From: an uncultured Bacteriovorax sp. | GTDB taxonomy: Bacteria > Bdellovibrionota > Bacteriovoracia > Bacteriovoracales > Bacteriovoracaceae | DNA: 43,905 nucleotides | Assembly: GCA_946481315.1 (NCBI GenBank) | Contig: CAMLMH010000014.1 | Span: forward strand, 1-43,905 | Direction of reading: 5' to 3' | In this document: in pieces, positions 1 through 43,905 of the stretch | Numbering within the stretch: the stretch's first letter is position 1 | How the letters are laid out: each line of letters starts with the position of its first letter | Translations under genes and position numbers: made by a program | Notes under the pieces: model-generated | Databases searched by the model: none | Told to the model about the DNA's origin: nothing | Seen by the model: the letters and a program-made list of their open reading frames with translations, nothing else

Positions 1-711
1 GGTGACGATGCAGCAGGTTTAGCCATCAGTGAAAACTTGAAGGCACAGATAAGAGGAATGAGACAGGCCAAAAGAAATGCTGGCGACGCTATCTCCATGT
101 TACAAACGGCAGAAGGTGGAATGAATGAAATCTCGAACATCATCATCAGACTTAGAGAACTTTCAGTCCAGGCCGCATCAGATACAGTGGGAAGTACAGA
201 GCGTGGATTCTCAGACATTGAATTCCAGAATCTCAAAGAAGAGATTGACAGAATTGCCAAGTCTACAGAGTTCAACGGAATTAAATTGCTCGATGGTACA
301 GGCGGAAAACTCGAATTCCAAATTGGTATTAAGAATGATCCGGTTCTCGATAGACTTCACTATGACGGAGCTGGAGCGGACGCATCCCTGGAAGCACTTG
401 GTTTGGCGATCGATGGGGTGTCGACGAAAGAAGGAGCACAAGCAGCACTTAAGAAACTGGACGATGCACTTGTTCGCATCAACGGTGTCAGAGCTAACTT
501 CGGTGCCCTTCAGAATAGATTGCAGTCAACTTCGAACAATCTCGAAGTTAGCGATGAGAACCTCTCAGCAGCTAACTCGCGAATCAGAGATGTTGATGTA
601 GCATCTGAAACTGCAGATATGACTAAGAATAATATTCTTCTTCAGGCAGGTATGTCAGTGTTATCGCAAGCTAATCAAGCGCCAAACACAGCTTTAAAAC
701 TACTCAACTGA
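1..711 (+). CDS. fliC: Flagellin, 5' end cut by the window
   Basis: Structural subunit of the flagellar filament, exported and polymerised at the filament tip. Reading frame 1 is open from the first base, so about 40 N-terminal residues lie outside the window. The visible part begins with the family signature GDDAAGLAIS, continues through the D1 helix (MLQTAEGGMNEISNIIIRLR, ELSVQAASDT), has a short variable centre, and ends with the C-terminal helix NILLQAGMSVLSQAN followed by LKLLN. The short central region implies a filament protein of about 275 residues without the large outer domains of enteric flagellins. A strong terminator follows 9 bases after the stop, so this is the end of its transcript. 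Which flagellin paralogue it is cannot be told from this fragment. Confidence 0.97.
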   Translation, partial: GDDAAGLAISENLKAQIRGMRQAKRNAGDAISMLQTAEGGMNEISNIIIRLRELSVQAASDTVGSTERGFSDIEFQNLKEEIDRIAKSTEFNGIKLLDGTGGKLEFQIGIKNDPVLDRLHYDGAGADASLEALGLAIDGVSTKEGAQAALKKLDDALVRINGVRANFGALQNRLQSTSNNLEVSDENLSAANSRIRDVDVASETADMTKNNILLQAGMSVLSQANQAPNTALKLLN

Positions 712-720
712 TTAATTTAG

Positions 721-748
721 AAAAGTTGCTCCGAATGGAGCAACTTTT
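721..748 (+). terminator. Rho-independent terminator of the flagellin gene
   Basis: A perfect 12-bp stem (AAAAGTTGCTCC / GGAGCAACTTTT) closes a four-base GAAT loop and runs into a T-rich stretch. It sits just after the flagellin stop and before the next start, so it separates the two genes. Confidence 0.92.
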
Positions 749-782
749 CTTATTTTCATTTATACTAATAGCAGGACAATTT

Positions 783-1778
783 ATGAGCGAGTTAACAACC
801 ACCGTCGACAGACGTAAAACCATCCTGATACTGGGAATTAATTCATTTCTGGGTTCTAACCTGGCGGAGTTTTTTCGTCGTGATTATCGGGTGGTGGGAA
901 CTTATCATAAGCGCAATCAGCCACTGCCTGGTATTCTTAGTTTACCGTGTGATGTTCTCAATAAAGATGAAGTTCAGCTTGTCCTGTATGCCTTTAAGCC
1001 AGACATTGTACTTTATTGTGTTGGCTTAACTTCAGTGAAAGACTGCTCAGAAATGCCCAATGCTTCAGATGCACTCAATTCATCCGGTCTGTTTAACGTT
1101 GCTGAACTTGCCCCTCGTTATGGGGCAAGGATCGTTTACTTTTCATCACATTTTATTTTTTCCGGAATTAATAAAAATTATAATGAAATGGATAATGCAG
1201 ACGTTATTACACAATATGGAAAATCCCAGGCATCTTCTGAATTTTATCTGCAAAAATCATCATTAAATTATCTCATCATCCGAAGTTCCAAGTTATATGG
1301 TCGCGGAGTGAGTGCTCTTCGCAATACTTGGTTTGAAATTCTTCAGAAGAATTTGAAAAATACCAATAGTGCTCTTTATGATAATTTCGTCCATCAGGGT
1401 TTTATTGATGTCTTCTACCTGGGAATGGTTCTGAAGATGTGTATCGATAAAAATATTTCAAATAGACTTATTCACTTTTCATCACAGGACACGATGACTC
1501 ATTATGAGTTCGCTAAGCTATATGCCGAAGTTTTTGGTGAGTCTGATGGCCTGATTAATAAAGGAAAATGGCATATGCCGATTCTGAAAAGTGCTACTAT
1601 TGATCGGGTGGATGAGCATTTGCATTTCAAACTCGATGTATTAAACGTGGAAGGTTTACTTAAGATAAAAATGCCAACCATTCGCGAGTCTCTGGAATTT
1701 ACCTTTAAAAGGTTTAATGGAACTAAAAAAAGCACCCGATCTAGTTCTGATAAGACAGAAGGACTTTCATACATATAA
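783..1778 (+). CDS. RmlD-like NAD(P)-dependent sugar-nucleotide reductase/epimerase (extended SDR)
   Basis: Extended short-chain dehydrogenase of 331 residues, closest in layout to dTDP-4-dehydrorhamnose reductase (RmlD). The N-terminal Rossmann motif reads ILGINSFLGSNLAEFF, followed by the PDIVLYCVGLTSVKDCS strand, the SSHFIFSG segment, and the active-site region YGKSQASSE. In classical family members the tyrosine is followed four residues later by a lysine (YxxxK); here that position is glutamine, which may weaken catalysis or indicate a binding or regulatory role. The ATG at 783 is chosen because an upstream in-frame TTG at 726 lies inside the flagellin terminator; AGGAC precedes 783. Its place beside flagellin suggests surface-sugar or flagellin-glycan work, but that is only inference. 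Confidence 0.8.
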   Translation: MSELTTTVDRRKTILILGINSFLGSNLAEFFRRDYRVVGTYHKRNQPLPGILSLPCDVLNKDEVQLVLYAFKPDIVLYCVGLTSVKDCSEMPNASDALNSSGLFNVAELAPRYGARIVYFSSHFIFSGINKNYNEMDNADVITQYGKSQASSEFYLQKSSLNYLIIRSSKLYGRGVSALRNTWFEILQKNLKNTNSALYDNFVHQGFIDVFYLGMVLKMCIDKNISNRLIHFSSQDTMTHYEFAKLYAEVFGESDGLINKGKWHMPILKSATIDRVDEHLHFKLDVLNVEGLLKIKMPTIRESLEFTFKRFNGTKKSTRSSSDKTEGLSYI

Positions 1779-1807
1779 AAAAAGGCAGCTCCAAGGCTGC
1801 CTTTTTT
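1777..1807. terminator. Bidirectional terminator between convergent genes
   Basis: Seven A, then GGCAGC, a six-base loop TCCAAG, GCTGCC and six T. The A and T runs allow it to end transcription from both the RmlD-like gene (plus) and the TRAP-binding-protein gene (minus), whose stops flank it. Confidence 0.9.
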
Positions 1808-1828
1808 ATCTTTAATGCAATGACAGAA

Positions 1829-2836
1829 TTATTGATTTTCGATTGATGTAACCAGATCTTTTGGAAACATAGCTGCATATTTAGAATAAACAGGCTTAAC
1901 TGCTTGCTTGAATTTTGCTTGTTCTTCAGCAGATAGAGTGTTCACCTCAATTCCACGCTTCAGACACTCTTCCTTAACGGCCAGACCACTTTTAATTGAG
2001 TGGTCACGCTCAATACGAGCAGCATGAACAGCAGCTTCTTTCATATAGTTTTTGTAGTTTTCAGGAAGTTTCTTCCAAAAGTCACCATTAGCTATAATTG
2101 AAGTTAAGAATAAACTATGATTTGTTTCATTCATAATGTTTGCTACACGGTCTTGATTCAAACTTAGGTAGCGAGCATATGTCGATTCAGCGGAGTTAAT
2201 TTTTCCTGCCTTAACTGCGTCATCGATTGCATCTAAAGGAAGTGGGATCGGGTTAGCGCCAACCAGTTTAAAAGTTTCCATAGCAATCGGACTGCCAGAA
2301 GTTCTGACACTCATTCCGTTGAAGTCTTCAACTTTAGTTATCTTTTTTGTCGCAGGTAGAATTCTGTATCCACCACTATAAGTGAATGCCAGACCCTGAA
2401 GATTTGATTTATTTAAGCTTGCAAGAATTTTTCCACCGACATCTCCTTCCAGAACTTTCTGTGCATGAGTATGGTCGCGGAATAGGAAAGGCAGATCCAG
2501 TACGTACATCATTTTGCTTTGACGGCCCAGATCCGTTGTATATGTCTGGCTCATTTCAATTTTACCGTTCTGGATAAACTTTACATATTCATTGTGTGGG
2601 ATCTTTTTTCCTTTGTTATATTTTACTTCGTATTCAGGAAGTGTAAGTACTTCCACAACTACATCACCTTTTGTTTTTTCCTGCATTTCTTTTGAAAAAA
2701 CCTCTGCAGCCTCTTTGAAAAGGTCTACAGGTTCATGGGCAAGTACCCATTTAATCTTATAAGTTGGTTGCTTTGTTTCAGAAGCAAATGTAGTGCTGGA
2801 TAATAAAACAGCAAGCGAGAGAAGAATCGTTTTCAT
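1829..2836 (-). CDS. dctP: TRAP transporter solute-binding protein, DctP family
   Basis: Periplasmic substrate-binding component of a tripartite ATP-independent transporter, the class that captures dicarboxylates and other organic acids. The 335-residue protein starts with a clear Sec signal peptide (MKTILLSLAVLLSSTTFA, cleavage before SE). The mature part shows the DctP fold signatures: KWVLAHEPVDLF, the DLPFLFRDHTHAQKVLEG segment, GYRILPATKKI, and the specificity region VRTSGSPIAMETFKLVGANP, where the arginine normally binds the carboxylate. No DctQ or DctM membrane genes are adjacent, so it is an orphan here or works with a transporter encoded elsewhere. AGGGG precedes the ATG. The substrate cannot be predicted. 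Confidence 0.93.
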   Translation of the reverse strand: MKTILLSLAVLLSSTTFASETKQPTYKIKWVLAHEPVDLFKEAAEVFSKEMQEKTKGDVVVEVLTLPEYEVKYNKGKKIPHNEYVKFIQNGKIEMSQTYTTDLGRQSKMMYVLDLPFLFRDHTHAQKVLEGDVGGKILASLNKSNLQGLAFTYSGGYRILPATKKITKVEDFNGMSVRTSGSPIAMETFKLVGANPIPLPLDAIDDAVKAGKINSAESTYARYLSLNQDRVANIMNETNHSLFLTSIIANGDFWKKLPENYKNYMKEAAVHAARIERDHSIKSGLAVKEECLKRGIEVNTLSAEEQAKFKQAVKPVYSKYAAMFPKDLVTSIENQ

Positions 2837-2877
2837 AAATACCCCTATTGATGCAAGTAGAGACTCAATTATAAATA

Positions 2878-2905
2878 ATTATAGAGGATGACTAGGTTGA
2901 GTCAA
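2878..2905 (-). promoter_or_regulatory. Sigma-70 type promoter for the TRAP binding protein
   Basis: On the minus strand TTGACT (2905-2900) and TATAAT (2883-2878) are separated by 16 bases. The predicted start leaves a leader of about 35 bases before the ATG at 2836. Confidence 0.7.
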
Positions 2906-2938
2906 GAAAACTCCACCCGGAGGGTTCAAACGGTCGAT

Positions 2939-3475
2939 TTAGCGTGCAGAGTTGACTATGAACTCGGTAAGATAGTGCCTCACTAATGCGTCAAGATCGA
3001 CCACTTCATTGTTAAAGCGCCAGGTTATTTTATTAAATGGGCCAATATGAGCGCGAATTTCATGAATGGTTGTCGAACCAAATTGATCGTTGAAGGACAA
3101 GCGGGCGCCATAAATATCTTTACCGTTGGCCAAAAAACCTATGGAGATAACATCATTTGCCTTGCGGGCGAAGATGAGTCGCAGGGAGTTTCGAAACAAC
3201 ATAAAGTCATTGACGGTATTGGAGATTTTGAAAAATTTAATCGCAGCGCTTGATTGATTGCGTCCGCGATATTCATTGAACTTTGTAATATATGCTTCGA
3301 AACGATCACGCAGATCATTCATCAGGGCAATAGATGCTTCTTCCAAAAGAAGAGCAGGATTTAAATGGCCATTGATATTAACAATACCTGACTCTTCCAT
3401 GTTGATTTCATCCATGGCGAGATTTTCAATCCAATTGTAGTTAAGTGGCTGGTATGTTTGCTGATTTTCGATCAT
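2939..3475 (-). CDS. Conserved-looking protein of unknown function (178 aa)
   Basis: I do not recognise a family. The protein has no signal peptide or membrane segment and looks like a soluble alpha/beta protein. Its N-terminal third is acidic (MDEINMEESGIVNINGHLNP), the middle is helical with a basic patch (RNSLRLIFARKANDV), and a beta-rich part (ISIGFLANGKDIYGARLSF) leads to a helical tail. The ATG at 3475 has no clear Shine-Dalgarno sequence. It lies directly downstream of the 6S RNA on the same strand with about 45 bases between them, so part of its mRNA could come from read-through of the 6S promoter. Codon use is like the neighbours, so it is probably a real gene. Confidence 0.7.
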   Translation of the reverse strand: MIENQQTYQPLNYNWIENLAMDEINMEESGIVNINGHLNPALLLEEASIALMNDLRDRFEAYITKFNEYRGRNQSSAAIKFFKISNTVNDFMLFRNSLRLIFARKANDVISIGFLANGKDIYGARLSFNDQFGSTTIHEIRAHIGPFNKITWRFNNEVVDLDALVRHYLTEFIVNSAR

Positions 3476-3519
3476 AGAATTAGGATCGATGGAAGAAGCT
3501 TTGCTGTCAAGAATAATAA

Positions 3520-3709
3520 AGAGGGGCCCAGGAATGGACTACTATCGAGGTTCCGCCCATTTTTAAATAGGTGGCTGCAGTAAGTAGTCACTTTAGGCTT
3601 CTCACTGAAAGAACCCGGAGGTTCAATATGAGCTTGCTCACCGTGACCAGGGACCGCTCCCGAATAAATCTTTATAGAGGAACCAACTTAATGCCAACTC
3701 CTAGACCCA
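3520..3709 (-). ncRNA. ssrS: 6S RNA
   Basis: 6S RNA binds and restrains the housekeeping RNA polymerase holoenzyme. Read on the minus strand, this stretch has sequence blocks matching the enterobacterial RNA: GGTGAGCAAGCTC (E. coli GGTGAGCATGCTC), then GAGAAGCCTAAAGTG (E. coli GAGAAGCCTTAAAACTG), then ACTGCAGCC. The ends pair into the closing stem: GGGTCTAGGA at the 5' side pairs over 10 positions (with G-U pairs) with TCCTGGGCCC at the 3' side, and GGTTCC/GGAACC pair further in around an AU-rich open region that would be the central bubble. The length, about 190 nt, is normal for the family. The exact ends are estimated from the -10 box and the closing stem. It accounts for most of the long gene-free stretch 3476-3918; the rest of that stretch shows no gene. 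Confidence 0.85.
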
Positions 3710-3714
3710 CTTTT

Positions 3715-3720
3715 ATTATA
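3715..3720 (-). promoter_or_regulatory. -10 box of the 6S RNA promoter
   Basis: A perfect TATAAT on the minus strand lies 6-7 bases before the predicted 5' end of the 6S RNA closing stem. The -35 position (about TAGAGT) does not match the consensus. Confidence 0.6.
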
Positions 3721-3918
3721 CACCTAAGGGGAGAGGGACTCTAGGAATGTTTTTTCCATCCTACTTATTTCAATAGCTTGAATATAAAAAAACTGCAGCG
3801 CAGCCATTTGCCTAAAAAAACTTGAGTATAGTGGTAAAATAAAAAGGTCAAATCCTAAAGTTTCTTGCTGCATTCACCGAGGAGGGTTCAGCGAGTATTC
3901 CACAGTAGGGAGAGTTAT

Positions 3919-4110
3919 ATGAAGCAGCTAATGGCATACCTTAACGATGAGAGTGGACAGACTTCTACCGAATATATTCTTCTGGTAGCAGTTGTTGCCA
4001 TGATTATTTTTAAATTTAAAGGAAAGATGGATAAAGGCTTAGGTGGAATCACTGATACAGTTTTCGGTCAGGCTAACGAGCTTGCAGGGAAAATTGGTCA
4101 AGAAGAATAA
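3919..4110 (+). CDS. flp: Flp-type (type IVb) major pilin
   Basis: Small pilin of the Tad secretion system, 63 residues, normal for Flp. After a short leader ending in G comes the class III processing site and hydrophobic stem G|QTSTEYILLVAVVAMIIF, with the glutamate at +5 and tyrosine at +6 that the dedicated prepilin peptidase and pilin assembly need. The short polar tail (KFKGKMDKGLGGITDTVFGQ) is typical. The start at 3919 is chosen because AGGGAGAG lies just upstream; an in-frame upstream codon at 3865 would add an implausible leader. It is the first gene of the pilus operon, and the TadV/CpaA peptidase is two genes downstream. As first gene and best match to Flp it is the likely main fibre subunit. 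Confidence 0.92.
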   Translation: MKQLMAYLNDESGQTSTEYILLVAVVAMIIFKFKGKMDKGLGGITDTVFGQANELAGKIGQEE

Positions 4111-4212
4111 AGCCACTTAGTTCTTTGTTTCTGATGGCTATTTCCAGGTAAATGTTCAGGCATTGTTTGCCTCCTATTGTCTTAAGCTGCTCAATCCTCA
4201 ATCCTAAATATC

Positions 4213-4431
4213 ATGAATCAAAAAATCCAAATGAGGGCTTCCGGTCAAGCCCTCATTGAATATCTACTGCTATTTTGTTTTATGACTTTCATTGGTATTA
4301 ACATGGCCAAAGGGGTCACTCGTACAATGACTTCATCAGTAGGTATTATTGGCTACGAACTGACAGAGCAGTTTACAATTGGGGTTTGCGAGGATCATTG
4401 TTTTTATAAAGGCTATCTCAATCAGGAGTGA
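4213..4431 (+). CDS. Second Flp-like pilin or minor pilin
   Basis: A 72-residue protein with the same processing architecture as the first pilin: basic leader, then G|QALIEYLLLFCFMTFIGI with E+5 and Y+6. Unlike a standard Flp it has a longer tail with two cysteines (GVCEDHCFY) that could form a disulfide loop, which suggests a minor or tip pilin rather than the bulk subunit. The ATG at 4213 has no clear Shine-Dalgarno sequence, so translation may be weak; an internal ATG at 4231 is possible. It ends 4 bases before the peptidase gene starts. Confidence 0.82.
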   Translation: MNQKIQMRASGQALIEYLLLFCFMTFIGINMAKGVTRTMTSSVGIIGYELTEQFTIGVCEDHCFYKGYLNQE

Positions 4432-4435
4432 TGAA

Positions 4436-4945
4436 ATGCTGCCAGTAGTGGTTTATATTTTCGTTGCGATCCAATTGCTGGTTGTAGCTTACATCGACTT
4501 TAAGACTAAAAAAATTTCTAACGTCTGGTTGCTTATCAACAGTATATTTTTTGTTGTGCTTACCTGGCTCTTTCCTGAGCTTTACAGCTGGTCAATTCAG
4601 GTACTTTTCATCCCTGTAGCCTTTATCGTCGTAGGATTTGTATTGTTTTTGATGAATATCATGGGAGGGGGAGATTCCAAGTATCTTTCCTCCATTTATC
4701 TTTTGATTCCTGTTTCTCTTCAGGAAACCACTTTTATCTATTTATTATATGCAACCATTTTAGTAGGAAGTACGCTCTTTTTGCTCAACACTTTAAAGTA
4801 CCTTGATTTAATCATTGTTCATTATAGAATGAAGGATATTGCCGGTATAAAGCGCATTTACGGTAAACGATTTACCTATGCACCAGTTATCTTTATCGCA
4901 TGGATGTGGTTCGGATGGCAGAACTCAAAAATTCTGACTTTCTAA
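4436..4945 (+). CDS. cpaA: Tad prepilin peptidase TadV/CpaA (A24 aspartic protease)
   Basis: Inner-membrane aspartic protease that trims the leaders of the Flp and TadE-like pilins in this operon. The 169-residue, multi-pass protein carries both catalytic aspartates: the first in YIDFKTKKISN and the second in the GxGD motif MGGGDSKYLSS. It lacks the N-terminal methyltransferase domain of PilD, as expected for the short Tad peptidases. The ATG at 4436 is supported by AGGAG seven bases upstream, inside the end of the preceding pilin gene, so translation is probably coupled. The 3' end overlaps the next pilin-like gene. Confidence 0.93.
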   Translation: MLPVVVYIFVAIQLLVVAYIDFKTKKISNVWLLINSIFFVVLTWLFPELYSWSIQVLFIPVAFIVVGFVLFLMNIMGGGDSKYLSSIYLLIPVSLQETTFIYLLYATILVGSTLFLLNTLKYLDLIIVHYRMKDIAGIKRIYGKRFTYAPVIFIAWMWFGWQNSKILTF

Positions 4946-5244
4946 ATTCAAAAGGACAAAGTTTAGTTGAATATATTCTGCTTTTAGCGGTTATATCTTC
5001 AATTGGCTTTGCTCTGTTTAACAGTCAAAAGTTCAAAAACTTTTTTGGCGGAACAGGATTTTTTGAAACTTTCCGTCATGGAATTGAATACTCTTATCGT
5101 TATGGCCGGGAAATGAAAGGACCGGAAGACCATGAAAGAGGTATGGATTTTTCTTATGGTAGCCGTGCACATGATACATATTGGAACAACTCCAAAGGAC
5201 AGTCTCGTTTTTTCACCGGTACAGAAGATTATGGATCAAGATGA
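4915..5244 (+). CDS. Pilin-like Tad pseudopilin
   Basis: A protein of 109 residues with a prepilin processing site G|QSLVEYILLLAVISSIG (E+5, Y+6) and a single N-terminal hydrophobic stem, followed by a strongly polar, aromatic and Tyr/Gly/His-rich tail (GIEYSYRYGREMKGPEDHE). It is longer than Flp and lacks a second hydrophobic region, so it is best seen as a minor pilin or pseudopilin of the Tad system. The start is uncertain: ATG 4915 is given, and ATG 4900 in the same frame is also possible; both lie within the end of the peptidase gene. Its own stop overlaps the next start (ATGA), so it is in the same operon. Confidence 0.78.
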   Translation: MAELKNSDFLNSKGQSLVEYILLLAVISSIGFALFNSQKFKNFFGGTGFFETFRHGIEYSYRYGREMKGPEDHERGMDFSYGSRAHDTYWNNSKGQSRFFTGTEDYGSR

Positions 5245-5765
5245 AGATTCGAAATAATAATCGTGGTCAATCTACTATTGAATTTATTCTGACTTTTACC
5301 ATTGCCGTTGGTTTCATATTTCTCTTTCTGAAAATGGCCCTGAATTACACAAACGGTTTCATGGTTCACTATGCAACTTACAATGCAGCAAGGGCTTATC
5401 TGGTCAATGATGATCTTCATCAATCAGACGCGCACAATGATAATCAAGCTGAAGTTTTTGCCAAAAAAGTTTTTAAAAAATATATGCCGGAAGCATTGAT
5501 GCCTGGAATTGAAGTTACTATAAAAGCTCAGGGGGCTGGTGGAGGAGTTTTGCCGCTTTTCACTGGAATGTACGCTGAATTTTCTCAAAAATTTTCATTG
5601 GGATTAATCGGAGGTAAGGAGTCAATCAATTTAAGATCCGAAGCTTTCCTGGGCAGAGAGCCTACCCGAACAGAAAGTACAGCCCTGACTTGTGAAGCGA
5701 TTAAATCCGGATTGGGCCTTACCTCCTGTAGTGTGCATGCCACACTGGATGATAATGGGGGATAA
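5241..5765 (+). CDS. tadE: TadE-like pseudopilin
   Basis: TadE/TadF-type pseudopilin of 174 residues. After the basic leader MKIRNNNR comes G|QSTIEFILTFTIAVGFIFLF, with glutamate at +5 and phenylalanine at +6, then a region typical of TadE proteins (NGFMVHYATYNAARAYLV) in which paired aromatics and alanines precede a periplasmic domain. The start at 5241 overlaps the stop of the preceding gene (ATGA), the usual sign of coupled translation. A Gly-rich turn (GAGGGVLP) splits the periplasmic part, and two cysteines near the C terminus may form a disulfide. Expected to be cut by the TadV peptidase and to help start or anchor the pilus. Confidence 0.85.
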   Translation: MKIRNNNRGQSTIEFILTFTIAVGFIFLFLKMALNYTNGFMVHYATYNAARAYLVNDDLHQSDAHNDNQAEVFAKKVFKKYMPEALMPGIEVTIKAQGAGGGVLPLFTGMYAEFSQKFSLGLIGGKESINLRSEAFLGREPTRTESTALTCEAIKSGLGLTSCSVHATLDDNGG

Positions 5766-6296
5766 ATGAAAAAAATCTTATCCAATCAGAAAGGTCAGGC
5801 AATATTTGAAATGATACTTTTCCTGCCTTTTCTCGTTTTTCTTTTTACAATTTATTATACAGTCGGCAACTCCATAAGTGGTTCCATCAATCAACAAAAA
5901 GCCGTTCGGGGCTATTTCTATGCGCTGGTCAGGAACAACTCGTATGTTAACAGCGGCACCGATATAAAAGAATTCGTCACCAGAAATGGAATGAAAAGGA
6001 TCGGCTTCAACGCCATTGGATGGCGAGAAGACTCTAAAGGTGGCGGAGACAATCAGCAGGCAATCGCTCCTTGTTTCAAGTTTTCATCAGTCTTAAAGGG
6101 TGACAGTTCAGAGACTTGTGAAGGAAAAGAAAGAGGTGAGTCTGACATGGGGCCAGTCAGCAGCTATATCCGACTTTTTACTTTCTATGGCGTTTGCGGT
6201 CCAGTCTATACTGTATCCACAACCGGCGGAGCACCAGAAATTGGTCCCTCCAATCAAAACAGTCCGGCTAATTGCTCTCTCAGCCGCAACAACTGA
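5766..6296 (+). CDS. Second TadE/TadF-like pseudopilin
   Basis: A 176-residue protein starting directly after the preceding stop. The leader MKKILSNQK is followed by G|QAIFEMILFLPFLVFLFTIY, with glutamate at +5 but methionine where tyrosine or phenylalanine is usual. The next part (INQQKAVRGYFYALVRNNSY) resembles the membrane-proximal region of TadE proteins. The periplasmic part has cysteines (APCFKFSS, SETCEGK, GVCGP, ANCSLSR) that could form two disulfides. It ends the pilin block of the operon; an 81-base gap follows before cpaB, in which I see no gene and no convincing terminator. Confidence 0.8.
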   Translation: MKKILSNQKGQAIFEMILFLPFLVFLFTIYYTVGNSISGSINQQKAVRGYFYALVRNNSYVNSGTDIKEFVTRNGMKRIGFNAIGWREDSKGGGDNQQAIAPCFKFSSVLKGDSSETCEGKERGESDMGPVSSYIRLFTFYGVCGPVYTVSTTGGAPEIGPSNQNSPANCSLSRNN

Positions 6297-6377
6297 TAAG
6301 CACTTTCTTCCTACATATTAAAAAACAGCCATCTGTTGTTAAAATAAAAACAGCTAGTTATTTAACAGGTGGAATAG

Positions 6378-7205
6378 ATGAACACACGCGCACTCACCCT
6401 GGCCCTCTTCATTGCAGGTTTTGCCATGTTTATGGTCTACACATATATCGAAGATCAAAAAACTGCTTTGATTAAAGAGTATGGTGTTCAAAGTTCTGTT
6501 GTCGTTGCAAAGGTTGATATTCAGGAACTCGATTTGATTGATGATTCAAAGGTAGAAGTGCGTACTGTTCCCAATAATTTTTTATCTCCGGGACACTTCA
6601 AATCTGTAAAAGAACTGGAAAACACAATTGCCACTGTTCCTATTATTAAAGGTGAACAAATAACTAAACCGCGGGTTACTTATCCTGGTATTAAAACAGG
6701 TTTATCGCGCCAGGTTTCTGTTGGTAAGAGAGCTGTTGCAATTAGTATTACAGAGAAAGATGCCGTCGGTCGATTGATCAAACCAGGTGATCGGGTTGAT
6801 GTTCTGGCCTCTATTGATATTTCCCAGGGCGCACGTAGAGACTTACAAAAAACACGAACAGTTTTACAGGATGTACTGGTTCTTTCGACGGGGATGAGTA
6901 TGACTAACTCTATTCCTATCTATGGAGTTGAAACACCAAAAGTAATCCGGACAATGAACCTGAACACATATACTAGCTACAATACTATTACTCTTGAACT
7001 GGATCCTTATGATGTTCAAAAGCTGGCCTTCATTCAGATTTACGGAAACGGAGGAATTTCTCTGGCGCTGAGAAATAACTCAGATAAAGAACCAGTTCGT
7101 TTAAGAGCAACACAAATTTACGACGTCTTGGGTGAAGATGCTTCTGAAGCAAAAGCTTTCTTCTCTGAGAAATACCTGAAAGAGAACAAAAATGCTCCTC
7201 AATAA
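6378..7205 (+). CDS. cpaB: Flp pilus assembly protein CpaB/RcpC
   Basis: Periplasmic, membrane-anchored Tad assembly protein that works with the secretin. The 275-residue protein has one N-terminal membrane segment (ALTLALFIAGFAMFMVYTYI), then a SAF-like domain with VVVAKVDIQELDLI and the conserved PIIKGEQITKPRVTYPG stretch, then the RcpC domain: KRAVAISITEKDAVGRLIKP, GDRVDVLASIDI and the ITLELDPYDVQKLAFIQ region. Length and order match CpaB. AGGTGG precedes the ATG at 6378. The last 14 bases overlap the secretin gene, so the two are coupled. Confidence 0.95.
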   Translation: MNTRALTLALFIAGFAMFMVYTYIEDQKTALIKEYGVQSSVVVAKVDIQELDLIDDSKVEVRTVPNNFLSPGHFKSVKELENTIATVPIIKGEQITKPRVTYPGIKTGLSRQVSVGKRAVAISITEKDAVGRLIKPGDRVDVLASIDISQGARRDLQKTRTVLQDVLVLSTGMSMTNSIPIYGVETPKVIRTMNLNTYTSYNTITLELDPYDVQKLAFIQIYGNGGISLALRNNSDKEPVRLRATQIYDVLGEDASEAKAFFSEKYLKENKNAPQ

Positions 7206-8691
7206 ATTGCTGCTGCTTCTATTTACATTTTTGACCATCAATCTTGGTTTCGCTCAGGAAGAAGCTGAGCCGTCTCCAGATTCATTAAAAGAAGTTGAAA
7301 TTATTGTTGGTCTCGAAAAGATTATCAAACTGGATTTTGTTCCCAACAGCATTGTTAAAATAGCCAACGAGTCACTGGTCAGCTATCAGTTGGTTCCGCA
7401 AAAAAGAGAAATTCTGCTGACCGGATTAAAGGCCGGTGATACTACTCTTACTTTGCGGGATACTGCGGGAGATATTAAAGCGAGATATTTATTAAAAGTT
7501 ACAGCTTCAGATCAGTCACGGGTCGTTGTCCAGTTAAAGGAGCTCTTAAGCGACGTTGAAGGACTGGAAATTGGTATTAAGGGGGACGCTGTTTACGTCG
7601 GGGGACAAATTGTCGTTCCTGCTGATATTGGAAAGGTTGTCGTTATCCTAGATAAATATCCTGAAGTTTTGAGACTAGTTGAACTATCACCACAAACTCA
7701 GATCGTAATCGCCAGAAAGATGCAGGAAGAAATGCATAAGAGCAATTTGAAGGACACAACCGTTCGGGTCGTCAACGGAAGTTTCTGGATTGAAGGAGTT
7801 GTTAACTCCAAGGACGAGAGCGATAAAGCAGAACAAATTGTCCGCGCATATTTGCCGGACATGATCCAGAACCTGGCACGAAGAACAGATGCTGTTCAGT
7901 CCACAAAAAAACCTTTGTTTGAAAATCTCTTAACGATCAATTTAAAGCCTAAGCCAGAACCATTGCCAAAGCTGTTCAAACTAACAGCTCAGTTTGTGGA
8001 ACTAACGAAATCCTATGACCGAGAATTTGGTTTCAGCTGGACACCGACAATCGGCGCCGGCGGAGGCTCAATCCAGGTAGGAAAAAGCGGAAGCGGTGGA
8101 GTAACGACTAGTTCAGAAGGAACTCTTGCTGCAACTATTTCTAATTTATTTCCCAAGCTAAACTCTGCCAAAAATGCAGGTCATGCGCGGGTTATCCAGT
8201 CTGGCGTGGTCGTCGTAAAAGAAAACATAGAAGGAATTATTACAAAGACGACAACCATTCCTTATGCGTTGGGGACGGGAGAGAATCTGAAGACGGGAGC
8301 AGCTAAGGCAGGCTTCAGTATGAACATAACACCAACCATGTTGCAGGAAGAGCGGATTAACTTAAAAATGACAGTTAAAGTGCAGGCGACATCAGCAGAT
8401 GATCCGCCGATTGAGCTGGACAATACAATCACGACACAAATCGTTGTTAAATCTCAGGAGTCTGCCGTAATTGGTGGAGTTGTATCCAGCAGGACATCAA
8501 CAGACTTTGATAAAAATCCCCCTGTGCAGGAAACGATTGAAAACGGTTCAGCCTTATTCTCATTTCTTAAGTCGAAGAAGTATTCATCCAACCGAACTCA
8601 GTTTGTTATTTTTGTGACCCCGGAAGTGATTGAATCAGCTTCTACCGGAACAAGTGAAATTGAACGCAAGTTCAGAAAAAGGAGCCGCTAG
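7192..8691 (+). CDS. cpaC: Tad outer-membrane secretin CpaC/RcpA
   Basis: Outer-membrane channel for the Flp pilus. The 499-residue precursor has a signal peptide (MLLNKLLLLLFTFLTINLGFA), an N-terminal pilus-specific domain (about 30-110: VEIIVGLEKIIKLDFVPNS and GLKAGDTTLTLRDTAG), a BON-like segment near 190-230 (VNGSFWIEGVVNSKDESDKA), and the C-terminal secretin domain with the EFGFSWTP strand, the glycine-rich gate region near 285-305, and the final GGVVSSR and FLKSKKYSSNRTQFVIFVTP signatures. No lipoprotein box is visible. Its stop codon shares a base with the GTG start of the ATPase gene. Confidence 0.95.
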   Translation: MLLNKLLLLLFTFLTINLGFAQEEAEPSPDSLKEVEIIVGLEKIIKLDFVPNSIVKIANESLVSYQLVPQKREILLTGLKAGDTTLTLRDTAGDIKARYLLKVTASDQSRVVVQLKELLSDVEGLEIGIKGDAVYVGGQIVVPADIGKVVVILDKYPEVLRLVELSPQTQIVIARKMQEEMHKSNLKDTTVRVVNGSFWIEGVVNSKDESDKAEQIVRAYLPDMIQNLARRTDAVQSTKKPLFENLLTINLKPKPEPLPKLFKLTAQFVELTKSYDREFGFSWTPTIGAGGGSIQVGKSGSGGVTTSSEGTLAATISNLFPKLNSAKNAGHARVIQSGVVVVKENIEGIITKTTTIPYALGTGENLKTGAAKAGFSMNITPTMLQEERINLKMTVKVQATSADDPPIELDNTITTQIVVKSQESAVIGGVVSSRTSTDFDKNPPVQETIENGSALFSFLKSKKYSSNRTQFVIFVTPEVIESASTGTSEIERKFRKRSR

Positions 8692-10943
8692 TGGCAGGAC
8701 ACATCATTTCAATCATCGGTGGAAAGGGTGGTCTTGGTAAATCGCAAGTCGCCGCAAATCTCGCATTTGCTTATGCCATTGAAGGAAAAGTAAAAACTTT
8801 ACTTCTCGATTTTGACCAGAAGGCCAGTGGTGATCAGGACTTCATCACGGGTATGAAGGGCAAGAAGAATATTCGGGAGCTGGCCGATTTTAAAGGTTCA
8901 ATCGATCCCAATTCCATTCAGCAGTTTGTTAACATGAATCAGAACGTGTTCTATATCGGAATGCCAAATGATCCGGTTGCCGCCAATGGAATTGAAGTTG
9001 AAGCTCTGGGGAAAACATTAAAAGCAGTCACGAATATTTATCCAATTACGATAATTGATGCCGGTAATGAGTTAACTCCGCTGGCTATTAAAGCTCTGGA
9101 ATTTTCAACACTCATTTTCGTAGTTGTTACTCCGGACATCCTGGCCCTCAATCAGACCAAGAAGTTGTATTCTGATCTGGTAACGATGATGTTTCCCAAA
9201 GACATGATTCAGTTTGTGGTTAATCAGGCCCAACAGGGTCATCCGGTTACCAGCGATGTTATCGCTAAAACATTAGGCAAGCCGGTATTTAGCATTATTC
9301 CGCGCGACGATCAGAACTGTACTCTGGCCTTGAATCAGAAAAAACCCGTGATGCTAATTGCCCGCACCAGTCCTTTTGCTAAAGGAGTAACGGACACAGT
9401 TCGCAAGCTCAATGAAAAGAGTATCCTGAGAGCACTGGAAAAACTTAACAAGCCTTCTGATGTCGGAGCAAAAAAGCCGGAAGAAGGTAAAGACGGTGCA
9501 CCGGCAAAAGGCGGAAAGAGCGCGTGGACGGATCTTAAATCCCGAATTCATCGTGCACTTGTTGAAGAAATGGATTTGAAGAAAGCGGATGACAATGATC
9601 CGAAAGCTCAGATTATCTTAAAAGAACAAACCAAAAAGGTTGTCGTTGATTTACTTGGCAAAGAAGACACAAAAGGAATTTTAAACTCACGGGAAGACAT
9701 GAATCAGATCGTGAAGGAAATTCTGGATGAAGCCCTCGGTTTAGGGCCACTAGAAGACTTATTGAGAGACAAAACCATTTCCGAAGTCATGGTCGTTGGA
9801 CCTTATAAAATTTATTACGAGCAGGGCGGAAAACTGCGTTTGTCGGATGTTACGTTTACAAACGATCGTCAGGTTTTAAATGTTATCGAAAGAATTGTAG
9901 CTCCAATCGGACGACGGATTGATGAGAAGACTCCTTACGTTGATGCACGCCTTCGTGACGGATCACGTGTTCACGCGATTATTCCTCCCTCATCAATTGA
10001 TGGATGTACGATTACCATTCGTAAATTTCCCGAGAAACGTCTGACTTATAAAGATCTGGTTAAGTACGGGTCGATGACAGAAAATATGGCAGACTTTCTG
10101 CGAATTGCTGTTGAGGCACACAGAAATATTATTGTTTCAGGTGGTACGGGTTCTGGTAAGACAACACTGATAAATGTTTTGGGTGGATTTATTCAGTCCA
10201 ACGAACGAATCATCACCTGTGAAGACTCTGCGGAGTTGAACTTTCCTCAAGAGCATATTGTCCGTCTTGAAACACGTCCTCCTTCTCTGGAAGGTGATGG
10301 TGCTATTGATATTCGATGTCTGGTAAAACAAACATTGAGAATGCGTCCTGATCGAATCGTCGTTGGAGAGTGTCGTGGTGGTGAAACATTGGATATGCTA
10401 CAAGCGATGGGTACGGGGCACGATGGATCAATGACGACAGTTCACTCCAATAATCCGCGTGAATGTATTGGTCGTCTGGAAACTCTCGTTCAGTATGCCG
10501 GCACAGCACTCTCTCCAAGAGCAATTAAAGAAATGATAGCAAGCGCAGTTCACATGATTATCCAGCAGTCTCGTCTGGATGATGGCTCCAGAAGAGTTAT
10601 GTATATTACTGAGATCGGCGGTATTCAGGGCGATACGGTTATTTTGCAGGATATTTTTCTTTTCATTCAAAAAGAAATTGATAAGAACGGAAAAATTATC
10701 GGAGAGTTTCAAGCAACAGGTTTCATTCCAAAATTTATCGAAGTACTTGAGCGAAAGGGCTATAACGTTCCTCGCGGAATATTCAGCAATCGACCACCAC
10801 CTGCAGCACCGGTAACTCCGGCAGCTGCTCCGGCAACCCCTTCAGCTGCATCGAGTGGAGTTGCGGCAGCGAAACCAGCAACCACAGGTGGCCAGGCTTC
10901 TAACCCAGCAGCAGCCGGAGCAAAACCTCCGGTGAAAAAATAG
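8691..10943 (+). CDS. cpaF: Fused CpaE/TadZ-like ATPase and CpaF/TadA secretion ATPase
   Basis: One 750-residue polypeptide carries what are normally two Tad proteins. Residues 1-250 are a MinD/ParA-type ATPase (CpaE/TadZ, which places the machine): deviant Walker A GGKGGLGKS (10-18), LLLDFDQKASGDQ (37-49) and IIDAGNE. After a charged linker (about 255-275) residues 280-690 are the type II/IV secretion hexamer ATPase CpaF/TadA that powers pilus assembly: Walker A GGTGSGKTT (484-492), the Walker B region RPDRIVVGECRGGE (552-565) and the His-box GTGHDGSMTTVHSNNP. The end (about 702-750) is a Pro/Ala-rich tail. GTG at 8691 is supported by AAGGAG six bases upstream. No frameshift is needed to join the halves. 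A CpaE receiver-like domain is absent. Confidence 0.93.
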   Translation: MAGHIISIIGGKGGLGKSQVAANLAFAYAIEGKVKTLLLDFDQKASGDQDFITGMKGKKNIRELADFKGSIDPNSIQQFVNMNQNVFYIGMPNDPVAANGIEVEALGKTLKAVTNIYPITIIDAGNELTPLAIKALEFSTLIFVVVTPDILALNQTKKLYSDLVTMMFPKDMIQFVVNQAQQGHPVTSDVIAKTLGKPVFSIIPRDDQNCTLALNQKKPVMLIARTSPFAKGVTDTVRKLNEKSILRALEKLNKPSDVGAKKPEEGKDGAPAKGGKSAWTDLKSRIHRALVEEMDLKKADDNDPKAQIILKEQTKKVVVDLLGKEDTKGILNSREDMNQIVKEILDEALGLGPLEDLLRDKTISEVMVVGPYKIYYEQGGKLRLSDVTFTNDRQVLNVIERIVAPIGRRIDEKTPYVDARLRDGSRVHAIIPPSSIDGCTITIRKFPEKRLTYKDLVKYGSMTENMADFLRIAVEAHRNIIVSGGTGSGKTTLINVLGGFIQSNERIITCEDSAELNFPQEHIVRLETRPPSLEGDGAIDIRCLVKQTLRMRPDRIVVGECRGGETLDMLQAMGTGHDGSMTTVHSNNPRECIGRLETLVQYAGTALSPRAIKEMIASAVHMIIQQSRLDDGSRRVMYITEIGGIQGDTVILQDIFLFIQKEIDKNGKIIGEFQATGFIPKFIEVLERKGYNVPRGIFSNRPPPAAPVTPAAAPATPSAASSGVAAAKPATTGGQASNPAAAGAKPPVKK

Positions 10944-10950
10944 GAGGGGC

Positions 10951-11841
10951 ATGAATTTTTTCGTCGCACTTCTTGGAAAAGGTGGACTGATTTTTGTCGT
11001 CGGGCTGATGATTTTCTTACTCAGTTACCGCTATTCAATCAACATTTTTGAATGGGTTGAACAAAAAACATATGGAACACGCACATATATCAGTGAGAAA
11101 CTTGAGTTCCTGTTTATTGAAATTCCCCAGGATAAGTTAACTATCTATCTGCTCATCTCGTCCGTTGGTGTGGGTGCATTTTTTTTCCTCTTGTTTAGCT
11201 TGTTTGGAAAATGGATTTTAGGAATTATTATTGGTGGTATTTTTAGTTTTATTGGGTTTAAAGCGCCAAGGATTCTGGTTGATTTTCTGGTGGAAAAACG
11301 TATTAAGGCTTACTCGCATCAGATGGTCGATGCCCTTCAGTTATTGTCTAACGGTATACGTGCTGGCTTATCTGTTCCGCAGGCAATTGGTATGATTGTT
11401 GATGAAATGCCGGCACCTATCAGCCAGGAGTTTAATATCATTCTTCAGCAAAACAGGATTGGTGTCCCTTTGGAGGAATGCTTTGAGAATCTTGCGAAAA
11501 GAGTGCCGTTAGAAGATAACGACATGTTCGTCTCGAGTGTCAATATTTTGCGCGAAACTGGTGGTAATCTTGCCGAAGTTTTTGACACTATCGTGGACGT
11601 AATCAGAGAGCGGGTAAGACTGCAACAAAAAGTTGACACTTATACTGCTCAAGGGATGTTTCAGGGAATGACCATCGGGGCGATGCCATACCTCTTAGGT
11701 TTCATCTACTTCATTCAGGATCCGAACTCCATGAAACCCCTTTTTACAACTCCATTGGGGTTAGTCATGCTGTTTATTGCCCTGGCCTTCGATTTAGCAG
11801 GTATTTACGTTATAATGAAAATTGTAAAAATTAAAATTTAA
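10951..11841 (+). CDS. tadB: Tad inner-membrane platform protein TadB
   Basis: Polytopic GspF-type protein that couples the ATPase to pilin extrusion. The 296-residue protein has two N-terminal membrane segments (residues 10-25 and 65-100), the cytoplasmic T2SSF domain with MVDALQLLSNGIRAGLSVPQ, GVPLEECFENLAKRVP and ILRETGGNLAEVFDTI, and two C-terminal membrane segments. AGGAGGGG lies just before the ATG, 7 bases after the ATPase stop. Tad loci usually have a second GspF-like gene (tadC) next to this one; none follows here, as the next gene is a YD-repeat protein. Confidence 0.94.
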   Translation: MNFFVALLGKGGLIFVVGLMIFLLSYRYSINIFEWVEQKTYGTRTYISEKLEFLFIEIPQDKLTIYLLISSVGVGAFFFLLFSLFGKWILGIIIGGIFSFIGFKAPRILVDFLVEKRIKAYSHQMVDALQLLSNGIRAGLSVPQAIGMIVDEMPAPISQEFNIILQQNRIGVPLEECFENLAKRVPLEDNDMFVSSVNILRETGGNLAEVFDTIVDVIRERVRLQQKVDTYTAQGMFQGMTIGAMPYLLGFIYFIQDPNSMKPLFTTPLGLVMLFIALAFDLAGIYVIMKIVKIKI

Positions 11842-11898
11842 AGAATTTAACCATTTAGTCCGAAAAAGATTTTGGATAATACTAACAAGGGATTTGTT

Positions 11899-13527
11899 AT
11901 GGGTTTTAAAAAATCATTAATTGCTCTTTCGCTGCTTCCGGCACTCGCGTTTGGCGGTGTTAACCTGAAGAACGGAAACTTCTATATCACATATACAGAC
12001 ATCGTAGTTCCTGGTGGAGATCACGACCTGGAAGTGACTCGTACTTATAACTCTAAATCAACAGATAATGGCTGGTTTGGATTTGGATGGGGTTCTCTTT
12101 ACGAAACAAAGCTGATGGTTTCTGCTGATGGATCGGTTTTCGTGATGGAAAACGGTTCTGGAGCTAAAACTCGTTTTGTTCCTAAAGAGTCAGTAAACGT
12201 GGAAAGTGCTTCGATGAAAATCGTAGAAGCAATGAAGAAGAAAGAACCAATGAGTGATGTTGCGGTTCAGGCTCTCATTAAACGCCTAAACAGTGATGCT
12301 GAAGTTCGTCAGTATTATTCAAAAAAATATGAAATTGAAACAGCACTTCCTGAGGGAACAGTTCTTTATTCAAATGACCGTGGTATCCAGACAATTGTAA
12401 AAGAAAAAACGGGATATAAACGTACGAACGCTGACGGCAAAACTGATTATTTCGACAATGACGGGAAACTGGTAAAAATCTCAGATAAGAATGGATATGC
12501 TATTTTGTTTGAATACAAGGGTAGTCAGCTTTACGCAATCAAAGATACTCAGGCGAAACAAATTCTCCTTGAATGGTATCCAGACGGAAAAATCAAAAGT
12601 GCTTCGTATGCAGGTGACAAGAAAACAAGTTATGCATACGACACAAAAGGTAATTTAACTCAAAGTACTGACGTCGCCGGAAATGTTTATAAGTATGATT
12701 ACGATGCTAATCATAACTTAACTCAAATCACCTATGTTGATACAACGAAGATGGTTGTTAAGTATGATAAGAGTTCGTTTGCGACAGAAGTAATTGAACG
12801 TAACGGTGAATCAACTAAATATAAGTACGAAAGTAATCCAAAAAATCCAGACATGCACTACTGGACAACTGTGACTAAGAAGCCTGTTGATGGCCCTGAA
12901 ACTGTTAGCCGTTATGAATACGAAATTAAGTCTAAACCAGATGGTCAGCAGTATACTTACCGTATCGCTACCGATGTTGATGGAATTAAGACAGAAACAA
13001 TTTATTCTGAATGTTGTTCACTTCCACTTAAAATCACTAGAGGAAAAGACGTTACAACTTTCGAATACAATGCCAAAGGATTGTTAACGAAGAAAACATC
13101 AACTCGCGGTGAATACGTTGAACTGGCTTATGATGATAAAATCAACAAGATCACAAAGGTTGTAAATAATGAAGGATGGACTACATTCCAGTACGATAAA
13201 GCAGGTAACCTTTCTCAGGCCCTGAACTCATCTGGAAAATCAGTTCTGTTAATTTATGATCGAATGGGGAAAATCACTAAAATGATTGACCAGGATAAAG
13301 GCGATACAAAAACCAGAAGAACTCTTTCATTCAAATATAACTCACTAGGGAAACCGGTTGAGATTGAAATGGAAAACGTAGGAATTATCAACGTAGCTTA
13401 TGACAACTACGGTGAAATTAAAAAAGTGGAATCTAAAGCGGGAGCTAAAATGGCTCTGCAGGTTACACAAGCTTTCCAGTCACTATTAAGCATTGTTAAG
13501 CCAGCAGGCGTAAATTTGAATATGTAA
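11899..13527 (+). CDS. Secreted YD/RHS-repeat protein without a toxin tip
   Basis: A 542-residue exported protein. The signal peptide is MGFKKSLIALSLLPALAFG. It is followed at once by the DUF6531-like entry motif of RHS proteins (VVPGGDHDLEVTRTYNSKS and WFGFGWGSLYE), then by many YD-type repeats such as YDTKGNLTQSTDVAGNVYKY, YDANHNLTQITY, YNAKGLLTKKTSTRGEYVEL and YDKAGNLSQALNSSGKSV. A vicinal cysteine pair occurs near residue 372 (SECCSLPLK). The usual RHS core end motif (DPxGR or PxxxxDPxG) and variable toxin C terminus are absent, so it is probably a surface or periplasmic binding protein, not a polymorphic toxin. AAGGGA lies before ATG 11899. It is 57 bases downstream of tadB and may be transcribed with the pilus genes. 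Confidence 0.88.
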   Translation: MGFKKSLIALSLLPALAFGGVNLKNGNFYITYTDIVVPGGDHDLEVTRTYNSKSTDNGWFGFGWGSLYETKLMVSADGSVFVMENGSGAKTRFVPKESVNVESASMKIVEAMKKKEPMSDVAVQALIKRLNSDAEVRQYYSKKYEIETALPEGTVLYSNDRGIQTIVKEKTGYKRTNADGKTDYFDNDGKLVKISDKNGYAILFEYKGSQLYAIKDTQAKQILLEWYPDGKIKSASYAGDKKTSYAYDTKGNLTQSTDVAGNVYKYDYDANHNLTQITYVDTTKMVVKYDKSSFATEVIERNGESTKYKYESNPKNPDMHYWTTVTKKPVDGPETVSRYEYEIKSKPDGQQYTYRIATDVDGIKTETIYSECCSLPLKITRGKDVTTFEYNAKGLLTKKTSTRGEYVELAYDDKINKITKVVNNEGWTTFQYDKAGNLSQALNSSGKSVLLIYDRMGKITKMIDQDKGDTKTRRTLSFKYNSLGKPVEIEMENVGIINVAYDNYGEIKKVESKAGAKMALQVTQAFQSLLSIVKPAGVNLNM

Positions 13528-13566
13528 TCGAACAGGCCTTACGGTAACTGCACAAGGGAGAAGGAC

Positions 13567-13854
13567 ATGAAGATTTTATTAACAGTATTAGCATCTATGA
13601 TGATCACCGGAACAGCCCTGGCAGCTTGTTCTAAGCCTCAGGATTGTCAGTCAGAAGCAGACTGTACTGAGTTAGGCAAGAGTGGAGCAGCTAAATACAC
13701 GTGGAATGCAAGTGCATCCGTAAAATGTATGGTTGTTGATACTTCTGTCGCTACCAAGTGTGTAGATAACAACGATGGTAAGAGAGATGCTAAAGTTGTT
13801 GATACGGCTGCTCCTAAAGATGCAGCAGCTGGTGCAGAAACAAAAACTAAGTAA
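13567..13854 (+). CDS. Small exported cysteine-containing protein, family member 1
   Basis: A 95-residue protein with a signal peptide (MKILLTVLASMMITGTALA) and a mature part containing five cysteines (ACSKPQDCQSEADC, then VKCMVV and TKCVDN). The C terminus, KRDAKVVDTAAP to ETKTK, matches the two small exported proteins encoded next downstream (KREAKVVEAP to QTKSK or QTKTK), so the three form a local family. AAGGGAGAAGGAC gives a strong ribosome-binding site. It lies 39 bases after the YD-repeat gene and is closed by a terminator, so it is probably co-expressed with that gene. Function unknown; the cysteine pattern fits disulfides in the periplasm or outside the cell. Confidence 0.82.
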   Translation: MKILLTVLASMMITGTALAACSKPQDCQSEADCTELGKSGAAKYTWNASASVKCMVVDTSVATKCVDNNDGKRDAKVVDTAAPKDAAAGAETKTK

Positions 13855-13882
13855 GTTTAAAGACATTTATTTATCTTAATAA

Positions 13883-13916
13883 AAAAGGGACTGTCTGTTT
13901 ATTGGACAGTCCTTTT
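13883..13916 (+). terminator. Rho-independent terminator
   Basis: An A run leads into GGACTGTC, a loop of about 8 bases and GACAGTCC followed by TTTTCTTTTTTT. It ends the transcript carrying the YD-repeat gene and the first small exported protein. Confidence 0.9.
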
Positions 13917-14079
13917 CTTTTTTTCAGGCTTATCTTTTAGACCTGTCTCTTGCTCCCTTGTAAATGCTATACTCACAATGACTAACCCTCTGATGTATAA
14001 AGTTTAATCGGCCTGACTAAGTTTTAAGCATTCCCTTGCAATCATTAATCACAAACTATAGAAATTGCTGAGTCACTGT

Positions 14080-14097
14080 TTGGCATACCTCCTGCAG
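14080..14097 (+). promoter_or_regulatory. Sigma-54 type -24/-12 promoter
   Basis: TTGGCA (GG at 14082-14083) and TGCAG (GC at 14094-14095) are separated by exactly 10 bases between the GG and GC, the required geometry for RpoN. Transcription would start near 14107, about 20 bases before the ATG of the small exported protein at 14128. A second copy of the same arrangement precedes the paralogue. No activator site was identified in the 160 bases upstream. Confidence 0.7.
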
Positions 14098-14127
14098 ATA
14101 TAGAAACAAACACTGAAAGGGGGATTT

Positions 14128-14316
14128 ATGAAAACATCTATCGTATTTTTAATGGCACTAGTTTCTTTTAACGCTTTTTCTGCTCAGGTTGGCGAAGATA
14201 AAAAAGGTGAATGTATCTTCTCTGAACAATCAAATAAAAGAGAAGCAAAGGTTGTTGAAGCACCAGTTAGTAAAGAAGAAGTGAAAAAAGAGGCAACTCA
14301 GACAAAATCTAAATAG
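14128..14316 (+). CDS. Small exported protein, family member 2
   Basis: A 62-residue precursor. The signal peptide is MKTSIVFLMALVSFNAFSA, leaving a mature peptide of about 43 residues that starts QVGEDKKGECIFSEQ, has a single cysteine, and continues with the family block KREAKVVEAP before a lysine/glutamate-rich end. AAAGGGGG forms a strong ribosome-binding site six bases before the ATG. It forms a complete unit with its own sigma-54 type promoter and terminator. The paralogue 416 bases downstream is about two-thirds identical in the mature part. Role unknown: the single cysteine could allow dimers or attachment to a partner. Confidence 0.8.
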   Translation: MKTSIVFLMALVSFNAFSAQVGEDKKGECIFSEQSNKREAKVVEAPVSKEEVKKEATQTKSK

Positions 14317-14342
14317 ACCGCATTTTTTAAAGATCCATTGTT

Positions 14343-14375
14343 AAGCCCCGTGGGAATTCACGGGGCTTTTTTTTT
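14343..14375 (+). terminator. Rho-independent terminator
   Basis: Ten-base stem AAGCCCCGTG / CACGGGGCTT with a GGAATT loop, then a run of nine T counted from the end of the GC stem. It ends the first sigma-54 unit. Confidence 0.95.
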
Positions 14376-14481
14376 GCTCGTTGTCTAAAACTTTGTGTAA
14401 ATTTTTCTCTCTGCTGTCTAAAAATTAGTCAAAAATCCCGATCCCTCAGCCTCTAAACCCTGATAAAAAGGCACGTCTCAC

Positions 14482-14498
14482 TTGGCATTACTAATGCA
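14482..14498 (+). promoter_or_regulatory. Sigma-54 type -24/-12 promoter
   Basis: TTGGCA (GG at 14484-14485) and TGCAT (GC at 14496-14497) again lie with exactly 10 bases between GG and GC. The predicted start is near 14509, about 35 bases before the ATG at 14544. The intervening bases differ from those in the upstream copy, so the conserved spacing is not just recent duplication. Confidence 0.7.
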
Positions 14499-14543
14499 TC
14501 TTAAATGGTCAAGTAAAGTTAAAAATCCTTTTAGGGGGCAAAT

Positions 14544-14729
14544 ATGAAAGCAATTATTATCTCAGCACTAGTTTTCTTCTCACTAAGAGCAATGTCTGCA
14601 GAAGTGGGTGAAGATAAAAAAGGTGAGTGTATTTTTTCAGATCAGACAGCTAAGCGTGAAGCAAAAGTTGTTGAAGCTCCGGCCGGAACAGCCGTAAAAA
14701 AAGAAGCAGCTCAGACTAAAACGAAATAA
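14544..14729 (+). CDS. Small exported protein, family member 3
   Basis: A 61-residue precursor, paralogue of the gene at 14128. The signal peptide MKAIIISALVFFSLRAMSA is followed by a mature peptide starting EVGEDKKGECIFSDQ, with one cysteine, then KREAKVVEAP and a Lys/Gln/Thr-rich end. TTAGGGGG gives a good ribosome-binding site. The signal peptides of the two copies have diverged much more than the mature parts, which argues for selection on the mature peptide. It too is a self-contained unit between a sigma-54 type promoter and a terminator. No family function is known to me. Confidence 0.8.
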   Translation: MKAIIISALVFFSLRAMSAEVGEDKKGECIFSDQTAKREAKVVEAPAGTAVKKEAAQTKTK

Positions 14730-14754
14730 TTATTTTCCGGGATCCAGTTATATG

Positions 14755-14781
14755 AAGCCCACCGAATGGTGGGTTTTTTTT
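14755..14781. terminator. Bidirectional terminator
   Basis: CCCACC / GGTGGG stem with a GAAT loop, preceded by AAG and followed by eight T. It ends the second sigma-54 unit and lies at the stop codon of the minus-strand gene that ends at 14780, although the T run is good only for the plus direction. Confidence 0.85.
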
Positions 14782-15118
14782 ATTCTTCAGTGCTAAGAAC
14801 TCTTCTTAAACGTTCCTGTTCTTCTTCAGTGTAGGTATCAGCAGCCTCTTTATTCTCGACTTGTATCTTTTTGCGCTTAACAGATGACATTCTGGCAGCC
14901 ACTTCGTCTCTTTCCTGATCAGGATCGGAGTTTGAATAAAGCTTTTTAGAATAGCGCTTGGTCGTGGCCAGTTTCTGTTTTGTCGTTTTGACTGCATTAC
15001 GGGCATAAGGTGTGACCATTGAGTAGAGCTTATCAAAAAGCTGGCGGTCATTACCAATTGGAATGCAGAGAATGGCAAAGCTAAGGGTAAAATAAAAAAT
15101 AAACCGGATGATAAACAT
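14780..15118 (-). CDS. Small single-pass membrane protein of unknown function
   Basis: A 112-residue protein with an N-terminal hydrophobic segment (MFIIRFIFYFTLSFAILCIP) that could be an uncleaved anchor or a signal peptide, then a very basic stretch (KTTKQKLATTKRYSKKLY) and an acidic C terminus (TYTEEEQERLRRVLSTEE). I do not recognise a family. GAGG is placed eight bases before the ATG. It starts 13 bases after the stop of the CheY-like gene, so the two are very likely one operon, which makes a role in the same signalling path possible but unproven. Confidence 0.7.
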   Translation of the reverse strand: MFIIRFIFYFTLSFAILCIPIGNDRQLFDKLYSMVTPYARNAVKTTKQKLATTKRYSKKLYSNSDPDQERDEVAARMSSVKRKKIQVENKEAADTYTEEEQERLRRVLSTEE

Positions 15119-15131
15119 GTAAATTCCTCAA

Positions 15132-15539
15132 TTAACGGCTTTCTTTCTCAACCAGACGTTCGATTTTTTCAACGGCCTTAATTAAATCAATTTTATTAAA
15201 AGGCTTCTGCAAAAAGTCTATAGCGCCGTTTGAAATAGATTCAATGACCATACTTTCAATATTTAGCGAAGACATCATAATAATAAACTTTTCCCCTGGT
15301 GATTTCTCCTGAAAATGCTTGGTCAGCTCCAGTCCGGAAATATCCGGCATGACGATATCGATAAAGAAAAGATTGGGTTTAGCGGAATGGGCAATTTGAA
15401 TGGCTTCTTCTGCTGAGCCGGCCACACCGACCACGTTAAATCCTTCTTCTGTGAGGATATCGGACATTGACCGGCGATTAAATGCGGAATCGTCTACGAT
15501 AAGGATTTTTAGATTCTGATGATTGCGGGGAGGTTTCAT
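15132..15539 (-). CDS. Single-domain CheY-like response regulator
   Basis: A 135-residue receiver domain with no output domain. The acid pair is in ILIVDDSAFNRRS, the phospho-acceptor aspartate in FFIDIVMPDISG, the switch serine in IIMMSSLN and the conserved lysine in LQKPFNKIDL. The ATG at 15539 is chosen because AAGGA lies six bases upstream; a longer in-frame reading would run into the lon terminator. No histidine kinase or chemotaxis gene is adjacent, so the partner kinase is unknown. It heads a two-gene unit with the small membrane protein. Confidence 0.92.
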   Translation of the reverse strand: MKPPRNHQNLKILIVDDSAFNRRSMSDILTEEGFNVVGVAGSAEEAIQIAHSAKPNLFFIDIVMPDISGLELTKHFQEKSPGEKFIIMMSSLNIESMVIESISNGAIDFLQKPFNKIDLIKAVEKIERLVEKESR

Positions 15540-15586
15540 TGTAGATCCTTCGATTTTACTTTCTACAATGATAACAAAAAGTGGGC

Positions 15587-15624
15587 GTAAAAAAAGAGAA
15601 ACCAACAATGCTGTTGGTTTCTCT
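15587..15624 (-). terminator. Rho-independent terminator of lon
   Basis: A perfect 13-bp stem (AGAGAAACCAACA / TGTTGGTTTCTCT) with a four-base loop; on the minus strand it is followed by seven T. It separates lon from the response regulator gene, which therefore needs its own promoter or read-through. Confidence 0.93.
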
Positions 15625-15652
15625 CAAAGTATCAGACTTTTTTTATCAGAAA

Positions 15653-18076
15653 CTAAGCTGCTGCAGGCGGCAGAGTTTCTTTGTACTTCACGGCTTTCTT
15701 CTTCATCGAAGCTTTCTTTTCTTTCCAGCCAACCAACGCGACTTCCAGTACCTCGTCGATTGTTTTAACCGGAATAAACGTCAGTTTCATTCGGTATTCT
15801 TCAGGAATATCTTCCAGGTCTTTTTTGTTTTTCCAAGGAATGATGACTGTTTTAATGTTCATTCTCATCGCGGCCAGGGCCTTTTCTTTAAGTCCACCGA
15901 TTGGAAGTACTTTACCTGTCAGTGTAATTTCACCAGTCATTGCCACGTCTTTGCTGACGGGAGTGTTCGTCAGAAGAGAAACAATTGTTGTCGCAAGGGT
16001 TATACCTGCGCTTGGTCCGTCTTTTGGAGTCGCTCCGGCCGGAAGGTGAATATGCATTTCGTGTTTTTCGAATACATCTTCATCAATTCCCAGGTCATGA
16101 GCTTGTGAACGGATATAGCCAATGGCTGTCTGGGCCGATTCTTTCATAACTTCACCTAGCTGACCGGTAAGAGTGAGGCCTCTTCCTTTCATCTTAGTGG
16201 CTTCAATGTAAAGAACTTCTCCACCGTGTGATGTCCAGGCAAGCCCTGTCGATACACCGATTTCATCTGTCTCTTTTTCATCGTCTTTTGTATAAACCGG
16301 AGGTCCCAGAAGTTTGAATACAGTCTCAGACATGATGTGTGTCTTTTCAGCTTCACCTTTGGCAATTTTCATGGCGACTTTTCGGCAGATTGCACCGATT
16401 TTTCTTTCCAGGTTACGTAAGCCGGCTTCAGCTGTGTAGTGTTTAATAACACTAGCTACACCTTCATCGGCAAATGTAATGTGCTTTTCAGTGATTCCGT
16501 TTTCATCCATTTGTTTAGGGATGATGTATTTCTTAGAAATCGCCACTTTTTCTTCCTGTGTATAACCAGAAAGATTGATGACTTCCATTCTGTCTCTAAG
16601 CGGAGCTGGAATTTGTTCAAGTACGTTAGAAGTTGCAATGAACATAACATTTGAAAGGTCAAAAGCGATGTTTAGATAATGATCGCGGAAATTACAGTTT
16701 TGTTCCGGATCTAAAACTTCCAGAAGGGCTGATGATGGATCACCTTTGAAATCACCACCTAGTTTGTCCACTTCGTCCAGAAGAATGACAGGATTGTTTG
16801 TCTTTGCCTGTTTCATTGCCTGGATAAAACGTCCCGGCATGGCCCCAACATATGTTCTTCTGTGTCCGCGGATTTCGGCTTCATCTTTTACACCACCAAG
16901 TGAGATACGAACAAACTCGCGTCCACATGCTTTAGCAATTGATTTACCAAGAGAAGTTTTACCAACTCCAGGAGGACCAGAGAAACAAAGGATCGGGCCT
17001 TTCATCCCTTCGCCTTTTAGCTGTCTAACGGCCAGGTATTCTAAAATTCTTTCTTTAACTTTAAACAAATCAAAATGATCTTCATTTAGAATTTCAAGAG
17101 CGGCATCAAGATCAATTTTCTCTTCGCTCTTTTTAGACCATGGAAGATCGCACATCCATTCTAAATAAGTTCTCAGGATTGAAGATTCTGAAGAATCAGG
17201 ATGCATTTTTTCCAGGCGGGCAAGCTGCTTGAGTGATTCTTTTTCTGCTTCATCACTCATTTTGGCTTTCTTAACTTTTTCTCTTAGCTCTGCGAATTCA
17301 TCATCGCCTTCTTTTTGCCCTTCATCACCCAGTTCTGATTTAATGGCCTTGATCTGTTCACGAAGAAAGTATTCTTTCTGGTTCTTTGTAATTTCTTCTT
17401 TAGCCGTGCTCTTAATTTTGTTTTGCATTGCCAGAATTTCTAATTCACGCGCAAGAATATCATTTATGCGGTGAAGTCTTTCCATTGGGTCAAGCGTTTC
17501 TAATATTGCTTGCGCTTCGGCAACATGCAGATTGAGATTTGATGCAACAAGGTCAGCAAGTCTTCCCGGATCTTTGATGTCTTCTAGGATCATCAAAATA
17601 TCTGGTGAAAGAACTTTGCCCATGTTAATTACTTTTTCCAGCTGCTCGCGGATGTTTCTCATCAGAGCACTGGCCGGTACATTATTTTCTTCAAGCTGAA
17701 CGTCGTTAACCTTCATCAGCTTACACATAAAGTAAGGTGCTTCTTGAGAAAACTCAGTAATGCGTGCTTTAGAAAGACCCTGAACGAGAATTTTAATTCT
17801 TCCATCCGGAAGCTTTCTCATTCTCATGATCATGGCAATTGTTCCCACTTCATAGATTTCATCTGGAGTTGGGGCTTCAGCTTTCATGTCTTTCTGGCTG
17901 GCAAGGAGGATTAAACGGTCAGTTTTAGTCAGGGCGTGGTCTACAGCTGCAATGGAGGATTCTCTTCCTACAAAAAACGGCAGTATCATAAACGGGTAAA
18001 CGACGATGTCCCTAATTGGCAGGAGAGGGAGATGATCTTTTAACTCGATGTTGTCACCCTCATAATTAGTTACCAT
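15653..18076 (-). CDS. lon: ATP-dependent protease La (Lon)
   Basis: Cytoplasmic AAA+ serine protease that degrades misfolded and regulatory proteins. The 807-residue protein has the full LonA layout: N-terminal substrate domain (PLLPIRDIVVYPFMILPFFVG, residues 17-37) and coiled helices to about 300, Walker A GPPGVGKT (367-374), Walker B VILLDEVDK (near 430), sensor and arginine-finger regions, and the protease domain with the catalytic serine in KDGPSAGI (S689) and the partner lysine in GGLKEK (near 730). Length is normal. GGAGG lies before the ATG. The extreme C terminus is lysine-rich. It stands alone between its promoter and a strong terminator. Confidence 0.98.
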   Translation of the reverse strand: MVTNYEGDNIELKDHLPLLPIRDIVVYPFMILPFFVGRESSIAAVDHALTKTDRLILLASQKDMKAEAPTPDEIYEVGTIAMIMRMRKLPDGRIKILVQGLSKARITEFSQEAPYFMCKLMKVNDVQLEENNVPASALMRNIREQLEKVINMGKVLSPDILMILEDIKDPGRLADLVASNLNLHVAEAQAILETLDPMERLHRINDILARELEILAMQNKIKSTAKEEITKNQKEYFLREQIKAIKSELGDEGQKEGDDEFAELREKVKKAKMSDEAEKESLKQLARLEKMHPDSSESSILRTYLEWMCDLPWSKKSEEKIDLDAALEILNEDHFDLFKVKERILEYLAVRQLKGEGMKGPILCFSGPPGVGKTSLGKSIAKACGREFVRISLGGVKDEAEIRGHRRTYVGAMPGRFIQAMKQAKTNNPVILLDEVDKLGGDFKGDPSSALLEVLDPEQNCNFRDHYLNIAFDLSNVMFIATSNVLEQIPAPLRDRMEVINLSGYTQEEKVAISKKYIIPKQMDENGITEKHITFADEGVASVIKHYTAEAGLRNLERKIGAICRKVAMKIAKGEAEKTHIMSETVFKLLGPPVYTKDDEKETDEIGVSTGLAWTSHGGEVLYIEATKMKGRGLTLTGQLGEVMKESAQTAIGYIRSQAHDLGIDEDVFEKHEMHIHLPAGATPKDGPSAGITLATTIVSLLTNTPVSKDVAMTGEITLTGKVLPIGGLKEKALAAMRMNIKTVIIPWKNKKDLEDIPEEYRMKLTFIPVKTIDEVLEVALVGWKEKKASMKKKAVKYKETLPPAAA

Positions 18077-18182
18077 ACTTATCCTCCAAAAATAGCGCTT
18101 GCAATTTCCTTTGCATTCTTGGGTATAAATCGGGATCTAGGAGAAACTCTTTAAGAAAAAATTGTGGTTTGGAGAAGTTTTA

Positions 18183-18211
18183 ATCATATTTTTCCGCATA
18201 CTTGATTGCAA
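18183..18211 (-). promoter_or_regulatory. Sigma-70 type promoter for lon
   Basis: On the minus strand TTGCAA (18211-18206) and TATGAT (18188-18183) are separated by 17 bases, leaving a leader of roughly 100 bases before the lon ATG. The divergent glmU side shows a weaker TTGATT/TAAATG pair at 18202-18229 that overlaps it. Confidence 0.55.
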
Positions 18212-18272
18212 TAATCGGTGTTCTAAATGAAAATGGGTGGTAAAGTCTGATCGTAGATCTAGGGAGATTATG

Positions 18273-19679
18273 ATGAATATTACAATAGGGGCAGTAATTC
18301 TGGCAGCAGGGGAAGGAAAAAGGTTGAAATTAGATGCACCTAAGCCTTTAGCTCCTTGCCTGGACAAAAAATTAGTCGACTTTCCAGTTCGGGAATTACA
18401 AAAATTCTTCAAAAAAAATTCACTCAAGGGAAAAACAACAGCTGTCGTTGGTCACCAGCGGGAAAAAGTTAAGGCCTATATAGAAAGTCGCTATCCGGAA
18501 GTTCTCTTTGCCGTTCAGGAAAAACAACTAGGAACCGGGGATGCACTGAAAGCTTATTTTGATTCCAGTGCCGAAGCCAAAACTTTTGATTTCACACTAG
18601 TGATCTGTGCGGATACTCCCGTTGTTTCGGAAAAAGAATTAAGTCAAATGCTCTCATTACTGGAAAAAGAGAAATGTGACGGCGTCGCGGCCAGCTTTCA
18701 TGAATCAAATCCAAAGGGATACGGAAGAATTATCCGTGGACAGAAAGGATTTCATATCATTGAAGAAAAGGATGCTACTGACGAGCAAAGAAAGATAACA
18801 GAGGTTAACTCCGGTCTCTATCTGGTCAAGACCAGCTACGTGCTGGAGCATCTGAAAAACATTGATTCCAATAATAAATCAGGTGAATTTTACCTGACTG
18901 ATATTTTCAAAGACGGCAGTAATGTGCAAGCCTTGTGCTTTGAACATGGTCAAACTTTTTTAGGGGTTAATACCCTGGAACAATTGGAGCAGGTTGAAAC
19001 AATTCTTCGTCAACAAAAGATTAAGGCTTTACGGGAGAATGGTGTCCGGTTTATCGATTCAAATAATGTCTATATTGATGATGATGTAGAAATTGGTGAA
19101 GGCTCACTTATATACCCGAATGCATTTATTACAGGTAAAACGATTATCGGTAAAAATGTAATCATCGAAATGGGCTCACACATAAGTGATTCTATAATCG
19201 CTGATGGTGCTAAAGTCCTCACCAACAGCATACTGGAAAAAGCCCGCCTGCGTGAAAAAGCACATGCCGGTCCCTTTGCCCGTCTTAGACCAGGTGCCGA
19301 TATCGGGCCGGAAGCCAAAATCGGAAATTTTGTTGAAATTAAAAAGGCAGTTCTTGATCGCGGCGTTAAAATCTCTCATTTAAGTTATGTAGGGGATGCT
19401 TTCATTGGTGAGGAAACCAACATCGGATGTGGCTTCATTACTTGTAACTATGATGGTGCGAATAAACATATTACCAAAATCGGTAAAAACTGTTTTATAG
19501 GATCGGATTCCCAGACAGTTGCACCGGTTGAGATAGGAGATGATTGCTTCGTTGCTTCTTCAACGACAGTAACTAATAATATGCCGGATGGGTCTTTTGC
19601 TATCTCCCGGGGGAAACAAACGACCAAAGAGGGCATGGCAAAAAAATTCATTAAAACGAAAGATCCAAAAAAGGTGTAA
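18273..19679 (+). CDS. glmU: Bifunctional N-acetylglucosamine-1-phosphate uridyltransferase / glucosamine-1-phosphate acetyltransferase
   Basis: Makes UDP-GlcNAc, the precursor of peptidoglycan and lipopolysaccharide, from glucosamine-1-phosphate. The 468-residue protein has an N-terminal nucleotidyltransferase domain (AVILAAGEGKRLKLDAPKPL, then VICADTPVV and GYGRII) and a C-terminal left-handed beta-helix of hexapeptide repeats with the acetyltransferase signatures ARLRPGADIGPEAKIGNFVE, SYVGDAFIGEETNIGCGF and TCNYDGANKH. Two ATGs are adjacent (18270 and 18273); AGGGAGA fits the second better. glmS follows 62 bases downstream, so both steps of amino-sugar supply are encoded side by side. Confidence 0.96.
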   Translation: MNITIGAVILAAGEGKRLKLDAPKPLAPCLDKKLVDFPVRELQKFFKKNSLKGKTTAVVGHQREKVKAYIESRYPEVLFAVQEKQLGTGDALKAYFDSSAEAKTFDFTLVICADTPVVSEKELSQMLSLLEKEKCDGVAASFHESNPKGYGRIIRGQKGFHIIEEKDATDEQRKITEVNSGLYLVKTSYVLEHLKNIDSNNKSGEFYLTDIFKDGSNVQALCFEHGQTFLGVNTLEQLEQVETILRQQKIKALRENGVRFIDSNNVYIDDDVEIGEGSLIYPNAFITGKTIIGKNVIIEMGSHISDSIIADGAKVLTNSILEKARLREKAHAGPFARLRPGADIGPEAKIGNFVEIKKAVLDRGVKISHLSYVGDAFIGEETNIGCGFITCNYDGANKHITKIGKNCFIGSDSQTVAPVEIGDDCFVASSTTVTNNMPDGSFAISRGKQTTKEGMAKKFIKTKDPKKV

Positions 19680-19741
19680 ACACTTAGTAAACGTAATGGT
19701 ATCTTTCTGTCGGTTTCTAACCCTTAAGTGGAAGGTTTAAT

Positions 19742-21568
19742 ATGTGTGGAATTGTAGGTTATTTTGGTCCGTCTCAAAATTCGGTTCAGATCGTTCTGGA
19801 AGGTCTCAGACGACTGGAATATCGGGGATACGATTCAGCGGGAGTTAGTTTTCTTAATGAAAAGAATGAGCTGCAGAATTATAAGAAAGCCGGGAAACTG
19901 GATAACCTAAAGCACGAGCTGGAAGGAAAAGATATCATCGCCCGAACTTGTATCGGTCATACCCGCTGGGCCACTCATGGCGGTGTAACCGACAATAATG
20001 CCCATCCTCACAGTAACGATATTCTCTCTATCATCCATAATGGTATTATCGAAAATGCCAATGAGCTAAAAAAAGAACTTATGGGCCATGGAGTGAAATT
20101 TAAATCAGAGACAGACTCTGAATCATTCCTCGAACTGGTTACATACGAACTTCGTAAAGGAACGGAGATACAACAGGCGATTACAAAATCATTTAAACGC
20201 ATCCATGGAAACTCGGCTTTTGTGGTTCTTTATCCAAAAACAGGTGAAATTTTTGCGATTAAGAGAGGAGCACCTCTAGTTTGCGGAATTAATGAAGTGA
20301 CCAGCGAGGCACTGGTTTCTTCTGATCCTTATGCACTGGCCGGAATCGTTCACAAGCTTTATTTTCCAGAGGATCAGGTCCTGGTACATATTTCCGGTGC
20401 CAATAAAAATCTAATAAATTTTTATGAACTTGATCTCACCAAAACAACTCGTTATCTGTCTAAAAAACAGGATATGTCAGTAGAAGTGAGTGAAAAAGGT
20501 GATTATGAACACTTCATGCTCAAAGAAATACATGAGCAACCGGAACTCATTCGCAATTTAACTTCATATTACTTTGCCGGAGAAGGAAAGGAGGCACTGG
20601 CTCGTGTTTCTGATTATAACCCGGAGAGAATTTATCTTTCAGCGTGTGGGACTGCCGCTTATGCTGGTTTAGTCATCCGTGATTTTATCGAATCTTTAAA
20701 TCGCATTCCGGCCAACGTTGAGCTGGCAAGCGAGTTTCGCTACCGCAATCCAATTCTTAAAAAAGGCGACGTGGGAATTTTTGTCTCGCAATCTGGAGAG
20801 ACAGCAGACACTCTGGCAGCACAGTCTCTTTGTAAAAATGCGGGAATTAAAACGCTTTCAATTGTAAACGTAGATGGATCGACTCTGTATCGCGATTGTG
20901 ATGATAATCTACTTATCCGTGCCGGAGTGGAGATCGGAGTAGCTTCCACTAAAGCTTTTACTCAACAGGCCTTAACCGGACGATTACTTTCAGCAGCGCT
21001 GGCAGGAGATTTGAAAAATGATTCTAAAAAAGTAGAACTTTCCGGAAAATTTGCACTACTCGCTGAGCGTGTAGACAGACTGCTTGCACAGACTGAAACG
21101 ATTAAAAATGTTGCTGAATCAATTTATAGCAAAAAAGGATTTTTCTACACTGGTCGTGGTGCATACTATCCAATCGCTTTGGAAGGTGCACTTAAATTAA
21201 AAGAGATCGCCTACGTCCATGCTGAAGGATATGCAGCGGGTGAATTAAAGCATGGGCCTATTGCTTTGATAGATGAAGAGATGGTTAATATTGCTTTAGT
21301 TGGACCGGAGCTCATTGAAAAAACTATTTCCAACGTTCAGGAGATCAAAGCCCGTAAAGGTATCATCGTTGGAATTGGGCCTAGAGATAATGAAGAGCTA
21401 ATGGGCTTATCAGACTATTATATTCCTCTGGACTTTGATGGACTCGATGAACTTGCTCCGCTTTATGTCAATGTCGTTAACCAGCTTTTAGCCTATTACA
21501 TGGCTAAGTTTAAAGGAACAGATATTGATAAACCAAGAAACCTCGCAAAATCAGTAACAGTTGAATAA
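19742..21568 (+). CDS. glmS: Glutamine-fructose-6-phosphate aminotransferase (isomerizing)
   Basis: Commits fructose-6-phosphate to amino-sugar synthesis using glutamine nitrogen. The 608-residue protein begins with MCGIVGYFG, leaving Cys at the N terminus for the glutaminase reaction, and keeps the glutaminase motifs RRLEYRGYDSAG, GHTRWATHGG and DNNAHPH. Two SIS domains follow, with LSACGTAAYAG, SQSGETADTLAA, GVEIGVASTKAFTQQ and the C-terminal PRNLAKSVTVE. Length is standard. TGGAAGG lies before the ATG. No glmS ribozyme-like leader is visible in the 62 bases upstream. A strong terminator follows. Confidence 0.98.
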   Translation: MCGIVGYFGPSQNSVQIVLEGLRRLEYRGYDSAGVSFLNEKNELQNYKKAGKLDNLKHELEGKDIIARTCIGHTRWATHGGVTDNNAHPHSNDILSIIHNGIIENANELKKELMGHGVKFKSETDSESFLELVTYELRKGTEIQQAITKSFKRIHGNSAFVVLYPKTGEIFAIKRGAPLVCGINEVTSEALVSSDPYALAGIVHKLYFPEDQVLVHISGANKNLINFYELDLTKTTRYLSKKQDMSVEVSEKGDYEHFMLKEIHEQPELIRNLTSYYFAGEGKEALARVSDYNPERIYLSACGTAAYAGLVIRDFIESLNRIPANVELASEFRYRNPILKKGDVGIFVSQSGETADTLAAQSLCKNAGIKTLSIVNVDGSTLYRDCDDNLLIRAGVEIGVASTKAFTQQALTGRLLSAALAGDLKNDSKKVELSGKFALLAERVDRLLAQTETIKNVAESIYSKKGFFYTGRGAYYPIALEGALKLKEIAYVHAEGYAAGELKHGPIALIDEEMVNIALVGPELIEKTISNVQEIKARKGIIVGIGPRDNEELMGLSDYYIPLDFDGLDELAPLYVNVVNQLLAYYMAKFKGTDIDKPRNLAKSVTVE

Positions 21569-21575
21569 TGCTTAT

Positions 21576-21602
21576 AAAAAAGCCTCCTTCCGGAGGCTTT
21601 TT
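21576..21602 (+). terminator. Rho-independent terminator of glmU-glmS
   Basis: AAAAAAGCCTCC, a TTCC loop and GGAGGCTTTTT, starting eight bases after the glmS stop codon. Confidence 0.95.
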
Positions 21603-21653
21603 ACTTTCTAAAACTTGAAAGCCTTTTCATTCTCCCTGTGGTAAAAATGGAGA

Positions 21654-23939
21654 ATGATGAAAACTCTTGATAGCCTCAATCCTGTTCAAAAACAGGCAGT
21701 GCTCAATACTGACGGTCCGGTAATGATTCTCGCAGGTGCTGGGTCGGGAAAAACAAAAACACTGGTCACCCGTATTACTTATCTTTTGACAGAAAAGAAT
21801 ACGAGTCCACATCAGTTGCTGGCGCTTACTTTTTCCAACAAAGCAGCACGTGAGATGCGGGAGCGAATTGCTGGAGAAGTTTCATTTGATGTTGGTTCAT
21901 TGCAAATTACAACGTTTCACGCTTTCTGTGCCCGTTTATTGAGATCTGAGGCTAACTATCTGGGCTTATCCCGTAATTTCACTATTTATGACGAAGGCGA
22001 ATCTAAGGCGATTGCAAAATCTCTGTTGGAGCGCCGGGGAATTTCTACAAAAGAAATCAATCCATACGATATTTTGAACTATATCGATGGATTAAAAAAT
22101 AATGGTTACTATCCGGGAAGAGAAATGACAGATGGGGGCGGCGCAGACCCTCAGGATGAATATTTTACCTATTTTGAAGAATATGAATCTGAACTTCATC
22201 GGGCTAACGCAGTCGATTTCGGTGGTCTTATTACAGCTGTGATTCAGCTTTTTGAAAAATTCCCAGAAGTAGCCACTCGTTATCAGGAGCGTTTTAGATA
22301 TGTACTGGTAGATGAGTATCAGGATACAAACCGTGCTCAGTTTGAACTTATCCGCATTCTTTGTGGAAAACGCCGGAATATATGTGTTGTTGGTGATGAA
22401 GACCAATCTATCTATTCCTGGCGAGGAGCCGACATCCGAAACATTCTTGATTTCGAAAAAGTTTTCCCTGATGTAAACGTCCTTAAACTTGAGCAGAATT
22501 ACCGTTCCAGTAAAACAATCATTGAAGCCGCTTCTTGTGTCATCGAAAAAAATACGATGAGAAAAGGAAAGCATATGTGGACTGATAATCCCGAGGGTGA
22601 TGCTATCGAGATTATTGAATGCTTCAATGACAAAGACGAAGCAGAGTTTATAGCGCAGGAGTCGTCTAAACTGCATCGGGATCAGGGCGTATCCTACAAA
22701 GACATGGCCGTTTTCTATCGTTCCAATGCTCAAGCTCGTTTGATAGAAGATGCTCTTCGTAAATATAAAATTAACTATCGGGTTATTGGCGGAGTTAAAT
22801 TTTACGAACGAAAAGAAATCAAAGACATGCTTTCTTATCTTCGGTTGATAATTAATTCCAAAGACTCACTTGCCTTAAGTCGCATTATCAATGTGCCCGC
22901 CAGAGGAGTAGGAGCTACTTCATTAAGAAAACTGGAGATTGAAGCGATTAACAACAATACTTCCCTCTGGGATATAATTGAAAAAATTGTTGATAATCAG
23001 GAAAGTTTTTCTCATATAAAGTTGTCGGCTAAAATCAAATCATCTCTTTCTGAATTTGTGACTTTGATAAATGAACTGCGCCATCTCGATGAAAACAAAG
23101 TTAAGCCTTCAATCATTTACGAGAAGGCCCTCCACGAATCTGGCTATTCCGCTTTTTTAAAAGCTAACAAAGACTATGAAACACTCGCAAGATTAGAAAA
23201 TCTTGATGAATTACTTAATGCTATTACGCAATATGAAGAGGGAATAGAAACTCCAACGCTGACTGGTTTTCTGGAAACTATTACATTAGATACAAGTTCG
23301 GAATTTGATGAAGAAGCTATTCCAAACAACGGCGAAATATCTTTGATGACTGTTCACGGAGCCAAGGGGCTTGAGTTTACCCACGCTTTTGTAGTTGGCG
23401 CCGAAGAGAATGTGTTTCCAAGTTATCGCAGTGTAGACAGCGGTGAAATTGCCATGGAAGAAGAGAGGCGTCTTTTTTATGTTGCCATGACTCGTGCCAT
23501 GAAGAAACTTTATATTTCATTCGCACAAGGACGTATGTTATTCGGACAAATAAAATTTAATGGTCCAAGCCGCTTTGTGGATGAAATTCCGGAAAAACTA
23601 TACACCTGGAGGAAACTGGCCAATGCTTCAGGTTTTCACGATAAATATGGTGGTAGTTCATCCAGTGGTTATGCAAGTAATTATGGGTTCAAAGAATATG
23701 ATCCATATGATCAGAGTCAAGAATCACATTATGATGATGAGCCAGTAGTTTATCAGGTTAAGGAAAGCTTTCATAAGCCTAAATTTCCGAAAGGTTCCAA
23801 GGTTGTCCATTCTCTTTATGGAGCAGGAAAGGTAGAAGACTCTGAAGGCTCAGGAGCTGATGAAAAAGTTCTTATTAAATTTGCTGATGGCAACCGGAAA
23901 AAGTTTATGGTGAAATTTGCACCCATTACGCTGGCCTGA
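21654..23939 (+). CDS. pcrA: UvrD/PcrA-type superfamily 1 DNA helicase
   Basis: 3'-5' DNA helicase for repair and for clearing replication forks. The 761-residue protein has all SF1A motifs in order: Q motif SLNPVQKQAV, Walker A AGAGSGKTKT (27-36), motif Ia TFSNKAAREM, Walker B VDEYQDTNRAQ, motif III GDEDQSIYSWRGAD, motif IV LEQNYRSS, motif V LMTVHGAKGLEF and motif VI YVAMTRAMKKL. After about residue 675 a Ser/Tyr/Asp-rich linker leads to a small C-terminal domain (GSKVVHSLYGAGKVED), as in PcrA, which contacts RNA polymerase. The start is 21654 or 21657. The last 14 bases overlap the convergent glycosyltransferase gene. Confidence 0.94.
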   Translation: MMKTLDSLNPVQKQAVLNTDGPVMILAGAGSGKTKTLVTRITYLLTEKNTSPHQLLALTFSNKAAREMRERIAGEVSFDVGSLQITTFHAFCARLLRSEANYLGLSRNFTIYDEGESKAIAKSLLERRGISTKEINPYDILNYIDGLKNNGYYPGREMTDGGGADPQDEYFTYFEEYESELHRANAVDFGGLITAVIQLFEKFPEVATRYQERFRYVLVDEYQDTNRAQFELIRILCGKRRNICVVGDEDQSIYSWRGADIRNILDFEKVFPDVNVLKLEQNYRSSKTIIEAASCVIEKNTMRKGKHMWTDNPEGDAIEIIECFNDKDEAEFIAQESSKLHRDQGVSYKDMAVFYRSNAQARLIEDALRKYKINYRVIGGVKFYERKEIKDMLSYLRLIINSKDSLALSRIINVPARGVGATSLRKLEIEAINNNTSLWDIIEKIVDNQESFSHIKLSAKIKSSLSEFVTLINELRHLDENKVKPSIIYEKALHESGYSAFLKANKDYETLARLENLDELLNAITQYEEGIETPTLTGFLETITLDTSSEFDEEAIPNNGEISLMTVHGAKGLEFTHAFVVGAEENVFPSYRSVDSGEIAMEEERRLFYVAMTRAMKKLYISFAQGRMLFGQIKFNGPSRFVDEIPEKLYTWRKLANASGFHDKYGGSSSSGYASNYGFKEYDPYDQSQESHYDDEPVVYQVKESFHKPKFPKGSKVVHSLYGAGKVEDSEGSGADEKVLIKFADGNRKKFMVKFAPITLA

Positions 23940-25257
23940 TAGTTTCTCTGCGCGCCCATTCGATAACATTTTTTTGAGCAGGTAACGTATCTGTATCGAT
24001 CGGTAAAGCGGCAAGTTTTTGCAGGTCCTCCTGATAATCAATATCAAAAGTCTGAGGTAGAAAATAGAAATTATCGGCTCCCAGTTTGTTTATTAATTCC
24101 TGTGCCGTTGATTCGCAACTATAATTAATTCCCGTCCAAAAATCCTGATCCCGAGCAGTCGAGCTGCCATAAAGGTAAAAACCACCATCATCCGTTTTGC
24201 CCAGGACATGTTTAGCTGCCGGAGCATTGAAGGCTATCCATAGTTTATCAGCACTTATGTGAGGAGAGTCTGCGCCAATGAAATAGAAGTTTTCATGATG
24301 TGACTTTAACTGTTCCTGAATAGAAAATAAGCGTTCACCCAGATTGCCATTTCCCTGAGTCAGACTGGGAAGCCCACTCCAGTAATCACTTTCGCTGGCA
24401 TTTGGTTCACTTATTGCCCAATAGGCAATAACTTTACCCTCTGATTTTTTTATTAACTGAAGAACAACTTCTTCGATTGCAAGCAGAGATAATTTAAAAA
24501 ATTCTTCAGCTTTTTCTTTCCCGATTTTTTCTGCCAGTCTGGTTTTGATTGCTGAATAACCGGGAGTTTTCACAAAAATAGCAATCGCATATTTATGATT
24601 CTTATTGGCAGGGTTTAGCTTTTTGAGAAATTCCGGGTAAGCCTGAAGATATGTGAGCATTAAGTGTCTGCAGGTCGTCTTAGTCCAACCCGACTGCAGA
24701 TATTTTCGTGCGCTGGTCGTTAATGTTTTATCCACCGGCATAACGGCAATTTTTCTCTGATGAGCTCTCCAGACAAGTAAATGATCTTCGCCGTACTTAG
24801 CTTTTTCATCAAAAAAACCCAGCAAAATGAAAGTTTTTTTACTCATGAAAAATGCCTGATCACCAAAAGGCATTTTCAGATAGCGACTGCGTAGATTGGC
24901 AAAAATAGTATTGATTCGCATCAGCCCCTGACAATCAAAGGCGAGATCAAAATGATAAAAAGCGTGAGGATTATTTTTAAGCTTAGTTATAACCAGATTT
25001 AAATGTTCCGGAGTAAACAGTGAATCAGCATGCAAAAACAGAAGATGCTTTCCGGATGATTTTAAAACGCCGGCATTTTGTTTGGATGCCCTATTGCCCT
25101 GGCAGTATACATATTTGACTGCCCCATCATGAGACTGAAAATCCGGACCGACAAGTAAGATTTCAATATCAACTTGTAATGGAATCCTTGTTAGTAAGTC
25201 TTTCCATTTTGTGTCTCCGGTCTTTACCGGGACAATGATACTGAGAAATGGCTTCAC
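23926..25257 (-). CDS. Two-domain glycosyltransferase: rSAM/selenodomain-associated transferase 2 fused to transferase 1
   Basis: A 443-residue fusion of two enzymes usually found near ArsS-type radical SAM proteins. Residues 1 to about 215 are a GT2-fold transferase (LSIIVPVKTGD, CQGNRASKQNAGV, LLFLHADSLF with a DxD-like site, and MPFGDQAFF). Residues from about 220 to 430 are the second family (AIAIFVKTPGYSAIKTRLA, GNGNLGERL, FIGADSPHIS, GKTDDGGFYLYG). The GTG start at 25257 directly follows the TAA of the radical SAM gene, so translation is coupled. The presumed role is adding and modifying the sugar part of an arsenosugar-like product. The last 14 bases overlap the convergent helicase gene. 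Confidence 0.88.
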   Translation of the reverse strand: MKPFLSIIVPVKTGDTKWKDLLTRIPLQVDIEILLVGPDFQSHDGAVKYVYCQGNRASKQNAGVLKSSGKHLLFLHADSLFTPEHLNLVITKLKNNPHAFYHFDLAFDCQGLMRINTIFANLRSRYLKMPFGDQAFFMSKKTFILLGFFDEKAKYGEDHLLVWRAHQRKIAVMPVDKTLTTSARKYLQSGWTKTTCRHLMLTYLQAYPEFLKKLNPANKNHKYAIAIFVKTPGYSAIKTRLAEKIGKEKAEEFFKLSLLAIEEVVLQLIKKSEGKVIAYWAISEPNASESDYWSGLPSLTQGNGNLGERLFSIQEQLKSHHENFYFIGADSPHISADKLWIAFNAPAAKHVLGKTDDGGFYLYGSSTARDQDFWTGINYSCESTAQELINKLGADNFYFLPQTFDIDYQEDLQKLAALPIDTDTLPAQKNVIEWARRETIRPA

Positions 25258-26232
25258 TTAAATATCTACCTTCAAAGCACCACCACAGGAACTTCCAGCA
25301 CCCGCAGTGCACCCATAACAATGATTTGCCAGCGCTATTGCTTTATTTTTTAGCTCATCAATATGGCTTATGTCCCACAAATTTGTCTTGTTATAGCCGA
25401 GCGGGATTTCCAGCATCTGATTAAAGTCGCAATCGTAAATAACGCCATTCCAGCCGATCGATACCAGGCTCTTGCACATAACGGATTTTGCTGCTTCGGC
25501 GTTAAAGTTATTAAGTAACAATTCCATGTATTGTTCAAATTTACCCTGGCGCTCAAGATCATCTAGAAACCGCTTGATTGGCATATTAGTGATAGTAAAA
25601 AGGTGATTAAATTCTATACTAAATAGATCTTTCAGCTCTCTTTTGTAATCAGACTCCAGTTTGGCCTGATTGCCGGGTAGAAAAGCTCCACCAGGATTAT
25701 AAACGAGATCGAGAATTAGACCGGAACCTTCTTTTCCATATCCCAGAAAATTCAAGCGCTCCAGAGCATTAATACTTTTCTCAAAAACACCTCTGCCTCT
25801 TTGTTTGTCCACGTTGTCTTTGGTGTAACAAGGTAGCGATGCTACGACGTGCACTTTGTTTTCGGCCAGAAAAGTAGGAATCCATTCATATCCCGGCTCG
25901 AAAAAAATAGTCAGATTACAGCGATCAATCACTTCTATATTTAAACTGCGTGCAGCTTTCACCAGTTTCCTAAAATGCGGATTCATCTCTGGAGCTCCGC
26001 CGGTCAGATCGATAGTTTTAATAGTACCTTTGGCCTTGGCAATCAGATCAATAATCCGGTTAACAGTCTCTTCTTCCATTATTTCTCTGCGGGATGGGCC
26101 AGCCTCAACATGACAGTGATTACATGCCTGATTGCATAGCTTGCCGAGATTAATTTGTAATGTATTAACCGACTCCCGCTTAAGCTCGATATGAGCGTTC
26201 TTTAAAGTTGTAGCAAAAGGAACCATTGGCAT
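25258..26232 (-). CDS. arsS: Radical SAM/Cys-rich protein of the arsenosugar-biosynthesis ArsS type
   Basis: Radical S-adenosylmethionine enzyme of 324 residues. The CxxxCxxC cluster motif is C33, C37 and C40 (LCNQACNHCHVEAG), followed by the SAM-binding TGGAPEMNP region. The C-terminal DUF3641-type domain ends in CYGCTAGAGSSCGG (C305, C308, C316), the motif that in many relatives starts with selenocysteine; here it is cysteine, encoded normally. In the best-studied family member the enzyme joins 5'-deoxyadenosine to dimethylarsenic as an early arsenosugar step, but the family is broad. It lies between a metallophosphoesterase gene (11 bases upstream) and the fused glycosyltransferase (0 bases downstream). 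No arsM is in the window, so the arsenic link is inferred from family alone. GAGG precedes ATG 26232. Confidence 0.88.
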   Translation of the reverse strand: MPMVPFATTLKNAHIELKRESVNTLQINLGKLCNQACNHCHVEAGPSRREIMEEETVNRIIDLIAKAKGTIKTIDLTGGAPEMNPHFRKLVKAARSLNIEVIDRCNLTIFFEPGYEWIPTFLAENKVHVVASLPCYTKDNVDKQRGRGVFEKSINALERLNFLGYGKEGSGLILDLVYNPGGAFLPGNQAKLESDYKRELKDLFSIEFNHLFTITNMPIKRFLDDLERQGKFEQYMELLLNNFNAEAAKSVMCKSLVSIGWNGVIYDCDFNQMLEIPLGYNKTNLWDISHIDELKNKAIALANHCYGCTAGAGSSCGGALKVDI

Positions 26233-26243
26233 ATAAACCTCAA

Positions 26244-27416
26244 TTAGATAACAAAATTCAATTCAGTAATTTCTGAATCAACCATAAAACGATTGGGTGG
26301 TCCCCAAAAGCCTGTCCCGGAATTTACATACAATAGCATTCCATCCACATCATGCAGACCTTTAACATAAGGTTGTACAAGATGAACAATCATATTCCAG
26401 GGGAAACCCTGTCCACCATGAGTGTGACCGGATAGCTGCAGATTATACTTTAAGCGTGAAGCTTCAAAGCATGTTTTTGGTTGATGTGACAACAAAATCG
26501 AATACGCGTCTGCAGGAATTCCTGCGCAAGCCTTTAAAGGATCACAAGCATTTTCAGGGTCGAGTTTGCGACTGGAAATGTCGCTGATTCCAGCTAAATA
26601 AAAGTCCGTCCCTTTAAAATTTAGTCTGACGTGAGAGTTATTTAAAACCTGCATTCCCAAAGATTTTGCATAGTCCGTCCACTCGCGAGAATACCAGTAA
26701 AATTCATGATTTCCGGTCACAAAATAAGTTCCATAAGTCGATTGAAAATTTTTAAAAGGAAGTAAGTCTTTTCCTATATCCGTGACCCTACCATCGATCA
26801 TGTCTCCGGTGATGACAATTACATCTGGCTTCATGGCATTGACCCGGTCGACAAGTAGTTGAGCAAATTCCGATTTAAGCGAAGGGCCAATATGAATATC
26901 AGAGAGCTGTACGATTTTCAGGTTATTCAATCCGGCATGCATATTCTTTAACTTAATATCAATTGACTTTTTCTTGGGATCAAAGGAATTAGCGAAGCCG
27001 ATTCCCGTGGCCAGAGTGCTTCCGGCTATAGTTGCAAACGTAAGATTTTTTTTCAAAAAATCACGACGATTGTTATTGGTGATCAATTCTTGTTTGTGTG
27101 AGAACTTATTGCGGATCCAGTGGATTAAATCGTTCAGATCCAATAGCAATAACATTAAAACACAAAGACCCATGAAACCCATGGCGACATAGCTTGCTGT
27201 TACCAGTATTGGTATAAACGGTCCAGGTCCAAAATAATTTTCAAAGCGCAGAATAAATCTGGTGAAGACACTGAAGAAAGTCAGAATGTCGAAAAATAAA
27301 ATAGCCTTGGGCTGAAAAGCGAACACGTCTATAACATGTTTTTTGAAGCTGCGCCGGAAATGAATCCAGAACAGAATTGAGATGATTCCGGAAACAATGG
27401 TAGGTATGATTGTCAT
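26244..27416 (-). CDS. Membrane-anchored calcineurin-like metallophosphoesterase
   Basis: A 390-residue YaeI/YkuE-like phosphoesterase. The N-terminal 110 residues hold about three to four membrane helices, then a twin-arginine-like motif RRDFLKKN at about 117-124 followed by a hydrophobic stretch (TFATIAGSTLATGIGFA). The catalytic domain has the five metal-site blocks: QLSDIHIGP, ITGDMIDG, VTGNHEFYW, LLSHQPKT and LSGHTHGGQ. These residues are complete, so it should be active, facing the periplasm if the second hydrophobic region crosses the membrane. It is the first gene of the operon with the ArsS-like enzyme. Whether it acts on that pathway or on cell-envelope lipid phosphates is unknown. 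Confidence 0.9.
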   Translation of the reverse strand: MTIIPTIVSGIISILFWIHFRRSFKKHVIDVFAFQPKAILFFDILTFFSVFTRFILRFENYFGPGPFIPILVTASYVAMGFMGLCVLMLLLLDLNDLIHWIRNKFSHKQELITNNNRRDFLKKNLTFATIAGSTLATGIGFANSFDPKKKSIDIKLKNMHAGLNNLKIVQLSDIHIGPSLKSEFAQLLVDRVNAMKPDVIVITGDMIDGRVTDIGKDLLPFKNFQSTYGTYFVTGNHEFYWYSREWTDYAKSLGMQVLNNSHVRLNFKGTDFYLAGISDISSRKLDPENACDPLKACAGIPADAYSILLSHQPKTCFEASRLKYNLQLSGHTHGGQGFPWNMIVHLVQPYVKGLHDVDGMLLYVNSGTGFWGPPNRFMVDSEITELNFVI

Positions 27417-27464
27417 TTTATTATTATAATGAATAAATCAGCAGAGTGAATTAAAATTACAATT

Positions 27465-28490
27465 GTGGAAAACCAAACAAAATATCCTGTCATAATCATC
27501 GGTGCCGGACCGGCGGGGCTTGCTTTAGGACGGGCCCTTCAGGCGGAAGGCATTGAGTTTCTGATCATAGAAAAGGGTGAGATCGCAGGAAACAGCTGGG
27601 CAAATATGCCGGATCACCTGCGTCTGATATCACTGTGGCATTCCAATTGCCTTATTAAGGAAGATATCAGCAAGTTTTCCCGCTGGAAAAATCTTTCGGC
27701 CTGGGAATTTAGTCAATACCTGAGTGAATTCGCCAGCCGCTTTAACTTGCCGGTAAAGTTACAAACAAAAATGTTAGCGGTTGAAAAGACAGATAGTGAC
27801 TGGCTTATTTCTACTGATAAAGGTGAATTAAGCTCCTCGATTGTTGTTGATTGCCGCGGTTATTTCAGTTTTCCTTATGTACCACAGCTCCCCGGCGATA
27901 ATAGTCTGAAACCGGTGCATTTTAACGACTTCAAAAATGCTCAGCAATTTTCCGGACAACAGAAAATTTGCATTGTAGGAAAAAGGCTATCTGCCGGTCA
28001 AGTCATTCAGGAACTTTGTGAAGCAAACCCTGATATAAAAATTTATCTCCTGGCCCGATCTAAAGTGCATTTTAGTCCCCCAATGTTTATTCTTACTTAT
28101 CTTTTAAAATACCTGTCAGTACTTGAATGGCTGCCTCTTAGGATGGGGATAAAGAAGACAGTAGATATACCAATGCATGCCTCAATTAAAAAATACTTTT
28201 TGAGTAACGTTATACTGAAAAAAGAAATACAGAATATTTCAGGAAACAAGATCACCTTCGAAGACGAAACAGTGGCCATTGATTCACTAATTATGGCTAC
28301 AGGCTATAAAAGAGAATTAATACAATTAAGGAATGATTTCGAGTCGAAGCAGAATGACAACTATTTTTTTCTGGGTATTAATGGTCAGCGAACTTTCACC
28401 AGTCGTTTCTTGCGCGGAATCAGGGAAGATGCTCCTGTCCTGGCGAAATTGATTCGTGGCAGACTCGCATCCAGAAACAACTGCCAGTAA
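27465..28490 (+). CDS. FAD-dependent, NAD(P)-binding oxidoreductase (flavin monooxygenase-like)
   Basis: A 341-residue flavoprotein. The N-terminal FAD-binding site is VIIIGAGPAGLALGRALQ, then GNSWANMPDHLRL, the segment after the dinucleotide fold shared with flavin monooxygenases and the YpdA group. The second Rossmann motif is CIVGKRLSAGQV, where the usual GxGxSG glycine pattern is broken, and the ATG motif is LIMATGYKRE. The start is GTG at 27465 with no good Shine-Dalgarno sequence, 48 bases from the divergent metallophosphoesterase gene, so the two units share a regulatory gap. Its 3' end overlaps the convergent flippase-like gene by 106 bases. Substrate unknown; a role with the ArsS operon is possible. 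Confidence 0.8.
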   Translation: MENQTKYPVIIIGAGPAGLALGRALQAEGIEFLIIEKGEIAGNSWANMPDHLRLISLWHSNCLIKEDISKFSRWKNLSAWEFSQYLSEFASRFNLPVKLQTKMLAVEKTDSDWLISTDKGELSSSIVVDCRGYFSFPYVPQLPGDNSLKPVHFNDFKNAQQFSGQQKICIVGKRLSAGQVIQELCEANPDIKIYLLARSKVHFSPPMFILTYLLKYLSVLEWLPLRMGIKKTVDIPMHASIKKYFLSNVILKKEIQNISGNKITFEDETVAIDSLIMATGYKRELIQLRNDFESKQNDNYFFLGINGQRTFTSRFLRGIREDAPVLAKLIRGRLASRNNCQ

Positions 28491-29374
28491 AAATAAAATC
28501 CAACCGGAAAAAGAAAAAGCATTAAGATGGCCCGGTCAATCAAACTGGCAAGAAGGGCGATTTCGAAATCAATTCCGAACTGTTTACCGATATAAGCAGT
28601 GATGATTTCTTTAACTCCAATATTCCCCGGCATAACCTGAAACAAAGAAGCTGCGAGTAGGATTAAACTGATCTCGAAACTATCAGTAAAATTCAAATTC
28701 ACACCGATGGCCTTAAATGAGAGATAAACCTTAACCGGATAAAGAATAAACATACCAATCCAGCAAAGTGTCGCCATCGTACTTAGTTTGAAATCCATCA
28801 GATAAGTTTTAGGGGTATACTTACGTTTAAAGTTGAACAATTTCCCCAGGGCTTCAGTCGCAAATATTAGAATGATACCTGAAACCGACAACGCTACAAA
28901 AATAGATTCCAGAATGGTGAAGACCGGATGTTGTTTCTGTAAGAAAAACAGACAATAAAGTGTTCCGGCAATGCCCAGAAAAGTAAAACCGGTTAAGACG
29001 ATCGCAAAACTCATAGAGAGGAACTCCCTCATTGAGAGGCCCTTCTTGTCTTTGATATAAAGCATACGTATGCCTGTCCCGCCCTTTGCAGGAAGGAGCA
29101 TGTTAAACAGTTCTGAAGCCATACACAGGCCATACCATTCTTTAAACTTCAGGATGATGTTGTGCTTTTTAAGCGGCATTTTGTGGGTTAAGCCAAGCAG
29201 GTAGTAATTAAGGGCATGAATCATCACTAATAAAAGAATAAAGTGCAGTTGAATAGATTTTAATTTTTCAAAGGTTTCTTCATTTTTATGGACATAAAAT
29301 CCCAGGCCTGCCAGCAAGGCAAATGATAGCAGTAACAGTACCCGGTGATATATTTTTTTGCTGGATTCACTCAC
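28385..29374 (-). CDS. Flippase-like / LPG-synthase transmembrane-domain protein (UPF0104 type)
   Basis: Polytopic inner-membrane protein of 329 residues with about eight hydrophobic segments. It carries the two sequence landmarks of this family: LLPAKGGTGIRMLYIKDKKG near residue 95 and QVMPGNIGVKEIITAYIGKQ near residue 245. It contains only the membrane domain, without the lysyl-transferase domain of MprF. Relatives are thought to move or display lipids or lipid-linked sugars. The GTG start overlaps the preceding stop (GTGA), so it is translationally coupled to the gene before it. The final 35 codons, a basic tail, lie antisense to the flavin enzyme gene. Confidence 0.83.
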   Translation of the reverse strand: MSESSKKIYHRVLLLLSFALLAGLGFYVHKNEETFEKLKSIQLHFILLLVMIHALNYYLLGLTHKMPLKKHNIILKFKEWYGLCMASELFNMLLPAKGGTGIRMLYIKDKKGLSMREFLSMSFAIVLTGFTFLGIAGTLYCLFFLQKQHPVFTILESIFVALSVSGIILIFATEALGKLFNFKRKYTPKTYLMDFKLSTMATLCWIGMFILYPVKVYLSFKAIGVNLNFTDSFEISLILLAASLFQVMPGNIGVKEIITAYIGKQFGIDFEIALLASLIDRAILMLFLFPVGFYFYWQLFLDASLPRINFARTGASSLIPRKKRLVKVR

Positions 29375-30000
29375 ACTGAACGTCCCACCAAAATTTCTGG
29401 TTTAAATATTTTGAGAAAGTAATAATGAATTTTGCTGAGCCAGAACACCCAGGAATATTTGCTTTCAATAACGTCTATGTCAGCAAATATCATTTGCGGA
29501 GTCTTCGTTCTTGTCGAATAGACTTCATAGTTAATTTTTTCCCCTCTTCGGTCATATAAACCTTTCTCCCATAGGGTTTTAAGAAACGTTTTTGGTGTTA
29601 CTCTTCCTACAGTCGTTCCGGGAACACTTAGCCCAAGACCTAGTGTAAGAACCTGTACCAATCCGGCATGACAGGATGGGGTTCTTTTATTTTTCATGGC
29701 AATTAAAAACTCACGAAAGGCAGCAAGCTCTTCCTTGGGAATTCCGGTAAAGCGGAAAAAAAGTGCAGCCCTAATGTTATCTTTTCGCGAAGGTTGTAAC
29801 TTGCATGGATTAATACTGAATCGGGCATGAAATTCCTGATCTTGGCAAATAACAAAGCAATGATAATTTGTTGGAGATAAGCCGATAATTAAATCATCTT
29901 CCAAATTTATTCTGTTACCAAAATACCAGATGCCATCATTACTGCCATCAGGCTTAGTTACTTCATGAGCAACATTGATGTAGGTTAATAAAGTCGTCAT
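29371..30000 (-). CDS. Unknown protein in a three-gene coupled operon
   Basis: A 209-residue protein I cannot assign. No signal peptide is evident. Visible features are an N-terminal beta-rich part (DDLIIGLSPTNYHCFVICQD), a basic middle (INPCKLQPSRKDNIRAALFF), and a segment with possible catalytic-type residues, KRTPSCHAGLVQVLTLGLGL, where a Ser-Cys-His sits before a helix; the C terminus is aromatic and basic (SKIHYYFLKIFKP), perhaps membrane associated. It overlaps its neighbours by four bases at each end, so the three proteins are made together and probably act together. The coupling and normal codon use support it as a real gene. Confidence 0.7.
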   Translation of the reverse strand: MTTLLTYINVAHEVTKPDGSNDGIWYFGNRINLEDDLIIGLSPTNYHCFVICQDQEFHARFSINPCKLQPSRKDNIRAALFFRFTGIPKEELAAFREFLIAMKNKRTPSCHAGLVQVLTLGLGLSVPGTTVGRVTPKTFLKTLWEKGLYDRRGEKINYEVYSTRTKTPQMIFADIDVIESKYSWVFWLSKIHYYFLKIFKPEILVGRSV

Positions 30001-30959
30001 CCAATGCTTACCTTGGTCAAAATTCTTTCAATTAAGCGATCTATAATGTTTGGAAGATTGGCAGGATCAAATTTATAACCTTTCGATAATTTTCTAAGAT
30101 CAACAAAAAACATATTTCCCTTGGCGCCACGGGCAATAACTCTTTCGTTGGTAAAATTTGCCAGAAGTTTTTCCTCTTTAAGGACATGTGCTCGTTCACC
30201 CACATAAACAGTATTGAGGAAATATTTTTTAGTTATTGGTTTTCGGCAAAGTGTTTTTCTGCCTTCTTCTGTATAGATCTTATATGTATCATCCATCCAG
30301 TAACCGGTGATTGTATTTACCGATGGATAAGGAGCTGGATTTCCCCAGCCAATTCTCTTTTTATTGCCGTTGCAGTTTGAAAACCATGGAAAAATGGTGC
30401 GAAGAAAACATACGAATTCCAGAAACTCCATTCTGTCATAATTCTTGTTGCGGAAAACTGTGACCGGCTCGCGTCCTTCTTCACTTACAAACTTTTTAAA
30501 AGATTGCTGGAATTCTTTATTACTGAAGTGAGAAATAGCGTCTTTAAAATCATTAAAAATGAGAAATCCACCATTGTAGTGAACACAGCCATGAATATAA
30601 TTTATGGCCGGTGGCATACGGCCTGGCTTACCTTCCGGAAATTCAGCACTGGAAGCTGAAACTAAAACCATCTTTCGCATGTAATTTCCGACTTCATTGA
30701 TGATTTCTTCGTCAGAATCAAAGCCTGCAGTTACATCACGCTTTGACTGAAAGATTATATTGGAAGTCCAGATTGTTTTACCAGTTTCCGGGTTAATCCC
30801 TGTTGCCATGGGATGATCATCGGACAGCAGACCACCTTTCATCGGATTGATCCAGACAATGTAGAAAACGTTGATGATTCCCCACGTGTTGTGGACTGTA
30901 AGACAAGTCCAGGTCCAGGCGATTTTAAGCATCTTAATCATTTCGTTTAAAAACTTCAT
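29997..30959 (-). CDS. Unknown 320-aa protein, first gene of a three-gene operon
   Basis: I do not recognise the family. An aromatic, hydrophobic N-terminal stretch (TWTCLTVHNTWGIINVFYIV, residues 17-36) may anchor it to the membrane. The rest is soluble and rich in conserved-looking Trp, Gly, His and Asn motifs such as NYIHGCVHYNGGFLIFNDF and GWGNPAPYPSVN, which look like an enzyme core, but no known active site is clear. The stop overlaps the next gene by four bases (ATGA), and the flippase-like protein completes the operon. A joint role in making or moving a membrane-linked compound is a reasonable guess only. Confidence 0.7.
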   Translation of the reverse strand: MKFLNEMIKMLKIAWTWTCLTVHNTWGIINVFYIVWINPMKGGLLSDDHPMATGINPETGKTIWTSNIIFQSKRDVTAGFDSDEEIINEVGNYMRKMVLVSASSAEFPEGKPGRMPPAINYIHGCVHYNGGFLIFNDFKDAISHFSNKEFQQSFKKFVSEEGREPVTVFRNKNYDRMEFLEFVCFLRTIFPWFSNCNGNKKRIGWGNPAPYPSVNTITGYWMDDTYKIYTEEGRKTLCRKPITKKYFLNTVYVGERAHVLKEEKLLANFTNERVIARGAKGNMFFVDLRKLSKGYKFDPANLPNIIDRLIERILTKVSIG

Positions 30960-31074
30960 CGGAGCCTCATTAAATTATCTAGGTTGAATTCTAGCAATTT
31001 AAGGTCAGTTACAGAGGTATACTTGAATTTTTTATAGGTTCAGAATGATAGTGACTAATTTCTGACGGGACACA

Positions 31075-32283
31075 ATGATTTTAGCTGTTTATAATCATTC
31101 AATGTACAGACAATATGCTAAAATCCTATTTTTTGCAGTAGTAATCGGTGTTTTTGCTGGAGTAATGTCCACAGCCTTCCATGCCGGGGTCTCCTGGGCA
31201 ACCCATATCCGCAAGATGAATAGTTGGATTATTTTCTTGTTGCCGCTTGCAGGTGTCTTTATTGCTGCCGTTTACCACACTGTAGGAAAAGATGTTGAAG
31301 GCGGTAATAACCTAATACTCGATGAGATCCACAACCCTAAGAAAAAGATTCCTTTTAAAATGGCACCACTGATTATGATAAGTGCAATTACCTCGCATTT
31401 GTTTGGAGCTTCAGTAGGCAGAGAGGGAACAGCGGTACAAATGGGTGCTTCGTTGTCCGATCAATTTTCCCAATTTTACACTAACCGAAAATTACTTTTA
31501 ATGATGGGAATGAGTGCTGGTTTTGCTTCAATTTTTCAAACACCACTTGCCGGAACTTTGTTTGCGCTTGAAGTACTGACAGTTGGTAGCATCCAGTACG
31601 AAGCACTTTTTCCATGTCTAGTAACGTCTTTTGCTGGATTTTTAACAGCGCGAGAATTGGGGCTCACTCCATTTCATGCCGGCAGTCTCGTAATTCCGGA
31701 TATTGATTTCGCAAATCTGATTTTTGCAGCAATTGCAGGAATTACATTTGGCCTTACGGCCAGGGCTTTTAGTTTTTCAGTACATGGTCTGAAAGAACTG
31801 ACTAACCGTAAGATTAGGAATGTTTTTATGAGGCCTTTAATTGGTGGGTGTTTTCTCATCAGTGTTTATCTGCTGTCTGGTCACGACCGCTATTTAGGCT
31901 TAGGGGAGGAGGTCATAGTTGAAAGCTTTGATCACCTTGTTCCAGCCTGGGATTTTTTGGCAAAAATGCTGACAACGGCCGTGTCTGTTGCCACTGGATT
32001 CAAGGGCGGTGAAGTCATGGCCCTTTTTTATATCGGCTCAACTTCAGGAAATGCTCTGAGCAATATATTGCCTGGCTCTGTTTCTTTCTATTCCGCATTG
32101 GGTTTCAGTGCAGTTTTTGCGGGAGCGGCTAACACTCCATTGACAGGAATAGTTCTGGCCATGGAAATATTCGGACCTCAGTTTGGAGTTTTTGCCGCGA
32201 TTACAGTCACTCTGAGTTATTTTTTATCCGGAACTGAAGGTTTGTATCGCTCCCAAAAAAAGGGTAAAAAGTTCAAAAGGTAA
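31075..32283 (+). CDS. ClC-family anion channel/antiporter, fluoride (CLC-F)-like
   Basis: Polytopic 402-residue ClC protein of the inner membrane. The gating/proton glutamate is in SVGREGTAVQMG (E117). The chloride-coordinating GSGIP motif of classical ClC exchangers is absent; the corresponding place has EGGNNLILDEI (76-86). The GREGT form and GGNN region resemble the bacterial F-/H+ antiporter branch. The C-terminal half has GFKGGEVMALFYIGSTSGNA and AGAANTPLTGIVLAMEIFG. It is shorter than classical ClCs and lacks CBS domains. No fluoride riboswitch was seen in the 115 bases upstream. The start is 31075; ATG 31102 is an alternative. A small regulator gene follows 58 bases downstream. Confidence 0.85.
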   Translation: MILAVYNHSMYRQYAKILFFAVVIGVFAGVMSTAFHAGVSWATHIRKMNSWIIFLLPLAGVFIAAVYHTVGKDVEGGNNLILDEIHNPKKKIPFKMAPLIMISAITSHLFGASVGREGTAVQMGASLSDQFSQFYTNRKLLLMMGMSAGFASIFQTPLAGTLFALEVLTVGSIQYEALFPCLVTSFAGFLTARELGLTPFHAGSLVIPDIDFANLIFAAIAGITFGLTARAFSFSVHGLKELTNRKIRNVFMRPLIGGCFLISVYLLSGHDRYLGLGEEVIVESFDHLVPAWDFLAKMLTTAVSVATGFKGGEVMALFYIGSTSGNALSNILPGSVSFYSALGFSAVFAGAANTPLTGIVLAMEIFGPQFGVFAAITVTLSYFLSGTEGLYRSQKKGKKFKR

Positions 32284-32290
32284 TGACTTA

Positions 32291-32332
32291 ATCAACTACT
32301 TACTAGTTGATTATGACTAATGTTTAGTTGAT
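32291..32332. promoter_or_regulatory. Candidate operator: inverted plus direct 8-bp repeats
   Basis: ATCAACTA (32291-32298) and TAGTTGAT (32304-32311) form a perfect inverted repeat with a five-base spacer; a further TAGTTGAT lies at 32325-32332, exactly 21 bases (two helical turns) from the second. The array ends 9 bases before the ATG of the small winged-helix regulator gene, as expected for an autoregulatory site. Confidence 0.55.
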
Positions 32333-32341
32333 AATCTTTTC

Positions 32342-32659
32342 ATGCTTGAAGCACTCTTAGGAAATAAATCGGCTGAAAAAGTTATGCTGGCACTCTTTGA
32401 ATATGAAGAGCTGCATGCTTCTGCCATCGCACAGTTGAATGGCACAGCTTTAGATCCCATAAAAAAACAGCTGGAGCGATTTGAAGAGGCAAACTTTCTG
32501 AAGTCCCGGTCAGTAGGACGTTCAAAATTGTATAAATTCAATATGGATCATCCACTGCATCAGCCATTGATGGAAATGCTCAAGATCGTTCATCAGCAAA
32601 AAGAAAAAGATTTAAAAATAAAAAATAAAAATAAAAATAAAACACAGTTACACATCTAA
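32342..32659 (+). CDS. Small winged-helix (ArsR-like) transcriptional regulator
   Basis: A 105-residue protein with a compact winged-helix DNA-binding domain: SAEKVMLALFEYEELHASAI (helices 1-2), LNGTALDPIKKQLERFEEAN (recognition helix region) and LKSRSVGRSKLYKFN (wing). There are no cysteine pairs or clear metal ligands, so the signal it senses is unknown. It ends in a lysine/asparagine run coded by an A-rich hexamer repeat. The start ATG at 32342 lies just after a repeat array likely to be its own operator. It stands between the ClC-like gene and the AsmA-like gene, either of which could be a target. Confidence 0.8.
   Translation: MLEALLGNKSAEKVMLALFEYEELHASAIAQLNGTALDPIKKQLERFEEANFLKSRSVGRSKLYKFNMDHPLHQPLMEMLKIVHQQKEKDLKIKNKNKNKTQLHI
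32614..32643 (+). repeat. Short A-rich hexamer repeat (about five units of AAAAAT)
   Basis: Four to five imperfect copies of AAAAAT lie within the 3' end of the winged-helix gene and encode a KIKNKNKNK tail. Six-base units keep the frame, so slippage would lengthen or shorten the tail without breaking the gene. Confidence 0.6.
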
Positions 32660-32675
32660 TAAGAGTAGGAAGGTT

Positions 32676-35006
32676 ATGAAAGACAAGAAAATGAAAATTC
32701 TGTTAGCAATCCTTTTAGGATTTCTAATTATTACCGGGGGGGTGTTTTATTATGCTTCAACTAAGCTCAATCCAGACGAGATTCGCAAATTAGCAATCCA
32801 AAAAACTCAGGAAGCTTTCCCCAATGCCACGGTTAATCTGGAACAAGTAGAAATAGGCTGGGGGTTAAATTTTAAAGTTCGATTGCAAAAGCTGTTGATG
32901 ACTACTGTCAATCAAGCCACCAAAGAAAATGTCGAAATGATGGCGGTAGATGAAATGATCGTGAAGGTTCCGATCTGGGCCATTATCACAAATGGCGGAG
33001 TGGTCGAAATTCAGGTTGATAAACCACTGATGAATTATGCTGAATTTGCTGAAGGCAATAACTGGTCTTATGCAATGGGGAACAAGAAGGACGAAGAAAA
33101 GACACCGGAAGAAAAAACGGAAGAAGAGCGCAAAAAGGCGGAAAGCTCCGCAAAAGCAATGGATCTTTTCGGTAAAAGTAAAATTAATGTTAAATTGTCT
33201 GATGTCGCAGTCAAATATTCTCTGCGGGATAACTCTAAAGGACAAATCTCCGTTTCCCGTTTTTTAATTAAAGGCCTTAATTTTGAATCTTCTACTGCGT
33301 TTGAAATAGCTTCAGATTCGCAATTTACGATGAAAGATAACTCAAAAGTTTCTTTCAGCACAATTGCTATTGGTGAAATCAACATTGCCGATCTAGTTAA
33401 AAATGGCTCAGTCACTTCAGTGGTTATTATTAAGGTAAACAACATCAGCAAAACCGGACTTGACTGGAAATTCCCGGAAATTACAACTAATCTAGATTTC
33501 CTTTTGAAAAAAGACGGTGAACTTTCTGGTAAATTCACAACATCTTTCGAATCACAAAACAAAGTATCTGCCAGCTTCAAAATGACCAAAGAAATTTCAC
33601 TGTCCGACATTAATGTGGATATTGTCCTAAAAGATGTCGGAATGATTATGGGACTGGACAGAGGCGTAGATCTGTCTAAAGCAAAGCTTACGGCCAAAGG
33701 CGGAGTTCTTTATACCGAAGATAAAAAAATTAATGCCAACCTGGATTTTGCGATTTCCCCGGGAATTGGATACTCCAAAGACGGTCTGACTGCGGTAACG
33801 GCTGTTAACGGGACTTTTAAAGATAAAAGTTTGTCGGTAAAAATTAAAACGGATGCCATGAATGGATCTGTTAATACACTTGTTGATGGTGACTTTGATC
33901 CGAATCAGAAATTCGATATGAATGCACTGAAGCTAAATGTGAAAGTGACTGCAAATGGACTGAAAATTCCGGAGAAACTTATTCGTGAAAAACTCTGGGC
34001 TAAAAAACCTAATGAGGAAAAGCCTGCAGCTCCGCCTGCAAATGAACAGCCGGCAAATGCACCAGGAAATGAGAACACTGGTACAGCTGCAGCTAAAACA
34101 GCACCGGCCGAAGCGCCTAAGCTAATCGCTGCAAACATTGCGCTTAACTGGACCAACATTAATGTTGGCGGTGAAGACTTCTCCGGAAGGGGAAGAATTA
34201 TTACTTCCGCCAATTCTCTTGCGGTAGATAATCTGAACTTTAAATTTGGCGGGGGAACGGGTGATTTAACTCAGACCATGAAGTTGGGAGCACGAAATAA
34301 TGAGTCTAACTTTAACTTTAAGGTTAAAGATCTGAACATCGGAGCATTTAAGGCATTTCTTCCACCGTTTATTGAAAATTTCACCGGAGTTTGCAGTGGA
34401 ACATTTAATGGCTCCGCGACTCTTTCTAATGCCGGATTGCCTCCACGTTACGATGTTAACGTTGCGGTAGATGCTAAAAAAGGCGAAATTAAAAAACTTA
34501 ATATTGCTGAATATGTGAACCCAATCCTCGCTAAGATTCCTATGCTTAAGGATAAAGTTTCGGAAAACTCTCTCAAGCTGGATGGAAATTTTGAAACACT
34601 TGCCTTAAAAGGACGTTTTACCAGTGAAGCCTATAATCTTGCCTCATTTAATTTCATCGGCATTAACAAGCGTGTTGAGATTAATGGTAGTGGTACGCTT
34701 TACCCACCGGCAACAAATAAAACTTCTTCCATGGATGTTTATTTCACAGAAACTACCGGAAAAGTCGGTGATGCTCTTGAAAAAAATATCGGCTCTCGAA
34801 CATTACCGCTGAGGTTAACAGGGCCTGGTTTCACTCTGCGACCAGAGTATGACTTTACACTATCCAGAATTGCCAAAGGTGCAGCTAAAACTAAAGGTGA
34901 AGAAGCTCTAAAAAAAGTTATTGATAAGAACCTGGATAAAGTGGTTCCGGAAAAAGCGAAAGAAAAAGTTCAGGGAATCCTGAATGGTTTATTCAGAAAA
35001 AAATAA
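32676..35006 (+). CDS. AsmA-family envelope protein
   Basis: A 776-residue inner-membrane-anchored periplasmic protein of the AsmA group, long beta-rich proteins linked to lipid transport or outer-membrane maintenance. One N-terminal membrane helix (ILLAILLGFLIITGGVFYYA) is followed by the chorein-like opening (LNPDEIRKLAIQKTQEAFPN). The body alternates beta-strand repeats; the C-terminal AsmA domain includes FKAFLPPFIENFTGVCSGTF and LDGNFETLALKGRF. Two low-complexity inserts stand out: a Glu/Lys-rich stretch near residues 135-155 and a Pro/Ala/Asn-rich stretch near 445-485. AGGAAGG precedes the ATG. mtnA begins 9 bases after the stop, so the genes may be co-transcribed. Confidence 0.85.
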   Translation: MKDKKMKILLAILLGFLIITGGVFYYASTKLNPDEIRKLAIQKTQEAFPNATVNLEQVEIGWGLNFKVRLQKLLMTTVNQATKENVEMMAVDEMIVKVPIWAIITNGGVVEIQVDKPLMNYAEFAEGNNWSYAMGNKKDEEKTPEEKTEEERKKAESSAKAMDLFGKSKINVKLSDVAVKYSLRDNSKGQISVSRFLIKGLNFESSTAFEIASDSQFTMKDNSKVSFSTIAIGEINIADLVKNGSVTSVVIIKVNNISKTGLDWKFPEITTNLDFLLKKDGELSGKFTTSFESQNKVSASFKMTKEISLSDINVDIVLKDVGMIMGLDRGVDLSKAKLTAKGGVLYTEDKKINANLDFAISPGIGYSKDGLTAVTAVNGTFKDKSLSVKIKTDAMNGSVNTLVDGDFDPNQKFDMNALKLNVKVTANGLKIPEKLIREKLWAKKPNEEKPAAPPANEQPANAPGNENTGTAAAKTAPAEAPKLIAANIALNWTNINVGGEDFSGRGRIITSANSLAVDNLNFKFGGGTGDLTQTMKLGARNNESNFNFKVKDLNIGAFKAFLPPFIENFTGVCSGTFNGSATLSNAGLPPRYDVNVAVDAKKGEIKKLNIAEYVNPILAKIPMLKDKVSENSLKLDGNFETLALKGRFTSEAYNLASFNFIGINKRVEINGSGTLYPPATNKTSSMDVYFTETTGKVGDALEKNIGSRTLPLRLTGPGFTLRPEYDFTLSRIAKGAAKTKGEEALKKVIDKNLDKVVPEKAKEKVQGILNGLFRKK

Positions 35007-35015
35007 GGAAAGCTG

Positions 35016-36062
35016 ATGATTAAAAATGTAATTGAACCCTTAAAATATGAAAATGAAACTTTGAAGTTGCTTGATCAGCGACTGCTTCCCGCTCAGGAAG
35101 TTTTCATGACAGCCAGAACAATTGAAGATTGTTTTGTAGCTATCAAGGACATGGTTGTGAGAGGAGCACCACTAATCGGTTTCACCGGTATTTGGGGAAT
35201 GGCGCTTTTCTTGAAAAACAATCCTAAAGCTACACATCCGCAATTTGAACGAGCTGGTGAATACTTAAAAAGTGCGAGACCAACAGCAGTTAATCTGGCT
35301 TATGAAATTGACCGCACTATTGAAATGTCCCGCAAAGAAATTCATCTGAATGCTCTTTATCCAAAGCTGGTGGAACACGCTCTCAATGAAATGAATAATT
35401 CTTTTGAGAAAAACCTGACAATGGCAAAATATGCAGAAAAAGAACTGGAAAAAATTTACGGGGATCGTCCTTTAAATATTATGACAATTTGTAATACTGG
35501 AACTCTGGCCTGTGGAGTCCTGGGAACCGCATTGGGTGTTATAGTTCATCTTCATCACCAAAATAAGGTTAAACAGGTCTATGCTTCTGAAACGAGGCCT
35601 TATCTGCAAGGATCACGTTTAACCAGCTATGAATTAATTAAAGAAGGTATTAATCATCATATTGTTGTAGAAGGCGCAGCTTCTTATCTTTTAAAAAATA
35701 AACTGGTTGATGCAATTTTCGCAGGCGCTGACAGAATTGTCGAAAATGGTGATACTGCAAATAAAATCGGCACTAGTAGTTTGAGCATCATTGCTAAACA
35801 CTATGGAATACCTTTTTTTATCGTTGCACCGGTGAGTTCATTTGACCTCTCTTTAAGCGATGGATCACACATTGAAATTGAAATGCGTGATCCTAATGAA
35901 ATTTTAAAATACAAAGAAACCCAAATCGCTCACCCGGATGCTAAAGCTCTAAATCCAAGTTTCGATGTTACAGATCACGATTGTATTACCGGAATCATTT
36001 GTGAAAAAGGTGCTATCAATCCAGTGACAGCAGAAAATGTGAGAAAAATAGCAGGAGCTTAA
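35016..36062 (+). CDS. mtnA: S-methyl-5-thioribose-1-phosphate isomerase
   Basis: Methionine-salvage enzyme converting methylthioribose-1-phosphate to methylthioribulose-1-phosphate. The 348-residue protein has the eIF2B-like fold and family motifs: MVVRGAPLIGFTGIWG, the catalytic cysteine region ICNTGTLACGVLGTALG, ETRPYLQGSRLTSYEL, and the catalytic aspartate in FAGADRIVENGDTANKIGT, then YGIPFFIVAPVSSFD. Length is normal. AGGAAAG lies upstream of the ATG. No other methionine-salvage gene is in the window. Its stop is directly followed by the phosphatase start. Confidence 0.94.
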   Translation: MIKNVIEPLKYENETLKLLDQRLLPAQEVFMTARTIEDCFVAIKDMVVRGAPLIGFTGIWGMALFLKNNPKATHPQFERAGEYLKSARPTAVNLAYEIDRTIEMSRKEIHLNALYPKLVEHALNEMNNSFEKNLTMAKYAEKELEKIYGDRPLNIMTICNTGTLACGVLGTALGVIVHLHHQNKVKQVYASETRPYLQGSRLTSYELIKEGINHHIVVEGAASYLLKNKLVDAIFAGADRIVENGDTANKIGTSSLSIIAKHYGIPFFIVAPVSSFDLSLSDGSHIEIEMRDPNEILKYKETQIAHPDAKALNPSFDVTDHDCITGIICEKGAINPVTAENVRKIAGA

Positions 36063-36980
36063 ATGAAGCGAGCAAGTATAGACATTGGATCAAATTCGGT
36101 ATTACTGCTGGCCGCTGAAGTTGAACCGGAACAATTACTGGTTCGTGAATTACTGGACGAATCCGCCATTACTTCATTGGGAAAGGATCTGGATAAAACC
36201 GGCCTTTTTCGTGAGGATTCAATGCATGCAACTTATGAAGCTTTAAAACGATACACAGAATTATGCAAAAAAATTGGAATTAACCCGGCCGATGTTGTTG
36301 TGACGGCTACGGAAGCGAGCAGAGTGGCCGGAAACGCTTCTGAATTTTATGCGAAGGTCGCTGAAGATTTAGGATTTAAAACTCAGATAATCTCGGGAAC
36401 CGGGGAAGCTTATTACACGGCCCTGGGTGTTGCTTCATCTATACAATCCGCAAAAACTTCAATTGTAGTTATGGACATTGGCGGAGCTTCGACTGAGTTA
36501 ATTAAAATCCATCTGTCACCGTTTTCCATCCTTTCAACAATCAGTTTGCCGGTGGGCAGTGTTCGCGCAATGGACTGGCGAAGCAATGGTACATTTGATG
36601 CCAAAATGATTGAACTACTGCACAAGGATTTATCTCCTTATGAGACTGATGAACTTGTTTGTGTCGCCGGAAGCATGACTGCTCTCGCCGGTATGTATTT
36701 GGGACTCAAAGAATTTAACGCAGAAAAAATAGAAGGTAAGACGATTAATCTCTCTTCATTTAAAAATTTTAGTTCAGATTTGGTTAAAACCAATGTTGAG
36801 AACTTGCTTCTTTTGTTTCCATTTCTCGGTAAACGTGCCCCTATGGTCGGCTCAGGTTCTATGGTCGCTGCTATGATTGCAGAAAAGTTAAAAGTTGATA
36901 AACTTAAGATATCGACCCGAGGGCTAAGATACGGCACCGTCATTTCAGGAGGAGTTGATGAGCAATTTATCTGCAACTAG
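36063..36980 (+). CDS. Ppx/GppA-family exopolyphosphatase / pppGpp phosphatase-like protein
   Basis: ASKHA-fold phosphatase acting on polyphosphate or (p)ppGpp. At 305 residues it contains only the catalytic core: the N-terminal phosphate loop RASIDIGSNSVLLLAAEV, ATEASRVAGNASEF, SGTGEAYYTALGV and the second loop VVMDIGGASTELIKI, then CVAGSMTALAGM and a C-terminal GSGSMVAAM segment. The C-terminal HD-like domain of E. coli Ppx and GppA is missing, as in the short Ppx group. It starts right after the mtnA stop and overlaps the next gene by 23 bases, so it is the middle of a coupled operon. Confidence 0.9.
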   Translation: MKRASIDIGSNSVLLLAAEVEPEQLLVRELLDESAITSLGKDLDKTGLFREDSMHATYEALKRYTELCKKIGINPADVVVTATEASRVAGNASEFYAKVAEDLGFKTQIISGTGEAYYTALGVASSIQSAKTSIVVMDIGGASTELIKIHLSPFSILSTISLPVGSVRAMDWRSNGTFDAKMIELLHKDLSPYETDELVCVAGSMTALAGMYLGLKEFNAEKIEGKTINLSSFKNFSSDLVKTNVENLLLLFPFLGKRAPMVGSGSMVAAMIAEKLKVDKLKISTRGLRYGTVISGGVDEQFICN

Positions 36981-37425
36981 TACGGACGCTCCGGTACTGT
37001 ATAAAGCAGGCACTGTTATTTTTGGACAAGGCCAGGCATCGAGATATCTTTATTTGGTGAAAAAAGGACAAGTTCGCCTGCTGAAATTAAAAGGTCAGAA
37101 GTTAAACGTTATCCATCTTTGCAAGGAGCAGGAAATTCTGAATGAAGTCAGCGTTTTGACCGGTAAACCGACTGAGTTTGCAGCCATAGCAAAGACAGAT
37201 GTAGAGCTGGTTTTGGTTGATCAAAAAGATATACAGACCATTATTCGGAATGGACCTGCGTGGATGCCTGAAATATTCGAGACACTATGTGAAAGATTAA
37301 AACACACTCAGGATATGATTGATGAGCATCAGTTAATGAGCGGTGAGGTTAATCCGGACGTCGTATTGTCAAAAGAGGACGAGAAGAAATGCCTTCAGGC
37401 CCTCCTAAACAATAAGAATGATTAA
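36958..37425 (+). CDS. Cyclic-nucleotide-binding-domain (CRP-type) protein without DNA-binding domain
   Basis: A 155-residue protein made of a cupin-like cNMP-binding domain: LYKAGTVIFGQGQASRYLYL, VKKGQVRLLK and LNEVSVLTGKPTEFAAIAKT in the place of the phosphate-binding cassette. The arginine that contacts the cyclic phosphate in CRP is not present there (TGKPTEFAA), so it may bind another ligand or none. There is no C-terminal helix-turn-helix; the tail is charged (LSKEDEKKCLQALLNNKND). The ATG at 36958 follows AGGAGG; the gene overlaps the phosphatase by 23 bases, so it may regulate or partner that enzyme. Confidence 0.85.
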   Translation: MSNLSATSTDAPVLYKAGTVIFGQGQASRYLYLVKKGQVRLLKLKGQKLNVIHLCKEQEILNEVSVLTGKPTEFAAIAKTDVELVLVDQKDIQTIIRNGPAWMPEIFETLCERLKHTQDMIDEHQLMSGEVNPDVVLSKEDEKKCLQALLNNKND

Positions 37426-37850
37426 AAATTAACTTGTCTTCTTTTTTTCAGTGAAACCAGCACTTCGATAATTTTATTTTGTGCTCTTTTGATATCACGT
37501 TTTTCAGTTGAGTACGCTGTCTTTAATACTCTGAAAGCTTCTTCTGCATAGTCTCGCGTTGCAAGTGAAAGTAAACGTCTCTGGAAATTTCTTTCAACAT
37601 TTTTCAAGGCCATTCCCAGAATTGGGGCAGTTACATATTGGAAAATCATAGAAAGTTCATGGTCAGAGAGGTTGTCCAGATCATTAAAAGTAAAACATTG
37701 TTCTGTTAATTCTTCTGCGAGTTGTGGATTTCTGATTTTTAAATTTTTAAGAAGACGAGCGCGCTCTTCTCTTGGCATATGTTGTAGCATTTCAATAATC
37801 TGAGCTTTTCCGTTGATAAAAATTCCACTTGCAGAGTTGTTGTTTTCCAT
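37422..37850 (-). CDS. Short FliG C-domain-like protein
   Basis: A 142-residue protein whose second half aligns by eye with the C-terminal part of the flagellar switch protein FliG: PQLAEELTEQCFTFNDLDNL (FliG: DPELAEEI..MFVFEDL), then SDHELSMIFQYVTAPILGMA, ALKNVERNFQRRLLS, and AQNKIIEVLVSLKKRRQV. The conserved charged residues of the FliG torque helix are only partly kept. It lacks the FliG N-terminal domains, so it cannot replace FliG in the rotor. It could be a switch-interacting protein, a second-motor part or a scaffold used elsewhere. A coiled-coil gene lies 34 bases upstream on the same strand. The end overlaps the convergent cNMP-domain gene by four bases. Confidence 0.62.
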   Translation of the reverse strand: MENNNSASGIFINGKAQIIEMLQHMPREERARLLKNLKIRNPQLAEELTEQCFTFNDLDNLSDHELSMIFQYVTAPILGMALKNVERNFQRRLLSLATRDYAEEAFRVLKTAYSTEKRDIKRAQNKIIEVLVSLKKRRQVNF

Positions 37851-37884
37851 TATTTTTCCTCGTTAGCCGATGATCTGTTTTTGA

Positions 37885-38304
37885 TTATGCTTCCAGTTTT
37901 GCTTTCTCTTTCATGAATTTGGCACGGGAATTTTCCAGTGTCTTTTGGTGAGATGCATTTATCTCTTCCAGTTCATTTTGCTGACTTACTTTGATTTCAG
38001 AAACCTGATCCTGATGAGACTTTTTTAAATTTTCGATTTCCTGCTTTAGTCTGGCAGACTCTTCTGCAAGCGTTTTATTCTGACGTTGTCTGATCTCTAT
38101 TAATTTTCTTTCCTGATCATTTTTCAGACTACTTAGGCGTGTCTCATAATCATCACGCATTCTTTTTAGTTCAGTATCTTTTTGTTTTGCTTCTTGAGTG
38201 TAATTGCGCTCGTTCTCTGTGCGCAGTTGTTTAATCTCAGATGCAAATCTTTTTGTCTCGGCTTCAATATATTTCTGAGCTTTGAGATCGTTGATGTTGG
38301 ACAT
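37885..38304 (-). CDS. Coiled-coil protein
   Basis: A 139-residue protein that is almost entirely charged heptad-repeat helix (for example QKDTELKRMRDDYETRLSSL, QEIENLKKSHQDQVSEIKVS), with no signal peptide, membrane segment or globular domain. The pattern suggests a long parallel or antiparallel coiled coil. It is the first gene of a probable two-gene unit with the FliG-like protein, so it may form its stalk or scaffold, in loose analogy to FliH. Function not known. Confidence 0.72.
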   Translation of the reverse strand: MSNINDLKAQKYIEAETKRFASEIKQLRTENERNYTQEAKQKDTELKRMRDDYETRLSSLKNDQERKLIEIRQRQNKTLAEESARLKQEIENLKKSHQDQVSEIKVSQQNELEEINASHQKTLENSRAKFMKEKAKLEA

Positions 38305-38394
38305 AACTTTCCTTTTTTTAAACCTTTGCCAAGATTCCAGGCTAACCTTAATATATGATACGATGACTTCATTTCAATTAAGTAGGAGGCAAAT

Positions 38395-39570
38395 ATGTCC
38401 CAAGCACAAAAAGTATTTCTTGTAGCTGGTAAGCGAACACCATTTGGAAAATTTGGTGGTTCACTAAAGGATATAACTCCCGTAGATCTTGCGGTACATG
38501 CTTCTAAAGCACTGATTTCCGAAATTAAACTGGATGCCCAAAAGATTGATCAGGTCTTTTTAGGCAGTGTCGTTCCCTCATCCACAGATACTATGTATGG
38601 CGGAAGACACCTGGCCTTGAAGCTTGGGTGTAGGCAAGAAACTCCAGGTGTAGTTATCAATAGACTTTGTGGCTCAGGTATCGAGGTTATCTTAAATGCC
38701 GCTCGTTTAATTAAGACCGGCGAAGCCCAGTGTGTACTTGCAGCTGGTACTGAAAATATGTCGATGGTTCCACATCTCGTTTATGGATCCCGTTTCGGGA
38801 CTAAATACGGTTCATTAAAAACGGTGGATATGCTTCTGGATGCTCTTACTGATCAGTATGCGCAGATACCGATGGGTATTACGGCGGAAAATCTAGCTGA
38901 GAAATTTTCTGTGACAAAAGAACAATCCGATACATTTGCTTATCATTCTCACGCCCGGGCAGCTAAAGCCTATCAGGAAGGATTGCTTCAGGGTGAGATT
39001 ACACCAATACCTTTAAAGAGAGGTGAATGCTCTCGTGATGAACATATGCGCGAAGATGCTTCACTGGAAGAAATGAAATCACTGAAACCTACATTTAAAG
39101 CAGACGGTGTTGTGACTGCCGCTTCTGCATCCGGAATTGTCGATGGAGCAGCAGCTGTTATTGTGGCCAGTGAAGCTTTTGTACTGCAGGAAGGCTTAGT
39201 ACCTCTGGCAGAAATTATTGATGGAGCCGTGATTGGGGTTGATCCGAAAATCATGGGTATTGGGCCGAGTCCTGCCATTAAAATGCTTTTGAAAAAAAAC
39301 AACATGACCATGGAGCAAATTGATCTTTTTGAAATCAATGAAGCCTTCGCGGGGCAGACACTTTCATGCATGAAAGACACGGAAATAGCTCATGAGAAAA
39401 TTAACATCTGGGGAGGCGCTGTAGCTCTAGGACATCCTCTTGCAGCTTCCGGAGTAAGAATCAGTCACACACTCGCCAGACAGTTAAAGCATTACAATAA
39501 GACTTACGGGATCGCTTCTGCCTGTATTGGTGGGGGGCAGGGAATAGCAGTTCTTTTAAAGCGCTGTTAA
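38395..39570 (+). CDS. Acetyl-CoA acetyltransferase / thiolase
   Basis: Thiolase of 391 residues, condensing or cleaving acyl-CoA in short-chain metabolism or beta-oxidation. The nucleophilic cysteine is in VINRLCGSGIEV, the oxyanion-hole region in INEAFAGQTLSC, the catalytic histidine in GGAVALGHPLAASG and the second cysteine in SACIGGGQGIAVLL. The N terminus (FLVAGKRTPFGKFGGSLKDI) is typical of the degradative and biosynthetic type I/II enzymes. AGGAGG lies before ATG 38395. No other fatty-acid or PHB gene is adjacent, so its pathway is not set by context. The following gene starts 15 bases downstream and may be co-transcribed. Confidence 0.93.
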   Translation: MSQAQKVFLVAGKRTPFGKFGGSLKDITPVDLAVHASKALISEIKLDAQKIDQVFLGSVVPSSTDTMYGGRHLALKLGCRQETPGVVINRLCGSGIEVILNAARLIKTGEAQCVLAAGTENMSMVPHLVYGSRFGTKYGSLKTVDMLLDALTDQYAQIPMGITAENLAEKFSVTKEQSDTFAYHSHARAAKAYQEGLLQGEITPIPLKRGECSRDEHMREDASLEEMKSLKPTFKADGVVTAASASGIVDGAAAVIVASEAFVLQEGLVPLAEIIDGAVIGVDPKIMGIGPSPAIKMLLKKNNMTMEQIDLFEINEAFAGQTLSCMKDTEIAHEKINIWGGAVALGHPLAASGVRISHTLARQLKHYNKTYGIASACIGGGQGIAVLLKRC

Positions 39571-39585
39571 TGGACAACTACACTG

Positions 39586-40887
39586 ATGAATGAAGTTATT
39601 TTTCACCATAAAGATTTTACTCATTTCAGAAATTGGTTGAATCTCAATCTTGATGGACTTACCTGGCAAGGGCGATTTAAGAAAGAATTTGAATCGTTCT
39701 GGGATACTTTCTGGAAAGACGGACTTTCACTTGCGGAAATTAGCGAACGATTTGACTACGCCTATTCCCAGGTAAAAATCGGTTCACTTTCTTCATGGTT
39801 CTTGTGGTTACGGGATAAATTTCTTAGTTATATTTTCATTCACAAAAATCTCAGCATAGCCCAGATTGCCGATCAGTCAAATCTCAGTCCATCAGTAGTG
39901 GCCACGATTCTTCGTAATTTTTTACTGGATGAATACCCACATCTGGATCAGTACTTTAGTGAAGTTTTTCAGGTTGGGAATATACTCAGTCCCAATATTC
40001 ATAACACTTTCCAAAAAATTAGCCAGGATATCAAGATTTCACCACCTGTCAGTGGATCAAGAGAAGATGAAATCATGCCTTCGATGGAAGTGACGCTCTT
40101 TGATGAGTGGAATATCTTTCTCAAAAAAATGAAATCGGATTTTTCCAGTGCTTCTTTTGATCTTCATAAAATTAAAGATCGTTCCGGTTTTTTAAAACAA
40201 ATTCGTCTGGTTCAGGATGTATCCATTCTGTTGTTGCTTTTCACTCTCACTGTCTATGGAGTTCGGCAGGGAAACATTTGGTACGAGCGATATCTTGCCA
40301 ATAAAGTTTCTATTTATGAGCCTCAGTTTAACTGGCTTAATAAAAGCTTAGTTTTTAAAGGTGTTGAAAAAAAACCGGCTAAAGAATTCAAACTTAATTT
40401 TGATGACATTAAAGATATTTCTAAAAGTGATCAGGTGAACGAATTTTTCGATCCGGAAAAGTATGAAGAGGAAACGGAAGTGACTCTGACATCGTTTGAA
40501 AATATTCCTCGCGATCTGTCCAAGGCTGACCGGGCGCAATCCCAGTATGAAGGTGATGCTGAAAATCCCAACGGATATCGGGAGACAAAAGGCGGAACAA
40601 CAAAGATCTATCGTCTGATGATGACTTCGACTAATACATACGCTACACGCGACCAGATTAATGAGTTGGTTAAAAAATACAAAGGTGAGCCTGTCGGTGG
40701 TTCTCGACCAGGTATGGATGTACCTGGTGGTGTTTATTACAATGTTTATATTCCCAGAAATGATTTTAAAGATTTCATGACTGAGACAATGAAACTTAAT
40801 CAGGGAAAACTTTTTGAAAGTAATACGTCTAACGTAAAAAATGTTCCGGGGAAGACGCGGGTGTTTATTATGGTGAAGTCGATCTGA
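39586..40887 (+). CDS. Membrane protein with N-terminal HTH-like repeats and periplasmic tail
   Basis: A 433-residue protein of unknown family. The first 130 residues contain two helix-turn-helix-like segments (LSLAEISERFDYAYSQVKIG and LSIAQIADQSNLSPSVVATI). One membrane helix follows near residues 208-222 (VSILLLLFTLTVYGV). The C-terminal half is a charged linker (DFDDIKDISKSDQVNEFF-like acidic region) and a folded domain with MMTSTNTYATRDQINELVKK and GVYYNVYIPRNDFKDFM, which resembles the DUF4349-type or FtsX-like extracellular domains only in general shape. This order suggests a transmembrane signal-to-DNA regulator, such as ToxR-like proteins, but the HTH calls need a profile search. Confidence 0.68.
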   Translation: MNEVIFHHKDFTHFRNWLNLNLDGLTWQGRFKKEFESFWDTFWKDGLSLAEISERFDYAYSQVKIGSLSSWFLWLRDKFLSYIFIHKNLSIAQIADQSNLSPSVVATILRNFLLDEYPHLDQYFSEVFQVGNILSPNIHNTFQKISQDIKISPPVSGSREDEIMPSMEVTLFDEWNIFLKKMKSDFSSASFDLHKIKDRSGFLKQIRLVQDVSILLLLFTLTVYGVRQGNIWYERYLANKVSIYEPQFNWLNKSLVFKGVEKKPAKEFKLNFDDIKDISKSDQVNEFFDPEKYEEETEVTLTSFENIPRDLSKADRAQSQYEGDAENPNGYRETKGGTTKIYRLMMTSTNTYATRDQINELVKKYKGEPVGGSRPGMDVPGGVYYNVYIPRNDFKDFMTETMKLNQGKLFESNTSNVKNVPGKTRVFIMVKSI

Positions 40888-40895
40888 GAATTTTG

Positions 40896-41441
40896 TTACA
40901 TCTGAGCGTCCGGCATACCATAAAGCGTTTTAAGTTTACGCAACAGCAGATGTGACTTTCCCAAATAATACCATTGACGGACAAAACCGATTAACATCGC
41001 AACGATGAATCCTAACACAACGCCAGAATGAGTTGTCCGCTGAACAAGCCCTGTGTCATGCGCTCCGCCAAGCAAAAATGCAATCATCCCCAAAACCAGC
41101 ATCAGGATTGTCCAGGGAATAGTCTGACGTTTAGAACGGTCACTTTCTTCAACAAATTTTTTTGTCTTTTCAACGTAGGGAGCAAGGTCTGTCGGAGGAT
41201 TATCAAATAGTTCATTCAGATTAGTTCCAGAGGTCACTATGCTGTAGACGTTATTAGTTAAGCGAGAAACACCAATAAAATAAAACATCACGAAAGCCTG
41301 AGCGAAAATAGTGTAGATAAAGGCCGGGATCGCCAGTTGAATGTGACTATAATTTAGTTCAATCCAGTTTAACGCAAGCATGGCTGTCAGCAGAATACTA
41401 CCGATCATCAAGAGGATTAAGGTGCGAAGTAAATAGGCCAT
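40896..41441 (-). CDS. Four-helix membrane protein of unknown function
   Basis: A 181-residue inner-membrane protein with two hydrophobic hairpins: helices near residues 6-26 and 36-60, then a polar loop (TSGTNLNELFDNPPTDLAPY), then helices near 109-125 and 139-155, and a short basic C terminus. I do not recognise a family. It is convergent with the HTH-like membrane protein gene, with 8 bases between their stops and no visible terminator. The start at 41441 gives a clean N-terminal membrane helix. It is divergent from the HEAT-repeat gene across a 139-base gap. Confidence 0.75.
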   Translation of the reverse strand: MAYLLRTLILLMIGSILLTAMLALNWIELNYSHIQLAIPAFIYTIFAQAFVMFYFIGVSRLTNNVYSIVTSGTNLNELFDNPPTDLAPYVEKTKKFVEESDRSKRQTIPWTILMLVLGMIAFLLGGAHDTGLVQRTTHSGVVLGFIVAMLIGFVRQWYYLGKSHLLLRKLKTLYGMPDAQM

Positions 41442-41580
41442 ATTTTACTCTCTTAAATAAACCAAAACGGGTTCAAATTCATTGTCATGATAATGTAGAT
41501 TTGCTATTTATCATTATCGTCGTCCCTAAGAAACAAAAAGAAAAAAAAACATAAGGTGTGAAGCGCCTTGGGTGTTAAAC

Positions 41581-42465
41581 ATGTCTAACGAAACTCAAGA
41601 TCCGAGAGGACCACAAAAGAAAATTCTGGAAAATCCTTTCGTGGGAAGCCTGATTGTTCCGATTGCAATTGTGCTGGTCGGTGCTTTAATTATTTTTGGT
41701 GTCACCAAAATGCTTTCTGCTGAGAGATCCTACAAAGATCTAGTGACAGAAATCCAATCAAAAACATTCGGAAATAAATGGGTAGCTGCCTATGAACTCT
41801 CTAAACAAATAAACAGTGCTCAGATTCCTCGCGAAGATTATCCCTGGCTGATCGAAAATCTCACAGACGCTTATAAAAATTCTGTAGATCCTCGAACGAG
41901 AGGATTTATTATCGCCGCCATCGGAGCTTTGAAAACTGAGTTGGCCCTTCCGATTCTTGCCATGGCCCTGGACGATCAAGACACAGATGTAAAATTTCAT
42001 GCCATCGTCTCTCTGGCCAACATGCCTAAGGGATTTAGTTTTGATTGGGCAAAGCTTATTGCTCTGCTTAAATCGGACGTTCCTGTTTTGCGTCAGGCTG
42101 CTTTGCTGGCTCTGGCTACTCATCAAGTTCCTGAAGCGCATGCCGAAATTAAAATGCTGCTTCGCGATCAAAGCTTAGTAGTGAAATATGCAGCTGCTAC
42201 GGCGCTGATTGCTTACAAGGACGAAGAGGCAGTAACGCTTCTAAATGAAATTTTGTTGCTGGCTTATCCTCCAAAAGAAGCAAGAATTCAGCCACCGGCG
42301 TTAGATGCCCAGCAGATTACGGATTTAAAGTTGAGCGTGTTAACCACTTTGGAAAAACACAACTGGACTGTTTTAAATAATACTATTTTAGAGGTAGCAG
42401 AGAAGGACGCACACACTTCAGTCGCAACAAAAGCGAAAGAAGTGTTAAATCTATTGAAAAAATAG
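41581..42465 (+). CDS. Membrane-anchored HEAT-repeat protein upstream of the bc complex genes
   Basis: A 294-residue protein with one N-terminal membrane helix (GSLIVPIAIVLVGALIIFGV) and a soluble part of about five HEAT or PBS-lyase-like repeats: RGFIIAAIGALKTELALPIL, VKFHAIVSLANMPKG, PVLRQAALLALATHQVPEAH and VVKYAAATALIAYKDEEAV. Such repeats bind other proteins. The ATG at 41581 is taken in preference to an upstream in-frame codon at 41572; the Shine-Dalgarno match is weak in both cases. The Rieske gene begins 118 bases downstream, so a role in assembling or tethering the quinol-oxidising complex is plausible but unproven. Confidence 0.83.
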   Translation: MSNETQDPRGPQKKILENPFVGSLIVPIAIVLVGALIIFGVTKMLSAERSYKDLVTEIQSKTFGNKWVAAYELSKQINSAQIPREDYPWLIENLTDAYKNSVDPRTRGFIIAAIGALKTELALPILAMALDDQDTDVKFHAIVSLANMPKGFSFDWAKLIALLKSDVPVLRQAALLALATHQVPEAHAEIKMLLRDQSLVVKYAAATALIAYKDEEAVTLLNEILLLAYPPKEARIQPPALDAQQITDLKLSVLTTLEKHNWTVLNNTILEVAEKDAHTSVATKAKEVLNLLKK

Positions 42466-42519
42466 ACGATCCTTCGCATAATCTAAGTACTGAATTTTTT
42501 AATAACTTTAGCTGGACCA

Positions 42520-42538
42520 ACACTTTTACAAAAAGTGT
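42520..42538. promoter_or_regulatory. Perfect 8-bp inverted repeat upstream of the Rieske gene
   Basis: ACACTTTT (42520-42527), spacer ACA, AAAAGTGT (42531-42538), 45 bases before the Rieske ATG. It could be a regulator site. As a hairpin it is AT-rich, has a three-base loop and no T run after it, so it is not a good terminator. Confidence 0.4.
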
Positions 42539-42583
42539 AAAGATGGTGCCGGCTTATTTCTCGTCTATAATGAGGATTTCGTC

Positions 42584-43084
42584 ATGAGTGAAACCAGACA
42601 AAGTTTGAATCGTCGTGAATTCTTTAGTTACATCACAGTAGGTTGGGTAATGTTCACCGCTGCCTGTGCAGGACTAGTGAGTTTAGCTTTCAGATATACA
42701 TACCCTAACGTTAATTTCGATCCGGAAATGGAGTTCCTGGCAGGATTGCCAAGTGATTTCCAGCAAGGAGTTGATGAGCGTTTCAAGAATGCTTATGGGG
42801 TCTGGATGGTAAAAATGGAAGGTCGTCTTGTTGCTCTTTCAAACATCTGTACCCACTTAGGTTGTATTCCTACGTGGCTTCCGGCTGAATTAAAATTTAA
42901 ATGTCCTTGTCACGGCTCAGGTTACTACATGAGTGGGGTTAACTTCGAGGGGCCAGCTCCACGTCCACTTGAGCGTTATAAAATTTCTCTTCAACCAGAT
43001 GGAAAAATTAAAGTTGATAAGACTAAAGTTTTCCGCCAGGAAAAAGGCGAGTGGGACAACCCGGACGCTTATTTACCTGTGTAA
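42584..43084 (+). CDS. petA: Rieske iron-sulfur protein of a cytochrome bc/b6f complex
   Basis: Carries the [2Fe-2S] cluster that takes electrons from quinol in the respiratory chain. The 166-residue protein starts with a twin-arginine-type motif (LNRREFFSYITVG) and one membrane helix, then the soluble Rieske domain with both cluster-binding loops: CTHLGC and CPCHGSGY. The conserved cysteines that bridge the loops are present, and PAPRPLERYKISL forms the usual proline loop. GAGG precedes the ATG. The cytochrome b gene follows 57 bases downstream. Confidence 0.96.
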   Translation: MSETRQSLNRREFFSYITVGWVMFTAACAGLVSLAFRYTYPNVNFDPEMEFLAGLPSDFQQGVDERFKNAYGVWMVKMEGRLVALSNICTHLGCIPTWLPAELKFKCPCHGSGYYMSGVNFEGPAPRPLERYKISLQPDGKIKVDKTKVFRQEKGEWDNPDAYLPV

Positions 43085-43141
43085 TAAGTCAGTAGTTTGT
43101 TAATAATTTAAAAAAATATATTTCGAAACAAGGTTTTTAAA

Positions 43142-43905
43142 ATGGCAGGAAATGGAATAGCTAAAAAAGTTCGTGACACGCAAGTTTGGAAATCAATTTT
43201 CAGACATGGTCCACCTGACAACGCTCGTAATAGAGCAGCTGTTATTGCTGGAAACGTGTTTCTTCACCTTCACCCAATTAAACTTAAGAAGTCCGGTGTT
43301 CAGCTTGGATACACCTGGTGTATGGGGGGACTTACATTTTTCATCTTCCTTGCACTAACAGTTACAGGTCTACTCTTGATGTTCTATTACAGACCAACAG
43401 CTGAATACGCTTTCAACGACATCATCGCTCTCCGTGAGCACGTTCCTCTAGGAATCATGCGCGAAATTCACCGTTGGGGAGCGCACGCGATGGTAATCAC
43501 AGTGTGGATTCACATGTTCCGCGTCTTCATGACTGGTTCATACAAACCACCTCGTGAATTCAACTGGGGGATTGGTGTAATCCTTCTGGTTTTAACGCTT
43601 CTTCTTTCGTTTACTGGGTACCTTCTTCCATGGGATCAGCTGGCTATTTGGGCGATCACAGTAGGTTCGAACATGGCGAAAGCGACTCCATTCATGGGGC
43701 ACGGTGGTCCAGGTGCAATGCTTGCCCGCATCGGTGACTTCGTCATGGTTTCAGACAAAAACGACGTTCGTTTCCAGCTTCTCGGTGGACGTTTCGTTGG
43801 TGAGCCAGCTCTACTTCGTTTTTATATTCTTCACTGCGTGTTCATTCCGCTAGTCGTAGGTGTTCTGATTGCAGTTCACTTCTGGAGAGTAAGAAAAGAC
43901 GGTGG
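43142..43905 (+). CDS. petB: Cytochrome b (b6-type N-terminal part), 3' end beyond the window
   Basis: Membrane cytochrome that binds two hemes and the quinone sites of the bc/b6f complex. The 254 visible residues begin [16 protein letters not shown]. The first heme-ligand pair is in [19 protein letters not shown] (histidines 14 apart), and the second in [20 protein letters not shown], with 14 residues between the two histidines. That is the cytochrome b6 spacing; mitochondrial-type cytochrome b has 13. The segment [20 protein letters not shown] carries the quinol-site region typical of b and b6. It directly follows the Rieske gene. The C-terminal part is not seen, so a split (b6 plus subunit IV) or full-length gene cannot be told apart. 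Confidence 0.95.

Follow-up and report, generated by a model that had tools for sequence, protein, structure and literature searches.

An ArsS–transferase operon without arsM in an uncultured Bacteriovorax

ArsS is a radical SAM protein whose substrate is a methylated arsenical. The arsenosugar pathway of Synechocystis PCC 6803, with its SsArsM and SsArsS proteins, was reportedly described in work by Xue in 2019 and Cheng in 2021. According to studies cited in two later papers (PMC8552651, PMC12159101), a radical SAM enzyme adenosylates arsenic during arsenosugar synthesis, and SsArsS acts together with SsArsM in the first steps of the Synechocystis pathway. As PMC8552651 describes it, the arsinothricin gene set arsQML also relies on a radical SAM enzyme and ArsM to make a C–As bond; there, ArsL moves the aminocarboxypropyl group of SAM, and the three-gene set includes no glycosyltransferase. 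Our literature search returned no paper combining arsenosugar, radical SAM, ArsS, and ArsM, and none linking arsenosugar with Bdellovibrio. Within Bdellovibrionota, several clusters (L002, L121, and L132) follow the order PiT-ArsS-ArsM-GT2-DUF2064.

The locus described here lies within a 43,905-nucleotide stretch of DNA from an uncultured Bacteriovorax sp. (contig CAMLMH010000014.1), which is referred to below as the window. Three genes run in succession on the minus strand, encoding a membrane metallophosphoesterase (MPE; 390 amino acids, 26244..27416), an ArsS-type radical SAM protein (324 amino acids, 25258..26232), and a fused transferase (443 amino acids, 23926..25257). All three were confirmed at the positions given in a preliminary description of this DNA, which had reported them as one set spanning 23926..27416. 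The locus shares a radical SAM enzyme with arsQML and, more specifically, ArsS with Synechocystis, where that protein is reported to adenosylate arsenic. It differs from the latter, as judged from published descriptions, in that no arsM was found in the window, the transferase domains are fused, and the host is Bacteriovorax-like. The enzyme families and gene order resemble those of the Bdellovibrionota clusters, but the window locus lacks PiT and ArsM, and its transferase genes are fused. It is a known kind of enzyme set, here arsM-less and with a fused transferase.

The radical SAM protein is a clear member of the ArsS family, as had been claimed, scoring 462.5 bits against TIGR04167 (cut-off of 300) and covering positions 2–303 of the 303-position profile. 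It carries a CX3CX2C motif (C33/C37/C40) and the C-terminal CxxCTAGxGSSC, with further conserved cysteines at C253, C268, C305, C308, and C316; the eight cysteines are conserved in all 98 other aligned ArsS sequences, two rows of which are gapped at the first three. A sequence search of solved structures retrieved only distant radical SAM proteins. The suggestion that such a set is unexpected in this bacterium proved too strong: ArsS exceeded the cut-off in 16 of 129 genomes of the order (taken as Bacteriovoracales), the nearest named proteins are mostly from Bacteriovorax, and public records already carry the title "arsenosugar biosynthesis radical SAM protein ArsS [Bacteriovorax sp.]". The ArsS and fused transferase genes are free of internal stops in the window and six relatives, and conserved residues are retained. 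For ArsS, dN/dS was 0.04–0.07 in the 5 of 21 pairs with computable dS, which was saturated in every pair involving the window. Constraint acts on both genes. Decayed ArsS copies were also encountered among relatives (L132:9241-10205 and L134:10030-11082): that of G011 is broken into two ORFs, and on contig C129 of G001 an intact ArsM adjoins an ArsS remnant with a stop.

The association of ArsS with two transferase families was likewise borne out, although the label "double glycosyltransferase" is only half right because a GT2 domain (residues about 1–219, TIGR04283-like) is joined to a CofC/FbiD-like nucleotidyltransferase-fold domain (residues 220–443, TIGR04282/DUF2064-like). The AlphaFold2 model of the fusion has a pLDDT of 89.7, and each half has matches in the PDB. 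Both halves fall under the curated cut-offs (134.7 of 182 bits for TIGR04283 and 105.8 of 134 bits for TIGR04282), as do arsM-linked homologs from L002 (156.2 and 125.9 bits) and G013 (148.4 and 122.3 bits). Unfused equivalents, in the order ArsS-ArsM-GT2-DUF2064, occur in L002, G005 (C46), G011, and G043. A strict linkage of the fused transferase to ArsS was rejected, as G024 has a fused transferase (40% identity) and no ArsS over the cut-off.

A search for arsM confined to the window found none among the 40 of 50 ORFs scanned, in agreement with the preliminary description. That description also proposed comparing the neighborhood across related genomes, and this comparison located arsM inside the operon in one relative and a relic of it in another. 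ArsS is followed by the fused transferase, as in the window, in 6 of the 16 ArsS genomes (G001, G008, G010, G013, G014, and G019). The locus of G013 (L120) shares ten neighbors with the window, from ClC to GlmS, and the same fusion; the difference is that G013 keeps arsM, between ArsS and the transferase, whereas the window does not. In G019, a 45-codon ORF at the same place combines the beginning and the end of ArsM, and its alignment to G013 ArsM scores 129, compared with 49 for the best of 300 shuffles. Because G013 arsM and the G019 relic occupy the same place, arsM was once part of the operon in some relatives and has been lost at least in G019. The stop of ArsS directly meets the start of the transferase gene (a 0-nucleotide junction) in the window, G001, G008, G010, and G014, and the window junction holds no arsM relic. 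Among the six relatives, ArsM is thus in the operon in one (G013), elsewhere in two, and found nowhere in three. The copies outside the operon are on C81 and C129 in G001, and in G010 the copy is short and canonical (369 bits). G008, G014, and G019 gave no match to NF008823 at E ≤ 1e-12 and none to G013 ArsM at 1e-20, counts that refer to the genome data searched, for which completeness is not given.

For the window's own line, the relatives suggest loss of arsM as the simplest history. Both the UvrD+GlmS tree (98/96) and the transferase tree (100/99) join G013 and G001 as sisters, so the clean junction of G001 arose most simply by loss. Alternatively, arsM could have been gained by an ancestor of G013 and G019. 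In the ArsS tree, a branch (100/99) places the window and the six window-type ArsS proteins on one side and 12 arsM-linked rows on the other, with 36 further rows not counted in this comparison. G001 and G013 do not group together in that tree, and the distances conflict: in ArsS, G013 is closer to G008 (dN 0.084) than to G001 (0.108), whereas in the transferase it is closer to G001 (0.059) than to G008 (0.285). Pieces of the operon may therefore have been exchanged between lines, which weakens the case for arsM loss in G001. Three further trees bear on the order of arsM gain and loss: the ArsM tree pairs G013 with G004 without support (86/73), a 9-row tree of ArsS plus transferase is poorly resolved, and in the 58-row transferase tree the rows of G001, G013, and G019 need two changes. 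An AU verdict on these three as one clade was set aside, having arisen only from an identical row left free.

In a wider survey, an ArsS locus without arsM is not unusual but common. Nine of the 16 ArsS genomes of the order have ArsM and seven (G008, G014, G019, G100, G107, G118, and G120) do not, by the searches used. We compiled 99 ArsS loci, comprising the window, 80 from a genome scan, and 18 from the order; 71 of the 99 have more than 3 kb of DNA on both sides. Within the DNA available for each locus, an ArsM-like ORF was present at 28 loci and absent from 71, a split unchanged at 140 or 60 bits, although a divergent ArsM could be missed because the profile was built from the ArsM proteins of this order. 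An NF008823 match at 1e-20 was absent from 19 of 50 other ArsS genomes, a count that leaves out 24 more loci. A PiT-type phosphate transporter was found near ArsS at 8 of the 28 arsM-linked loci and at none of the other 71 (Fisher p 2e-5, treating loci as independent), and the three candidates scanned all matched PF01384. The window operon has neither PiT nor arsM.

The survey also brought out an unnamed second radical SAM family in the order (L195-L207, e.g., L198:6542-9296), of 306–340 amino acids, four scanned members of which score 72–80 bits against TIGR04167. At 21 of the 28 ArsM places typed, out of 47, its genes are found no more than 3.5 kb from a long ArsM. Of 13 loci read, seven show a consecutive run of genes for ArsM, a DUF547-type protein, and the radical SAM enzyme, five have ArsM directly adjoining, and one lacks ArsM. 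Named members include proteins from Halobacteriovorax marinus and Bacteriovorax sp. Seq25_V, and no paper with both "arsenite methyltransferase" and "DUF547" was found in our literature search. This family could mark another pathway in which a radical SAM enzyme is linked to ArsM.

The ten genes of the window from ClC to GlmS are also found in Bacteriovorax sp. STB_52 (L001); the labels GlmS, ClC, FLIP, UvrD, and PiT are based in part on Pfam domains. Upstream of the MPE gene, a 48-bp divergent spacer (27417..27464), similar by eye in the four loci compared (window, L001, L118, and L120), leads to an FAD-dependent oxidoreductase on the plus strand (Pyr_redox_3, PF13738; 27465..28490), which at 94.2 of 425 bits is under the curated cut-off for ArsO. 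We read the locus as the meeting of three modules: the MPE, the ArsS–transferase pair, and a block of FAD, FLIP, and two proteins of 209 and 320 amino acids, a block that is present without ArsS in G047 and G057. The 3' ends of the FAD and flippase-like genes overlap by 106 nucleotides in the window (28385-28490) and in L001, L118, and L120, and by 58 nucleotides in L117. The adjacent 209- and 320-amino-acid proteins (29371-30959) have no Pfam or NCBIfam match at 1e-3, and at 1e-20 the latter has matches in 15 of the 129 genomes. Elsewhere in the window, a 750-amino-acid protein (8691-10943) with a ParA/MinD-like N-terminal part joined to a type II/IV secretion ATPase sits among Tad/Flp-pilus-like genes (4379-11841), and a 6S RNA lies on the minus strand at 3521-3710 (48.5 bits, gathering score 46.4).

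The MPE matches PF00149 and has a hydrophobic N-terminus, three TM-like stretches by hydropathy, and RRDFLK at residue 117. It falls under the curated cut-offs for LpxG and YaeI phosphoesterases (90.2 of 350 bits for NF033458 and 72.8 of 188 bits for NF008460), and a sequence search of solved structures gave no match at 1e-3. Its assignment to the set stands on weak ground. It could be a working member that dephosphorylates, at the membrane, either the product or a lipid carrier, a role we find quite improbable, albeit compatible with the pathway proposed below. Consistent with membership, MPE and ArsS are on the same strand with an 11-nucleotide gap in the window and overlap in L001, L118, L120, and L122, the spacer toward the FAD gene is alike across loci, and five of the six genomes (among 129) with a close ortholog (at least 49% identity, >370 bits) also have the ArsS–transferase pair (G001, G008, G010, G013, and G014). 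Against it, the sixth genome, G017, has the arrangement ClC-MPE-UvrD-GlmS, with no ArsS, transferase, FAD, FLIP, or either uncharacterized gene at the site and no ArsS or transferase match in the genome. In the UvrD+GlmS tree, G017 falls among genomes that carry ArsS, so it may have lost these genes yet kept MPE. The ortholog in G014 is flanked by FLIP and UvrD in an arrangement that spans two contig ends, and the ArsS–transferase pair is elsewhere, beside FAD-FLIP-209-320 and without MPE. Only an 83-amino-acid piece of MPE is left at the G019 locus. At 1e-30, MPE matches occur in 50 of 129 genomes, 41 of them without ArsS over the cut-off, although the additional matches are mostly 30–44% identical and may be paralogs. 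We regard MPE as a separable neighbor, probably co-transcribed and probably not part of the pathway.

The reading we favor, with moderate confidence, is that of an arsenosugar-type ArsS–transferase operon minus arsM, which runs on methylarsenic obtained either in trans or from the cell's surroundings. The lack of arsM would be explained most simply by its loss from the operon. In the putative chemistry, ArsS would link the 5'-deoxyadenosyl moiety of SAM to a methylated arsenical in its trivalent form, and the base would then be removed. Activation, of either the aglycone or the arseno-ribosyl phosphate, would fall to the nucleotidyltransferase-fold half of the fusion, and the GT2 half would pass the activated unit on to yield a glycosylated arsenosugar, in this presumed order. 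Methylated arsenic might come from an ArsM encoded elsewhere, as could be the case in G001 and G010, or, where the genome lacks ArsM (G008, G014, and G019), from outside the cell, such as from prey; MPE would stand outside the pathway. A more far-reaching version, which we hold only tentatively, is that a predatory lineage dropped arsenic methylation and kept ArsS and the transferases, making arsenosugar-type glycosides from methylated arsenic of prey or neighbors or from a new nucleophile.

In arsM-less genomes, ArsS and the transferase may instead have switched to inorganic arsenite, to a different metalloid, or to a nucleophile that contains no arsenic, and form a different adenosyl-derived glycoside. 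The intact pairs of G008, G014, and G019 and the ArsS genomes without an NF008823 match would fit this, yet we judge it unlikely: window ArsS differs from the 28 arsM-linked ArsS proteins at just 1 of 82 strongly conserved columns, and the deviating residue, G187, also occurs in arsM-bearing G013 and in four ArsS proteins of other groups. These columns hold no residue signature specific to arsM-less ArsS, G013 ArsS falls inside the same clade, and the arsM-less genomes are of unstated completeness. An arsenosugar cluster in decay that no longer serves any function might be read from the operon's lack of arsM and PiT, the ArsS remnant on C129 of G001, and the split ArsS of G011, but the stop-free ArsS and transferase genes of the window and six relatives, with their conserved residues, make such decay very improbable.

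The variant is moderately interesting because three relatives keep ArsS and the transferase with no ArsM found. The fusion of GT2 to a nucleotidyltransferase fold suggests a nucleotide-activated intermediate in the late steps. G013, with arsM in the operon, G019, with a relic, and G008, with none, form a natural series for asking what ArsS needs. If ArsS and the transferase work without a resident ArsM, cells that do not methylate arsenic can make arsenosugars; arsenosugar synthesis would be uncoupled from arsenic methylation, and counts of arsM genes would overlook makers of organoarsenicals.
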